Shown: positions 1 to 64,000 of the stretch, piece by piece
Numbering within the stretch: the stretch's first letter is position 1
Layout of the letters: every line of letters begins with the position of its first letter
Source: Planctomicrobium piriforme
GTDB lineage: Bacteria; Planctomycetota; Planctomycetia; Pirellulales; UBA1268
Direction: 5' to 3'
DNA: 64,000 bases
Assembly (NCBI GenBank): GCA_945861585.1
Contig: CAMAVC010000001.1
Coordinates: 131,947 to 195,946 of the forward strand
Translations under genes and position numbers: made by a program
The notes under the pieces: model-generated
What the model was told of the DNA's origin: nothing
What the model saw: the letters and a program-made list of their open reading frames with translations, nothing else
Databases searched by the model: none

Positions 1-765
1 GTGGGCTTCGCAACCGCCGGCTTTCTCGCCCACACGCTGTTTCTCGCCTGGCGGGCGGCGAACGAGCCGAATGTGCCGCTCTCGAGTGCGTTCGATTGGT
101 ACCTCCTCGCCGCGTGGCTCCTGGCGGGAGGCTATCTCTGGCTGCTCGTGGCGAATCCGCGTACGCAAGTGGGCCTGTTCCTCCTTCCCGTGGTGCTCGG
201 CCTCGTGGGGGCCGCGCAGCTGTCGAGCCGCGCGCCGTTTCCGCAGAGCCCGGCCACGCAGGTGTGGGGGGTCATTCACGGTTCGTTCAACCTGGCAGCG
301 AGCGTCGCCGTAGCCGGCGGCGCCGTCGCGGGCCTCATGTGGCTCATCCAGGCGACACGGCTCACGCGCAAGCGCACTCCCGCGCAGGGCTTGCGGCTGC
401 CCAGCCTCGAGCTGCTCGCGGCGACGACGGGCCGGGCCGCGTGGATCGCCGCCTGGACCGCGGCTGCCGGCTTCGTCTCGGGGCTCGTGCTCAACGCCGT
501 GAACCGGCAGCGCGGCCTGCTCGAGACCGTGCCCTGGAACGATCCCGTCGTCCTCCGGATGGGAATGCTCGTCGCCTGGCTGATCGCGGCGGCGATCGCG
601 ACCCGGGCCTTCGCGCGGCGGCCCGAGGCGGCGCGGGTGGCGGCGTGGCTGTCTCTGGCCAGCTTCGTGGTGCTCACCGCGTCGATCCTCTGGGGGGTGC
701 TCGGCACCACCAGGCACGGCGTGCCACCGACGCAGGCATCTGCAATCCGCGAGGTCGTGCCATGA
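1..765 (+). CDS. CcsA/HemX-like cytochrome c assembly membrane protein (may continue upstream of the window)
   Basis: Multi-TM protein with WGVIHGSF-type segment, directly upstream of and overlapping hemA by 4 bp (ATGA); GTG at position 1 so the true 5' end is uncertain. Confidence 0.7.
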   Translation: MGFATAGFLAHTLFLAWRAANEPNVPLSSAFDWYLLAAWLLAGGYLWLLVANPRTQVGLFLLPVVLGLVGAAQLSSRAPFPQSPATQVWGVIHGSFNLAASVAVAGGAVAGLMWLIQATRLTRKRTPAQGLRLPSLELLAATTGRAAWIAAWTAAAGFVSGLVLNAVNRQRGLLETVPWNDPVVLRMGMLVAWLIAAAIATRAFARRPEAARVAAWLSLASFVVLTASILWGVLGTTRHGVPPTQASAIREVVP

Positions 766-2036
766 CGCTCGCGTTCGTGGGAGGCACCCACCGCACCGTG
801 CCGCTGGCCCTGCGCGAGCGGCTGGCCTTTTCCGCTGAGCAGGCGGCCGAAGCCCTGTGCCGGTTTCGCGACCGGTTTCCCGGCCGGGAAGTCGTGCTCC
901 TCTCCACCTGCAACCGCGTGGAGCTGTACGCGGCCGGCGAGGAGGCCGCCGTGCCACCCCCGGCCGAGCAGCTGGTGTCGTTTCTCGCCGAGTGCCGCGG
1001 GATCGATGCAGCCGTGTTGGCGCCCGTGCTCGCCCGGGAGAGCGACGAGGCGGTCGTGCGGCACCTGTTCAGCGTGGCCTCAGGGCTCGACAGCATGGTG
1101 CTCGGCGAGCCGCAGATCGTGTCGCAGGTGAAGCAGGCCTGGGCGCTTGCGCAGCGGACGGAGACGGCTGGCCCGCTCACCGGAGGCATGTTCCAGGCGG
1201 CCCTGCGCACGGCCAAGCGGGTGGCGAGCGAAACGGCCCTCGGCCGCGAGCGGCTCTCGATTCCGAGCGTGGCGGTCGCCGACTTCGCCCGCGGGGTGTT
1301 CGAGCGGTTCGACGACAAGCGGGTGCTCGTGATCGGTGCCGGCAAGATGGCCCACGAGACGCTTCGCTACCTGCGGGAGGCTGGCGCTCACGACATCGTC
1401 GTGGTCAATCGCACCGCCGACCGCGCTCATCGGCTCGCGGCCCGGCTGGGCGGGCGGCCGGGCCGGTTCGACGATCTCGTCGCCGAGCTCGCCGCGGCCG
1501 ATCTCGTGGTGAGCACGACGGGCGCGAGCGAGCCCGTCGTGCCGGCCGACCTCTTCGCCCGTGCGGAGTCGGGCCGCGAGGGCCGGCCGTTGGTGGTGCT
1601 CGACCTCGCCGTGCCGCGTGACTTCGATCCGGCGATCGGCGCCCGCCCGGGCGTGTGGCTGTATTCGATCGACGACCTGGGCGCCGCCTGCGAGGCCAAC
1701 CGGCGCAGCCGGCACCGCGAAATGCCGGGGGCGCTCGCGATCGTCGATGAGGAGACGCGACGGTTCATGGGCGACCTCCACCACCGCTCGACGGCGCCGG
1801 TGATCGAACGGCTGCGGGCCGGCTGGACGGAGACGGGCGAGGCCGAATTGGATCGACTCTTCCGCCGCGTGCCATCGCTCGACGATGCCGCCCGGGCCGA
1901 GATCCGCCAGGCCTTCGAGCGGTACGCCGCCAAGATGCTCCACTCGCCGCTCGCGTCGCTCCGCAACGAGAGCCGCTCAGGGCCGCCCCACGGCCTCCTC
2001 GACGCCCTCAAGCGGCTCTTTGATCTCAAGGAGTAG
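762..2036 (+). CDS. hemA: Glutamyl-tRNA reductase
   Basis: MTLAFVGGTHRTVPLALRERLAF, STCNRVELY, SVASGLDSMVLGEPQIVSQVKQAW, VLVIGAGKMA motifs. Confidence 0.97.
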   Translation: MTLAFVGGTHRTVPLALRERLAFSAEQAAEALCRFRDRFPGREVVLLSTCNRVELYAAGEEAAVPPPAEQLVSFLAECRGIDAAVLAPVLARESDEAVVRHLFSVASGLDSMVLGEPQIVSQVKQAWALAQRTETAGPLTGGMFQAALRTAKRVASETALGRERLSIPSVAVADFARGVFERFDDKRVLVIGAGKMAHETLRYLREAGAHDIVVVNRTADRAHRLAARLGGRPGRFDDLVAELAAADLVVSTTGASEPVVPADLFARAESGREGRPLVVLDLAVPRDFDPAIGARPGVWLYSIDDLGAACEANRRSRHREMPGALAIVDEETRRFMGDLHHRSTAPVIERLRAGWTETGEAELDRLFRRVPSLDDAARAEIRQAFERYAAKMLHSPLASLRNESRSGPPHGLLDALKRLFDLKE

Positions 2037-3132
2037 CGATGCAGTACGACAGGGCGAGCAGGGCGTAGGCCGTCACGAGGTTCGGGTCGCCTTCCATCCA
2101 GCGAGTGTTCTCGTTGACCCACGAGCCGTCAGGCTTCTGCTTGGAGAGGATCGTGGCGGAGAGCTCGGCCTTCCAGTCGTGGGTTTGTCCTGCGGCATCG
2201 GTGAATCGATCCTCACCGAGGACGTCGAGCGCCTTCGCCGCCGTGTGGAAGTAGTAGTAGAGCCCGGCGTCGCCGAGGCCGGGATTCTCCGCGAACGTGT
2301 AGTGCTTGCGGAGCCAGGCCGTCGCGGCCTTCACCCGCGGGTCGCTCTTCGTGAGCCCCGCGAAGATCATGCTCTTGAGGCCGGCGTAGGTCATCGAGCC
2401 GTAGCTGCGCAGGCCGCCGTTGGGAAGCGTGCCCGCCTGGCTCTCGCCGCCGTTGGCCGGTGTGTAATAGAAGCCGCCGTCGGGGTTTTTCGCCGGATGG
2501 GGCAGCGTGTTGTGCGGCCCCTCGAGATTCTGCGTGCGCGATACGAACGCCAGCGCCCGCTGGATGGCCGGGTCGTTCTGGCTCGTGCCCACGCTCCGCA
2601 GGGCCTCGATCATGAAGGCGGTGTTCGAGAGGTCGGGCCGGCCCTTGCCGCCGTAGCCGGCGCCGCCGTACGCAGGATCGTCGGTCCCCTTCCCTTCGGC
2701 GTCGTCCCACTGCAGGCCCTTCACGAAGGCCTCGGCCTCCTGGAGCTCCTTGGCGTAGCGGCCGCCGTAGTTACACGCCGCGAGGGCCATGATCGCGATC
2801 GACGTCTCGTAGTTGGCCACCTTCGAGTCGGGCGTGTGGATGCCGCCGTCGGTGTTCTTGAACTTGAGGAGATAGGCGAGCGCCTTCTGCACGGCCGGAT
2901 CGTCGGCCGGTGTGCCGCTCTGCGCGAGCGCTGTCACTGCGAGCGCCGTCACCGCCGGCCCGACCTGCGACGAAAAACTGCCGTCTTCGCTCTGCCCCTG
3001 CTCGATGAGATATTTCGACCCCTTTTCGATCGCCGCCTTGATCGCGGCGTTGTCGGTTGCCAGGGCGGCTGTGGCGACGCAGGCGAGCGCAACCGCCACG
3101 ACGGGAACCATTGAGAGATGTGTCAGGATCAT
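2026..3132 (-). CDS. Prenyltransferase/squalene-oxidase-repeat (terpene cyclase-like alpha/alpha barrel) protein with signal peptide
   Basis: Repeats of the type DGSFSSQVGPAVTALAVTAL / TDGGIHTPDSKVANYETSIAIMAL / GGGAGYGGKGRPDLSNTAFMIEAL; N-terminal hydrophobic signal. Confidence 0.85.
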   Translation of the reverse strand: MILTHLSMVPVVAVALACVATAALATDNAAIKAAIEKGSKYLIEQGQSEDGSFSSQVGPAVTALAVTALAQSGTPADDPAVQKALAYLLKFKNTDGGIHTPDSKVANYETSIAIMALAACNYGGRYAKELQEAEAFVKGLQWDDAEGKGTDDPAYGGAGYGGKGRPDLSNTAFMIEALRSVGTSQNDPAIQRALAFVSRTQNLEGPHNTLPHPAKNPDGGFYYTPANGGESQAGTLPNGGLRSYGSMTYAGLKSMIFAGLTKSDPRVKAATAWLRKHYTFAENPGLGDAGLYYYFHTAAKALDVLGEDRFTDAAGQTHDWKAELSATILSKQKPDGSWVNENTRWMEGDPNLVTAYALLALSYCIATP

Positions 3133-3188
3133 GGGGCACCTCCGACGGGAAGTATAGGGAGTGGAAGTTGATTCGGACTGCCCGCCGA

Positions 3189-4304
3189 TCAAGGCATAGC
3201 GACCGTTTCTCCTCCCCCACGCGTTCCGAGGGCTCGCCACACCGACAAATCGATCGTTTCGGACATCGTACCGACCGACCCGTCCATCATCGCGGTCACC
3301 ACGACGCCCGGGTGAAAACTCCGCGACGTGATCGCCGCGTAGGTCTTTTGGGTCGCGTGTGATCCCTCCTGCCGCGAGTTGTAATCGATGTCGTGCTCGA
3401 TGCCACTCGCCGTATGGGGTACCCGGGCATTGGGAACGAACACCGTCGTGAATCCGGCGTGATGAACCCGCCCGTCGGGCCATTCGGTGTGACCTGTACA
3501 GTCGTTCGTCGTGGCACCGAGTTTGGCATCGCCACCGGCGCAGAGACCACTGATCGTGGCGGGTTCTGCCGGCGGCGATCCGGCTGGATACGACCCCCCA
3601 GGGTCCGCCGTGTTGCGCACGTACGGTGTGAACGCCTTCACCTCGGCCACGCATAGCGTCTTCGACAACCCATCGGTGAACATCGCCGACTTGAACTTCG
3701 AATTTGGGTGAAATGCGCCGTCGCCACCAGTGCCGGTGTCGGGGTCGTACACGAACCAGGTTCCGAAGTTGAAACCGTAGGTATGCGGGGCGATGTAGGG
3801 CACGTTCACCCCCCCGCTCGCCTTGGTGCGAACCACATTGTTGCGCTCGCTCGGACAGGCGAACGTCTTGACCCGCATATCCTTGACAGTCGTCCAATTC
3901 TTCGTCGGATCCGGCGTGCCGGCAGTAAAGCCGTCGTCCCACGCCTGCTCCATGTTTACCCTCGAGGCCGACGTGTCCTCTTCGAGGAACGAGAGGATCC
4001 GGCCGTGAACCGACCACGACCCGTTGTTCGAGACGAAGGTTGTCTTCGGCGTGTGCAGCATGCTTGGCGGAAATGCACGTCGTGCACTCTCGTAGTTATG
4101 CACACCAAGGGCGAGTTGTCTCGCGTTGTTTTGGCACGACGACCGCCGGGCCGATTCGCGGGCCGCCTGCACGGCCGGGAGCAGCAGCCCCACGAGCACG
4201 CCGATGATCGCGATCACGACCAAGAGCTCCACCAGGGTGAACCCCCTGCGGGATGCAGCGGCGGCGGATTTGCCGGGCTGGAAGGACAATCGATGCGAGG
4301 GCAT
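3189..4304 (-). CDS. DUF1559 (H-X9-DG) protein with type IV pilin-like N-terminal methylation signal
   Basis: RRGFTLVELLVVIAIIGVLVGLLLPAVQAARESARRSSCQNN; C-terminal HPGVVVTAMMDGSV (H-X9-DG). Confidence 0.95.
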   Translation of the reverse strand: MPSHRLSFQPGKSAAAASRRGFTLVELLVVIAIIGVLVGLLLPAVQAARESARRSSCQNNARQLALGVHNYESARRAFPPSMLHTPKTTFVSNNGSWSVHGRILSFLEEDTSASRVNMEQAWDDGFTAGTPDPTKNWTTVKDMRVKTFACPSERNNVVRTKASGGVNVPYIAPHTYGFNFGTWFVYDPDTGTGGDGAFHPNSKFKSAMFTDGLSKTLCVAEVKAFTPYVRNTADPGGSYPAGSPPAEPATISGLCAGGDAKLGATTNDCTGHTEWPDGRVHHAGFTTVFVPNARVPHTASGIEHDIDYNSRQEGSHATQKTYAAITSRSFHPGVVVTAMMDGSVGTMSETIDLSVWRALGTRGGGETVAMP

Positions 4305-4507
4305 CACACGGCTCCAGAGCTGCGCCCGCGAGGCATCACAGGCATTGCACGCCGCACTGCAGTGCAATCGGCGTGCCAACTCGCAGACCACCCCCGGAGA
4401 TACCACAGACGCAGTTTCTCACGGCCTTCCACGATCCTGGAAGCCGGTGCCGGATGCGGGACGCGGAGATTTTCACCGCGCGGCGAAAATCTCGCCGTCG
4501 CTCCACG

Positions 4508-5080
4508 TCAGACCGGAGCCGTGGGGAGCGTCCGCGGATAGGCGGGCACCTGGCGGGGCGGAGGATCGCGCCCCTCTTCGAGCTGCCACTGCTCGCGCTC
4601 CTGCTCGGAAGCGTAGTACGTGAGCCAGACGGTCATGTCTTCGGCGTCGCCGGCGCTGCAATCCCAATGGAAGTAGTTGTCGGGGAGATCGACCCGCTTC
4701 ACGGCTGCCGGCAGGATGTCGCGCCGCACGACCGCGTACAGCTCACGGTCGGAGAGGTGATCGGTGTAGTCGAGGACCACGCGTTTTTCATAGAGCCGCT
4801 CGATCACCTGCCAGAGCCGGTCGTGCACCTGCTCGTCGTCGAGCGTACAGGCCGGCTGCATCGCCAGCGGCGGATCGAACCAGCGGGCGATCGGCACGAG
4901 CGGCGCCTGCTCCCAGGCCAGCATCGATTCAAGGAAGCGGTTTTCGACGGGGGTGGGGAGGAGTCGAAAATCGATCTCGAAGATCGCCTCATCGAGATAG
5001 GGCTCGATCGCGTCGCGGAGTTCCGCGTTGCGGAGCAGACAGTCGACTTCTTCGGGATCGGGATGATGGGCGAGGGGCAT
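4508..5080 (-). CDS. Conserved hypothetical protein
   Basis: Coherent ORF (MPLAHHPDPEEVDCLLRNAELRDAIEPYLDEA...), coding-like composition; start could be 5146. Confidence 0.6.
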   Translation of the reverse strand: MPLAHHPDPEEVDCLLRNAELRDAIEPYLDEAIFEIDFRLLPTPVENRFLESMLAWEQAPLVPIARWFDPPLAMQPACTLDDEQVHDRLWQVIERLYEKRVVLDYTDHLSDRELYAVVRRDILPAAVKRVDLPDNYFHWDCSAGDAEDMTVWLTYYASEQEREQWQLEEGRDPPPRQVPAYPRTLPTAPV

Positions 5081-5347
5081 GCCGGGTGGTTCCACGGAGT
5101 GTCGGCGGGAACGCCGCCGGCCCACGCCGCCGACGTTCACCACCAAGCACCGACGATACCCAGCCCGGAACCCCGTTCAATCATTTTCCACATGAATTTC
5201 CACGGTTTTTGGGCACCGAAACCGGCACGACCCCTACGACATGACGACTCTCCGCGGCCCTCCAACCCCGCCTGAATTGCCAGTTTCCCGCAAAGCAAAG
5301 AGGCCGGGGGGCTGGCTGAACGGAGGACCGGCTTCCGCCTGTCCTGC

Positions 5348-6805
5348 TCACGCGAGCACGCCCTTCACGACGTGGCCATGTACGTCGGTGAGCCGGAACT
5401 GGCGGCCCTGGTAGCGATAGGTGAGCTTCGTGTGGTCGACACCCACGAGGTGCATGATCGTGGCCTGCATGTCGTGGATGTGCACCGGGTCAGCCGTGAT
5501 GTTCCAGGCGTAGTCGTCGGTCGATCCGTACACGTGCCCCGGCTTCGCGCCGCCACCCGCCAGGAGGAACGAATACGCCTTGCCGAAGTGGTCTCGTCCC
5601 TTGGGGTTTGCCGGATCGCCCTGGCCAAACGGCGTGCGGCCAAACTCGCCTCCCCAGGCCACGAGCGTGTCGGAGAGCAGGCCCCGCTCCTTCAGATCCT
5701 GGATCAGCGCGGCCGACGGGGCGTCGGTGTCCTTGCACTGCTGTGGGAGCTGCGTGAATAGATTGCCGTGCTGGTCCCAGCCGGCATGCATGAGCTGCAC
5801 GAACCGAGTGCCGCGTTCGAGCAGCCGCCGGGCGATCAGGCAGTTGGAGGCGAACGTGCCCTGCACGTGGACATCGGGCCCGTAGCGCTCGAGCACGTGC
5901 CGGGGCTCGTTGGAGAAGTCGACGAGGTCCGGGACGCTGGCCTGCATTCGGTAGGCCATCTCGTATTGCGCGATCCGCGTGTCGATCTCCGGATCGCCGT
6001 AGTCGGCGAGGTGCTTCGCGTTCATGGCGGCGAGATCATCAAGCAGAAGACGCCTGCCCTCGCGGCTCACGCCGGCGGGGTTCGTGAGATAGGGCACGGG
6101 CTCGCCGGTGTTGCGGAACTTGACCCCCTGGAAGCGGCTCGGCAGGAAGCCGCTGCCCCAGTAGTAGTCGAAGAACAGCTGCCCGCAGCTCTTCGCCTTG
6201 TCGCTCGACGTCATCACGACGAACGCCGGCAGGTCTTCCGTCTCGCAGCCGAGGCCGTAGCTCATCCAGGCCCCCATGCTCGGCCGGCCCGGCACCTGGG
6301 CACCCGACAGGAAAAACGTGACGCCCGGCGCGTGGTTCACGGCCTCCGTGTGCATGCTCCGCACGAGGCACAGATCGTCCGCGACGCCGCCCAGGTGAGG
6401 CAGCATCTCGCTCATTTCCATCCCGCACGCGCCGTACTTGCGAAATGGTTTGATCGGCGACACGACCGGCCATTTGGCATAGCCGCTCGACATGGTGGAG
6501 AGCCGCGTCTGGCCGCGGACACTCGCGGGAATGTCCTGTCCGCCCCTCTCGATGAGCGCGGGCTTGGGGTCGAAGAGGTCGACGTGCGACGGACCGCCTC
6601 CCTGCCAGAGCATCACCACGCGCTTGGCCTTCGGCTCGTGGTGTGGCAGGCCCGGCAGGCCGGGCATTCCGTGCGGCGGTGCGGTCGCGGCGACATCCCG
6701 GCCGAGCAGCGACGCCAACGCCACCGCGCCGATGCCCGTTCCGGCCGAGCCGAAGAGTTGGCGGCGGGTGACGCGGCAGGCGTTTTCGAGGTGCAGGCCG
6801 TTCAT
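5348..6805 (-). CDS. DUF1501 domain-containing protein (Tat-type leader)
   Basis: TRRQLFGSAGTGIGAVALASLLG leader; PKAKRVVMLWQGGGPSHVDLFDPKP; C-terminal HTKLTYRYQGRQFRLTDVHGHVVKGVLA. Confidence 0.95.
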   Translation of the reverse strand: MNGLHLENACRVTRRQLFGSAGTGIGAVALASLLGRDVAATAPPHGMPGLPGLPHHEPKAKRVVMLWQGGGPSHVDLFDPKPALIERGGQDIPASVRGQTRLSTMSSGYAKWPVVSPIKPFRKYGACGMEMSEMLPHLGGVADDLCLVRSMHTEAVNHAPGVTFFLSGAQVPGRPSMGAWMSYGLGCETEDLPAFVVMTSSDKAKSCGQLFFDYYWGSGFLPSRFQGVKFRNTGEPVPYLTNPAGVSREGRRLLLDDLAAMNAKHLADYGDPEIDTRIAQYEMAYRMQASVPDLVDFSNEPRHVLERYGPDVHVQGTFASNCLIARRLLERGTRFVQLMHAGWDQHGNLFTQLPQQCKDTDAPSAALIQDLKERGLLSDTLVAWGGEFGRTPFGQGDPANPKGRDHFGKAYSFLLAGGGAKPGHVYGSTDDYAWNITADPVHIHDMQATIMHLVGVDHTKLTYRYQGRQFRLTDVHGHVVKGVLA

Positions 6806-6812
6806 GGCGTCG

Positions 6813-9374
6813 TCACTCCCGCGTCAGGGCTTCATCGAGATTGAAAATCGCCAGGCAGACGCTCGTGAGCGCCGCGTGCTCGGCCACGTCGAGCGATTCG
6901 TTGCGCGGGCTCTCGCCGACGCCCAGAAAGTGCCTGGCAGCCTCGGCGTCGGCCCGGTAGACGGCCAGTTGACGCCCATGCATCCGCTCGAGCGCTTCGA
7001 GATCGTAGGCGGTGGGCTTGCGGCCGAGCACGCGGCGGAACGCAAACGTCAGTCGGCCATCGAAGTCGGCACTGGCCACCAGGCTCTTCTCGGCGAGCAC
7101 CCGCGAGGCCTCGACCCACGTGGGGTCGTTCAAAGTCGTCAGTGCGTGCAGGGGTGTGCTCGTACGGCTGGCGCGGACGGTGCAGGTCTGACGATTGGCG
7201 GTGTCGAACATATTCGCCGGGCTTACCGTCCGCCGCCAGAAGGTGTAGAGGCTGCGGCGATAGAGGTCGGGGCCGTGCGACGCTGGATAGGTGAAGTCGC
7301 GCTCCTTTGTGATCGCCAGCGCCTCCCAGATCTCATCAGGCTGATACGGATAGACCGGCTGGCCACCGAGCCGGAGATCGATCAGGCCACTGGCCGAAAG
7401 GGCCACGTCGCGGAGCACCATCGACGGCATCCGGAAGCGGGCCGCGCGGGCGTGGAGCCGGTTCTCCGGATCCTTGGCGAGATGATCGGCCGTCACCTTG
7501 CTCGATTGCCGATAGGTGGCGCTCGTCACGAGCAGCCGATGCATCTTTTTCTGGCTCCAGCCATGCTCGCGGAACTCGACGGCCAGCCAGTCGAGAAGTT
7601 CCATGTGCCGCGGATACTCGCTCTGCACGCCCATGTCTTCGGTCGTCTTCACGATGCCAGTGCCGAAGAACTGCTGCCACATCCGGTTCACCTGCACCCG
7701 GGCCGTGAGCGGATGCTCCGGGAGGAAGAGCCACTTGGCCAGGCCGAGCCGGTTTTGCGGAAAGCCCTCGGGCATCGGCGGCAGGAAGGCGGGCGGCAGG
7801 AACGTGAGCTTCTCCCCGATGGGCGAGAGATAGTCGCCGCGGTCGAGGATCTTCGTCTCCCTGGGCTTCTCGTCGCTCATCACCATCACCCGCGGGACCT
7901 GGTCGCCCTTGTAGTCCTCGTACGCCTTTTTGGCAGCGTCGTACTTTGCCACGATGGGCAGGTTCGCAATCAGCTTCTGCTTCACCTTGCCATCGAAAAA
8001 CCCGCGCAGTTCCCGCTCGATCTCCTTTTTCTCGACGTCTGTCCGCTCGGCCTCGGGCTTGAGCAATAGCGGGGGGAGTGCTCTGGGGAGTTCTTCGCCG
8101 TCGGCCGGCCTTCCATCGGCGAACAGACCGATCTTCCACGCCTCAAACATCGACTCGAGTACCGGCTTTGCCTCGGTCTCCAGCGACTTCACAGTCACGT
8201 CGAGTTCCGCCAGCCGACGCGAGTTTTCCTCGGTGGGCAACTCGACGATTGGCGGGGCCACGCGGATCCGTGCGGAGAACCTCGACGGTGCGCCTGACTC
8301 GGGCACGCGATTGAAGGCGTCGAGGAGGCCGTAGTAGTCGGTGCGCGTCATCGGGTCGTACTTGTGGTCGTGGCACTGGGCACAGGCCATCGTCAGGCCG
8401 AGCCAGGTCGTGCTCGTCGTGTCGACCCGATCGAAGAGGGTGTTGAACCGCTGCTCTTCGGCGATCGCGCCGCCTTCACCGTTGAGGAGGTGGTTGCGGT
8501 TGAAGCCGGTCGCAATTTTTTGCTCGTTCGTGGGCCCGGGCAGAAGATCTCCCGCCAGCTGCTCGATCGAGAACTGATCGAATGGCATGTCGGTATTCAG
8601 CGCCTTCACCACCCAGTCACGCCAGATCCATTGCCAGGTGTCGCCGTCTTGCTGGAAGCCGTTGGAGTCGGAGTAGCGGGCGGCATCGAGCCACGGGAGC
8701 GCCATCCGCTCTCCATAGTGCGGCGAGGCGAGCAGCCGATCCACCAGCAACTCGTATGCCTCCGGCCGCGAGTCGGCGACGAAGGCATCGACCTCTTCTG
8801 GCGTCGGCGGAAGCCCCACGAGATCGGCATGCAGCCGCCGGATGAGGGTGGCCCGATCAGCCTCGGGCGCCGGCGCGAGCCCCGCCGCCTCGATCTTCGC
8901 GAGCACATATCGATCGACGTCGTTCCGCACCCAGTCGGCTTGCTTCACCTCCGGCCGCGCGGGCCGCACCGGCGCAGTGAAGGCCCAGTGCGGCTCGTAG
9001 CCAGCCCCTTCCCTGATCCAGCGGTCGAGGAGTTTTTTCTGTTCATCCGAGAGCCGCCGATTGGAATTCGGCGGCGGCATCAGCACGTCGGGGTCGGTCG
9101 AGTGGACCCGCTCGAGCATCACGCTCGCGCCGGGGTCGCGAGGCACGAGCGCGCCCGCACGAACAGCTGCGGTGCGGTCGTCGAGCCGGAGGTCGGCCTC
9201 CCGCTTGTTGCCGTCCTGACCGTGGCAGTAGAAGCAGTTTTCGGAAAGGATCGGGCGGATGTCGCGGTTGAAATCCAGCGCTGGCGGATCTGCGGCGCGG
9301 CCGGTGCCGACGAGCATCACGATGCCCGTCGCCACAAGCGCGAAACGGATCGATGCCACCCTCGAGCAACCCAT
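6813..9374 (-). CDS. PSD1 and planctomycete cytochrome c domain-containing protein (DUF1549/DUF1553)
   Basis: FNRDIRPILSENCFYCHGQDG heme motif, RYSDSNGFQQDGDTWQWIWRDWV, CAQCHDHKYDP, NRMWQQFFGTGIV. Confidence 0.95.
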   Translation of the reverse strand: MGCSRVASIRFALVATGIVMLVGTGRAADPPALDFNRDIRPILSENCFYCHGQDGNKREADLRLDDRTAAVRAGALVPRDPGASVMLERVHSTDPDVLMPPPNSNRRLSDEQKKLLDRWIREGAGYEPHWAFTAPVRPARPEVKQADWVRNDVDRYVLAKIEAAGLAPAPEADRATLIRRLHADLVGLPPTPEEVDAFVADSRPEAYELLVDRLLASPHYGERMALPWLDAARYSDSNGFQQDGDTWQWIWRDWVVKALNTDMPFDQFSIEQLAGDLLPGPTNEQKIATGFNRNHLLNGEGGAIAEEQRFNTLFDRVDTTSTTWLGLTMACAQCHDHKYDPMTRTDYYGLLDAFNRVPESGAPSRFSARIRVAPPIVELPTEENSRRLAELDVTVKSLETEAKPVLESMFEAWKIGLFADGRPADGEELPRALPPLLLKPEAERTDVEKKEIERELRGFFDGKVKQKLIANLPIVAKYDAAKKAYEDYKGDQVPRVMVMSDEKPRETKILDRGDYLSPIGEKLTFLPPAFLPPMPEGFPQNRLGLAKWLFLPEHPLTARVQVNRMWQQFFGTGIVKTTEDMGVQSEYPRHMELLDWLAVEFREHGWSQKKMHRLLVTSATYRQSSKVTADHLAKDPENRLHARAARFRMPSMVLRDVALSASGLIDLRLGGQPVYPYQPDEIWEALAITKERDFTYPASHGPDLYRRSLYTFWRRTVSPANMFDTANRQTCTVRASRTSTPLHALTTLNDPTWVEASRVLAEKSLVASADFDGRLTFAFRRVLGRKPTAYDLEALERMHGRQLAVYRADAEAARHFLGVGESPRNESLDVAEHAALTSVCLAIFNLDEALTRE

Positions 9375-9529
9375 GGAACGTTTCCATTGTGGGGTCACCC
9401 GCGTCGCCGATCCGCGGCCACATGCGGGCCGACTGGGATCGCGGACCTCTCGGTCGGTCGGCGGGAATACCAACTACACTACTCCCTGAAAGAATAGCAC
9501 CCGCAACCCTCCTAAGACAGGCAATTTTT

Positions 9530-10810
9530 TTGCAGACAGCCGGGGTTCTGCTGCCGAAACAGTGCGATATCCTGGTCGTAGGAGCAGGTGCGGCCGGGCT
9601 GTTCGCGGCCACCTGGGCGGGCCGGGCCGCCCGTGACGCCGGTAGGCCAACCTCGATCGTCGCCGTCGATGGCGCGAAGAAACTCGGGGCCAAGATCCTC
9701 GTGGCTGGCGGCGGCCGCTGCAACGTCACGCACTGGCGTGTGACCGAGGCCGACTACGCCGGCAGCACGCCACCTGCGATCCGCAAGGTGCTCGGCCGAT
9801 TCACCGTCGATGACACGGTGCAGTTTTTCCGCGCGTGCGGTGTCGAGTTCAAGCGCGAGGACACCGGCAAACTGTTTCCCACCACCGACTCGGCACGCAC
9901 GGTGCTGGATGCCCTCGTTGCGGCGGCGACGCGGGCGGGAGCCACGCTCGAACATCCGGCCCGCGTCGAGGGGATCGAGCACGCGGGCAACGGCTTCCTC
10001 GTCGCCACCTCCGCGGGTCCGATCGAAGCTGCCCGCGTGATCCTCTGCACGGGCGGCAAATCGTTGCCGAAATCGGGCTCCGACGGCGCGGGCTTCGCGA
10101 TCGCCACGTCGCTCGGCCACTCGCTCACCGCGCCGATCGTGCCTGCGCTCGTGCCGCTCGTCGTGCCGGGTGAGCATTGGATCCGGGGGTTGTCCGGCCT
10201 CACGCTCCGTGCCGAGATGGTGCTGCTCGCGCCGACGGGCAAACGGCTGCGGTCGTTCACCGGGAGCACGCTCTGCACGCACACGGGGCTTTCGGGCCCG
10301 GCCGTGCTCGATGTCAGCCGCCACTGGCTGGTCGAGCGCGAGCGCGAGCGCGGTGTGCGGCTGGCGATCAACTGGCTCCCGGACATGTCGGCCGACGCCG
10401 TCGACAAGCTCCTGCAGGGTGCGGCTGGTCGTGGGCCGCTCGCCGTGCTTCGCGAGCACCTGCCCGAGCGGCTGGTGCGTCAGCTCTGTGAACTCGCCGG
10501 CGCGGCGGTTGCCGGTGATGTGCCGCGGGATGTCCGGCGCAGGCTCGTGCAGTGTGTGACCGGCCTCGAGCTCGACATCGTGGGCGACCGAGGATTCACC
10601 GTCGCCGAGGCCACTGCCGGCGGTGTGCCGCTCGCCGAAGTGCGGCTCGAGACGATGGAGAGCCGCGTCTGCCCGGGGTTGTTCTTCGCCGGCGAGGTGC
10701 TCGACGTCGACGGCCGGATCGGTGGCTTCAACTTTCAGTGGGCGTGGGCGAGCGGGTATGTCGCCGGGTCCGCCGCCGCTGCCGGGCGGGGCGATTCCCA
10801 GACTTCGTAG
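9530..10810 (+). CDS. NAD(P)/FAD-dependent oxidoreductase, HI0933/YhiN-like family
   Basis: CDILVVGAGAAGLFAATWAGRAA, KKLGAKILVAGGGRCNVTH, ...GRIGGFNFQWAWASGYVAG; start uncertain (TTG at 9530; ORF open from 9353). Confidence 0.88.
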   Translation: MQTAGVLLPKQCDILVVGAGAAGLFAATWAGRAARDAGRPTSIVAVDGAKKLGAKILVAGGGRCNVTHWRVTEADYAGSTPPAIRKVLGRFTVDDTVQFFRACGVEFKREDTGKLFPTTDSARTVLDALVAAATRAGATLEHPARVEGIEHAGNGFLVATSAGPIEAARVILCTGGKSLPKSGSDGAGFAIATSLGHSLTAPIVPALVPLVVPGEHWIRGLSGLTLRAEMVLLAPTGKRLRSFTGSTLCTHTGLSGPAVLDVSRHWLVERERERGVRLAINWLPDMSADAVDKLLQGAAGRGPLAVLREHLPERLVRQLCELAGAAVAGDVPRDVRRRLVQCVTGLELDIVGDRGFTVAEATAGGVPLAEVRLETMESRVCPGLFFAGEVLDVDGRIGGFNFQWAWASGYVAGSAAAAGRGDSQTS

Positions 10811-11964
10811 CGGCTCGCGCCGCGGCGCAGATCGACCACTCGAAGCGGCGCCGGTGCCGAGCCCGCGCATCGCGGTTGCGTGAGGAGCCGATCCACGGCC
10901 TCCATGACGCGTTCGCTCGACAAGGCCTTCATGGAGGCAGTTTCGGGATTCCAGGGCAGCCTCTGCCCGGTGCGCTGTCGGGTAACGCGGCCCCGGCGGG
11001 CTGTCTCGGCCTTCACGACCTCGCTTGCGGTCCTCCAGGGATGCCAGCGATTCGGGTCGGTCGGGCCGGCGAGCACGACCACGGGCACGCCGTTCGCGGC
11101 CGCGATATGGTTGAGCCCCGAGTCGACGCCCAGGCACAGATCCATGCGGGAAAGCAGCCCGCCCACATCGCAGAGCGACACCGTCGCCGAATGGTCGTGC
11201 ACGTGCGGAGCCGAACGTGTGGCGATGAGCCGCTGGAGCGCGTCGTGGACGAGCCGATCAGCAGGCCCGCCACAGAGAAACACCTCGCAGCCCCGATCGG
11301 CCACGAGCCAATCGATGATCCGGGCAAACCGATCGAGGGGCCACAGTCTGTGTTCGTCGGTCGACTGAGGTGCGACGAACACCTTCGGCCGTTCGGCGGC
11401 GACGCCGGTCATCAGGGCGTCGGCCTTGGCGATGGAGTCGGCGGTGTTCCAGGTTTCGTTGTGGCCGTCATCGATGGCGAGTCCCTCGCACCGCAAGAGA
11501 TCGAGGAACAGCTCGGCCTGATGCCGATGGGGTACCACGGGCACCTGCCGCGAGAGCAGACTCGATCCGATCGAGCGAAAGCCCACCCGCCACGGAATGC
11601 CTGCGAGCCAGGCGAGCAGGCAGCTCGAGAGCGATCGCTTGAGCAGGTAGACCCTGTCATAGCGGCGCGAGCGAATCCAGCGGGCATTCTCCATGACGTT
11701 GCTGAGCGACCCGCGCACCACACGGCCCCTCCGGGGCGGCCTCCGCCAGGGGAGCCGTTCATCGATATACGGGCAGTCGGCCAGGAGCGAGTCCGACCCC
11801 GACTCGCTGAGCACGTCGATCACGGCGTGCGGAAAGTTCCGCCTCAGATTCCGCAGAAACGGCACCGCGAGCATCGTGTCGCCGATGAAGCGATTGCGCA
11901 CCACGAGAATGCGCCGCGGCTCGGAGGATGCTGGGACGAAAGCAGGCATGACGGGCACTGGCAC
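10735..11964 (-). CDS. Glycosyltransferase family 9 (ADP-heptose:LPS heptosyltransferase-like)
   Basis: RRILVVRNRFIGDTMLAVPFLRNLRRNFP, GLNHIAAANGVPVVVLAGPTDPNRWHPW; GTG at 11964 or ATG at 11949. Confidence 0.88.
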   Translation of the reverse strand: MPVPVMPAFVPASSEPRRILVVRNRFIGDTMLAVPFLRNLRRNFPHAVIDVLSESGSDSLLADCPYIDERLPWRRPPRRGRVVRGSLSNVMENARWIRSRRYDRVYLLKRSLSSCLLAWLAGIPWRVGFRSIGSSLLSRQVPVVPHRHQAELFLDLLRCEGLAIDDGHNETWNTADSIAKADALMTGVAAERPKVFVAPQSTDEHRLWPLDRFARIIDWLVADRGCEVFLCGGPADRLVHDALQRLIATRSAPHVHDHSATVSLCDVGGLLSRMDLCLGVDSGLNHIAAANGVPVVVLAGPTDPNRWHPWRTASEVVKAETARRGRVTRQRTGQRLPWNPETASMKALSSERVMEAVDRLLTQPRCAGSAPAPLRVVDLRRGASRYEVWESPRPAAAADPATYPLAHAH

Positions 11965-14900
11965 TTAGCGGGCGAAGCCGACGAAGAAGCTAAACAGCTG
12001 CTGGCTGTCGTACGGGGCGTAGGCGATCGGGACGGCGAAGTCGAGCGCGATCGGGGCCGGACCCATCGCCGGCAGCGTGATGCGGAGGCCGACACCGGGC
12101 GCCACCCGCATCTGATTGATCGCGACGTTCGACTCGACGGTGCCGAAGTCGGTGAACACCACTCCGCGGAGCGTGTCGTCGGCCGTGATCGGAAACAGGT
12201 ACTCGATCGTATTGAGCCACTGGAACGGGCCGCCGATGATCGCGGCGTCTTGCCCAGGCTGCGGCGAGGTGCCGGCGACGGTCTGCCGGGGACTCGCCCC
12301 ACGGAACGCGAAGCCGCGGAGGGTGTTGTAGCCACCGGCGTAGAAGTTGTCGTACGCGGGCGTGTCGGGGCCCGACATGCCGAGCACCGAGCCGATCGAG
12401 AGCACGTGGCGGCCCGAGCCGTCGGCCCGCTCGCTCAGGAGAAAGTATTGCCGTCCCTCGAGGATGCCGCGCGGATAGACGAAGGTGCCGATCACCTGCT
12501 CGAATTCGAATGTCGCCAGATGGCCCTGCGTGGGCAGGAACGGGCTGTCACGGGTGTCGTGAATGAGCCCGCCCGAGAAGCCATACACCGCGTTCGTGCC
12601 GAGCATGTTGTTGACGGCCGGGGTGAGCAGCCGCGGATTGAACACGTCGACGCTCTCGCCCCGGAAGCCACCGTTGATCGACAGATCGGGAGCGAATTGA
12701 AACTGGTAGCCGAGGCCGACGCGGCCGCCGACGCGGGCCTCGGCCCAGTCGTAGAAGAACCGAGTGTAGTAGGACGCACTCGTGGACAGACCGATCCGCG
12801 TGTCGAAGAGATACGGCTCCTGGAACGTGGCGGTGTAGCGTTGGAGCTGCGTGCCCGGTGCGGCCTCGAGGCGGAACCGCTGCCCGGCCCCGCGGAACGC
12901 CGTACCGTTTTTGATATCGTCCCAGCTCTGGGGGAGCCGGAAGAGGTCGAAGTTTTGCTCGTCGACCACGATGTTGCCGACGAGGCCGGCGTTGGAGTTG
13001 ACGCCGGCACCGATCATCAGGCGGCCGGTCTGCGTCTCTTCGGCGTCGACGTCGACGATCACGTAGGGCTCGCTGCCAGGAAACACCTGCAGTGGCTGAT
13101 CGCCGCCGAAGTTCGGCACCATGCCGGGCTGGGCCACCATGCCCGGTTGGCCGAAGGGCTGACCGGGGAAGGGCTGGACCATGCCGGGCTGGGCGCCGGG
13201 TGCGAACCCCGGCTGGAATCCGCCGGGAGGCACGGCCTGCGGAAGCCCCGGCGGAGGCGCCATCGGCTGCTGTGCCACGTAGACCGGCGGTTGCACGGGC
13301 GGGGGGGGTGCGACGGTGCGCGAGTAGTCGAGCGCCTCGGGACCCGCCGGGGCGAGCGGAGCGCCGCCCCAGCCTTGCGCCGGGGCCGGCTGCTGCTGGA
13401 CGAACGGCTGCGGGCTTTGGCCGCGCCAGACGGTGCCGGCGACGCTGCCGGGAGCAGTCTGGCGGGGCGGCTGTGCCTGCGGCGCGGGGGTGCCGGCCGG
13501 CGCGGGTGCCGGCTGCACGCCGGTGCCGGCCTCAAGCATTTTGCCTTCGAGCACCAGGTCGATCACGGCGTCGTCGGACGAGGCGGGATCGGGGCTCTGG
13601 CCGCGGAACCCCGGCTGGCTCGGATCGCGGGCGATCTGTTCGTTGGCGTCTGCCGCGTTCTCGGGCTTGCTGAACACGATCCGCGGGCCCTCTCCCTTGG
13701 CCGCATCGGCGAGGAACAGGCTGCTCGACTTCAGCCGGCGCTCGTCGTCGCGCAGTTTGCGGATGTCGAGGATGTCACCCGGCCGCAGCGAAAGGCGATT
13801 GAGCACCGTGCTGTGCTTGGTGTGCGGGTGGTCGCCGCGGATGCGCACGTTGATCTTGCCGACGCGATACCGCTGCCCTTCGGTGACATTGTAGACGAGG
13901 TCGAGCTGGCCGGGCTCCTCGAGAAACCGTGGATCGGCCCGAATGTCTGCGAACACGAAGCCCCGGCCGCCGTAGATGTCGCGGATCAGACCGAGATCGA
14001 GATCCATCTTCGTCTGATTGAACGGCTCTCCGCTCTTGAGCTTGAGTTCGCGCGCGAGAAACTCACCCTTGAACTTGCTGTTGCCGATGAACGAAATGTT
14101 GCGCACGGAGTACCGCGGGCCCTCGTTGATCACGAACGTGAGCAGCGTCCAGTCCTTGCCCGCCCCGTGCACCACTTCGAGCTCACGGCCCACCTTCGCC
14201 TGGAAGAATCCGAGGCTGCGGTAGTACGCCGTGAGGGCGTCGACGTCGGCATCGATCTTCTCCCGGTCGACGTCACCGCCGAGCAGCCAGAAGACGCCCG
14301 GCTTCGACTTGATCTGGGTGAGCAGGCGGGCGTCGCTGGCGATCGAGTTGCCGACAAATCCGGTCCACAGCGACTTGCGGCTCCGGCCCTCGTCGATCAG
14401 GAACACCGCGCCTTTGTCGCCCGGCTTGCTGCCCTCGACCGTCGAGACGCGGGCCGCGTCGTAGCCCTTCTCGTGATAGAACGCCTCGATCCGCCGGCGG
14501 GCCTCCTCGACGACATACGGGTCCATCGAGTCCCCGACATCGATCTCGGCCTTCTTTCGCAGCGTGCGGGAGGTGACCTTCTCGTTGCCGACATACTTCA
14601 CGTAACGGAGCATCGGTCGCTCCACCACCTGAAAGATCACGACCACGCCCTCTTTCACCCGCACGTACTTCGGGTGCACGTCGACGAACTTCCGCGAGCG
14701 GTGCAGGGTGCGCACGTCCTCCTCGATCGCCTGGGCGTCGAAGATCTGCCCGGCGCGGGTCACGAGCTTGGGCAGCTTCGAAACCTCCGTGGCGTGATTC
14801 CCCTCGATTCGCACCTCGACGATGCGGTTGGCCTCGTCGACGGGTGGTGTTGCCGCGGGGAGCGGCTGGGGGGTCGGAGGGCCAGCCACGGGCGTCATTC

Positions 14901-15024
14901 CCGCGCCGGGAAGCGGGCCCGGTGCCTGCGCATGCGACCACGTCGGCGCAGCGGCCAGGGCCAGCGCGAGGCACTGCGGCCAGGTCAGGGTGCGAAGGGC
15001 GGAGGTGACCGCGCGAAATGTCAT
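11965..15024 (-). CDS. bamA: BamA/Omp85-type outer membrane protein assembly factor with POTRA domains
   Basis: Signal peptide, tandem POTRA-like segments (VEVRIEGN..., YVKYVGNEKVTSRTLRKKAEI), C-terminal barrel ending in aromatic ...YDSQQLFSFFVGFAR. Confidence 0.87.
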   Translation of the reverse strand: MTFRAVTSALRTLTWPQCLALALAAAPTWSHAQAPGPLPGAGMTPVAGPPTPQPLPAATPPVDEANRIVEVRIEGNHATEVSKLPKLVTRAGQIFDAQAIEEDVRTLHRSRKFVDVHPKYVRVKEGVVVIFQVVERPMLRYVKYVGNEKVTSRTLRKKAEIDVGDSMDPYVVEEARRRIEAFYHEKGYDAARVSTVEGSKPGDKGAVFLIDEGRSRKSLWTGFVGNSIASDARLLTQIKSKPGVFWLLGGDVDREKIDADVDALTAYYRSLGFFQAKVGRELEVVHGAGKDWTLLTFVINEGPRYSVRNISFIGNSKFKGEFLARELKLKSGEPFNQTKMDLDLGLIRDIYGGRGFVFADIRADPRFLEEPGQLDLVYNVTEGQRYRVGKINVRIRGDHPHTKHSTVLNRLSLRPGDILDIRKLRDDERRLKSSSLFLADAAKGEGPRIVFSKPENAADANEQIARDPSQPGFRGQSPDPASSDDAVIDLVLEGKMLEAGTGVQPAPAPAGTPAPQAQPPRQTAPGSVAGTVWRGQSPQPFVQQQPAPAQGWGGAPLAPAGPEALDYSRTVAPPPPVQPPVYVAQQPMAPPPGLPQAVPPGGFQPGFAPGAQPGMVQPFPGQPFGQPGMVAQPGMVPNFGGDQPLQVFPGSEPYVIVDVDAEETQTGRLMIGAGVNSNAGLVGNIVVDEQNFDLFRLPQSWDDIKNGTAFRGAGQRFRLEAAPGTQLQRYTATFQEPYLFDTRIGLSTSASYYTRFFYDWAEARVGGRVGLGYQFQFAPDLSINGGFRGESVDVFNPRLLTPAVNNMLGTNAVYGFSGGLIHDTRDSPFLPTQGHLATFEFEQVIGTFVYPRGILEGRQYFLLSERADGSGRHVLSIGSVLGMSGPDTPAYDNFYAGGYNTLRGFAFRGASPRQTVAGTSPQPGQDAAIIGGPFQWLNTIEYLFPITADDTLRGVVFTDFGTVESNVAINQMRVAPGVGLRITLPAMGPAPIALDFAVPIAYAPYDSQQLFSFFVGFAR

Positions 15025-15301
15025 CGACGATCCCGTGGAAGGGCGGGCACAAGGGCGGGGAGGAATACCGGCAGACTGCATTCAGCCACAAGGCGAAAAC
15101 ACGCAGTTCGATTGGCCCTCGATTCCGAGCGGGTTTCGCGTCTCCGTCCGCGTTCGAAATACCCACGCCCCTCCCCTTCCACCGGCTGTGTGGCGCGCGG
15201 CGCTGCTTGACTGGCCCCGTGAAACCCCGATACTTTTCTCTATTCTGCCCGGTTTTCCGCGTGGTTCACGCACGGCGTTCCCCAAGCACCCGGCTTTGCC
15301 C

Positions 15302-16462
15302 ATGCGGCCCATGGTGATCGATCTGCGGAAGACCGACGACCCGCGTGACGTCGTTCATCGGGCTGTCCAAATGCTGGCCGAGGGGCGGGCCGTCGCCTTT
15401 CCGACCGAGACCGACTACGTGATCGCCGCGAGCATTCGCGACGCTGCCGCGGTCGAGCGGCTCGTCGGGCTCGCGCCTGAGCGTGCCGGCGAGCCACGCC
15501 TCGCGCTGGCTCTCAAAAGCGCCGACGAGGCACTCGACTGGGCGCCCAGGCTGAGCCCGATAGGCCAGCGCATCGCGCGCCGGTGCTGGCCTGGGCCGGT
15601 GGCCATCCTGGTGGCCGACGACCATCCCGACAGTCTCGTTCACCGCCTGCCCGACGCGGCCCGACTGGCGATCGTCGGCACGGGACGGCTCCGGCTCCGT
15701 GTGCCCGGTCATCCCATGCTCGCCGACTGCATGCGGATGCTGGCCGGGCCCGTGGTGCTCGCCGAACCCGGCGGTGACGGTGGATCCGTCGCCGTCACCG
15801 CCGAGGAAATTGCCGCCAGAGGCGGTGATCAGGTGGCGCTCGTCATCGACGATGGAAGATCACGGTACGCCCAGCCCGCCTCCACGATCGAGGTCGACGA
15901 ACACGACTTCCGCATCGTGCACCCGGGGATCGTCTCGCAGGAGACGTTGCGCCGGCTCTCGAGCCTGATGGTGCTGTTCGTGTGCACGGGGAACACCTGC
16001 CGCAGCCCGATGGCAGAGACGATCTTCAAGCAGCTCGCCGCCGAGCGGCTCGGCTGTCGACCGGATGAACTCGAACGCGCGGGCATCGTGGTCGCGAGTG
16101 CCGGGATCGCCGCCTGGGGGGGCGGTGCCGCCAGCGTTGGAGCAGTCGAGGCGATGCGCGACTGCGGCGCTGATCTCTCGGGCCACGAGAGCCAGCCGGT
16201 CACCGACACGCTCGTGCGGCAGGCCGACATCATCTGGACGATGACCGCATCGCACCGGGCGGCGATCATCGCCCAATACCCGGAAGCTGGTGGCCGCACC
16301 GCCGTGCTCTCGCCCGACCGGGTCGACGTGATCGACCCGATCGGCGGTCCTGTGGCGACCTACCGCACGTGCGCCGAGCAAATCCGGCAGCACTTGATCG
16401 CCAGGCTCACTACAATTCAATTGCCTGTTCGGCAACCGCCGGCCTCGAAGCCGGCGGTGTGA
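15302..16462 (+). CDS. Fusion: YrdC/Sua5/YciO-like domain plus low-molecular-weight protein tyrosine/arginine phosphatase domain
   Basis: N-term GRAVAFPTETDYVIAASIRD (YrdC-like); C-term MVLFVCTGNTCRSPMAETIFKQL and ...VIDPIGGP (LMW-PTP P-loop and DP loop). Confidence 0.87.
   Translation: MRPMVIDLRKTDDPRDVVHRAVQMLAEGRAVAFPTETDYVIAASIRDAAAVERLVGLAPERAGEPRLALALKSADEALDWAPRLSPIGQRIARRCWPGPVAILVADDHPDSLVHRLPDAARLAIVGTGRLRLRVPGHPMLADCMRMLAGPVVLAEPGGDGGSVAVTAEEIAARGGDQVALVIDDGRSRYAQPASTIEVDEHDFRIVHPGIVSQETLRRLSSLMVLFVCTGNTCRSPMAETIFKQLAAERLGCRPDELERAGIVVASAGIAAWGGGAASVGAVEAMRDCGADLSGHESQPVTDTLVRQADIIWTMTASHRAAIIAQYPEAGGRTAVLSPDRVDVIDPIGGPVATYRTCAEQIRQHLIARLTTIQLPVRQPPASKPAV
16436..16457. repeat. Perfect 8-bp-stem palindrome CCGCCGGC-CTCGAA-GCCGGCGG at 3' end of the YrdC-LMWPTP gene
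   Basis: Direct inspection; related sequence CCCGGCGTCGAAGCCGGCGGTA lies at 16961-16982 on the other side of rpiB. Confidence 0.8.
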
Positions 16463-16474
16463 TTTCTGTGATGC

Positions 16475-16933
16475 ATGGAGCGATTGATGCGGATTGCCAT
16501 CGGAAGTGACCACAGGGGCGTCGCCGCCCGCCAACGGATCATCGGGCTGCTCGAGCACATGGGGCACGAGGTGCTCGACTGCGGCAGCCACGGCACCGAC
16601 GCGGTCGATTACCCGGACATCGCGGCTGACGTCGCCGGCCGTGTGAGCGCCGGCACGGTCGACAGGGGTATCCTCCTGTGCTGCACCGGCGTCGGCATGG
16701 CGATCGCCGCCAACAAGTTGCCCGGTGTCCGCGCCGCCACCTGCCACGACGAGGTGACGGCCGAGATGAGCCGCCGCCACAATGATCTCAACGTCCTCTG
16801 CCTCTCGGCCGAACTCCTCGGGCCCGAGCTGCAGGACAAGATGCTGCGCACCTGGCTCGACACGCCCTTCGAGGGCGGCCGCCACGCCCGCCGCGTCGCC
16901 AAGATCACAGCCCTCGAGCCCGACTGCACGTAG
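16475..16933 (+). CDS. rpiB: Ribose 5-phosphate isomerase B
   Basis: MRIAIGSDHRGVAARQRI, GVGMAIAANKLPGVRAATCHDEVTAEMSRRHNDLNVLCLSAE; start 16475 or 16487. Confidence 0.96.
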   Translation: MERLMRIAIGSDHRGVAARQRIIGLLEHMGHEVLDCGSHGTDAVDYPDIAADVAGRVSAGTVDRGILLCCTGVGMAIAANKLPGVRAATCHDEVTAEMSRRHNDLNVLCLSAELLGPELQDKMLRTWLDTPFEGGRHARRVAKITALEPDCT

Positions 16934-17292
16934 GACGGGCTTCATTCTCAACTCGCCCAACCCGGCGTCGAAGCCGGCGGTACGCTGCTCCATCGCCGAG
17001 GGCGATCGCTAGTCCAGTCTCAACTGTGATGGTGCGCTTGGTGTAAGCCGCGTATCTGCCCGTCGGCTCTTCCGCATCGCACCGACCGTCTCCACCGCCT
17101 CGCCTTTCCCGTTGAGGAGGTTTCGGGCTCCCCGTGTCCCGGGAGCCGGCGTATTTGACCAGCGCAGCCATGGATGGCGCAGTGCAGGCAAATCCGAGTG
17201 AGCGGAGGCCTGGAGGGCCGGAGAGAACGTCCGGCGATGGGATATGGGGAGCCTGAAACCGGCGCCTCATATGCCTCGCGCGAGTAAGCAAC

Positions 17293-17310
17293 GACAGGCT
17301 CAAGCCTGTC
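17293..17310. terminator. Hairpin GACAGGC-TCAA-GCCTGTC between convergent rpiB and Gfo/Idh/MocA genes (possible bidirectional terminator or interspersed repeat)
   Basis: Perfect 7-bp stem, 4-nt loop, 11 bp from the downstream minus-strand stop codon. Confidence 0.5.
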
Positions 17311-17321
17311 CTACGGCGGCG

Positions 17322-18455
17322 TCACACCTTGACCCACTGGTGGCTCTTGGCGCTCGCGAGCACCGCGTCGCAGACCTTCTGGGTTTCGAGGGCGTCGCGG
17401 AACGTGGGGTGGGCGGGCTTCTTCTTGGCGTAGGCGTCGAGGAAGTCGGCCACCTGGTGCACGAAGGAGTGCTCGTAGCCGATCGCGAGGCCCGGCACCC
17501 ACCACTTGTCCATGTAGGGGTGATCGCCGTCGGTCACGTGCACGCTCTTCCAGCCCCGCATCGGGCCTTCGTCTCGGTAGTCGAACACCTGCAGCCGGTG
17601 GAGATCGTGGAGATCCCACTTGAGGCTCATGTTTTCGCCATTGATCTCGAACGTGTAGAGGGCCTTGTGGCCGCGGGCGTAGCGGGTGCTCTCGAAGAGG
17701 CCGAGCGAGCCGTTCTGGAAGTGGCAGAGAAACGAGCAGGCGTCGTCGATCGTCACTTTCTCCATCTTGCCGGTGAGCTGGTGCTTCCGTTCCTTGACGA
17801 ACGTCTCGGTCATCGCCGTGACGTCGGTGACGAGGCCGTTGAGCCAGAGTGCCGTGTCGATGCAGTGGGCGAGGAGGTCGCCCGTCACGCCGCTGCCGGC
17901 GGCTGCCGAGTCGAGCCGCCAGAGGGCCGCCCCGCCCTGCGGGAGGTCGGCGTTGATCGTCCAGTCCTGGAGGAACTCGGCACGGTAATGGAAGATACGC
18001 CCGAGTTTGCCGGAGTCGATGATCTGCTTGGCGAACGTGACGGCCGGGATGCGGCGGTAGTTGTACCAGACCATGTTCGGCACGCCGGCCTTCTCGACGG
18101 CCTGGCACATCGTCTCGCCTTCGGCCGCGTCCATGGAGAGCGGCTTCTCGCAGAGGATCGCTTTGCCGTGCTTCGCCGCCTCGATCGCAATCTCGGCATG
18201 GAGGTTGTTCGGTGTGCAGATGTCGATCGCGTCGATGTCGTCGGCGGCCACGAGCTTCCGCCAGTCGGTCTCGACCCGCTTGTAGCCCCAGCGGTCGGCG
18301 AAGGCTTTGGCTTTCTCGGCGTCGCGGGCAGCCACGGCTTGCAGGACGGGGAGGTATTCGAGGTCGAAGAAGTCCTTGACGCGGTTGTAGCCATTGGAGT
18401 GGGCGCGGCCCATGAAGCCGTAGCCGATCATGCCGATGCGGAGGGGTTTTGCCAT
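17322..18455 (-). CDS. Gfo/Idh/MocA family oxidoreductase
   Basis: [19 protein letters not shown] Rossmann start; [15 protein letters not shown] (EKP motif). Confidence 0.94.
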
Positions 18456-18592
18456 GTGAGCATCCTTCGTGAGTTACGAATCGTTCAATTTGGTCCCGGC
18501 TCGGGGGCGGCAAAAGTCTCCTCGCGTGGGCCGCGGCGGCCCAAGGCTCGTCGAGCGTTCGCCGACCCCCTCGCCTCGCGTATGTGATGTTC

Positions 18593-19624
18593 CTATGCCC
18601 AGCCGTGCGCGTCGCGGACGGCGAGCATGGTCTTGAGGATGGTGTTCCAGGTCTTCGGGTCTTCGAGCGTCTTGTTCGGAAACATGCAGCCGTCCCAGCA
18701 GATGTGCTTGATGCCCCGTTTGTCGGCGTCTTTGAGCCAGAGCCCCGAGCACTTCACGATGTCGAGCTTGCCCTTGGGGTCGTCTGCCGGACAGTGCTTG
18801 CCCGTCTTGTCGTGCGAGCCCGCGCCGTGCACTTCGCCGTCGTTCTGGGCCACGTGGAAGTCGATCGTCCAGGGCCTGAGCTTGTCCACCATCTTCTCGT
18901 AGGCGGGCCAGAACTCGGCCTCCGTGTAGCCCGGCTGCACGAGGGCGTGCTCCGGGGCGTTGTAGCCGAGCAGATAGAGATACGTGTGGGCGAGATCGGC
19001 CTGGAAGCCGAGCGTCTCGGGCATGCCGACCTCTTCGAGTAGGTCGAGCATGTCCTTCCACGAGTGCATGCCCGCCCAGCAGATCTCCCCTTCGGCCGCC
19101 AGTCGCTGGCCGTTGTCACGGGCGATCGTGGCCGCCTCGCGGAACGTCTCCGCGATTTTGGCCGTGTTGGCCTTGGCATGCTCCCGCCACTTGGCCACGC
19201 CGAACTCGGCAGAGTCGATGCGGATCACGCCATACTTCCGCACGCCGTGCTTCTCGAACACCTTCGCGATCCGGCAGGCCATCTTTACGGCCGAAAGAAA
19301 TTTTTCCTTCGCGGCCGCATCGCCCATCGCCGAATCGCCCACCGTGCCCGGCCACACCGGGGCCACGAGCGAACCGACCGAGAAGCCGTGCTTCGCGATC
19401 AGGTCGGCGATCTTCCCGAGCTCGGCATCGCTCGCCTCGGGGTTCGTGTGCGGCAGAAACAAGAAGTAGTCGATGCCGTCGAACTTCTGCCCGTTGACGT
19501 TCGCAGCAGCGGTCAGCTCGAGCATCCGCTCGAGCGAGATCGGCGGCTCCTGGCCGGGATCGGTGCCCTTGCCGACGAGGCCGGGCCACATGGCGTTGTG
19601 AAGCTTGGGGGCGGTATGCGGCAT
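18593..19624 (-). CDS. Sugar phosphate isomerase/epimerase (xylose isomerase-like TIM barrel)
   Basis: [28 protein letters not shown]; pairing with Gfo/Idh/MocA gene. Confidence 0.87.
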
Positions 19625-20889
19625 CAGAGCGCCTTTCCGTGCTTGGGGAGATCGGGATGGACGTCGGGGCCGAAGTAGCGGAGCGAGACGAGCGGGCCGG
19701 GGCCGGTGTTTTCCACCGTGTAGCCCGCGGCTGCGGCGTCGGCCGAGATGAAGAGCTCGTCGGCCGTCATCTCGCCGAAACGGATGAGCGTGGGAGTGGC
19801 CACGTCGTGCACGCCCACCCTGCCCTCGCCCTGCACCGTGATCCAGCCGCTGGCACCGGCGTCGTGAATCGTGACCTTCGCGCCCGGCTCGAGCGTGAGC
19901 TCCTTGGCGCTGAAGAGCTGCTGGCCGTCGACGTGGCCGTAGACGATCCAGCGGTCGGTCGCCCCGGGCACGCTCCGTTTTTCGTCCACGATCGGTGAGA
20001 GAAAGTTGCTCTCCTTGTAGTGGGTGTCGACGTTCTTCTCCCAGTCGAGCTGGCCGATGATGAAGTCGAGATCGTGGTGCTTCTCCTTGGGCATGTCCTT
20101 GACGAGCAGGCTCCACGGCACCGCCCGGCCCTCTACGAGCGACTGGAACATCGCAAACACGTCGCTGCCCCACTGCGGCTCGTAGGTGAGGAGCGAGCCC
20201 GGGGCATGCAACACGCCCGGCGGAATCAGCCAGCCGGTGCCGCGCTCGAGGCGATAGGCCTTCGAGAGGCCGAGAATGCCGTTGTCGCCCCTGTTCCAGT
20301 TTTCCAGGCAGCGCCGCAGGTCGGCCTTCGTCGTGCCGGGCTCGAGGCCCATGAAGGTGTAGGGAAAGTTGTTGTCGCAGTTGTTGTACTGCGGCGGGAA
20401 GTAGTAGCTCTCGGGCTTGCCTTCCTGGCCGACGAGCTTCGCGTCGGCGAACGACTGGTGCATGTGGTGCGGGATCGGCCCCATGTTGTCGAAGAACTTC
20501 GAGTACACCGGCCACTTCTTGTAGCGATCCCAGATGCGAGAGCCGACGAGTTTCGCAGCCCCCTCCGCCACCGCATCTTTGAGCAGGAACCGCTCGCCGT
20601 CGAACACGCACCACGAAAGCCCCTCGTCGGGCACGCGGCCTTCGTTCGCGGCTTCCGTCGTGCTGGCGAACCAGCGCTCATCGATGCCGCCCCGGTCGAG
20701 GCCGTAGGCGTAGTAGTCATCGGGATGGAGGCGGACGCGCTTGCCGGGATGGAGGAAGCTCCGCGGCACCCATGTGGGCGAGAGCCGGAGCATGCCCTTG
20801 CCGGCGTTCATCGCCTTGTCGAGCGCGGTCGAGACATTCTTCGCCTCGGGCAGCTTGGCAGATTTCTTTGCAGCGGTGGCCGTGGCCAT
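19624..20889 (-). CDS. Cupin / mannose-6-phosphate isomerase-like protein
   Basis: [32 protein letters not shown]-terminal cupin-like segment ([26 protein letters not shown]). Confidence 0.75.
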
Positions 20890-21019
20890 GGTGGAAACCC
20901 CTCGTGGTGATGCGTCCTTGAGAACCGTGTTGTAAGGACCCTCGAAAAGACCCGCAAGCAGCGGCGTAGGGCAAACGTGAATCACGCCCGGCGGATTCCA
21001 GCCCGGCCGCTGATCGAAT

Positions 21020-22003
21020 TCATTCGCCCGCGGTGATCGCTGCCGCCAGGTGCTCCACCGACAGCGGTGCCGAGCCCTCGGCCTTGTTGTTGATCGTGAC
21101 ATACACATCGCGGCCCGCCGCTGCCGCCGTGCGGGCCAGCCGTGCAAGCGCAGTTCGGCTCGGCAGATCCTCCTCGACGATCCTGTTGAATGGGGAATAG
21201 TCTGCTTTCGCATCGTCGTAGGATCTGCCGGCGTGGAGGTTCCACCGCACGACGAGCGGCCCGGCCGCTGACGTATCCGCGTCAAACGCCCGGGCCTGCA
21301 GATCGACAGACGGCATTCGGGCATGCACCGCCAGACAGGGCACGGCGCCAGAGTCGGCGAGCGCGGCGGCGAAGGCACTCGTGACGAGATCGGGATCGCG
21401 CACCTCCACGGCGTAGAGGGGTCCGCGTGGCAGCATCGTCATGAAGGCCGCGATCCGGGCGCTGAGCCGGGGAACGTCGGCGAGCATCCGGCGACCGAGT
21501 GGTGGAAACTGGAACACGAGCGGCCCGGCCTTCGGTCCGACGCCCGCGACCGCCGGCCTGACGAACGCCGATGCAGCGGCAGCCGCGTCGAGGAACGTAG
21601 GGTTGTCGCGTGCCGCCTCTCCCGATCCAGCCTTGCGGACGACAGGATCGGTGATCGCAGCCGGCGCCTTCACGACGAACCGAAAGTCATCGGGCACCTG
21701 CGCGGCGTAGTGCGCGAACTCTGCGGTCGTCAGGGGCGCATAAAATGTGCGGTCGAGGCTCACGGTGTGGAACAACGGATGGCGGGCATACGCGGAGAGC
21801 CCACGCCGGGCGAGCATCTGCTCGGTCGCCGGCTTGCCGTTGCCGGCTGCGTAGACGAGCCCCGTCCAGCCCGGAAACGACCAGCTCGACGTGCCCAGGC
21901 GGATGCGGGCGGGCAACGCCGCGGCGAGTCCGCACATATCAGCACCGACTGGCGCCGGATCGACGCCATCGGCATCGGCGAAGAGAGACAGTTGCGACAT
22001 CAA
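21020..22003 (-). CDS. DUF72 (YecE-like) domain-containing protein
   Basis: RIRLGTSSWSFPGWTGLVY, FHTVSLDRTFYAPLTTAEFAHYAAQVPDDFRFVVKAPAAIT, YVTINNKAEGSAP. Confidence 0.9.
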   Translation of the reverse strand: MMSQLSLFADADGVDPAPVGADMCGLAAALPARIRLGTSSWSFPGWTGLVYAAGNGKPATEQMLARRGLSAYARHPLFHTVSLDRTFYAPLTTAEFAHYAAQVPDDFRFVVKAPAAITDPVVRKAGSGEAARDNPTFLDAAAAASAFVRPAVAGVGPKAGPLVFQFPPLGRRMLADVPRLSARIAAFMTMLPRGPLYAVEVRDPDLVTSAFAAALADSGAVPCLAVHARMPSVDLQARAFDADTSAAGPLVVRWNLHAGRSYDDAKADYSPFNRIVEEDLPSRTALARLARTAAAAGRDVYVTINNKAEGSAPLSVEHLAAAITAGE

Positions 22004-22130
22004 CTGAGAATAGAGGAGAGGGAGTCACATGGTACGCACGGTTGGCTGAGCGTGGTACTCTTTCGGATGACCAGCCCGCCCGGCAGTGGTGCCGGTGCCC
22101 GACCAAAGAGAGCCAACGGCCGACAAACCC

Positions 22131-22511
22131 ATGAAAGACCCAACCGTCCGCGGCGTTGTCCACCTGATCGAGGAAACCAAGACCTTCGGTCAGAAGGGGT
22201 TTCGCAAGCGTCTGGTGGTGCTCGAGCAGTCCAAGGGCACGTTCACCAACTTCATTCCCGTCGAGTTCGTCAAGGAGGGCTGCGACGCGGTGGACGATCT
22301 GGTCGTGGGAACCGAGATCGAGGTGACCTACCGTCTGAGCGGCCGCCGCTGGCAGCGGGACGAGGCGAGCGAGGCCAAGTATTTTTTGAGTGCCGAGGGG
22401 CTCTCGTTCAAGCAGCTGTCCGGAAGCGGGCGGGGAAATGATCGAGCGGACGACGCCATCGACCCCAACGACGCGCTTGCCGAGTCCGGCTTTGATGACG
22501 TGCCGTTTTGA
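22131..22511 (+). CDS. DUF3127 domain-containing protein
   Basis: VRGVVHLIEETKTFGQKGFRKRLVVLEQ...NFIPVEFVKEGCDAVDDL; acidic C-terminus ending FDDVPF. Confidence 0.8.
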   Translation: MKDPTVRGVVHLIEETKTFGQKGFRKRLVVLEQSKGTFTNFIPVEFVKEGCDAVDDLVVGTEIEVTYRLSGRRWQRDEASEAKYFLSAEGLSFKQLSGSGRGNDRADDAIDPNDALAESGFDDVPF

Positions 22512-22569
22512 GGCGGCCCTTCGCAAAGCCATAGCAGCAGGACTGATGCAGCTGCGGGCTCCAAGCCGG

Positions 22570-24270
22570 TCACGATGAGCCGTCGTCGTCCAGGGGTGAC
22601 GGATCGCCGACAGCTTCAGGCGAGGCGAAGGGCAGCCACTGCTGCGGGTCGTCGCGGGTGGCGGCCTTCCGGCTCCGCTGCAGGCCACTCCGGCCGAGCG
22701 AACGCCGCACCGGATCCTGCTGCATCGCCCCGCGGCGGTCGCGGCGGCTGCCGTGCCGCTCGGCCACGCCACGGGCCTCGTTGCGTGATGCGGGCGCGTT
22801 GCGCACGATCGCCAGCCGGCGCTTCGCCTCGCGAACCGCAGCAGCGTGATCGACGAGCGGCGCGGGATAGTCGTGGCCGATCACGCATCCGGCCGCGTGT
22901 TGCACGTCCGCCGGCATCGTCCATGGCATATGGACATACGCCGGTGGCACGCCGGCGAGCTCGGGCACCCAGCGGCGGATGAACACGCCGCGTGGATCCT
23001 GTTCGAGCGCCTGCTTCGTTGGGTTATAGATCCGCAGCGTGTTGATGCCGGTCGTGCCGCTTTGCATCTGCAGCTGCGACCAGTGGATCCCCGGCTCGAA
23101 GTCGAGGAAGTGCCGGGCGAGAAAGAGGCCGGTGGGCCGCCAGTGGAGCCAGAGGGAATAGCTGGCAAACGACACGACGAGGGCCCGCATCCGAAACGTG
23201 AGCCAGCCAGTGGCGACGAGGCTCCGCAGGCAGGCGTCCACGAGCGGATAGCCCGTCTTGCCTGCCTGCCAGGCGGCGAGCCGTTCGGGCGACACATCGG
23301 TTTCGCGCAGACCATCGGCCGCCCGCAGCATGTTGTGAAACTCGATCGCCGGTTCATCCTCGAGCTTCTGCATGAAGTGGCAGTGCCAGTGAAGCCGCGA
23401 CTGAACGGCCTTCAAGCTCCGCTGCCAGGCCTTGAGGTCGGCGCGGTCGCGCGGGTTCGGGGCGGCGAGAAGGCTCGCCTGCACCTCCTGCCGGCGGGCC
23501 TCGCTTGCCTGCCAGACCGTCCGCATCGAGATTGCGCCGAATGCCAGATACGGGCTCAAGCGTGAGCAGCTCGTCGGCGCCGTAAGCGGGCTCGAGATGC
23601 CCCCGGAATAGTGCCGCCCGCGGCGCGAAAGAAAGTCGTCGAGCACGTCCGCTGCCGCCCGTACGCCGCCCTGCTGGCGGTCCTTCGTGTCGGTGGGGAG
23701 CCCCAGATCGCGGCAGCCGAGGAGGCCGGCCGTGGCCAGCCCCGCGACGGTCGCGTGGCCACCGCGGCCAGTGCTCCGCGGCACGTCGGCCTGCACCGCC
23801 GTCATGCGGGCTTCCCACAGCCGATTCCACCCGTTCCGTGAGCCGAGCCGCCGCACGACGCCGGTCTGGGGCAGTTCGAGAAACTCGACGCCCGCCTCGC
23901 GGGCCCAGCAGCGCACCCGTCGATCGCGGGCATACGTCACGCCCGTGCCGGTCTCCTCGTGGGCCACGAGCAGCCGGAAGCCCGTCTCGCGGCGCAGCTC
24001 TTCGAGCATCGCCACCGCCTCGCCTCGCCGGGTGATGAGCCGAATGCCGAGCCGGCCGAGGGCGGTCTCGAGATCCGCGAGGCACTCGTGCTCGAAGGCC
24101 GCGTGGCTCATATCCCGCTCCGGCTGCGCGAGCACCTCGGGCTCGTAGAGAAATGCAGCGAACACAGCGCCGCCGCGCGAGCGGGCCACGGCCTCGGCGA
24201 GCGCCGGATGATCGCTTGCCCGCAGGTCACGCTTCAGCCACACACAGACCGGCACTGCATGATCAATCAT
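22570..24270 (-). CDS. Cryptochrome/deoxyribodipyrimidine photolyase family protein with extended basic C-terminus
   Basis: VPVCVWLKRDLRASDHPALAEA; SRLSPYLAFGAISMRTVWQ; WLTFRMRALVVSFASYSLWLHW; IYNPTKQALEQDPRGVFIRRWVPEL; start ATG 24270 or GTG 24300. Confidence 0.92.
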   Translation of the reverse strand: MIDHAVPVCVWLKRDLRASDHPALAEAVARSRGGAVFAAFLYEPEVLAQPERDMSHAAFEHECLADLETALGRLGIRLITRRGEAVAMLEELRRETGFRLLVAHEETGTGVTYARDRRVRCWAREAGVEFLELPQTGVVRRLGSRNGWNRLWEARMTAVQADVPRSTGRGGHATVAGLATAGLLGCRDLGLPTDTKDRQQGGVRAAADVLDDFLSRRGRHYSGGISSPLTAPTSCSRLSPYLAFGAISMRTVWQASEARRQEVQASLLAAPNPRDRADLKAWQRSLKAVQSRLHWHCHFMQKLEDEPAIEFHNMLRAADGLRETDVSPERLAAWQAGKTGYPLVDACLRSLVATGWLTFRMRALVVSFASYSLWLHWRPTGLFLARHFLDFEPGIHWSQLQMQSGTTGINTLRIYNPTKQALEQDPRGVFIRRWVPELAGVPPAYVHMPWTMPADVQHAAGCVIGHDYPAPLVDHAAAVREAKRRLAIVRNAPASRNEARGVAERHGSRRDRRGAMQQDPVRRSLGRSGLQRSRKAATRDDPQQWLPFASPEAVGDPSPLDDDGSS

Positions 24271-24308
24271 CGCGACACCATCCGGGATACGGTCGGCCAC
24301 CTACCGAA

Positions 24309-28650
<4,342 letters not shown>

Positions 28651-28654
<4 letters not shown>

Positions 28655-29508
28655 GGCGCGATCGCCTCCTGAATCTCCCGCTCGCGCCGCCCGCCGAGGG
28701 CTGCCTTGAATGGATGGAGCAGTTGCCGAACGTAGCCTGCCGGCATCGGTTCGTGGACCCCGAAGTCTTCCGGCACCCGGTCGCGCGGCACGTAGTACGT
28801 GCCAAAGAGGATATCCCAGACGGGAAACAGGCCGGCGAAGTTCTTGTCGATCGCGGCCGGATCGCGCGAATGATGCCAGCGGTGGAACACCGGCGAGGCG
28901 ATCACGCACCGCAGCGGTCCAAAGTCCCAGTTCACGTTGGCATGGAGGAGGACGGCGTAGAGCGTCAGCACCGGTGCCGTGGTCGCCGTGACCACCGGAT
29001 TGAGCCCGAGCAGCAGCACCGGCACCGCCCGGCAGAGATTGCCCACGAGTTCGTTCACCGGATGCACACGGATGCTCGACATCCAGTCGAGATGCTCCGA
29101 GCTGTGATGCACCGCGTGAAACGGCCACCATCGTCCGCCGTGAAACATGCGGTGGTTCCAGTAGGCGAGGAAGTCAACGAGCAGATAGATCTCGACGGTC
29201 TGCAGCCAAAGGGGCTGCCGCGAGAGGGGCCCGAAGCCCGCATAGGCTCGCGTGCGAAACTCCTCCACCGAGGCGACGCCACTGGCCACGAGCAGGCCGA
29301 TCGGCAGCACGACGAGCATGCGAATGAGCGGCTTCGCGACGAGCGGCGTGAGGATCCAGTACGTGGCGTCGGTGAAAAATCCCTGCCGCACCACCGGCCG
29401 GCCACGACCGTTGCCGAGCAGCCGTTCGACCACAAAGAAGATCGCGGAGAGCACGATCAGGCCGAGCACGAGCCGCGACGGGCTTGGCGGGGTGTGGATG
29501 GCGAGCAT
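28651..29508 (-). CDS. Sterol desaturase / fatty acid hydroxylase superfamily protein
   Basis: DFLAYWNHRMFHGGRWWPFHAVHHSSEHLDW and VFHRWHHSRD His-box motifs, multi-TM; start 29508 (ATG) or 29562 (GTG). Confidence 0.92.
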
Positions 29509-29697
29509 CGGCAGGCGGGCTCGGTGTGACGGCCCCGGGGGGACCGTGTCCGGACGGGACACGCGTCGGCGGGGCCAGGAGATTCAACGGCCGACCGGGC
29601 AGGGGGTTTTTCGCATACAAAAAGACCGCGGAATCAGCGTTGTCGGGCGAGGGTGCCGGCAGCATGATGACGTGTTCCTCCAGAGTCCACCCGCTCC

Positions 29698-32649
29698 ATG
29701 GCGACGCTTCCCCTCGACCGACTCGCCGCCAGCCTCGAGGGCGACGTCCACGCGGACGACCTCGCCCGCACGATCTACTCGACCGATGCCTCGGAATACC
29801 AGGAGCGGCCGCTGGCCGTCGCCTGCCCGAAGTCGGAGGCCGACGTGCGCCGGCTCGTGCAGTTCGCGGCGGAGCACCGCGTCGGCCTGATCCCGCGAGG
29901 GGCCGGCACGTCGCTCGCCGGGCAGGTGGTCGGCGGCGGGATCGTGGTCGATCTCGGGCGGCACATGCACAGGATCGCGGCCCTCGACGTCGCACGGCGG
30001 CGGGTGCGGGTGCAGCCGGGTGTCGTGCGCAATGAGCTCAACACGTTCCTCGCCCCGCACGGCCTCTTCTTCGGTCCCGAAACCTCCACCGCCTCCTGGG
30101 CCATGGTCGGCGGCATGGTGGGCAACAACTCCTGTGGCTCGAACTCGATCGCCTACGGCTCCACTCGCGACCATCTCATTTCGGTCCGCGGGTTTCTCGC
30201 CGACGGGAGTGAGGCGACGTTCGGGCCACTCTCCGCGGATGCCTTCGCGGCGAAGTGTGCCGGGCCTGCCACGCTCGAGACGCAGATATATCGTTCAATC
30301 CGCGACATCCTTGGCAACGAGGCAAACCGCCAGCTGATCCGTGACTCGTTTCCCCGGCCCGAGGTCACGCGTCGCAACACTGGCTACGCACTCGACGCCC
30401 TCCTCGACGCATCCTGCTTCGATCCTGGCAGCGCCGCCGAGTTCGACATGTGCCGGCTACTCGCCGGTTCGGAGGGCACGCTGTTCGTGGGTGTCGAGTT
30501 CGAACTCAACCTGATCCCGCTGCCGCCGCCCGGTGCGCTCGTCTGCGTCCATTGTCGTTCGGTCGACGAGGCGCTGCGGGCCACGCTCGTCGCCATGCAG
30601 CGCCGCGGCGGCGAGGTCGTGCTCACGGCCTGCGAACTGATCGACGACAAGATCCTCGCCTGCACGAAGGACAATGCCGAGCAGACCCGAAATCGGGCGT
30701 TCGTGGTCGGAGACCCGGGTGCCGTGCTCGTGGTCGAGTTCAAGCATGTCGACCGCCGCCGGGTGGAACAGGCGGTCGCGAGCCTCGAGGCGGATCTCCG
30801 GGCCGCCGGCCTCGGCTATGCCTATCCCGTGCTCCACGGCACCGACGGCGACAAGGTGTGGGAACTCCGGCGCGCCGGTCAGGGCCTCGTCAACAACGTG
30901 CCGGGTGACGCCAAGCCCCGCGAGATCGTCGAAGACACGGCGGTGGCAGTCGAGGATTTGCCCGCCTACATCGCCGAGTTCGACCGCCTCCTCGCCGAGA
31001 AGTACTCGATCGATTGCGTCCACTATGCCCACGCCGGAGCGGGTGAACTGCACCTGCGGCCACTCTTCGACCTCCGCACGCCAGCGGGGTTGAAGATGTT
31101 TCGCGCCGTCGCCACCGACGTCGCGGCCCTCGTGAAAAAATACCGCGGCAGCCTCTCCGGCGAGCACGGAGACGGCCGGCTCCGCGGAGAGTTCATCCGT
31201 ACGATGGTGGGCGACGAGTGCTATGCGTTGCTCGAGCGGGTGAAGCGGGCGTTCGACCCGCAGGGGATTTTGAATCCGGGAAAAATCATCGACACGCCGC
31301 CGATGGATACGTCGCTGCGGATCGTGCCCGGTGAACCCGAGCCGACCCGCGACACGGTGTTCCGCTTCGCCGACACCGGCGGCGTGCTCCGGGCTGCCGA
31401 AAAATGCACGGGCGTCGGTCAGTGCCGCAAGACACACCTGATCGGCGGCACGATGTGCCCGAGCTACATGGCCACGCGCAACGAGCGCGATACGACCCGG
31501 GCTCGGGCCAACGTCCTGCGGCAGGCGCTCGCCGATCCGGCCACGGCCGACCCTTGGTCGCGGCCTGAAGTCGCCGAGGTGATGGAGCTGTGCCTCTCGT
31601 GCAAGGCCTGCAAATCTGAGTGCCCTTCGAACGTCGACATGGCCCGGCTCAAGGCGGAGTGGCAGCAGCACGTGCACGACGCGAAGGGCGTGCCGCTGCG
31701 CACGCGGCTCGTGGCCGAGAGCGCGGCCTCGCTCCGCCGCGCGTCCGTCGTCCCCTGGCTCTACAACCTCGCCGTCACGGCGCCGGGCATCTCGACGCTC
31801 GTGAAGCAAGTGCTCGGCTTTCATCCGCGCAGGTCGCTCCCACCGCTGCCCGCGACCACGCTCCGCGGCTGGCTCGCCCGCCGGCCGCCGCGGCGATCGC
31901 CCGCGCCGCATGGCCGCGTGCATCTCTTCTGCGACGAGTTCACCGACACGCTCGACGCCCCGATCGGCATCCAGGCGGTCGAACTGCTCGAGGCCCTCGG
32001 CTGGGAGGTCGTCGTGCCCGAGCACGTCGACAGCGGCCGGGCGCATCTCTCCAAGGGGCTCGTGCGCACTGCCCGCGATCTCGCGAGCCGCAACGTCGAG
32101 CTGCTCTCGCGTGTGGTCACCGCCGACGCGCCGCTCGTCGGCATCGAGCCGTCGGCGATCCTGTCGTTTCGCGACGAGTATCCCGATCTCGTGCCCGAGC
32201 GGCTCGCTGCAGCGGCTCGCAACCTCGCCGGCCACGCGCTCCTGATCGACGAGTTCCTCGCCCGCGAGGCCGACCGCGGCCGGATCTCGGCCGACGCATT
32301 CACTGCCGAGCGGCGCGACATCAAGCTCCACGGCCACTGCCATCAGAAGGCGCTCTCGTCGCTCGCCCCCACGGTCGCGGCGCTCTCGCTGCCGCGGAAC
32401 TACTCGGTCGAGGTGATTCCATCGGGCTGCTGCGGGATGGCCGGGTCGTTCGGCTACGAGCGTGAGCATTTCGACCTGTCGATGCAGATCGGCGAGCTTG
32501 TGCTTTTTCCCGCGGTGCGAGCGGCCGGGCCGGAAGTGCTCCTCGCCGCCCCCGGCACGAGCTGCCGGCACCAGATCAAAGACGGAACGGGGCGCGAGGC
32601 CGGCCACCCCGTCGAGATCCTCCACGCCGCGCTCGTCGCTACGTCCTGA
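29698..32649 (+). CDS. FAD-linked oxidase with Fe-S and CCG domains (GlcD/Dld-type D-2-hydroxyacid dehydrogenase)
   Basis: HRVGLIPRGAGTSLAGQVVGGGIVVDL, SGEHGDGRLRGEF, CLSCKACKSECPSNVDMARLKAEW, SGCCGMAGSFGYE. Confidence 0.95.
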   Translation: MATLPLDRLAASLEGDVHADDLARTIYSTDASEYQERPLAVACPKSEADVRRLVQFAAEHRVGLIPRGAGTSLAGQVVGGGIVVDLGRHMHRIAALDVARRRVRVQPGVVRNELNTFLAPHGLFFGPETSTASWAMVGGMVGNNSCGSNSIAYGSTRDHLISVRGFLADGSEATFGPLSADAFAAKCAGPATLETQIYRSIRDILGNEANRQLIRDSFPRPEVTRRNTGYALDALLDASCFDPGSAAEFDMCRLLAGSEGTLFVGVEFELNLIPLPPPGALVCVHCRSVDEALRATLVAMQRRGGEVVLTACELIDDKILACTKDNAEQTRNRAFVVGDPGAVLVVEFKHVDRRRVEQAVASLEADLRAAGLGYAYPVLHGTDGDKVWELRRAGQGLVNNVPGDAKPREIVEDTAVAVEDLPAYIAEFDRLLAEKYSIDCVHYAHAGAGELHLRPLFDLRTPAGLKMFRAVATDVAALVKKYRGSLSGEHGDGRLRGEFIRTMVGDECYALLERVKRAFDPQGILNPGKIIDTPPMDTSLRIVPGEPEPTRDTVFRFADTGGVLRAAEKCTGVGQCRKTHLIGGTMCPSYMATRNERDTTRARANVLRQALADPATADPWSRPEVAEVMELCLSCKACKSECPSNVDMARLKAEWQQHVHDAKGVPLRTRLVAESAASLRRASVVPWLYNLAVTAPGISTLVKQVLGFHPRRSLPPLPATTLRGWLARRPPRRSPAPHGRVHLFCDEFTDTLDAPIGIQAVELLEALGWEVVVPEHVDSGRAHLSKGLVRTARDLASRNVELLSRVVTADAPLVGIEPSAILSFRDEYPDLVPERLAAAARNLAGHALLIDEFLAREADRGRISADAFTAERRDIKLHGHCHQKALSSLAPTVAALSLPRNYSVEVIPSGCCGMAGSFGYEREHFDLSMQIGELVLFPAVRAAGPEVLLAAPGTSCRHQIKDGTGREAGHPVEILHAALVATS

Positions 32650-34063
32650 CTAGGCGGTGCCACGTCACGGTCACAGGCACGATCGATGGGGCGGTGAACG
32701 CGACGGTGCCGGACCACAACCGCAACGAGAGCCGCTCGAGGTGCCGCAGGGTGGTGAGTGCGGCTGGCAGCTGGCACTCGTAGCGAACGACAGGTCGGCC
32801 GGCTGCCGAGCGGCACAGCACACCCGCGCCGCCACCCACCACGAGCCCCGGGGCGCAGATCTCAGCCGCAGGCATCGTGGCGGCGGACAAGCCGGCCGCA
32901 TCGAGCTCCCAGCGCACAAGCAGCCAGTCGTGCAACCTGGCCTGGGGTATCGGGCAGGTGATCATGCCATCGCCCGGTGCCAGGGCGCCGTGAACTGTCG
33001 CCAGCGGCAGCGCGGTGACTCCGGCGCTCGACACGCCGGCGCTGATCCCGGCACGTTCGTGCGCCCGGCTGGCGGCCATGGCAAGTGCCGCCTGTTTTTC
33101 AGCGGGAGTTTCCGGATCAGGTTGCGCGGCATAGCACGACAGTTCCGCGCGCTGGACATCGTTCGAGCGTGAGGCGAGGTGGCGCAGCACGTCGGCAGGC
33201 ACCGCGCGGCCGAGGGCGTCGCGCAGGTAGCCGAGCCCCGCGTGGAGCGCGGCGTGCAGCACGCGCGAGTTGGCCTCCGCGAGCACCACGTCCCAGTCGA
33301 CCGTGCCGGCATCGATGAGGCTCGCCGCGTCGACCGTCCAGTCGGCGGCACCGTCCCGCGACCAGCGCACGCCGTGCGTGACGGCGAGCACGAGAGCGTC
33401 GGCCGGCGCCGGCAGGTGCACGGTGGCACCGCGCCACTGGCGCGTCGTCGCCCTCCTCCAGAGTCCGTCGTCGTCGCCCGTGAGCCGATTGAGGTGGTTC
33501 GAGAAGTGGTGCAGGTCGATCTCGCCCCGGCCCTTGATGACGGTCCAGGCATGATGGCCCGCCACCGCGCTCGCCGCCCGTGCCTGCACGGCCCATGGCG
33601 GCTCGCGGAGCGTCCAGCCGGCGCTGCAGAGCAGCGCGAGTGCCCGCTCCGCGGACGCCAGCGGCACGAGCACATCGACGTCGCGGATCAGCCGCTCGTG
33701 TGCGGACGCAGGCTGGGCCACGACCCGGGCGGCGCCCTTCGTCAGCAAGACCGGGATCCCGGCCTCTGACAACGCCGCGAGCGCCGGGCCGGCCGGTTCG
33801 AGGCACATCTGCGTGTGCACCCAGAGAAACTTGCGGATGCCCTCCACGCGGGGCCTGACATCGGCGTCTTCCTCGAGCGTGGCGATTCGGCTGGCGACGG
33901 CCGCGAGCATCCGCACCTCGCTCCACGACGTGGTGTCAAGGTCGTGCTCGGCCCGCCAGCGGCGCCACGCGGCGCGCGCCTCGGCCTCGGGAGCAAGCGC
34001 GGCTCGCACAAGGAGATCGAGTCCTCCGCGCGGCACGGCGATTGGATCGGGCGAGGTGTTCAT
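32639..34063 (-). CDS. Nucleotidyltransferase family protein (NTP_transf_5-like)
   Basis: GIPVLLTKGAARVVAQPASAHERLIRDVDVLVPLASAERAL (K-G-A...R-D-x-D-x-L-V), EIDLHHFSNHLNRL. Confidence 0.8.
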   Translation of the reverse strand: MNTSPDPIAVPRGGLDLLVRAALAPEAEARAAWRRWRAEHDLDTTSWSEVRMLAAVASRIATLEEDADVRPRVEGIRKFLWVHTQMCLEPAGPALAALSEAGIPVLLTKGAARVVAQPASAHERLIRDVDVLVPLASAERALALLCSAGWTLREPPWAVQARAASAVAGHHAWTVIKGRGEIDLHHFSNHLNRLTGDDDGLWRRATTRQWRGATVHLPAPADALVLAVTHGVRWSRDGAADWTVDAASLIDAGTVDWDVVLAEANSRVLHAALHAGLGYLRDALGRAVPADVLRHLASRSNDVQRAELSCYAAQPDPETPAEKQAALAMAASRAHERAGISAGVSSAGVTALPLATVHGALAPGDGMITCPIPQARLHDWLLVRWELDAAGLSAATMPAAEICAPGLVVGGGAGVLCRSAAGRPVVRYECQLPAALTTLRHLERLSLRLWSGTVAFTAPSIVPVTVTWHRLVRT

Positions 34064-34731
34064 GTGGTCGGAGGCCGGCGTCGGGCGAGGGCCGCGCGGG
34101 CCACGGCGAGGAGGCTGGCGTTGCGGGCGGCGCTTTGGCTGAGCGTGCCGGGCCGCAGGCGCCGCCGGAGCACGACCTGGTCGACCGGCTGGAACGTGCA
34201 GCCGGCATGGCGGGCCCGGTCGATCCACTCGATCCACGCGCCCACGCGGATCGACTCGTCGAGAAACCCTGCGCGGTCGAAAGCCCACCGCCGCAGGAGC
34301 ATGCCGCCGGCGAGCCAGGCCGGCTCGTTCACCCGCGGCACGAACCGCGCGGCCACGTCGGCGGAGAGCGTCGGACACGGAAACTCGCTGAATCGCCCCA
34401 CGCTGCCGGCGAGGTCAGCCCGTGCGGCGAGGTGCCGCTCCTGCGCCTCCAGGCAGTCGGGTGTCCAGAGGTCGTCGGCGTCGAGAAACGCCACAAGGTC
34501 TCCCCGCGCGGCCTGCAATCCAGAGTTGAGGGCGGCTGCCACGCCGCGGTGGGCCTGTCGCACGACGCGGGCGCCGCCGGCGGTCGCGACCGCCACCGTG
34601 TCGTCACTCGAGCCGTCGTCCACGACGATCACTTCGTCGGCGCTCCGCGACTGCGCACGGACGCTCGCGAGCGTCTCGCCGAGCGTCTCGGCCGCGTCGT
34701 GCGCGGGGATGATCACACTGATTGTCGTCAT
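34060..34731 (-). CDS. Glycosyltransferase family 2
   Basis: TTISVIIPAHDAAETLGETLASVRAQ, EVIVVDDGSSDDT, DLVAFLDADDLW. Confidence 0.93.
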   Translation of the reverse strand: MTTISVIIPAHDAAETLGETLASVRAQSRSADEVIVVDDGSSDDTVAVATAGGARVVRQAHRGVAAALNSGLQAARGDLVAFLDADDLWTPDCLEAQERHLAARADLAGSVGRFSEFPCPTLSADVAARFVPRVNEPAWLAGGMLLRRWAFDRAGFLDESIRVGAWIEWIDRARHAGCTFQPVDQVVLRRRLRPGTLSQSAARNASLLAVARAALARRRPPTT

Positions 34732-35471
34732 GCTTGCTCCACGAAGCTCGCGAAGTCGCGCAGCGGCATCGCAAGCGTGCCGGCCGCCCGCCGCCGCAGG
34801 ATCGATTTGTGGGTGGCGAGGCGAAAGTCGGCCTGCTGGCGGGGATTGTCGGCCGCCATCAGCGACGCCGCGTGCCGTCGATAGAAGAGTTCGACGCTCC
34901 GCAGGATCGTGAACGGCACGGCGGCCTCCCGCACCCGCAGCATGAGGTCGACATCTTCACCGTAGAGCAGCGCCTCGTCGAATCGGCCGCCCAGCCGGTC
35001 GAAGGCCGCACGGCGGTAGATGCATGCGCCGAGATGCACGTGGAAGAGCGTCTCGGTGCGGCTGTCGGCCGCGGGCTCGAGGCCCGAGTCAACCGCAGTC
35101 TCGAAGTAGCGGACATACCCGCTCACCATGTCGATCTGCGGCGCGCGGTGGAGACGGTCGAGTTGGCGCACGAGCTTGCCCGCCGGCCACAGGTCGTCGG
35201 CATCAAGGAACGCGAGCACGTCACCAGACGCCTCGGCGAGCGCCACGTTGCGGGCAGCCGCCGGTGTGAGCGGGCCTGCGGCCACGAGCCGCACCGGCTG
35301 CCCCGCTGCACGGTGCGAGAGCGCGACATCGGCGGAGCCGTCGCCCGACGCGCAATCGACGACCACGACCTCGTGCACGGGCTGCTCCTGTCGCCACACC
35401 GACCTGAGCGCCGCGTCGAGATAGGGCGCTGCATTGCGACACGGCATGATCACCGACACGCGGTCGCTCAT
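34728..35471 (-). CDS. Glycosyltransferase family 2
   Basis: RVSVIMPCRNAAPYLDAALRSVWRQ, DVLAFLDADDLWPAGKL, YGEDVDLMLRV. Confidence 0.93.
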   Translation of the reverse strand: MSDRVSVIMPCRNAAPYLDAALRSVWRQEQPVHEVVVVDCASGDGSADVALSHRAAGQPVRLVAAGPLTPAAARNVALAEASGDVLAFLDADDLWPAGKLVRQLDRLHRAPQIDMVSGYVRYFETAVDSGLEPAADSRTETLFHVHLGACIYRRAAFDRLGGRFDEALLYGEDVDLMLRVREAAVPFTILRSVELFYRRHAASLMAADNPRQQADFRLATHKSILRRRAAGTLAMPLRDFASFVEQA

Positions 35472-36550
35472 CGGCCGCCCCCTTCGATCCAGACCGTGAG
35501 CCTCTCGATGGCCTCGGCTGGATTCGTGCCGAGGGCGAGTGTGAACGCCGGCACGGTGCGCACGAGCGCGGCGGCCTTGCGGAGCGTCTCAGATTCCGCC
35601 CCGCGCAGGAGAAACGCAGTCGGCGGCCCGAGCGACCGGAGCATGGCGCCGGGGGCGAGCGGTGTGATCGTGGTGGTCGCCTGGCCCGAGACCACGCACT
35701 GCATGAGGGCCATGAGCGGCACGGATTGCACGAGCCGCCCGGGAGCCACGTCGGAACAGCGGACGAGTGATTTGTCGCCACACGGCCGCGCCGCAGCGCT
35801 CGTGAAGAGCTCCGGCACGCGGCCGCCAGGCTCCGCTGGGAAAAACTTCACGGCGTCGTAGAGCGCGTGGCCGGTCCACGCTCCGGCGCCGTCGTCGACG
35901 ACGACGAGATCGTCGCCGCAGGTGCCGAGGCCGGCGGCGACGGCCGCCATCACCGTCGTCGACTTGCCCGAGCCACCTGGCCCCGCGAGCAGCACGCCGC
36001 GGCCGCGGTGCACGACGATGCCGGCGTGAAGCAGCGTGGCCCGCGTCTTGGCGAGGAACCAATTGAAGATGGCTTTGAAGGGCGCCGCCTCCTCCCAGAA
36101 CGGCACGTCCGTCGTGTCGGCGATCCAGAACAGACCGCGGCGGGTGGCCGCGTCGCAGATCGACCAAAACCGGCGATCGTGGTCGTAGAAGGCCCGCAGC
36201 CCGCGTGCTTCGTCGATATGCAATCGCTCCAGGTGCCGTGGGCTCGTGTGCGGCAGGTTCCACGGCGGCGGGATCGAGGCTGCCAGCGCTCCGCTCAGCA
36301 CCGTGAGCGTGAGGTCTGACGGTGCCGAAGCATCGTCGGCCGCGAGCATGCAGAGCGTGAGCCGCTTGGAAAGAGCCGCATCGTTACCCACGATTCGGCA
36401 CGCCTGGCGGCCGAGGTGAAACCGACCCGTGAACGTCGCCGCGGCCTCTGCACGACCGACCGCGTCGTCGAGCAAGGCGAGTAACGCGTGCGTCGAGTCG
36501 GCATGCGCCGTCGTCGAATCCAGCGGCGACGCGCGGGCGTCAGGAGACAT
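35468..36550 (-). CDS. HPr-kinase-related P-loop protein
   Basis: TLLHAGIVVHRGRGVLLAGPGGSGKSTTVMAAVAAG (Walker A), CGDDLVVVDDG; operon context with PqqD-like gene. Confidence 0.82.
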   Translation of the reverse strand: MSPDARASPLDSTTAHADSTHALLALLDDAVGRAEAAATFTGRFHLGRQACRIVGNDAALSKRLTLCMLAADDASAPSDLTLTVLSGALAASIPPPWNLPHTSPRHLERLHIDEARGLRAFYDHDRRFWSICDAATRRGLFWIADTTDVPFWEEAAPFKAIFNWFLAKTRATLLHAGIVVHRGRGVLLAGPGGSGKSTTVMAAVAAGLGTCGDDLVVVDDGAGAWTGHALYDAVKFFPAEPGGRVPELFTSAAARPCGDKSLVRCSDVAPGRLVQSVPLMALMQCVVSGQATTTITPLAPGAMLRSLGPPTAFLLRGAESETLRKAAALVRTVPAFTLALGTNPAEAIERLTVWIEGGGR

Positions 36551-36962
36551 CGGGGAAGTTCGCCGGGCGGAGCGGCCAGCCGGCGGCGGCGTCGACCTCG
36601 TGGACCGGATCGATCGCGATCAGTTCCGCGAGATCGGAGAACGCCGCCACCACCGGCGCGGCGAATCCGCCGGCCGGTACGGAGCAGGCGATGTCGGCTT
36701 GGGGAGGCGCCGCGGTCTCACGCACGAGATCGTGGCGGCAGAGATCCCCGATCGCTGCTTCGATCGCTTGGCGGTCAGCGCCGTGGGCCGCGAACGTATC
36801 GAGCACGGCAGTCTGGCTGCGCGGTGCCGCAAATGCCCGCCAAAGATCCCCAGCCGCCCCTTGGAGGCTGAAGTAGACCCCCTTCTCGATATCGATCAGG
36901 ACGACCTCGCCGGCGAATTCCTCGGCGGCGATGCGGTCATTGGCGACGAACGCGGCGGACAT
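36540..36962 (-). CDS. PqqD-family (RiPP recognition element-like) protein
   Basis: DRIAAEEFAGEVVLIDIEKGVYFSLQGAAGDLWRAF typical of PqqD-like folds. Confidence 0.8.
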   Translation of the reverse strand: MSAAFVANDRIAAEEFAGEVVLIDIEKGVYFSLQGAAGDLWRAFAAPRSQTAVLDTFAAHGADRQAIEAAIGDLCRHDLVRETAAPPQADIACSVPAGGFAAPVVAAFSDLAELIAIDPVHEVDAAAGWPLRPANFPDVS

Positions 36963-37066
36963 GGGGTTTTTCCCGGGCAAAGACGACGTTCTGCGGGCCG
37001 ATCCATTCTCCCGCCGTATTTCGACGATATAGTAATAGATGTTCCGCGGATCGGCCTTCGGGCCCG

Positions 37067-37095
37067 CGTCGGGCCACGGTTTTTTCGGCCCGACG
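37067..37095. promoter_or_regulatory. Perfect 9-bp inverted repeat CGTCGGGCC-N11-GGCCCGACG in a divergent intergenic region
   Basis: Lies between pqqD-like operon (start 36962, minus) and PSD1 gene (start 37128, plus). Confidence 0.5.
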
Positions 37096-37127
37096 GCGAA
37101 GCGGGTGATTTCCAGAGGAGCGATCCT

Positions 37128-40229
<3,102 letters not shown>

Positions 40230-40249
40230 CCCCGCCCACGAGGTGCGCC

Positions 40250-41677
40250 ATGATCGATCGCCACATCCACGAGGCCCGGGCGCGGCTCCTCTCGCGCCGC
40301 TGGTTCTTCAGCGACTGCGGCCTCGGCCTGGCGGGCATCGCCGCCGGGGCGATCGCCGCCCGCGAGTCGGTGGCCGGCCTCGCGCCCCCGTCGCCCCTGG
40401 CGGTGAAGCCGCCGCACTACGCACCCAAGGCGAAGCGGGTCGTCTACATGTTCCAGGCCGGGGCCCCGAGCCATCTCGAGCTCTTCGACTGGAAGCCGGA
40501 GCTCGCCAAGAACGACGGCAAATTGCCCCCGGCCGATCTGCTCCAGGGCTATCGCGCCGCCTTCATCAACCCGAATTCCGCCCTGCTCGGCCCGAAGTAC
40601 ACGTTTCAGCCCTACGGCAAGGCCGGCGTTGAGATGAGCGAACTCGTGCCGCACATCGGCGGCATCGCCGACGACATCTGCCTCATCCGCTCGATGCAGA
40701 CCGACGCGGTGAACCACGCCCCGGCGCAGATCCTGATGAACACCGGTTCGCAGCAGTTCGGCCGGCCGAGCTTCGGCGCCTGGACGCTCTACGGGCTCGG
40801 CAGTGAGGCGGAAGACCTGCCGGGGTTCGTCGTGCTCACGAGCGCCAAAGGCACGAGCGGCGGCGCGAGCAACTACGGCTCGGGCTTCCTGCCCACGTCG
40901 TACGGCGGCATCCCGCTGCGGGGCAGCGGCGACCCGGTGCTCTATCTTTCGAATCCCAAGGGCATTGACCGCGAAGCCCAGCGGGCCTCGCTCGACACGC
41001 TCAACCGGCTCAACGACATGGCCCTAGGACGGTTTGGCGACCCTGAAATCGCCTCGCGGATCCAGGCCTACGAGCTCGCCTACAAGCTCCAGGAGAGCGC
41101 GCCCGAGCTCATGAACCTCGCCAACGAGCCCAAGGAGACGCTCGCCCGCTACGGCATCACCGACCCCTCCCAGCCCGGCTACGCCCGCAACTGCCTGCTC
41201 GCCCGGCGGCTCCTGGAGCGGGGCGTGCGGTTCGTGCAGCTGTTCCACGAGGCCTGGGATCAGCACGGCAACCTCAAGGCGGGCGTCAAGCAAAACTGCG
41301 CCGACACGCAGCAGGCCTCGGCGGCGCTCGTGAGCGACCTCAAGGAGCGCGGCCTCCTGGACGACACGATCGTGATCTGGGGCGGTGAGTTCGGCCGCAC
41401 GCCGATGGTGCAGGGAGGCAACGACGGCCGCGACCACCACAACCGGGCCTTCTCGATGTGGCTGGCCGGCGGCGGCATCAAGGCGGGCCACGTGCATGGC
41501 AAGACCGACGACTTCGGGTTCAACGTGGTGGAGAACCCGGTGCACGTGCACGATCTCAACGCCACGCTCCTCCATCTCCTCGGCTTCGACCACACGAAGC
41601 TCACGTATCGCTTCCAGGGCCGCGACTACCGGCTCACCGACGTCCACGGCCATCTCGTGAAAGGCATCCTCGCGTAG
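40250..41677 (+). CDS. DUF1501 domain-containing protein
   Basis: LLSRRWFFSDCGLGLAGIAAG leader; PKAKRVVYMFQAGAPSHLELFDWKP; WGGEFGRTPMVQGGNDGRDHH. Confidence 0.95.
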   Translation: MIDRHIHEARARLLSRRWFFSDCGLGLAGIAAGAIAARESVAGLAPPSPLAVKPPHYAPKAKRVVYMFQAGAPSHLELFDWKPELAKNDGKLPPADLLQGYRAAFINPNSALLGPKYTFQPYGKAGVEMSELVPHIGGIADDICLIRSMQTDAVNHAPAQILMNTGSQQFGRPSFGAWTLYGLGSEAEDLPGFVVLTSAKGTSGGASNYGSGFLPTSYGGIPLRGSGDPVLYLSNPKGIDREAQRASLDTLNRLNDMALGRFGDPEIASRIQAYELAYKLQESAPELMNLANEPKETLARYGITDPSQPGYARNCLLARRLLERGVRFVQLFHEAWDQHGNLKAGVKQNCADTQQASAALVSDLKERGLLDDTIVIWGGEFGRTPMVQGGNDGRDHHNRAFSMWLAGGGIKAGHVHGKTDDFGFNVVENPVHVHDLNATLLHLLGFDHTKLTYRFQGRDYRLTDVHGHLVKGILA

Positions 41678-41704
41678 CTCGCGGCAGCAAGGACGAGGTG
41701 ATCC

Positions 41705-44131
41705 ATGACGCACGGTACCGTCAACGCCCGAGGATCGGCGTGGTCCGTCTCCGCCGCCATCGCGGCGGCCCTGCTGGCGGCGCCGGTCGCTGGCCAAACG
41801 CCCGCCGAGGGCCCGTCGTTCACTCGCGACATCAAGAGCATCCTCTCGAACCGCTGCGTACGCTGCCACGGCCCCGACCCGGAGGGCCGTGCCGGCGGCG
41901 GCGACGAGGGCCTCAGGCTCGACACGTTCGTCGGAGCGACGGCCGACCTTGGCGGCCACGCGGCGATCGTGCCCGGCAAGCCCGACGAGAGCGCACTCAT
42001 CGCCCGGATCACGTCCACAGACCCGGATGTCGTCATGCCGCCCCCTGACGCGGGCGAACGGCTCTCCGAGAAGCAGGGCGATCTCCTGAAGCGGTGGATC
42101 GCCGCGGGAGCGACCTACGAGCCGCATTGGGCCTACGTGCGGCCGAAGCGGCCCCTGGTACCGGTCGTGAAAGACTCGGCCTGGCCGAAGAACGAGATCG
42201 ACCGGTTTATCCTCGCCAAGCTCGAAGCCGAGGGGCTCACGCCGCAGCCCGAGGCTGACCGGACAGCCCTCGCGCGGCGGCTGGCGCTCGACCTCACCGG
42301 CCTGCCCATGGCTCCCGAGGAGATCGACACCTTCGTCGCCGATGCATCGCCCGACGCCGTTGAGAAGTTCGTCGATCGGCTGCTGGTCCACGACGGCTAC
42401 GGCGAACATCAGGCGCGTCAGTGGCTCGATCTCGCCCGCTATGCCGACAGTGCCGGCTACGCCGATGATCCGCCGCGAACGATCTGGGGCTGGCGGGACT
42501 GGGTGGTGAGGGCCTTCGATGCCAACATGCCGTTCGATGAATTCACGATCAAGCAGATCGCCGGCGACCTCCTGCCGAATGCCACACTCGACGACACGAT
42601 CGCCACGGCCTTCCACCGCAACACGCTCACGAACAACGAAGGGGGCACGATCGACGAGGAGTTCCGCACGGTCGCCGTCATCGACCGTGTGAACACGACC
42701 ATGAGCACGTGGATGGGCTCGACGATGGCCTGCGCCCAGTGCCATGACCACAAATACGACCCGCTCTCGCAGAAGGAGTATTTCCAGCTCTACGCGATCC
42801 TCAACAACACCGCCGACGCCGACCACAAAGACGAGTCACCGGTCGTCGGGATTCCGTGGGAGCCGGTGGACACGAGGCGCGGCGCGATCAAGAGAGAGAT
42901 CGCCGAGATCGAGGCAGGCATTCCCGCGCTGGCGAAGCCCGCCCCCGCAGACAGACCGGAGCCGCCGGAGTTTCAACCTGCCCGGAAGCTCATCGACGAC
43001 CTGCGCGGGAAGCTTGCCGCGACGCCTGCGATGACGGTGCCGGTGCTCGCGGAACTCACGGGCGACAAGCGGCGGGTGACGAAGATCCAGCTGCGCGGCA
43101 ACTGGCAGAACCTGGGCGATGAGGTCACGGAAGGCGTGCCCGGGGCATTCCATCCCGCGCCCGTCAACGCAGGGCAAGGGGTCGATCGCCTGGCGCTTGC
43201 CAAGTGGCTCGTCGACCCCGCCAATCCACTGACGGCCCGCGTGATCGTAAACCGCATCTGGGAGCGGCTCTTCGGGATCGGCATGGTTTCGACGAGCGAG
43301 GAGTTCGGTAGCCAGGGCGAACTGCCGAGCCATCCCGAACTGCTCGACTGGCTGGCCAGCGAGCTCGTCGCCCGGAACTGGGACCTCAAGGCGATCCAGC
43401 GGCTGATCGTGACGAGTGCCGCCTACCGGCAGACGTCGAAGTGCCCGCCCGAACTCGTGGCTCGTGATCCGGAAAATCGGCTCGTCGCGTGCGGTCCGCG
43501 GGTGCGGCTCCCCGCGGAGGTGATTCGTGACCAGGCCTTGGCTGCGAGCGGACTCCTGTCGCGAAAGAAGGGCGGCCCGAGCGTCCATCCACCCCAGCCC
43601 GACATCGGCCTCTCGGCCGCCTTCGGCGGCGGGCTCGACTGGACGACGAGCACGGGAGAAGACCGCTATCGCCGCGCGGTCTACACGACGTGGCGGCGGA
43701 GCAACCCTTATCCCTCGATGGCCACGTTCGACGCGCCTTCGCGCGAGGTGTGCACGATCCGGCGGCCGCGGACGAATACGCCGCTCCAGGCGCTCGTGAC
43801 GATGAACGACCCGGCGTATGTCGAGGCGGCGCAGGCGTTGGCCCGCCGGATGATCAGCGAGGGGGGATCCACCACGGCCGATCGGGCGCTACGGGGCTTC
43901 CGGCTCGTCCTCGCGCGGCAGCCCGTGGCCGCTGAAATCGACAGGCTCGTACGGCTGCACGACGACGCACTGGCGGATTTTCAGGAGTCTCCCGAGGACG
44001 CGAGGAAGATGGCCACCGATCCGCTCGGCCCGCCTCCCGTCGATCTCGCCGCCAACCTCGGCGATCTCGCCGCCTGGACAGTGGTGGCCAACGTGATTCT
44101 GAACCTCGACGAAGCCTTCATGTGTCCGTGA
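41705..44131 (+). CDS. PSD1 and planctomycete cytochrome c domain-containing protein (DUF1549/DUF1553)
   Basis: FTRDIKSILSNRCVRCHGPDPEG, RYADSAGYADDPPRTIWGWRDWVVRAF, CAQCHDHKYDP. Confidence 0.95.
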   Translation: MTHGTVNARGSAWSVSAAIAAALLAAPVAGQTPAEGPSFTRDIKSILSNRCVRCHGPDPEGRAGGGDEGLRLDTFVGATADLGGHAAIVPGKPDESALIARITSTDPDVVMPPPDAGERLSEKQGDLLKRWIAAGATYEPHWAYVRPKRPLVPVVKDSAWPKNEIDRFILAKLEAEGLTPQPEADRTALARRLALDLTGLPMAPEEIDTFVADASPDAVEKFVDRLLVHDGYGEHQARQWLDLARYADSAGYADDPPRTIWGWRDWVVRAFDANMPFDEFTIKQIAGDLLPNATLDDTIATAFHRNTLTNNEGGTIDEEFRTVAVIDRVNTTMSTWMGSTMACAQCHDHKYDPLSQKEYFQLYAILNNTADADHKDESPVVGIPWEPVDTRRGAIKREIAEIEAGIPALAKPAPADRPEPPEFQPARKLIDDLRGKLAATPAMTVPVLAELTGDKRRVTKIQLRGNWQNLGDEVTEGVPGAFHPAPVNAGQGVDRLALAKWLVDPANPLTARVIVNRIWERLFGIGMVSTSEEFGSQGELPSHPELLDWLASELVARNWDLKAIQRLIVTSAAYRQTSKCPPELVARDPENRLVACGPRVRLPAEVIRDQALAASGLLSRKKGGPSVHPPQPDIGLSAAFGGGLDWTTSTGEDRYRRAVYTTWRRSNPYPSMATFDAPSREVCTIRRPRTNTPLQALVTMNDPAYVEAAQALARRMISEGGSTTADRALRGFRLVLARQPVAAEIDRLVRLHDDALADFQESPEDARKMATDPLGPPPVDLAANLGDLAAWTVVANVILNLDEAFMCP

Positions 44132-44142
44132 GGAAGTGCTGC

Positions 44143-45597
44143 ATGGATCCGATTCTCGAATCGAAGCTGCTCGCCACGCGCCGCCACCTGCTCGGCGGGA
44201 TGGCCGGCGGGATCGGCGCGATCGCGATACGTGAATTGCTCGGTGCCACGGCTGCCGCTCCCACCCCGGCCCTGGCCGGCGATCCGATGGCGGTGAAGCG
44301 GCCACCACTGCCGGCGAAAGCGCAGCGGATGATCGTGATCCATCTCACGGGTTCGCCGCCGCACCTCGACCTGTACGACCACAAGCCGGAACTCGTGAAG
44401 CGCGACGGCGAAGACTGCCCGGCCGACACGATTGCGGGGAAAAAGTTCGCCTTCACTACCGGCACCCCCAAGCTGCTGGGCACGCCGCGGAAGTGGGTGC
44501 GGTGCGGCGCGAGCGGGATGGAGCTCTCCGATGCGATCCCGAACCTGCATCGCGTCGCCGACAAGCTCTGCCTCGTACGGAGCATGTTCACCGACCAGTT
44601 CAATCATGCGCCCGCCGAACTAATGGTCTACACGGGCTCGCCGCGGGCGGGTCGGCCGAGCCTGGGCAGCTGGGTGACCTACGGCCTCGGCACGGAGAAT
44701 GCGAACCTCCCTGGCTTCGTCACCCTGATCTCGTCGGGCGTACAGCCCAACGGCGGCACGAGCAGCTTCGGATCGGGCTTCCTGCCGAGCGTCTATCAAG
44801 GCGTGCAATGCCGCTCGAAGGGCGACCCGGTGCTCTACGTGTCGGACCCGCCGGGCATGAGCCGGGCGCTCCGCCGCACGAGCCTCGACGCCCTCAAGGA
44901 TCTCAACGAACTCCAGGCCCGTGAGCTCGGCAATCCCGAGACGGTGACGAGGATCGCCCAATATGAGCTCGCCTTCCGCATGCAGGCGAGCGTGCCCGAC
45001 GTGATGGACATCTCCAAGGAGCCGCAGCACGTGCTCGACGCCTACGGGGTCAAGCCGGGGCAGGCGAGCCTCGCCAACAATTGCCTGCTCGCCCGACGGC
45101 TCGTCGAGCAGGGCGTGCGGTTCGTGCACCTCTTCGACTGGGGCTGGGACTTCCACGGCACCGGTCCCCAGGAGGACATCCGCGACGGGCTCACGAAGAA
45201 GGCGGCCACGTTCGACAAGCCGGCGGCGGCCCTGATCGAGGATCTCGAGCAGCGGGGGCTCCTCGAAGACACGCTCGTGCTTTGCACCGGAGAGTTCGGC
45301 CGCACGCCGTTCCGGGAAGGCCGCACCGCGAAGGGCGACATCCTCGGCCGCGACCACTACCCCGACTGCTATTCCATCTGGATGGCCGGCGGCGGCGTCA
45401 AGCCGGGCCATGTCCATGGGGCGAGCGACGACCTCGGATTCAAGGTCGCGAGCGACATGGTGCACATCCACGACCTGCAGGCCACGCTCCTCCATCTCCT
45501 CGGCTTCGACCACACGAAGCTCACGTATCGCTTCCAGGGCCGCGACTACCGCCTCACCGACGTGCATGGCCATCTTGTGAAGGGCATCCTCGCCTGA
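44143..45597 (+). CDS. DUF1501 domain-containing protein
   Basis: LLATRRHLLGGMAGGIGAIAIREL leader; C-term HTKLTYRFQGRDYRLTDVHGHLVKGILA. Confidence 0.95.
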   Translation: MDPILESKLLATRRHLLGGMAGGIGAIAIRELLGATAAAPTPALAGDPMAVKRPPLPAKAQRMIVIHLTGSPPHLDLYDHKPELVKRDGEDCPADTIAGKKFAFTTGTPKLLGTPRKWVRCGASGMELSDAIPNLHRVADKLCLVRSMFTDQFNHAPAELMVYTGSPRAGRPSLGSWVTYGLGTENANLPGFVTLISSGVQPNGGTSSFGSGFLPSVYQGVQCRSKGDPVLYVSDPPGMSRALRRTSLDALKDLNELQARELGNPETVTRIAQYELAFRMQASVPDVMDISKEPQHVLDAYGVKPGQASLANNCLLARRLVEQGVRFVHLFDWGWDFHGTGPQEDIRDGLTKKAATFDKPAAALIEDLEQRGLLEDTLVLCTGEFGRTPFREGRTAKGDILGRDHYPDCYSIWMAGGGVKPGHVHGASDDLGFKVASDMVHIHDLQATLLHLLGFDHTKLTYRFQGRDYRLTDVHGHLVKGILA

Positions 45598-45614
45598 CGT
45601 TGCAGTCCGCTACC

Positions 45615-46988
45615 ATGGCGGGCATGAGCACCACCACGATTCTCTGGCTGCGGCACGATCTCCGGCTCGATGACAACCCGGCCCTCGCGGCAGCCGCGGC
45701 CCGCGGCGCGGTGGTGCCGGTGTTCGTCTGGGCGCCCGAGGAAGAAGCCCCGTGGGAGCCGGGGGCGGCATCGCGGTGGTGGCTCCACCACTCGCTCGAG
45801 AAACTCGCCGCCGCGTTCGCGAAGGCAGGCGCACCGCTCGTGATCCGCCGCGGGCCGTCGCTCGAGGCGCTTCAGGCGCTCGCGAAGGAAACCGGCGCCA
45901 CGCACATCGTGTGGAACCGCCGCTACGAGCCGGCCGTCATCAAGCGCGACACGGCGATCAAGAAGGCGCTCGCGGCCGGCGGCCTCGAGGTGGAGAGCTT
46001 CAACGGGGCGCTCCTCTACGAGCCGATGCACGTGGCCACGAAGGAGGGAAAGCCGTACCAGGTCTTCACGCCGTTCTGGCGGTCGCTGCTTGCGCGCGAT
46101 GAGCCCGCCGTGCCGGTGGCCGCTCCGAAGAAGCTCACCACCGTCGGAAAGGCTCCGCAGAGCCTCGCGATCGAGTCGCTCGGCCTGCTCCCCGCGATCG
46201 ACTGGGCTGCCACGATGCGCGAGACGTGGACGCCCGGCGAGGCCGGCGCTGCCAAGGGCATGGAGCGGTTCCTCGCGCGTGGGCTTTCCGGCTACGGCAC
46301 GGAGCGCGATCGGCCCGATCACGACGGCACGAGCGCCCTCTCGCCCCACCTGCATTTCGGCGAAGTGTCACCGCGCCGGCTCTGGCACGCGGTCCGCGCG
46401 GCGGTCGGCGGCACGCCGGCGGCGAAGATCGCCGGAAGCCCCGAGGTGTATCTGCGAGAACTCGGCTGGCGGGAATTCGCCAATCACCTGCTCTACCACT
46501 TTCCACACACGCCCGACGCTCCCTTGCGGGCAGACTACGCGCGGTTTCCGTGGGCGAACGATCCCGTAGGCCTGCGGGCCTGGCAGCGCGGCCGCACGGG
46601 ATTTCCGATCGTGGATGCGGGCATGCGGCAGCTGTGGGCCACCGGCTGGATGCACAACCGCGTGCGGATGATCGTGGCGAGTTTTTTGGTGAAGGATCTG
46701 CGCATCTCGTGGCTCGCAGGGGCGAAGTGGTTTTGGGACACGCTCGTGGATGCCGATCTGGCCGCCAACACGCTCGGCTGGCAGTGGGCGGCCGGCTGCG
46801 GCGCCGACGCGGCGCCCTATTTCCGGATCTTCAATCCCACGAGCCAGGCGGAGAAGTTCGATCCGGACGGGGCGTATGTGAAAGAGTGGGCCGGGGTCCA
46901 CGCGGCCGATTACCCCGAGCCGATCGTCGACCACGCCGAAGCGCGGAAGCTCGCGCTTGCGGCGCTTAAAACTATCAGTCGGAAATAG
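45615..46988 (+). CDS. Deoxyribodipyrimidine photolyase (class I-like)
   Basis: TTILWLRHDLRLDDNPALAAAA, SPHLHFGEVSPRRLWHAV, YLRELGWREFANHLLYHFP, WMHNRVRMIVASFLVKDL, FRIFNPTSQAEKFDPDGAYVKEW. Confidence 0.96.
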   Translation: MAGMSTTTILWLRHDLRLDDNPALAAAAARGAVVPVFVWAPEEEAPWEPGAASRWWLHHSLEKLAAAFAKAGAPLVIRRGPSLEALQALAKETGATHIVWNRRYEPAVIKRDTAIKKALAAGGLEVESFNGALLYEPMHVATKEGKPYQVFTPFWRSLLARDEPAVPVAAPKKLTTVGKAPQSLAIESLGLLPAIDWAATMRETWTPGEAGAAKGMERFLARGLSGYGTERDRPDHDGTSALSPHLHFGEVSPRRLWHAVRAAVGGTPAAKIAGSPEVYLRELGWREFANHLLYHFPHTPDAPLRADYARFPWANDPVGLRAWQRGRTGFPIVDAGMRQLWATGWMHNRVRMIVASFLVKDLRISWLAGAKWFWDTLVDADLAANTLGWQWAAGCGADAAPYFRIFNPTSQAEKFDPDGAYVKEWAGVHAADYPEPIVDHAEARKLALAALKTISRK

Positions 46989-46993
46989 CGAGA

Positions 46994-47938
46994 CTACTTC
47001 TTCTCGAGGGCGAGCGTGAGCGCCCGCACCTTGTCGACGATCGTCTTCATGGCGTCCGGCTCGGCCACCTTATTGGCGGCCTTGTCGGCCTCCTTGAGGA
47101 GCGCCAGAGCCTCCTTCGTGGCTCCGTTGGCGTCGAGCGCCGTCGCGACAGCCAAGAGCGCGTAGGCCCGGCTCTCCGACCGCTCGACACTCTTGGCCGC
47201 CTGCGCCGCCTCGTCGAGCAGGGCTGTCGCGTCGTCCTTCTTGCCGGTCTGGGCCTTCACGTTGGCCGCGGCGGCGAGCGCCTCAGCCTTCGCCCGCGGC
47301 TCCTCGAGCCCCTTCGCCGCTTCTTCGAGCTTGCCCACCATGTCGCTCGCCGCGTCGGCCAGGCCGCTCCGCGTGTAGCCGAGCGCCACGGCCGCGAGCG
47401 CCTCGGCCTTGAACCGTTCGTCGGTCTCCTCGGCCGCCTTGGTCGCCTCGGCGAGCACGTCCTTCGCGGCCTTGGGGTCACCAAGCCCCTTTGCTTTGTC
47501 CCCATACACGCCACCCGCTTCGGCGAGCACGCTCGCCCTGCGCACCGGATCAGCGATCGAGCCGGCGATGTCCGTCGCCCGCTTGAGGGCGTCGCGGGCC
47601 GGCTTCTTCTCGCCGGCTTCGGCGAGGAATCCCGCCACCTCGACGAGCCGCGGGCCGAACTGACCGGCGTCGCCCTCCCCCTTCACCTTCTCGAAGGCCT
47701 TCTTCGCCGACTCCTTGGCGCCCGTCTTGTCGCCCGAGGTGAACTGGCGGCGGGCCACCTTGAGATAGGCAGCCGCCTGGCGGTCGGGAGTCGTCTCCTT
47801 TTCCGCCTTCTCGAGCTGCTGGGCGACCGTCAGGCCGCCTTTCTTCCCCTTCTTCTTCGTGCCGCCACAGCCGGCGGCGGGCGCAAGGAGGAGGGCGCCG
47901 ATCATCGTGAGCACGGCGAATCGCGGGCAGAGGCACAT
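46994..47938 (-). CDS. TPR-like repeat lipoprotein
   Basis: Signal with lipobox-like LLLAPAAGC|GG followed by K-rich linker and Ala/Lys-rich helical repeats; start 47938 or 47974. Confidence 0.75.
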   Translation of the reverse strand: MCLCPRFAVLTMIGALLLAPAAGCGGTKKKGKKGGLTVAQQLEKAEKETTPDRQAAAYLKVARRQFTSGDKTGAKESAKKAFEKVKGEGDAGQFGPRLVEVAGFLAEAGEKKPARDALKRATDIAGSIADPVRRASVLAEAGGVYGDKAKGLGDPKAAKDVLAEATKAAEETDERFKAEALAAVALGYTRSGLADAASDMVGKLEEAAKGLEEPRAKAEALAAAANVKAQTGKKDDATALLDEAAQAAKSVERSESRAYALLAVATALDANGATKEALALLKEADKAANKVAEPDAMKTIVDKVRALTLALEKK

Positions 47939-47973
47939 GGGTCGACACTCCGGAGCCGGTCGGGAAGGGTGCA

Positions 47974-49230
47974 TCAGAACTTGAGCCGGGCGCGGGAGAG
48001 CCGCGCGTGGGTCTCGGCCATCAGGTCGTCTTCGGCGGATTCGTCGTCCGCCTCGTACGTGGCGGAAAAGCGGAGGTAGGCCCCGCAGTCGTCCCACGGC
48101 ACGGTCGAGATCGAGAGATCGTGGATCAAAAACTGGCTCGCGTCCTGCGCGGTCGCGAACACGCGGTCGCCGGCCCCCGTCGGGCTCTTCGTGTAGAGGA
48201 AGTAGGTCCCGCCCGGCATCTCGCAGTCGAAGCCCACGGCCCGGAGCACGCCCACGAGTTTTTCCAGCCGCCGCCGGTATTTCTCGCGCACACGCTTCGG
48301 AATCTCGGCATCGGCGAGGGCCGCGGCCCCTGCCTTCTGGATCGCCATGAACTGCCCCGAGTCGCAGTTGTCCTTCACGTCGGCGAACGCGCGCACGATC
48401 TTCTCGTGGCCGCACACCCAACCGAGCCGCCAGCCGATCATGTGGAAGCCCTTCGACATCGAGTGCACTTCCACGCCCACGTCCTTCGCACCGTCCACCG
48501 ACAGAAACGAGAGCGGCTCGTCGTCGTAGGAAAGCATCATGTGGGCCGCATCCTGCACCACGATCACGCGGTGGGCGTGTGCCCAGTCGACCACCTTCTC
48601 GTAGAAGGCCCGCGTCGCCGTCTTGCCGGTGGGGCTGTTGGGATAGCAGAGCACGAGCATCTTCGTCTTCGCGAGGACGTCGGCGGGGATCTGATCGAGA
48701 TCCGGGAAGAAGTCGTGTTCGGGCACGAGCGGCAGCTTGTGGACGATGCCGCCAAACCAGCGGGTGGCGGTGCCGGCGACGGGGTACCCAGGCACCGTCA
48801 TGAGCGTGACGTCGCCGGGGTTGATGAAGGCCGCGGGCAGCATTGCATACGCCGTCTTCGAGCCGATGCAGTGGTTGACCTCGGTCTCGGGATTGAGCAC
48901 CACGCCAAATTCCCGCTTCATGAAGGCGGCCGCGGCCTCCTTGTAGGCGGCGATGCCGTTGTCGGCGTAGCCCCGGTTTTCCGGGCGGTCGACCTCGCGA
49001 TGCATCACAGCCCGGACGCTCTCCGGGGCCATCTCGTCGTTCTCGCCGATCCCGAAGTCGAGCATCCGCCGCTCGGGATGGTCGGCGATCGCCTTCCGCT
49101 TCGCCCGCTTGATGAGTTCGAACTTGTAGATCTCGTTGCCCTTGCCGTAGTTCGCACCACCGATGCGATCGGCGAAGCGGTCTTGAAACCAAGGGTCGGC
49201 GGCGGGCTGCGGGACTGTGGTGGTGGCCAT
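47974..49230 (-). CDS. dapL: LL-diaminopimelate aminotransferase-like class I/II aminotransferase
   Basis: LDFGIGENDEMAPESVR, GYADNGIAAYKEAAAAFM, LCYPNSPTGKTATRAFY, EVHSMSKGFHMIGWRLGWVCG. Confidence 0.9.
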   Translation of the reverse strand: MATTTVPQPAADPWFQDRFADRIGGANYGKGNEIYKFELIKRAKRKAIADHPERRMLDFGIGENDEMAPESVRAVMHREVDRPENRGYADNGIAAYKEAAAAFMKREFGVVLNPETEVNHCIGSKTAYAMLPAAFINPGDVTLMTVPGYPVAGTATRWFGGIVHKLPLVPEHDFFPDLDQIPADVLAKTKMLVLCYPNSPTGKTATRAFYEKVVDWAHAHRVIVVQDAAHMMLSYDDEPLSFLSVDGAKDVGVEVHSMSKGFHMIGWRLGWVCGHEKIVRAFADVKDNCDSGQFMAIQKAGAAALADAEIPKRVREKYRRRLEKLVGVLRAVGFDCEMPGGTYFLYTKSPTGAGDRVFATAQDASQFLIHDLSISTVPWDDCGAYLRFSATYEADDESAEDDLMAETHARLSRARLKF

Positions 49231-49393
49231 GCGAGAGTTGTGGAGGGCAGGAGCATCCCTGCCAGGGTGGGGGTCGTGGATTGCCCGACCGGACGTGACG
49301 GGCCGGCGAAACATAGCCGTTTTGCCGGGTGTTTCCAAGCATTTGATTCCCCTCGGCCGCGATGGTGGAGTGAAGGGAGAAGGAGCCACACCG

Positions 49394-49498
49394 ATGCAGT
49401 CCCACCCCGACAGCCCGCGCGTTTTTGGCCCCTATGACGGCGACTTCGATCCGTTCGACGACGACGAAGACGCCGTCGTCCTGATCACGTTCGTCTGA
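49394..49498 (+). CDS. Small acidic ORF (34 aa)
   Basis: SD-like agaaggag upstream of ATG; product MQSHPDSPRVFGPYDGDFDPFDDDEDAVVLITFV. Confidence 0.45.
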   Translation: MQSHPDSPRVFGPYDGDFDPFDDDEDAVVLITFV

Positions 49499-49514
49499 CG
49501 GGACTGTCGCGGGC

Positions 49515-50156
49515 CTACGCCGCCCGGTTCTGGCCGAGTCGCGGTCGGTTCGTGGGCGGTCCGCATGGCAGCCGCTCGCTTGCGGCCGTGCCCGGCAGAA
49601 CGGCCCGTTCCCGGGTGTAAGCGGCTCGCAGCCGCGCCGGGTCGATCCCCAGCGCCCGTCGCACGTCGCCCAGGGGTCGATCGAGGAAGTCATCGCCTAC
49701 CGCGTGGTGCAGGTTTCGCACCCCGATCTCGCGTCCGGCTTCCACACCGAGGTCGTAGGCGGCGAGTGTCGACCGCGGGATGCGGTAGGGCTGCGGGTAG
49801 ACATTGGCCGCCACGAATTTGAAGAAGGCTTGCTCCAAGGCAGACAGTCGCTTCGTGGACCCCATCGTAAACCCGATCACGAACGCTTCGTCCTGGCCGA
49901 GCAGCCCGCGGCCCAGCACCACGTGGATGCGGTCATGGTGCGCCAGATCGACGGCGCCGTGCAGCCGGAGCCAGCCGTGCGGATTCTCGAACAGTCGGAC
50001 GATCCAAGGAATCGCCGTCGGCGGGGCCGCGGGGAGCGTGGCGAGCACCTCGCGGAGCGTCAGGTCGTCGTTGTCGAGGCCGGGGCTCCACCGGCGCCAG
50101 GCGGGCACGTGCGTGCCGCCGGCAGGCGGTGGGCCGACCGGAATGGTTGATTTCAT
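49515..50156 (-). CDS. COQ4-like protein
   Basis: HDRIHVVLGRGLLGQDE fits the COQ4 HDxxH-x11-E metal-binding motif; remainder helical. Confidence 0.65.
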   Translation of the reverse strand: MKSTIPVGPPPAGGTHVPAWRRWSPGLDNDDLTLREVLATLPAAPPTAIPWIVRLFENPHGWLRLHGAVDLAHHDRIHVVLGRGLLGQDEAFVIGFTMGSTKRLSALEQAFFKFVAANVYPQPYRIPRSTLAAYDLGVEAGREIGVRNLHHAVGDDFLDRPLGDVRRALGIDPARLRAAYTRERAVLPGTAASERLPCGPPTNRPRLGQNRAA

Positions 50157-50215
50157 AGCCGCACCCGAGCCAATCCTACGGCTCGCGCATGGCGAAAAAC
50201 CAGCCGCCTTCAAGC

Positions 50216-50845
50216 CTATTTAGCCGCCATCGCATAGGCCCGCCGGGGCGGCTGCACGCCCCAGACACGTGCGAGCGTGAGAAGGGCCGAGTGGAGCCGG
50301 CTCTTCACCGTTCCGACCGGCACGCCCATGAGCACGGCGGCATCGCGGTAGGCCAAGCCCTGTTCGTAGACGAGTTGCACCGCCCGCCGCTGCACCGCCG
50401 AGAGTTTTTGCACGGCCGCCTGCATCCGGCAGCCCTCCTCGCGGTCGCCCACCTGTTCGTCGGGCGAGCGGCCCCGGGCAGCCAGCGTCTCGAGCGGGCT
50501 GTGCCCGTCACGCTGCACCGAGCCACGAGCCTGCTCCACGTGGCGGTGCCGGCGCTCGTGCCGCTGCACGTCGATCGCCTTGTGGGTGGCGATCGCGTAG
50601 ATCCACGGCCGAAAGGCCCGGCCGTCCTCGAACCGGTCGCTCTTGAGGTACATCCGGAGGAACGTCGCCTGAAACACGTCTTCGGCCAGTTCGGCGTTTC
50701 CGAGATAGCGGGTCAGATAGCCAAACAGGGGCTGCTCGTAGCGATGGACGAGCGTTTCGTAGGCCCCGGCATCACCGGAGTCACGAAACTGGCGGAACAG
50801 TTCTTCGTCGGTCAGCACGTCGGCGGACACGGTGGCGGCAACCAT
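50216..50845 (-). CDS. ECF-type RNA polymerase sigma factor (sigma-70 family)
   Basis: LVHRYEQPLFGYLTRYLGNAELAEDVFQATFLRMY, RPWIYAIATHKAIDVQRHERR, LAYRDAAVLMGVPVGTVKSRLHSAL. Confidence 0.95.
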   Translation of the reverse strand: MVAATVSADVLTDEELFRQFRDSGDAGAYETLVHRYEQPLFGYLTRYLGNAELAEDVFQATFLRMYLKSDRFEDGRAFRPWIYAIATHKAIDVQRHERRHRHVEQARGSVQRDGHSPLETLAARGRSPDEQVGDREEGCRMQAAVQKLSAVQRRAVQLVYEQGLAYRDAAVLMGVPVGTVKSRLHSALLTLARVWGVQPPRRAYAMAAK

Positions 50846-51415
50846 GATGCATCTCCTCAGCCTTTCGCCCGGCCGCTGGATTGGATATGGATGAGGCGGC
50901 CGCACCCAGGCTGCTCCGCCCTTGTGCATCTGCCGTGCCAAACCGGCAGAATCGGTGCGACCGAATCCGCGCGGCCGAATTCGTGAATTCCTTCGCAGGA
51001 CGCGGTCGGCGACGCCTCGGCAGGCTTCCGCAAAATGCAACGCCCGTTTGCAAAAAGCGGCAGTCGGCCGCGTGAGTCATGGAATCACCGCAGACTCTCG
51101 GGGCTATGGACGATTGCGGTCCTATGACACGCATGGCAGGCCCAGCTGGTTGGGCATCTGCCAGGGTGTGGGTACACTGGAATTGGAAGGTTGAAAGTAT
51201 CCTGGCTTTGAATCGGCTCGGCCCTCGTGGTCGGCTGTACCAACCTCGCGAAAGCACAAGGTGGTGACCCTCCCTGGCGACAGGGCGGGAGGATACGCGT
51301 CGGGAGCGGTTCCCGGCGAAGCTTTCGAGAGTTTTCTGTTTCGTTCGACGCGGTTCCCACGCCACAAAAAACTCGAAAGTGCCTTCCTTTCCTCCTGTCT
51401 GGAAAGGATTGCGTC

Positions 51416-51682
51416 ATGCCCCTCGCGTTCCCCTCGATTCGGGTCGAGCCCCGAAACCCCACCCACCATCTCTGGAACAACAACGGCGTGTGGTGGATCC
51501 ACTACACGGTCCACTTCGACCACCGCAAGCGCCGCGTCCGGCGGTCGCTCCGCACGCGGTCGCTTGCCGACGCGATCGCCCGGCGCGACGCCCTGCTCGT
51601 GCGAATCACGGGCGCAGGGGAGTTCGTGCCGGAGCGATCCGCCGCAGACCCCGTCGCGCATGATCGGCGTGTGCTCGTGTAG
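51416..51682 (+). CDS. Small Arg-rich protein resembling an integrase N-terminal arm-type DNA-binding region
   Basis: WWIHYTVHFDHRKRRVRRSLRTRSLADAIARRDALLVRI; no catalytic recombinase domain follows. Confidence 0.4.
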   Translation: MPLAFPSIRVEPRNPTHHLWNNNGVWWIHYTVHFDHRKRRVRRSLRTRSLADAIARRDALLVRITGAGEFVPERSAADPVAHDRRVLV

Positions 51683-51811
51683 ACGAAACGTTGCCCCGGA
51701 TGGACCAAGGTTGTCCCTCAGGCGTTGAACATCGAGCGCAAACGCCGGCGGGGGTGTTGCGTTTTCCGCCCCACTGGACGAACACTGAACGCCTGAACAC
51801 AATATGGGCCC

Positions 51812-54800
51812 ATGAAGTCGTCACGGAAGACCACTGCCGCCGCGCCCTCGTGGCATGCCCTCGAAGTCGCTGTGCCCGAGGCGAGCCGCCTTGCGCGCGT
51901 CGCTGGGGGCCTGCCCGGCCGCGTGCTGCCGCAGGCCAACACCCTCGCGCACGCGATCGTCGCGGCGGTCACCGAAATCGGGGCCGCCACCCCCGCCACG
52001 TGGCTCATCGCCCCCTCGCGCCGCGTCGGCAACGAATGGCTCGAAACGCTTGTCCGTCTGGGGCATTCCGTCACCAACGTCCACGTCACCACGCTCTCCG
52101 CCCTCGCCTTCGACATCGTCGCCGACCGGCTCGCTGCCGATGGGGTGATGCTGGCGCCGCCGCGGGCCAAGCTCGTGGCCGTGGAGCGGGTGCTTGCCGA
52201 AAGCCGCGGCGAGCTGCGGTCGTTTGCCGCCGCGGCCGGCTCGACCCGTCGCCTCGCCGAGCGGCTGCTCAAGAGCCTCGAGGCTCTTCGCAATGCCGGG
52301 CTCTCTTCCCGCGACGTGTCGCTCGGCCTGCGGCATTCCGACAAGGCCCACGATCTCTGCATCCTCCTCGACCGCTATGTGGCGGCGCTCGGTGACCTGA
52401 ATCTGATCGACCAGGCCGGGGAGCTGGCACTCGCGATCGAGCAGGTGCGGGCCGGGAAGCTGCCCGCAAAGGTTTCCTGTCTGCTGGTGCCCGACGATCT
52501 CGACCTGCCGCGGCTCGAGCGACAGCTGCTCGAGGCCCTCGGGGCGGCCGAGGGCGTCACGGTTCACACGCTCGCCACTGATCCGCCGCTGCCCGCCCCG
52601 CCGGCAGCGGTCGCTGCGGCCCGCTTCCGGATCTTTCGTGGCTCAGGCGAGGCCAACGAGGTCCGCCACGTGCTCCGTACCTGCCTCGCGGAAGGCCTGC
52701 GGCTCGACGAAATCGAGATCGTCCACACCGATGCCGCGACCTATCCGCCGCTCGTTCGCGAGATCGTGGCGGCGCTCCACCGGCCCATCACCGCCGAGAT
52801 CGCCGCCGGCAGCGAAGGCCACGTGCCGGTCACGTTCGCCGAGGGCCTGCCGCTCGCCGACTCGAAGCCGGGCCGGGCCCTCGCCGGCTGGCTCGCCTGG
52901 CGGCGCGACGGCCATCCGCAGGCGGGCCTCGAAGAGATGCTCCGCGACGGCGTGCTCGACCTCGCGACGATCGTGCCTGATGCCCCGCGGCCGTCGGCCC
53001 TCGTGCGTGAATTGCGCCGCGTGAAGATCGGCCGCGGCCTGGGTCGCACGGTGTCGATGCTCACGGCGGCCGCGGCCCGCGCGGAGGAGCAGCCCCCGGA
53101 GTCGTTCGTGCGTCGTCACGACGACGGCGATCCGCCGGCCGGCGACGACCTGACTGCCGACGAGCTCGCCACCCGCAAGTCGCGGATCACGCAGCGGCTC
53201 TCGGCGCTTGCGGCCCTGGCCAATCATCTCGCCGCCTGCGAGGGTAGCTCTGACGCCACCGCCGAGCAGGTGCTCGGCGGCGCTCGCACATTCGTCGAAA
53301 CGGTCTGCCCGGCCGACAGCGAATTCGATGGCAACGCCCGCCGCATGATCCTCGACGAGATCGACGCGATGCAGAAGTGGCGGGGCCACTCCGGCATGCA
53401 GGCCCGCGACATGCTCGACTGGCTCGAGCAACTGCCCGCTGAGCTGGTCGTGCTCGGGGCCGGGCCGCGGCCGGGCTGCCTCCACGTGAGCGGCCTCACC
53501 GGGGGTGGCCACTCCGGCCGGCCCTACACGTTCGTGCTCGGCCTCGACGAAACCCGCTTTCCAGGGGGCAACGCCACCGATCCGGTGCTCACCGACGGCG
53601 ACCGCAGCCTGATCAACGAGTCGGCTCCCGACGCCCGGCTCACCGTCGCCCGCGATGCAGCCACCCGCAACCTCGACCTCTTCCGCCGACTGCTCGCGCG
53701 GGTGCGCGGCGGCGTGCGGCTCGGCTTCTCCTGTCGCGACATGGCCGACGACGCCGAGGTGTTTCCATCGCCGGCGCTCGTGGCTCTTCATGGGCAGGCC
53801 GTCGGCAATCCGCTGGCCACCGTCGACGATCTCCTCGAGTCGCTCGCCCCGCCTGAAACGCTCGTGCCCTCCGACCCGGGCCTCGCCCTCGACGAATCGC
53901 AGTGGTGGCTGGCGGTGCTCGGGCCCACTGCCCGTGCCGACGAGGTGCAGGCGGCCCTCGCCTCTCACCGCCATCACCTCGCCCACGGTCAGGCGGCGGC
54001 GGCCGCGCGGGCGGCCGACGTGTTCACGCCGCACGACGGCCTCGTGCCCGAGGCGGGCTTGCTGCTCGATCCCCGCGCGAGCCACGGCCGCGCCGCCTCG
54101 CCCAACAGCCTCGAGACGCTCGCCACGTGCCCGCGAAAATTTTTCTTCCGCTACGGCCTTGGCATCGAGCCACTCGAGCGGTTCGACGACGACGCCGACC
54201 GCTGGCTCACGCCGCTCGATGCCGGCAGCCTCCTGCACACCGTGCTCGAGCGGTTCATGCGCGGGCTCATCGACCGCGCGGAACTGCCCGAGGTCGGGGT
54301 GCATCTCGACGAGCTGCTCGCGATCCTCGACGAGGAGCTCGTGGCGAGCCGCCGCCGGCAGCCGCCGCTCACGGAGCTGGCCTTCGCCGCCCGCCGCGAC
54401 GAGCTCCGCACGGCGATGCACACGTTCCTCCACGACGAGGAGCGATCCTGCCGCGAGACGGGCCGGCGGCCGCTCGCGCTCGAGGCCGCGATCGGCGTGG
54501 AGCCGGCCGGCGCGGGCACGCCGTTCGACTGCCGCGAGCCGGTGGTCGTGTCGCTCGCTCCTGGTGAGACGATCAAGCTCCGTGGCCGAATCGACCGGAT
54601 CGACGTTCGCGACTCGGGCGACGGCCACGCGTATGCCCTCTGGGACTACAAGAGTGGCAGCGGCTACGGGTTTCCGGCGATGGCGGCCGACGATCCGTTT
54701 AACGGCGGCCGCAAGCTGCAACACGGCCTGTATGTCGTCATGCTCCGCACGCGGCTGGCGGATCCGGCATGCCCGGTCGGTGGCGGCGACGTCGAACGCT

Positions 54801-57800
54801 TCGGCTATTTCTTTCCCACGCGCGCGGGCAAGGGCCGGCGGCTCGAATGGACAGCTACTCAATTGGCCGAGTGCACGGCGCTCGTCCGCCGGCTCGCGGA
54901 GATTGCGCGGCAGGGCATCTTCCTGCCGACGGATGATCCCGCCGACTGCACCTTCTGCGATTTCGCGGCGGCCTGCGGTGATGCGGCGCGGGTGACCCGC
55001 GAGGCGGCCCGGATGGTCGGCGGCTCGCAGCCGCTCCGCGATCTCTTTGGCGAGCTGCGGCGCGACCGGCAGCAGCGGGCCGTGCCGACGATCCGCCGGC
55101 CCCACGAGGCGCCGCTTGCGGTCACGCCGCATCCTGCCGCGCCGGTGCCGCCCCCCGACGAGCCGGTCCGCCACCGCATCCGCACCGATCTTTCCACCAC
55201 GCTCCTGGTCGAGGCCGCGGCCGGTACGGGCAAGACCACGTGCATGGTCGATCGGATGCTGGCGCTCGTGCGCACCGGCGCTGCGAAGCCGGAAGGAATC
55301 GTGGCGGTCACGTTCACGAAGAAGGCGGCAGGCGAGCTCCGCCGCCGGTTCCGTGAGAAGCTGCAGCGGGCCGCCGTCGAGGCGACCGATCCGGCCGAGC
55401 AGGGCCGGCTCACGGCCGCGCTCGAACGGGTCGACTCGATGGTGATCGGCACGATCCATTCGTTCGCGGGCCGACTGTTGCGGGAGCGACCGCTGGAGGC
55501 GGGCGTCGACCCCGGCTTCCGCGAGCTCGACGATTCGGCCGACCGGCTCCTGCGCCGGCAGGCCTGGCGGGAGTTCGTCACCGCCGCGCCCGCCGACCAT
55601 CCCCAGCTGCTCGCCGATCTCGATGCCGTGGGCCTGCGGCTCGGTGACCTGTCGCGGCTGTTCGTGGAGCGGTTCGCCACCTATGGCGACGTCGAAGACT
55701 GGCCGGCGCCGGCCACACCGCCGCCAGACGTCACCGGTGTCGTCGCGGCGATCGAGGCGTTTGCGGGGCGGATCGAGGCCGAGGTGTTTCCCGGTCCGGC
55801 GGAGCGGGGCACCGACGAACTCATGAACGCGCTCGAGCAGTTCGCCCGCATAGTCCGCCGGTGCGATCGCTCTTCGGTCGTGGCCGTGATGGATGTGCTG
55901 CAGGAGCTCGACCGCACGCCGAAGGTCACGCAGAAGTGCTGGCCCGGGGTCGGCGACACCGACAAGGAGCGGAAGGCCGCCCAGAAGGAGGCGGCCCTCG
56001 GCTGGGCAGCCGAATGGGAGCAGCTCCGCGACACGCTCGCGCGGCCCGCGCTCTGGCAGTGGCGGGCCCATCGGTATCCCGTCGCGATCGCGGCGCTCCA
56101 GCAGGCGCTCGCCGTCTACGACCGGCTGCGGGCCGAGCGGGGCGGGCTCTCGTTTCAGGATCTGCTCTGCAAGGCCGCGCGGCTGCTCGTCGGGCAGCCC
56201 GACGTGCGGCGAAGCTTTCGGGCCCGCTACACGCACCTGCTCGTCGACGAATTCCAGGACACCGACCCGGTGCAGGCGGAGATGCTGCTCCTGCTCACGG
56301 CCACCGATCCCGACGAGCGCGACTGGCGGCAGTGCGTGCCCGCGCCGGGGTCGCTGTTCGTCGTGGGCGATCCGAAGCAGTCGCTCTATCGCTTCCGGCG
56401 GGCCGACATCGTCACCTACACCGCCGTCCGCGACATCATCGCGGCCCACGGCGACGTGCTCGCGCTGACGACCAACTTCCGCAGCCGGGGCGACCTCGTG
56501 GGCTGGGCCAACGACGTGTTCACGGCCCAGTTCCCACCGCAGGCCACGGTCGAATCGCCGTCGTTCACGCCGAGCACCTCGGGCCGCCGCGAGGCCCCGC
56601 CCACCGGGGGCGAGAAGGGCTGGCTCTCGGGTATCCGCACGCTGCGGTTCGTGCGGAGCGGCCAGGCGGGCGACCTCTGGGCGGAGCAGGAGGCCCGCGA
56701 GATTGCGACCTTTATCAGGAGGGCGATCGACGCCGGGCTGGCCGTGCCGCGCACGCTCGACGAGGCTGCCCACGGCCACACCACGGCCTGCCGGCCGGGC
56801 GACTTTCTGCTCGTGGCCCGGGAGCGGAAGCATCTCGGGATCTATGCGGCTGCCCTGCATGCGGTCGGCCTGCCGGTGGATGTCACAGGCACGCTGGGTG
56901 AAGACCAGGCCGAGCCGCTTCGCGAGCTCCGCACCTGCCTCGCGGCCCTTGCCGATCCCGATGATCCGGTGGCCCTGCTCGCACTCGTGCGGGGCGTGGT
57001 TTTCGGATTCAGTGATGCCGACCTCTTCGCCTACAAGACGGCCGGCGGCAGGTTCACCGGCGGGATCGACGTGCCCGCTGGTCTCGATGCGGTGCTGGCG
57101 GCCCGGTTCGCGGCCGCCCGCGAGGCCTTCTCCCGCTGGCGGTCATGGCTGCGGCATCTGCCGGTGGCCGCGACGGTGGAGCGGATCATCGACGACGCCG
57201 GCCTGTTCTTGATCGCGGCCGCGGCCGATGGCGAAGCGGGGCCGCGTGGCCGGGCCGTGGCCGGCCTCGTGCTCAAGTATCTGGAGCGGCTGCGGACCGA
57301 CCGGGCCGAGGTGGTGTCGATCCACGACTGCCTCGACCTGCTCGACGACATGATCGACGGATCGACGCGGGCCGAATTTGATCCGCTCACGATCGATCCG
57401 CCCTCGACCGCCTGCGTGCGGGTGATGAACCTTCACAAGGCGAAGGGGCTCGAGGCCCCGGTCGTGTTCCTCGTCGATTTCCAGAAGCGCAAAGTCGGCG
57501 ACGACGTGACCGACGGCCCGTTTCTCCACGTCGACCGCACCCATGCCCGCACCACAGGCCGTCTCGCCGTCACGCATGCCGTGGGCTGGACGCAGAAGAT
57601 CGTGGCGGCGCCGCTCGGCTGGGAAGAGTTCTGCCGCCGCGAGCGGGCCTTCGAACAGGCCGAGCAGATCCGGCTCGACTACGTGGCCGCCACGCGGCCG
57701 GGCAGCTGCCTCGTGGTGTCGCTCTATGAGAAGCAGGAAAAGGGCAAGAAGGACGAGCCCGATACGTTCACGGCCGAAGGGGCCTGGGAACGGTACGCCG

Positions 57801-58492
57801 GTTTTCTTGCCGGCGCGCCGGATCTGCCCATGCTCACGGCTGTCGCGGCGGTGCCACAGCCCGTGCCGGCCCCAGCGCCGCCCGCGGGGCTGGCCGACGC
57901 GATCCGCACGCAGATCGCCGCGTGTGTGCAGCCGACATTTGCCCGGATTTCACCGCGCGAGGTGCTCACCGAGCCAGCCGAGGGGATTCGCTTCACGGGC
58001 GACGGCCTCGGCGAGCCGTGGGGCCGGGCGATCCATCGGCTGCTCGAACTGGCAGCCCACGATGCCGCGCTCGATCTCCCCGCGGCGGCCGCCACGACGC
58101 TCTCCGGCGAGGCGGTCTCGCTCGCCTATCTCGACCGTGCCGTCGAGACGGTGCGGGGCGTGCTCGCAAGCGAGATCTGGCAGCGGGCCCAGGCCAGCCC
58201 GGCGCGGTTCGTCGAGGTGCCCTTCGCGGTGCAGGTGCGGGGCGAAGATCTGCCGGAGCAGGTGCGGAAGCTCGCCGGCGACGGGGAAGCGTTGCCCACG
58301 GTCGTCCGCGGCGTGATCGACCTCGTGTTCGCCGAGGCCGCAGCGGGGGCATGGACCGTCGTCGACTGGAAGACCGACTCGGTCACGCAGGCCAGCGAGC
58401 AGCTGCTCGAAGACCACTACCGGCCGCAGGTCGAGCTCTACGCCGACTGCTGGCGGCTGCTCGCGCCGTATAACAGCTCACCGAACCAGTGA
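51812..58492 (+). CDS. Single-chain AddB-AddA-like helicase-nuclease (2226 aa)
   Basis: N-half lacks Walker A but has ATCPRKFFFRYGLG...GRIDRID...LWDYKSGSGYG...CTFCDFAAACG (AddB-type Fe-S nuclease); C-half has VEAAAGTGKTT, VDEFQDTDPVQAEML, VGDPKQSLYRFRRADI, LHKAKGLEAPVVFLVDF, VAATRPGSCLVVS and VVRGVIDLVF...VVDWKTDS (AddA/UvrD plus nuclease). Confidence 0.92.
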   Translation: MKSSRKTTAAAPSWHALEVAVPEASRLARVAGGLPGRVLPQANTLAHAIVAAVTEIGAATPATWLIAPSRRVGNEWLETLVRLGHSVTNVHVTTLSALAFDIVADRLAADGVMLAPPRAKLVAVERVLAESRGELRSFAAAAGSTRRLAERLLKSLEALRNAGLSSRDVSLGLRHSDKAHDLCILLDRYVAALGDLNLIDQAGELALAIEQVRAGKLPAKVSCLLVPDDLDLPRLERQLLEALGAAEGVTVHTLATDPPLPAPPAAVAAARFRIFRGSGEANEVRHVLRTCLAEGLRLDEIEIVHTDAATYPPLVREIVAALHRPITAEIAAGSEGHVPVTFAEGLPLADSKPGRALAGWLAWRRDGHPQAGLEEMLRDGVLDLATIVPDAPRPSALVRELRRVKIGRGLGRTVSMLTAAAARAEEQPPESFVRRHDDGDPPAGDDLTADELATRKSRITQRLSALAALANHLAACEGSSDATAEQVLGGARTFVETVCPADSEFDGNARRMILDEIDAMQKWRGHSGMQARDMLDWLEQLPAELVVLGAGPRPGCLHVSGLTGGGHSGRPYTFVLGLDETRFPGGNATDPVLTDGDRSLINESAPDARLTVARDAATRNLDLFRRLLARVRGGVRLGFSCRDMADDAEVFPSPALVALHGQAVGNPLATVDDLLESLAPPETLVPSDPGLALDESQWWLAVLGPTARADEVQAALASHRHHLAHGQAAAAARAADVFTPHDGLVPEAGLLLDPRASHGRAASPNSLETLATCPRKFFFRYGLGIEPLERFDDDADRWLTPLDAGSLLHTVLERFMRGLIDRAELPEVGVHLDELLAILDEELVASRRRQPPLTELAFAARRDELRTAMHTFLHDEERSCRETGRRPLALEAAIGVEPAGAGTPFDCREPVVVSLAPGETIKLRGRIDRIDVRDSGDGHAYALWDYKSGSGYGFPAMAADDPFNGGRKLQHGLYVVMLRTRLADPACPVGGGDVERFGYFFPTRAGKGRRLEWTATQLAECTALVRRLAEIARQGIFLPTDDPADCTFCDFAAACGDAARVTREAARMVGGSQPLRDLFGELRRDRQQRAVPTIRRPHEAPLAVTPHPAAPVPPPDEPVRHRIRTDLSTTLLVEAAAGTGKTTCMVDRMLALVRTGAAKPEGIVAVTFTKKAAGELRRRFREKLQRAAVEATDPAEQGRLTAALERVDSMVIGTIHSFAGRLLRERPLEAGVDPGFRELDDSADRLLRRQAWREFVTAAPADHPQLLADLDAVGLRLGDLSRLFVERFATYGDVEDWPAPATPPPDVTGVVAAIEAFAGRIEAEVFPGPAERGTDELMNALEQFARIVRRCDRSSVVAVMDVLQELDRTPKVTQKCWPGVGDTDKERKAAQKEAALGWAAEWEQLRDTLARPALWQWRAHRYPVAIAALQQALAVYDRLRAERGGLSFQDLLCKAARLLVGQPDVRRSFRARYTHLLVDEFQDTDPVQAEMLLLLTATDPDERDWRQCVPAPGSLFVVGDPKQSLYRFRRADIVTYTAVRDIIAAHGDVLALTTNFRSRGDLVGWANDVFTAQFPPQATVESPSFTPSTSGRREAPPTGGEKGWLSGIRTLRFVRSGQAGDLWAEQEAREIATFIRRAIDAGLAVPRTLDEAAHGHTTACRPGDFLLVARERKHLGIYAAALHAVGLPVDVTGTLGEDQAEPLRELRTCLAALADPDDPVALLALVRGVVFGFSDADLFAYKTAGGRFTGGIDVPAGLDAVLAARFAAAREAFSRWRSWLRHLPVAATVERIIDDAGLFLIAAAADGEAGPRGRAVAGLVLKYLERLRTDRAEVVSIHDCLDLLDDMIDGSTRAEFDPLTIDPPSTACVRVMNLHKAKGLEAPVVFLVDFQKRKVGDDVTDGPFLHVDRTHARTTGRLAVTHAVGWTQKIVAAPLGWEEFCRRERAFEQAEQIRLDYVAATRPGSCLVVSLYEKQEKGKKDEPDTFTAEGAWERYAGFLAGAPDLPMLTAVAAVPQPVPAPAPPAGLADAIRTQIAACVQPTFARISPREVLTEPAEGIRFTGDGLGEPWGRAIHRLLELAAHDAALDLPAAAATTLSGEAVSLAYLDRAVETVRGVLASEIWQRAQASPARFVEVPFAVQVRGEDLPEQVRKLAGDGEALPTVVRGVIDLVFAEAAAGAWTVVDWKTDSVTQASEQLLEDHYRPQVELYADCWRLLAPYNSSPNQ

Positions 58493-58508
58493 TCCCCCGA
58501 GGCACTCC

Positions 58509-59696
58509 ATGACGAATCCCTCCGATCCCACGATCACCTGCCCGCACTGCAAAACGGAGGTCCGACTCACGGAGTCGCTCGCAGCCCCGCTCGTCGAGGC
58601 CACGCGAGCACAATACGAAGCGAAGCTGCAGGCCGAGCGGGCCGCGATCGCCAAGGCCGAGGCCGAAAAGGCCCGGCTCGCGCTCAAGGCCGACATCGAT
58701 CAGAAGGCCAAGGATCTCGCCGACTTGAAGGGCGTGCTCGCCGACCGCGATCTCAAGCTCGTCGAGGCCCAGAAGGCCCAGACGGAGGCGCTGAAGAAGC
58801 AGCGGGAGCTCGACGATGCCCGTCGCGAGCTCGATCTCTCCGTCGAGAAAAAGGTGCAGGAGTCGCTCGCCGCGGCCCGGGCTCAGGCGAAGCAGGAGGC
58901 CGAGACGGATCTCAAACTCAAGATGTCGGAGAAGGAGCAGACGATCACGGCGATGCAGAAACAGATCGAGGAGCTCAAGCGCCGGGCCGAGCAGGGCTCG
59001 CAACAGCTCCAGGGAGAGGTGCAAGAGCTGGAGCTCGAGGGCCTGCTCAAGCAGTCGTTCCCGACCGACGTGTTCACGCCCGTGCCCAAGGGGGAGTTCG
59101 GCGGCGACGTGGTGCACGCGGTGGCCCGCGGCGAAGGGCTCGTCTGCGGGAAGATCCTCTGGGAGTCGAAGCGCACGAAAAACTGGAGCGACGGCTGGCT
59201 TGTGAAGCTGCGCGACGATCAGCGGGCGGCGAAGGCCGATCTTGCGGTGATCGTCACGCAGGCCCTGCCCAAGGGTGTGGAAACCTTCGGCCACGTGGAC
59301 GGCGTGTGGGTGACGAGCACCCGCACGTTTCTCCCGCTGGCGGTGGCCCTGCGGCACACGCTTCTCGAGCTGGCGCTCGCGCGGCAGGCGGGCGAGGGGC
59401 AGCAGACGAAGATGGAGCTCGTCTATCACTACCTCACGGGCCCGCGGTTCCGGCAGCGGGTGACGGCGATCATCGAGAAGTTCGAGGAGATGCAGACCGA
59501 CCTCACGAAGGAGCGGGCCGCGATGACGAAGCTGTGGGCCAAGAGGGAGATGCAGATCCAGGCCGTGCTCTCCGCGACCGCCGGCATGTATGGCGACCTG
59601 CAGGGCATTGCCGGCCAGGCGATCGAAACGATCGAGGCCCTCGACGTCTCCCGGCTCACCGGTCCCCCTGGCGGCACGAACACCACCGGCTCCTGA
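58509..59696 (+). CDS. DUF2130 domain-containing protein with coiled coil
   Basis: N-term CPHCKTEVRLTESL, long coiled coil, GEFGGDVVHAVARGEGLVCGKILWESKRTKNWSDGWLVKLRDDQRAAKADLAVIVT. Confidence 0.92.
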   Translation: MTNPSDPTITCPHCKTEVRLTESLAAPLVEATRAQYEAKLQAERAAIAKAEAEKARLALKADIDQKAKDLADLKGVLADRDLKLVEAQKAQTEALKKQRELDDARRELDLSVEKKVQESLAAARAQAKQEAETDLKLKMSEKEQTITAMQKQIEELKRRAEQGSQQLQGEVQELELEGLLKQSFPTDVFTPVPKGEFGGDVVHAVARGEGLVCGKILWESKRTKNWSDGWLVKLRDDQRAAKADLAVIVTQALPKGVETFGHVDGVWVTSTRTFLPLAVALRHTLLELALARQAGEGQQTKMELVYHYLTGPRFRQRVTAIIEKFEEMQTDLTKERAAMTKLWAKREMQIQAVLSATAGMYGDLQGIAGQAIETIEALDVSRLTGPPGGTNTTGS

Positions 59697-59715
59697 AGGG
59701 CCGACCGGCCCCGAC

Positions 59716-59751
59716 TTGCCCGTGATAACAAAACTCAGTATTGTGTTATCA
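59716..59751 (+). promoter_or_regulatory. Candidate promoter/operator of vapBC-like pair
   Basis: TTGCCC -17 bp- TATTGT, overlapping inverted repeat TGATAACA-N13-TGTTATCA (59723-59730/59744-59751) whose last base is the A of the ATG. Confidence 0.55.
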
Positions 59752-59975
59752 TGATACGAACGCAGATCAGCCTCCGGAAAGAGGAATTCGACGCTGCCAA
59801 GCGGGAGGCTGCCCGCCTGGGCATTTCGCTCGCCGAACTCCTGCGCCGCTCGCTCCGTGGTCTGCTTCCGGCGGTCAACCAGCCGCCGTGGATGCGTTTT
59901 GCGGGGGCCGTGCAGTCCGGCGATCCGCACTCCAGCCAACGGATCGACGAGGTCGTCTATGGCCATAAGCCGTGA
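59751..59975 (+). CDS. Ribbon-helix-helix type antitoxin (VapB-like)
   Basis: MIRTQISLRKEEFDAAKREAARLGISLAELLRRSLRG (RHH pattern); overlaps PIN-domain gene by 17 bp. Confidence 0.85.
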   Translation: MIRTQISLRKEEFDAAKREAARLGISLAELLRRSLRGLLPAVNQPPWMRFAGAVQSGDPHSSQRIDEVVYGHKP

Positions 59976-60372
59976 GGCCTACTGCGACACGTCGGCCCTG
60001 ATCGCATTCATGGACGCTTCTGACAGTCACCATTCCCTGTTCGTGAGGCTGTTCGCCGATCCGCCCCGACTGGTCACCACGTCCCTGGTGGTCGCCGAGG
60101 GCCACGGCTGGTTCCTCCGGAGGTTCGATCAAGGCCGCGCACTCGGTTTTCTCTCGATGATCGAGGCATGTGAACCGCTCGCAGTCATCTCCGTCGGTTC
60201 TGCGGAGATTGCGGCGGCAACCGCCCTCCTGCGGCGGTTCGCCGACCAGCAGCTGACGCTGGCGGATGCAGTCGGGCTGCACGTGATGAAGGTGCGACGG
60301 TCGCGGGCCTGCTGGTCAACCGACCGCCATCTCCGGCTGACGGGCGTGCCTCTCGTGATCGACGACACATGA
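59959..60372 (+). CDS. PIN-domain toxin (VapC-like)
   Basis: AYCDTSALIAFMDASDSHH, SLVVAEGH, QLTLADAVGLHVMKVRRSRACWSTDRHL (PIN acidic residues). Confidence 0.9.
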   Translation: MAISREAYCDTSALIAFMDASDSHHSLFVRLFADPPRLVTTSLVVAEGHGWFLRRFDQGRALGFLSMIEACEPLAVISVGSAEIAAATALLRRFADQQLTLADAVGLHVMKVRRSRACWSTDRHLRLTGVPLVIDDT

Positions 60373-60389
60373 CCGGCCTGAGAACGGCC

Positions 60390-60620
60390 TTACCAAAGCC
60401 CTTCGTGTCGGAGCCGCGCCTCCACCGTGTCGGCCAGGTCGCGGGCCTGGGCCTCGAGCTCCTCGAGTTCCTCCTCCTCGTCGTTGTCGGCAGCCCGGCG
60501 GGCGAGATACAGAAGATAGTTGGCCTCGTTTCGCCAGGCCTTCAGCCAGTCGGGCCGCGTGGAGATCGGGCGGTACATGAGCCGCTCGAGCCGGTCGAAC
60601 TCGTCGCTTGATAGACTCAT
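60390..60620 (-). CDS. Small conserved-looking hypothetical protein (76 aa)
   Basis: MSLSSDEFDRLERLMYRPISTRPDWLKAWRNEANYLLYLARRAADNDEEEELEELEAQARDLADTVEARLRHEGLW; clean start and amphipathic helix. Confidence 0.6.
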   Translation of the reverse strand: MSLSSDEFDRLERLMYRPISTRPDWLKAWRNEANYLLYLARRAADNDEEEELEELEAQARDLADTVEARLRHEGLW

Positions 60621-60674
60621 GGCCGCAACGTGATCGGGCAGGTCACGACCCCAGGCTGCAAGGAGAAGGGCGGA

Positions 60675-61880
60675 ATGTCGGCGAAGGATATCACGTTCCC
60701 CGCGTCCGCCGAGCGAGCGGCGGCCCTCAAGGCCCGGCGGCAGCTGAAGATGGCGCGATCCGCACATGCCTACGTGCGCGGCAACACCAAGAACTTCTAC
60801 GAATGGCTCGAGGGGAGCACCGGCCAGACGGTGCCCGCCGGGCCGTCGATCTGGATCTGTGGCGACTGCCACGCAGGCAACATCGGTCCGATCGCCAGTG
60901 CCAAGGGCACCGTCTCGATCCAGATCCGCGACCTCGACCAGACCATCGTCGGCAATCCGGCCCACGATCTGATCCGACTCGGCCTCTCGATGGCCAGCGC
61001 CGCCCGCGGGTCGGACCTGCCAGGAGTGACGACGGCCCGGATGATGGAGCAGATCATCGAAGGCTACGAGCAGAGTTTCGGCGCCGTCGCCGATGCCGAC
61101 GACGAATGGCCCGAGGTCGTCCAACAGGCCATGAAGGCCGCGCTCAAGCGGAGTTGGAAAGACCTGGCCCGTGAGCGGATCGAGGACACGAAGCCCACGA
61201 TCCCGCTCGGCAAGACGTTCTGGCCGCTGGCCGACGACGAGCGCGAGGCGGTCGACGCGATCTTCGCCACCGACGCCGGCCACCGGCTCGTCACCGCGCT
61301 CAAGTCGCGGCCCGACGACGCGGAGATCGAGGTGGTCGATGCGGCCTATTGGGTGAAGGGCTGCAGTTCGCTCGGCCTCCTGCGCTGCGCCGTGCTCGTG
61401 TCGGTCGGCGGCAAGAAGGGGGAGCTGTGCCTCATCGACGTGAAGGAGGCGGTCCCGGCTCTCGCACCGCATGCCGCCGATGCCGAGATCCCCGCCGACC
61501 ATGCCGAGCGCGTGGTGCAGGGAGCCTGGCATCTGTCTCCGGCGCTGGGCGACCGGATGCTGGCGGCGAAGGTCCTCGATCACCCGGTGTTCGTGCGGGA
61601 ACTGCTGCCGCAGGATCTGAAGTTCGAACTAGCCGATCTGACGTGTGATGAGGCGATGCGTCTCGCCCGATTTCTGGCGACGGTCGTCGGCAAGGCGCAC
61701 GCCCGCCAGCTGGATGAGCCCACCCGCAAGGCCTGGCAGGAGGAGCTGAGCGGCCATCGCTCAAAGACGCTCGACGCCCCGTCGTGGCTGTGGGCGAGCG
61801 TGGTCGACCTGCTCGCAACCCACGAAAAGGCCTACCTCGAGCACTGCCGTCGCTTCGCGATGGAGGGGACACGCACGTAG
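60675..61880 (+). CDS. DUF2252 domain-containing protein
   Basis: FYEWLEG, WICGDCHAGNIGPIA, IQIRDLDQTIVGNPAHDLIRLGLSMA. Confidence 0.92.
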   Translation: MSAKDITFPASAERAAALKARRQLKMARSAHAYVRGNTKNFYEWLEGSTGQTVPAGPSIWICGDCHAGNIGPIASAKGTVSIQIRDLDQTIVGNPAHDLIRLGLSMASAARGSDLPGVTTARMMEQIIEGYEQSFGAVADADDEWPEVVQQAMKAALKRSWKDLARERIEDTKPTIPLGKTFWPLADDEREAVDAIFATDAGHRLVTALKSRPDDAEIEVVDAAYWVKGCSSLGLLRCAVLVSVGGKKGELCLIDVKEAVPALAPHAADAEIPADHAERVVQGAWHLSPALGDRMLAAKVLDHPVFVRELLPQDLKFELADLTCDEAMRLARFLATVVGKAHARQLDEPTRKAWQEELSGHRSKTLDAPSWLWASVVDLLATHEKAYLEHCRRFAMEGTRT

Positions 61881-61928
61881 GCCAGCTTGCTTAGTCCGGC
61901 CCGTAGGCCGGCTTGCTTAGTCCGGCGC
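61877..61928. repeat. Tandem duplication of a 26-bp unit GTAGGCC(A/G)GCTTGCTTAGTCCGGC(C/G)C
   Basis: Two adjacent copies, 61877-61902 and 61903-61928, differing at two positions. Confidence 0.9.
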
Positions 61929-63026
61929 GAACGCCGGATAGTCCGTGTAGCCCTTCGCGCCGGTCGGCGAATACCAGGCGGCCATGTCGGCCGGGGCGGC
62001 GAGCGGCCAGCCGTGGCGGAAGCGTTCGACCAGGTCGGGGTTGCTGATGAACGGCCGCCCGAAGGCAACGAGGTCGGCGGTGCCCCCGGCCACCGCCTGC
62101 TCGGCCGACTCGAGCGTGTAGCCGCAGTTGCCCATGAGCGGGCCCTTGAACACGCGCCGAAACTCAGCCAGCGTCATCGGCTCGCCGAGCGTGTGAAACC
62201 CGAATGCGAGCCCGTCCACAACATGGAGGTAGGCGAGGCCGCAGCGGTCGAGCATCGTGGCGACGTGCGTGAACTGCTCGCGGAAGTTGGGCGATCCCAT
62301 GTCATTGAACACGCCGTTGGGCGAGATTCGCACGCCCACGCGGTGCGCCGGCCATTCCGCCGAGACCGCCTCCACCACCTCTCGCAGAAACCGTGCCCGC
62401 TTCTCGATGCTGCCCCCGTAGTCGTCGGTGCGGAGGTTGGTCTTCGACTGCAGGAACTGGTCGATGAGGTAGCCGTTGGCGGCGTGAACCTCGACGCCGT
62501 CAAACCCGGCGGCCCGCGCCCGGGCGGCAGCCCGGCGGTAGTCGGCCACGATGGCGGCGATCTCCCAGGTCTCGAGGGCCCGGGGCGTCTCGTAGGGCTT
62601 CTTGCCGAGTGGCGTGGAGATGCCGTCGCCATCGATCTTCACCGCCGAAGCCGACACAGGCAGGCTGCCACCGTGAAAGTCGCTATGCGAGGCGCGGCCC
62701 ATGTGCCAGAGTTGGAGGAAGATGCGTCCGCCCGCCGCATGCACCGCCGACGTGATGGTCTTCCATCCCGCCTCCATCGCGTCGGTGTAGACGCCAGGCG
62801 ATTCGAGCCACCCGTTGGCCTGCTCCGAGATCGTGGTGGCCTCGGCGATGATCAGCCCTGCGGAGGCCCGCTGAACGTAATACTCCGCCATGGTCGCATT
62901 CGGAATCCGTTCCTTGCCGGCGCGGCCGCGCGTGAGCGGCGCCATCACGATCCGGTTGGGCAGCGCGAGGTCGCCGAGTGAAAACGGCTGCAGCAGATGC
63001 GGGGACGACGGCGATGACATGCTCAT
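61917..63026 (-). CDS. NADH:flavin oxidoreductase / alkene reductase (Old Yellow Enzyme family)
   Basis: PNRIVMAPLTRGRAG, LQLWHMGRASH, GFDGVEVHAANGYLIDQFLQ, NLRTDDYGGSIEKRARFL. Confidence 0.96.
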   Translation of the reverse strand: MSMSSPSSPHLLQPFSLGDLALPNRIVMAPLTRGRAGKERIPNATMAEYYVQRASAGLIIAEATTISEQANGWLESPGVYTDAMEAGWKTITSAVHAAGGRIFLQLWHMGRASHSDFHGGSLPVSASAVKIDGDGISTPLGKKPYETPRALETWEIAAIVADYRRAAARARAAGFDGVEVHAANGYLIDQFLQSKTNLRTDDYGGSIEKRARFLREVVEAVSAEWPAHRVGVRISPNGVFNDMGSPNFREQFTHVATMLDRCGLAYLHVVDGLAFGFHTLGEPMTLAEFRRVFKGPLMGNCGYTLESAEQAVAGGTADLVAFGRPFISNPDLVERFRHGWPLAAPADMAAWYSPTGAKGYTDYPAFAPD

Positions 63027-63109
63027 AGGACGGCGAGTATAGCCGTTGAGGCGGCGGGGGACTCTCGTCTCCCGCCGCCCCACGCACTTCGTCGACTGCC
63101 GGTCAGCCC

Positions 63110-63337
63110 TTACGTGCGGCAGCAGCCCGAGCTGCAGCAGGCCGCACGCTCGGCCTTCACGCCGGCGGTCGGGCACTCGTCGACGCAGCACTCGCAGCCG
63201 CACTCGGTGCACGTGCAGGTGCCCGTCTCGCAGCAGGTGCAGCAATCACACTTCGGGCAGCCGACAGTCGGGCTGCCATTGATGGCGGGCACGAAGGCCG
63301 TGAGGCCGAGCGCCGCCCAGAGAAAGAGACTGTTCAT
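63110..63337 (-). CDS. Small secreted Cys-rich (metallothionein-like) protein, 75 aa
   Basis: MNSLFLWAALGLTAFVPAINGSPTV signal followed by GCPKCDCCTCCETGTCTCTECGCECCVDEC...ACCSSGCCRT (17 Cys). Confidence 0.75.
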   Translation of the reverse strand: MNSLFLWAALGLTAFVPAINGSPTVGCPKCDCCTCCETGTCTCTECGCECCVDECPTAGVKAERAACCSSGCCRT

Positions 63338-63426
63338 GGGAAAACCCTTTGCATCTGAAACCTGAATCGATCAGTCCACGTCACGACGTGTGAGCGTGGA
63401 GAAGCCTGCAGAACGCGGCGCTCGAT

Positions 63427-63777
63427 TCAAATCCGCCACACGCCAAACAGGATCCGCGGCGGGCGGATCGGCACGGCGAGCGAGGCCGCCAGATATTCCC
63501 GGCTGACGCCGAGCACCTGCGGCACGAGGGGTAGCACCATCGCCAGCCCGAGGGCCGGGCCACCATCGGCACACGCCGTGAGCGGCCCTTGCGACAGCGG
63601 CTGCTCGTCCCGGGCATCCAACTGGCAGTGGCAAGGCTCGTCGTGGCAGCACGCTTCGTGGACGACGGCACAACAAGGCTGGTCGCAGGAACGGCAGAGC
63701 GTCGTCGGGGCGGCCTGAGCGACCACTGCCGCACAGGCTGCCAAGACCCACCCGAAATGGTTGTTGGTGCGTTCCAC
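63427..63777 (-). CDS. Small secreted Cys/His-containing protein, 116 aa
   Basis: Signal GWVLAACAAVVAQAAPTT then CRSCDQPCCAVVHEACCHDEPCHC; same strand as neighbouring Cys-rich gene. Confidence 0.65.
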   Translation of the reverse strand: MERTNNHFGWVLAACAAVVAQAAPTTLCRSCDQPCCAVVHEACCHDEPCHCQLDARDEQPLSQGPLTACADGGPALGLAMVLPLVPQVLGVSREYLAASLAVPIRPPRILFGVWRI

Positions 63778-63843
63778 CGCGACGACTCCTCGAATTGTTT
63801 CTACGGGGGCTAGGCCGCAATAGTTCGCAAAGCGCCGCCCGCC

Positions 63844-63849
63844 TATAAT
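63844..63849 (+). promoter_or_regulatory. Candidate -10 element TATAAT for a transcript leaving the window
   Basis: Exact consensus in GC-rich context, followed by a GC hairpin (CCCCGG-TGACGG-CCGGGG) and a strong SD at 63937-63944; no good -35 seen. Confidence 0.4.
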
Positions 63850-64000
63850 CCGGGCATCGTTCCCCGGTGACGGCCGGGGAGATAACAGTCTGGCGGCGAA
63901 CTCGCAGTGATCGCGACGGCTGGGATTCCTTTCGCGAAAGGAGGTGGTCTAGTGACGCAAGACTGTACCGGAGGGCTGCGCCGATAACGGCGAGTCGACG

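Follow-up and report, generated by a model that had tools for sequence, protein, structure and literature searches.

What does an RRE of the PqqD type recognize when no precursor peptide is evident beside it? An operon of Planctomicrobium piriforme raises this question. In the window, i.e., the whole stretch of 64,000 nucleotides analyzed in this study, five genes on the minus strand encode, in this order, a PqqD/RRE protein, an HPr-kinase-like (HPrK-like) protein, two GT2 glycosyltransferases and an NTP_transf_5 protein. These genes had been described as overlapping in an earlier note on this DNA, and our results confirmed all five, with overlaps of 11, 4, 4, and 4 bp.

36540..36962, minus strand: PqqD/RRE protein, 140 aa, with RRE, linker, leader-like strand and conserved tail
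35468..36550, minus strand: HPr-kinase-like kinase, 360 aa; alignment of 45 relatives, profile, and fold of the homologous domain of fusion protein L126
34728..35471, minus strand: GT2 glycosyltransferase 1, 247 aa; PF00535 at 83 bits, LDADD motif
34060..34731, minus strand: GT2 glycosyltransferase 2, 223 aa; PF00535 at 112 bits, LDADD motif
32639..34063, minus strand: NTP_transf_5 nucleotidyltransferase-like protein, 474 aa; PF14907 at 88 bits, RDVDVLV motif

The family assignments of that note were also borne out, by Pfam for PqqD, both GT2s and NTP_transf_5, and by profile and fold for HPrK. The PqqD protein matched PF05402 with 25.3 bits (cut-off of 23.4) and was modeled with a winged-helix fold, both features of the RRE/PqqD superfamily. 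PF05402 and NTP_transf_5 each exceeded their cut-offs only once in the genome, in both cases in this operon. Hpr_kinase_C matched the window kinase below threshold (17.8 bits). A profile of its 45 relatives retrieved the sequences of solved HPrK/P at an E value of 2e-9, and the PEPCK/HPrK fold was matched by the model of L126, a natural fusion protein with a domain homologous to the window kinase. In the alignment of the 45 relatives, the window kinase keeps H175, the GGSGKST P-loop, D213-D214, K235, and K260; H175, G190, G193, G195, K196, and D214 were invariant. The P-loop, catalytic His, DD motif, and PEPCK/HPrK fold that define the HPrK/P superfamily were all found, the fold in the homologous L126 domain. 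An anti-phage role was rejected, as the kinase gave just a weak match to mads_8 (3e-5).

The C-terminal extension of the PqqD protein

The earlier note had found no obvious precursor in this operon. That is correct for separate short ORFs, but it overlooks a precursor-like tail that forms part of the PqqD protein itself. The parts of this protein are as follows.

36714..36953, minus strand: RRE (winged-helix) domain, residues 4-83; AlphaFold2 pLDDT >93 over most of it, profile matches
36666..36713, minus strand: variable linker, residues 84-99; 10% mean pairwise identity at 123 loci
36639..36665, minus strand: predicted leader-like strand F100-xx-P103-x-V105-xx-F108 ([FYW]xxPx[LIV]); AlphaFold2, register, covariation, superposition
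36612..36638, minus strand: pre-motif segment, residues 109-117 (consensus xD[ML]Q[DE]LLLL); pairwise identity
36573..36611, minus strand: near-invariant tail D118-P-V-H-E-V-D-A-A-A-G-W-P130; DNA pattern match at 36574-36611

The tail of the window protein reads ...DLAELIAIDPVHEVDAAAGWP and that of G001, a genome of the same genus, reads ...DMQDILLLDPVHDVDEAGWP; the same tail is common to the PqqD proteins adjoining kinase relatives in other planctomycete genomes. Its near-invariant consensus is D-P-[IV]-H-[DE]-V-D-x(2,3)-G-W-P. Most of the 123 sequences compared were picked by the tail motif itself, so the invariance of the motif among them is partly by construction. As a check on this, residues 108-117, which were outside the search pattern, had a mean pairwise identity of 45%, compared with 26% in the RRE domain and 10% in the linker. 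No Ser, Thr, or Cys was conserved in residues 110-130 of the alignment of 123 sequences. None of the Pfam or NCBIfam models matched covered the tail motif, and its core strings were absent from the literature searched. The nearest solved fold to the AlphaFold2 model of the window PqqD protein (mean pLDDT of 88) was that of TbiB1 with a lasso leader (Z of 9.8, 82 residues, rmsd of 2.5), and a sequence profile of the RRE domain matched TbiB1, PbaB1, TfuB1, and LppB. Different from the window protein, these RREs solved with leaders stop soon after the domain (91 aa in TbiB1, 99 in TfuB1, 107 in LppB, and 119 in PbaB1).

The model placed an extra beta strand at residues 104-108, and the block of residues 101-110 had a pLDDT of 95. 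The segment carries [FYW]xxPx[LIV], which is the recognition motif of lasso leaders and of the leaders of linear polyphosphorylated peptides (LPPs; PMC10368454, PMC13381572, PMC12710340). This motif was found at one fixed register in 74 of the 123 sequences and at no other register, compared with 0.2% of shuffled linkers. With VIA-align, model residues 1-109 superposed on residues 136-1017 of a chain of NisB plus the NisA leader, while only residues 1-86 superposed on another NisB entry. As NisB is 993 residues long, the higher numbers in the joined chain should belong to the NisA leader, and the additional superposed residues should be bound leader.

Covariation pointed to the same cleft. Position 66 corresponds to D70 of LppB and Q79 of PbaB1, which hydrogen-bond the aromatic residue of the leader motif in crystals; the contact between LppB D70 and LppA Y-16 is known (PMC13381572). 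D66 and Y100 occurred together in 18 of 23 sequences for each residue (Fisher 6e-13, uncorrected for phylogeny), with the pairs drawn from several phyla, and F100 was accompanied mostly by non-polar or small residues at position 66. The strongest covariation of all, also uncorrected for phylogeny, was between positions 77 and 107, which pair alpha3 with the strand: 38 acid-base and 8 base-acid pairs were found and none of the same sign, the base-acid pairs all being in Bacillota records. Because the AlphaFold2 model, the superposition on the NisB-NisA complex and covariation at known RRE-leader contacts agree, the prediction that the C-terminal strand lies in the leader cleft of an RRE, between beta3 and alpha3, either in cis or domain-swapped, is supported.

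The tail motif itself was placed poorly, with a pLDDT of about 65 in the window PqqD protein alone. In the model of L126, the RRE-tail-kinase fusion, which was folded with another alignment, the strand had a pLDDT of 93 and the motif one of 41-47. A tail docked on the kinase was rejected as a model, since L126 leaves the motif unplaced beside its own kinase domain.

The spacing between the aromatic residue at position 100 and the invariant D118 is +18, with no indel in 122 of the 123 sequences. In LPP precursors, whose consensus is YxxPxVLxHQxIxFETxxS, the phosphorylated S3 is at Y+18, and Ser3 of BsfA is at Y+19. The invariant Asp is thus in register with the LPP serine that is phosphorylated. 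The tail as a Ser/Thr phospho-acceptor was rejected, given that no Ser, Thr, or Cys is conserved there. The C-terminal Ser of pseudomycoidin is phosphorylated by the kinase PsmK, and hexose is then added to the phosphate in a step that requires PsmN, a protein annotated as a nucleotidyltransferase (PMC9266682).

Distribution and gene neighborhood of the tail

The tail was searched for with a degenerate DNA pattern for DP[VI]H[DE][VA]Dx(2,3)GWP, which matched once in the window and never in 100 shuffles. A scan of a single genome for each species of bacteria and archaea gave at least 117 matches. Among the matches listed, the motif ended a PqqD-like frame in all readable cases and no stand-alone peptide family was recognized. 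Independently of the tail, PF05402 was matched by 68 of 76 aligned tail-bearing members. Judging from record titles, the tail is present in at least 12 phyla: Pseudomonadota, Thermodesulfobacteriota, Nitrospirota, Bacillota, Bacteroidota, Cyanobacteriota, Chloroflexota, Acidobacteriota, Verrucomicrobiota, Planctomycetota, Actinomycetota, and Ca. Nomurabacteria. A few tail frames were truncated or shifted (L123, L137, and L147).

When planctomycete genomes were picked by the kinase alone, 12 of 13 had a recognizable tail, which was exact in 10; D124 was replaced by S in G147 and by G in G382, and the tail of the remaining genome, G056, was degenerate. The DNA pattern was found in 3 of 294 genomes of the phylum, adjoined by the kinase in each, and a reversed control pattern in none of the 294. 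The motif is single in the genome of the window. No PqqD or tail was found by regular expression within about 1.5 kb of weaker HPrK homologs of the phylum (E values from 1e-36 to 1e-21), and plasmid records searched with one PqqD protein gave no match.

The conserved neighborhood that the earlier note had offered as a check was found. Near the tail-bearing PqqD gene at the 123 loci, most of them cut to 8 kb or less, were HPrK-like genes at 103, GT2 genes at 95, and NTP_transf_5 genes at 80; no HPrK was found at 20 loci within short contigs. Where at least 3 kb was available on each side, the numbers were 27, 26, and 23 of 30, respectively. The exact order of the five genes in the window was kept at 17 loci, from Alphaproteobacteria, Bacteroidota, a Microbacteriaceae bin, a cyanobacterial bin, and Planctomycetota. 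The association of the tail-bearing PqqD protein with the kinase, GT2, and NTP_transf_5 is not by chance. Where RRE and HPrK are naturally fused, the tail lies inside the chain, unchanged. The neighborhood tallies revealed no sixth conserved partner; minority neighbors included GT4 (about 19 members), ABC exporters (about 16), and radical SAM genes (5). A separate conserved precursor was rejected, as the 782 non-overlapping small ORFs from the 123 loci gave no true candidate but only pieces of GT2/NTP5 genes, near-identical loci and matches of low complexity.

The window operon is flanked by PSCyt/DUF1501 genes and an FAD/Fe-S oxidase gene, while the operons of Mesorhizobium, Comamonadaceae, and Burkholderiales are flanked by unrelated genes, such as those for GidA/TrmFO-like, TctC, and hydroxyisobutyrate dehydrogenase-like proteins. 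The link to surface polysaccharide suggested earlier was not found in these flanks, and the unrelated genes around the proteobacterial operons make the cassette look self-sufficient.

In a quick tree of 98 kinases with SH-aLRT support only, the window copy joined those of Comamonadaceae and Burkholderiales (99% support, 50% identity), on a branch inside a set mainly of Pseudomonadota, whereas the copies of G001 and G004, both of the same genus as the window, were elsewhere. Ten planctomycete copies had ten separate placements, at least seven of them forced by supported branches. The cassette thus spreads horizontally. Its occurrence is patchy: within the family, it was present in 8 of 72 genomes.

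Possible roles of the tail

Our results suggest that the "missing" precursor is probably built into the PqqD protein. The leader-like strand and near-invariant tail in cis, together with a motif that occurs once in the genome, disfavor the unlinked substrate proposed earlier. Tentatively, and with somewhat less than even confidence, we favor reading the PqqD protein as a self-loaded RRE, in which the strand in the cleft presents the tail as an in-cis substrate or pseudo-substrate. The C-terminal strand [FYW]xxPx[LIV]xx[YF] would occupy the cleft, in cis or by domain swap, and the tail DP[IV]H[DE]VDx(2,3)GWP would be held at the register of the acceptor serine that HprK-like kinases use in LPP and paeninodin pathways; it is this register that suggests a role as substrate or pseudo-substrate. 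The kinase would act first on the presented tail and NTP_transf_5 next, by analogy with PsmK and PsmN, and the two GT2s would act last to give a protein-tethered phospho-glycan. The candidate acceptors would be D118, which is register-matched, and next H121. The acceptor, the order of the enzymes, the product and the choice between cis and swapped dimer are proposals only. Several observations count against the self-loaded RRE: no Ser, Thr, or Cys, the acceptors known for such kinases, is conserved in the tail; its unchanged internal position in RRE-HPrK fusions argues against a released C-terminal peptide; AlphaFold2 left the motif unplaced, either alone or beside the kinase; and no HPrK was seen within the short contigs of 20 of the 123 loci. 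In its widest form, the proposal would describe a pan-bacterial pathway, mobile by horizontal transfer, whose RRE brings its own precursor in cis and whose HprK-like kinase, NTP_transf_5, and GT2s assemble a glycan upon the near-invariant Asp/His tail peptide. In that form, which implies protein-tethered phosphoglycosylation at a non-hydroxyl residue, it is unlikely to hold.

Some of the same observations suit a serious alternative, to which we give a little less credence, that the extension is a docking or regulatory arm. The strand would then close the RRE on itself, and the tail would recruit or gate the kinase and transferases as a pseudo-substrate with Asp for Ser, the real substrate being some common component of the cell, for example a glycan, lipid, or protein. 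A tail with no hydroxyl acceptor, its retention as an internal linker in kinase fusions, an operon that resembles a stand-alone unit amid unrelated genes and the many glycosyltransferases near other loci are all consistent with such an arm. It is harder to reconcile with a motif that stays near-invariant while kinase and RRE drop to about 25% identity, which exceeds the usual need for docking, or with the failure of AlphaFold2 to dock the tail on the kinase.

An RiPP-like pathway of the classical kind, in which the leader of an unlinked precursor displaces the cis strand, as the earlier note had in mind, is improbable. It has precedent in the RRE, HprK-like kinase, and NTP_transf_5 of LPP and paeninodin pathways, which use separate precursors (PMC13381572, PMC10368454), but no conserved small ORF was found at the 123 loci, the cleft is apparently filled by the strand of the PqqD protein itself and the genome lacks the lasso B2 peptidase. 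Least probable is a module of the HPr-rel-A type that is accessory to exopolysaccharide assembly: it would suit the GT2 genes inside the operon and the genes for GT4 and ABC transporters that lie close to many relatives, while the flanks scanned here and in Proteobacteria are without polysaccharide genes and the HPr-rel-A models score poorly or not at all, as described below.

The self-loaded RRE bears on a wider question. According to a survey from 2025, many RREs have no identified precursor, and 21% of PF05402 proteins are too long for a bare RRE but lack any further annotated domain (PMC12710340). The tail-bearing PqqD family fits this over-long, otherwise unannotated set, and an answer is offered for a class of "orphan" RREs: in this family, a self-contained recognition motif and a near-invariant peptide make up the additional residues. 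The question of the substrate also becomes directly testable, as there is a single, exact candidate peptide, which is found across at least 12 phyla, and some carriers of the tail are cultured strains, such as those of Yoonia, Mesorhizobium, and Verrucomicrobium.

Comparison with known systems

Similar to the window operon, HPr-rel-A (TIGR04352, TIGR04353) pairs a PqqD-like protein with an HprK-related kinase. This label, raised in the earlier note, did not hold, as the window kinase scored 32.8 with TIGR04352, whose cut-off is 200, and the window protein did not match TIGR04353. MftF of mycofactocin (TIGR03965), which also acts in an RRE-dependent peptide pathway, was the top curated relative of GT2 1 and the second of GT2 2, but they scored 68 and 73 bits, whereas the cut-off is 280, and the operon has no radical SAM gene. 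In borosin-type fused precursors, the core peptide shares its chain with part of the maturation machinery; the fused partner there, however, is a methyltransferase rather than an RRE, and neither kinase nor glycosyltransferases are known to be involved.

The LPP clusters of Bacillota are similar in having a discrete RRE, an HprK-like kinase, and an NTP transferase without lasso enzymes (PMC13381572), and this core set is present in the window operon. They also share the YxxPx[V/L] recognition motif and the Y+18 register, at which their phospho-acceptor lies. Different from the window operon, LPP clusters have a separate precursor (LppA), an SpI-like peptidase, and an MsbA-like exporter, none of which was found in the operon or its scanned flanks of oxidase and PSCyt/DUF1501 genes; moreover, the LPP core set is without the GT2 pair, and solved LppB, with 107 aa and an RRE match to residue 104, has no tail.

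The lasso clusters of paeninodin, pseudomycoidin, and BsfA likewise possess an HprK-like kinase (PsmK, BsfK), an NTP_transf_5-like protein, of which PsmN adds hexose to phospho-Ser, and a PqqD-type B1 protein that binds a YxxPxL leader (PMC9266682, PMC10368454). In the window operon, by contrast, Asp instead of Ser is at the acceptor register and there is no separate precursor. A lasso cluster was rejected: the B2 leader peptidase (PF13471) is absent from the genome, the locus has no cyclase (two full-length Asn_synthase matches are on contig C2, the operon on C1) and no short YxxPxL precursor is in the operon or conserved near the 123 loci, where the motif is only fused to PqqD. The likeness to paeninodin-type tailoring that had been noted earlier nevertheless holds, from the family searches and published work (PMC9266682, PMC13381572). 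Thus, membership of the operon in the lasso, LPP, or HPr-rel-A systems fails on their defining features, while the operon works partly like lasso and LPP; given the parallels with PsmK and PsmN, it looks like a pathway of this sort to which two GT2s have been added and whose precursor would be attached to the RRE.

Fusions and a decayed form of the tail

Natural fusions of RRE, conserved C-terminal tail and HPrK-like kinase were found at four loci in other genomes:
L013:8901-10661, RRE + tail + HPrK-like kinase
L016:10172-11848, RRE + tail + HPrK-like kinase
L126 and L142, RRE + tail + HPrK-like kinase

The internal linker of all four was an intact tail. Between tail and kinase, inspection by eye also suggested a second, degenerate PqqD-like segment. 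In the planctomycete genome G056, the PqqD protein (L015:1887-2354), whose gene adjoins an HPrK-like gene, had a decayed tail, YVSPTL...DMATLLALDPPSPVLIDGAW. This protein is a natural variant, from which the dispensable tail residues may be read.

Genes near other tail-bearing proteins

Glucose/sorbosone dehydrogenase genes (PF07995; L132:2719-3999 and L062:3324-4586), which encode a PQQ-enzyme type, were close to tail-bearing PqqD proteins, and no HPrK was detected in either locus. In a betaproteobacterial bin, a radical SAM gene (L107:5874-6893) was immediately 3' of the five-gene operon; radical SAM genes accounted for 5 members in the neighbour tallies overall.

Other genes of the window and its genome

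An FAD-linked oxidase fused to a 4Fe-4S protein (window 29698-32649) is convergent with the NTP_transf_5 gene, their 3' ends overlapping by 11 bp. Two PSCyt/PSD1 + DUF1501 gene pairs, which are typical of Planctomycetota, lie in tandem at 37314-45597. Two full-length Asn_synthase-family genes are near each other on a contig separate from that of the operon (G000:C2:85907-89604). Finally, one 2226-aa frame (window 51812-58492), in which a PD-(D/E)XK nuclease is joined to UvrD helicase domains, resembles a fused AddAB-type protein.

Follow-up and report, generated by a model that had tools for sequence, protein, structure and literature searches.

AddA and AddB are normally two separate proteins, and in AdnAB a UvrD-type motor domain is found in both subunits. 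In AddAB of Bacillus subtilis, a single SF1A motor works with two nucleases, one for each strand, and binding of Chi within the complex allows the 3' strand to escape the AddA nuclease (PMC4824097). Here we describe a planctomycete locus at which both proteins are encoded in a single open reading frame (ORF). The locus lies in the window, by which we mean the whole stretch of 64,000 nucleotides that was analysed. From its sequence and by analogy with AddAB, we predict with a probability of about 0.9 that the product is a single-chain AddAB-type helicase-nuclease for double-strand-break resection.

Layout of the fused protein

A sequence-only reading of the window had proposed one continuous 2226-codon ORF with two intact nuclease domains, and both claims hold: 51812-58492 translates on the plus strand without a stop, and catalytic residues are present in the AddB half as well as in the AddA half. 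The chain consists of AddB (residues ~1-1086), a Pro-rich linker (~1087-1116) and AddA (~1117-2226), and this joining of AddB and AddA in one polypeptide instead of two is seen in five complete copies and across eight junctions. On the 2226-aa protein, Pfam recognizes a PD-(D/E)XK nuclease (762-1055), a UvrD-type helicase (1125-1539) and UvrD_C (1867-1973), while the top NCBIfam models are AddA and RecB on the C-terminal half and AddB, weakly, on the middle. The features are as follows.

51812-58492, plus strand: AddB-AddA fusion ORF, 2226 aa, uninterrupted, ATG start, with orthologous single ORFs in relatives.
51812-55069, plus strand: AddB half (aa 1-1086), an inactive helicase-like part without Walker A and an Fe-S PD-(D/E)XK nuclease, from profile and fold matches.
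54095-54976, plus strand: AddB nuclease domain (aa 762-1055), PF12705 (PDDEXK_1) at 156 bits and conservation in 28 AddB sequences.
55070-55159, plus strand: Pro-rich linker (aa ~1087-1116).
55160-58489, plus strand: AddA half (aa 1117-2226), UvrD/RecB-type helicase and C-terminal nuclease, profile match to TIGR02784 at 194 bits.
58022-58441, plus strand: AddA nuclease motifs (H2075, D2170, D2185, K2187, Q2206), from alignment and coordinates.
58509-59696, plus strand: DUF2130 gene, starting 16 bp past the stop codon of the fusion, PF09903 at 260 bits.

A 1405-aa antisense ORF (52643-56860, minus strand) was considered as a gene, but relatives show no conserved counterpart of such length, and we attribute it to the high GC of the coding strand that it shadows.

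The assignment of the N-terminal half to AddB was borne out by profile and structure comparisons. A profile of 28 sequences matches B. subtilis AddB (3u44_B, residues 4-1138) end to end with E=2.1e-83 and ranks AddB above PcrA, UvrD and RecC. Residues 1-1092 were modelled with AlphaFold (mean pLDDT 85, pTM 0.71), and a search of the PDB with this model placed its five AddB chains first, followed by AdnA and then RecC; TM-scores were ~0.6, so the global domain arrangement of the model is only approximate. As in AddB, an inactive UvrD-like fold precedes the nuclease, in which four cysteines (C plus CxxCx5C) make up the Fe-S motif. The nuclease motifs noted earlier were all located within the PF12705 match, namely GRIDRID (925-931), DYKSG (945-949) and CxxCx5C (1046-1055), and residues C773, H809, D928, D945, K947, Q970, Y974, C1046, C1049 and C1055 are conserved in the fused proteins.

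A motif check and an alignment of AddB sequences found no Walker A in the AddB half, as first read, and the fusion chain thus has one motor. Walker A is also missing from AddB of the unfused sisters G108, G168, G218, G044 and G224, which places the loss of the second ATP site before the fusion. On this alignment, Walker A is missing throughout the sub-lineage, in fused and unfused members alike, and its absence therefore did not arise with the fusion; in the order's other AddB type, GPxxSGKT or a similar motif is present. Nor is Walker A required for AddB, because it is absent in unfused sisters encoded beside addA.

The C-terminal half contains all the UvrD/RecB and nuclease motifs that had been listed for it, and a profile of 26 sequences matches AddA (3u44_A, residues 21-1204) with E=9.8e-154. 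The UvrD-helicase domain (1125-1539) carries Walker A as AGTGKT (1137-1142), and the remaining helicase motifs are DEFQDTD (1479), VGDPKQ (1518), NFRS (1555), HKAKGLE (1875) and VAATR (1958). The nuclease motifs are GVIDLVF (2167), DWKTD (2185) and QVELY (2206), with the catalytic residues conserved among the fused proteins, and the half therefore combines SF1A helicase motifs I-VI with a C-terminal RecB-type nuclease, as AddA does. It does not reach the NCBIfam equivalog cut-offs for AddA (TIGR02784, 194 bits against 860; TIGR02785, 188 bits against 708), models that cover the alphaproteobacterial and Gram-positive branches only. Because the AddA half is a divergent branch, we take the cut-off as a naming rule and not as a defining property of AddA. 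Among unfused AddA proteins of planctomycetes, several (L166, L169, L173, L175 and others) measure only 945-999 aa and do not have the nuclease region that the profile carries at its C-terminus, so the AddA nuclease seems to have been lost repeatedly.

Since all the parts that AddAB requires are present in the fusion, the same action is the best inference. By analogy with AddAB biochemistry, the AddA motor would start at a DNA end and move 3'-5', with the 3' strand cut by the nuclease of AddA and the 5' strand by that of AddB. The helicase-like scaffold of AddB would search the 3' strand for a Chi-like signal, and RecA would receive a 3' overhang. Fusion would further mean that the subunits are made 1:1 and assembled in cis from the start. 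The latch arginine is kept (R629 in B. subtilis, R598 in the fusion); the acidic AddB latch residue (E129 in B. subtilis) is not clearly conserved, being shifted or changed, and thus Chi control may differ.

The junction and its linker

The linker was placed by means of the AddB C-termini and AddA N-termini of unfused G108, G168 and G218. A Pro-rich linker had been recognized from the sequence alone and is indeed present, although the range first given for it, 55081-55168, is off by ~10 nt and takes in the first AddA residues. In unfused G108, AddB ends in LRELRRSK and a stop, and AddA starts near NTPPDQAHRDAIHQELDTTMLVEAAAGTGKT; at the fused junction, LFGELRRDRQQ is followed by ~30 linker residues and then PPDEPVRHRIRTDLSTTLLVEAAAGTGKT. 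In pairwise comparisons, the AddB scaffold, the AddA helicase and both nucleases give dN/dS of 0.08-0.28. The linker gives 0.19-0.27 between close relatives and 0.60 in a single pair that is more distant and offers few sites; all of these ratios are approximate because dS is high in most pairs.

If the chain were cut in the linker, or if an internal start gave extra AddA, the working enzyme would be an ordinary heterodimer. The linker is the least conserved part of the fusion, is Pro/Arg-rich and exposed in principle, and has in-frame starts nearby (ATG 55013, GTG 55082 and GTG 55145), all of which would suit such an arrangement. However, the site of ATG 55013 reads L, L, M and K in the other close fused genomes, and no conserved internal start codon near the linker was found across the fused genomes compared. 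Furthermore, linker length is constant within each fused subclade: the distance from CxxCx5C to Walker A is identical across the five members of one subclade, and the other subclade's three members share a distance that exceeds it by 7 residues. We consider such a heterodimer unlikely.

Distribution of the fusion

Within the family, the fusion is present in 9 of 72 genomes and in six of twelve genera, which shows that most family genomes do without the fused enzyme. A distant unfused addB-addA pair was found in 18 of the 72, scored by a PF12705 protein of 975-1202 aa, with addA adjoining in all seven such loci fetched; the notion that most of the family has no AddAB was rejected on this account. 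The remaining family genomes have neither. Fusion and distant pair occur together in 0 of 72 genomes, as would be expected if they do the same job. About 2 co-occurrences were expected by chance (hypergeometric P ~0.06, calculated by hand with relatedness ignored), so this mutual exclusion only hints at replacement.

Wider samples of the order (98 genomes), class (89) and phylum (99), partly overlapping, brought the total to ~320 distinct genomes of the phylum. No confirmed member of the same fusion was found outside the family in these samples, G136 and G145 having partial copies cut by contig ends before the junction. The AddA of G136, of the same lineage (L084 1-2505), has an in-frame TAA inside the helicase part, which reflects either a decaying copy or an assembly error. 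Long open frames in G226, G205, G201, G110, G058, G283 and others had raised the prospect of a phylum-wide fusion and resolved into separate or overlapping ORFs. Across the ~320 planctomycete genomes, fusions are found only in the one family and in one distant case (G222), and an AddB-AddA fusion is not a general planctomycete trait. Carriage on plasmids or phages was also considered and rejected, as no record covers 80% of the fusion protein. No published natural AddA-AddB fusion was found in the open-access literature, which is an incomplete sample.

Origin of the fusion

The family's fusions form one clade with 100/100 support in the AddA tree and in the AddB tree, and the nearest relatives in both trees are unfused (G168, G218, G044, G108, G306 and G224). 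In G168 and G218, addB and addA are separate and adjacent; in G044 each lies on its own contig and addB is not followed by addA; and in G108 (L083 4329-10733) AddB, a single TAG and AddA follow one another in the same frame. The phylogeny thus supports a single origin in the family from an adjacent addB-addA pair, with the fusion then kept under purifying selection. Together with the same-frame TAG of G108, it points to stop-codon loss as the probable route, by which a short intergenic stretch would have become the linker. The arrangement in G108 is likely the pre-fusion state, or else a candidate for stop readthrough.

The gene trees join G025, assigned to genus g4, to G005 of g1 instead of to G076, which is also of g4. 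This placement suggests either transfer between genera or poorly defined genera. From another part of the phylum, G222 encodes AddB and then AddA in one 2075-aa ORF (L125 3884-10111) whose AddA half ends before the nuclease domain. It is very distant in both trees and apparently represents a second, independent AddB-AddA fusion.

Neighbouring genes

The DUF2130 gene downstream is probably co-transcribed with the fusion. Its protein has an N-terminal CPxC pair, a long coiled coil and a conserved GGDVV...ILWESK...Q pattern; this D...ExK...Q arrangement resembles a PD-(D/E)XK site, and the protein may be a nuclease. The gene adjoins the fusion in G005 and G076, is present in G004, and is absent in G001-G003, G018, G032 and G008, all without the fusion. 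G025 has the fusion and no DUF2130 gene, G006 has a distant DUF2130 and no fusion, and none was found beside the fusion in the flanks examined for G014, G015 and G022. Given this mixed occurrence, the DUF2130 gene is a frequent neighbour in one subclade and not a required partner. A divergent sigma factor gene lies upstream of the fusion, and other neighbours encode a DUF2252 protein and an FMN oxidoreductase. A DNA photolyase gene (45081-46988) is found on the same strand, ~5 kb upstream.

One could imagine a broader history in which a single-chain AddBA evolved at least twice in Planctomycetota and was swapped between genera, replacing two-gene AddAB, and in part of its range worked with a DUF2130 protein as an extra nuclease-like subunit; we regard this as speculative and rather improbable as a whole.

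A role as a defence-type accessory helicase-nuclease in place of housekeeping resection is very unlikely. The patchy presence of the fusion, the discord between gene tree and genus labels for G025, the gain or loss of the DUF2130 gene along with the fusion in some genomes, and the PADLOC matches to GajB and DRT helicases speak for such a role. Yet the PADLOC matches are to the generic UvrD core, whereas the AddA and AddB profile matches span the whole halves. Furthermore, none of the neighbours (photolyase, sigma factor, DUF2252, FMN oxidoreductase) is a known defence gene, and other families have their orthologues as ordinary addB-addA pairs.

Integrity of the reading frame

The junction is open and in frame in eight genomes including that of the window, from five genera of the family and separate assemblies. 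In whole-genome searches, single-ORF fusions were found in G005 (76% identical to the window protein; start cut by a contig edge), G025 (74%), G076 (70%), G014 (47%) and G015 (46%). In G004 (83%) and G022 (~45%), the copy is cut by a contig end but includes the junction. All junction-spanning relatives are 42-83% identical to the window protein; the copy in G091, which belongs to a sixth genus, does not extend to the junction. A scan of genome contigs gave only one very close copy, and the relative named is JAIXPT010000300.1, from a Planctomycetaceae metagenome genome. As judged from these sequences, the fusion is a real, inherited, single-chain AddAB. That a sequencing error had joined two ORFs, a possibility raised with the initial reading, fails in the face of eight genomes that read through the junction in frame. 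Thus, while the assembly is fragmented (157 contigs) and the close relative G108 has both genes adjacent in one frame with a single stop between them, joining by an assembly or base-calling error is rejected as extremely improbable because independent genomes span the same junction and the linker evolves as coding sequence.

Comparison with known systems

The fusion is an inherited variant of the well-known AddAB machine. It illustrates clearly how two interacting subunits can become fused, with stop-codon loss as the probable route, and the unfused, same-frame-stop and fused states all occur among living relatives. A natural one-chain AddAB would also be a ready tool for single-molecule and structural work, with fixed stoichiometry and one expression construct.

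Among described systems, B. subtilis-type AddAB (RexAB) is matched end to end in both chains and shares one SF1A motor, two PD-(D/E)XK nucleases and the AddB Fe-S site, but it consists of two polypeptides where the fusion has one, and its AddB has a second ATP site where the AddB half of the fusion has no Walker A. The unfused pairs of the sub-lineage (G168, G218, G044, G108, G306 and G224) have the same motifs, including AddB without Walker A, and differ in being two genes and not one. AdnAB is alike in having two RecB-family subunits and two nucleases; in contrast, only the C-terminal half of the fusion contains Walker A and the remaining helicase motifs, and the fold search with the N-terminal half places AdnA after AddB. 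RecBCD is likewise a resection helicase-nuclease, and the N-terminal half of the fusion resembles RecC, yet that half has an intact nuclease that RecC is missing, and no RecD-like part is found in the ORF. The G222 fusion shares the order of AddB and then AddA in one ORF, but is very distant and lacks the AddA nuclease region.
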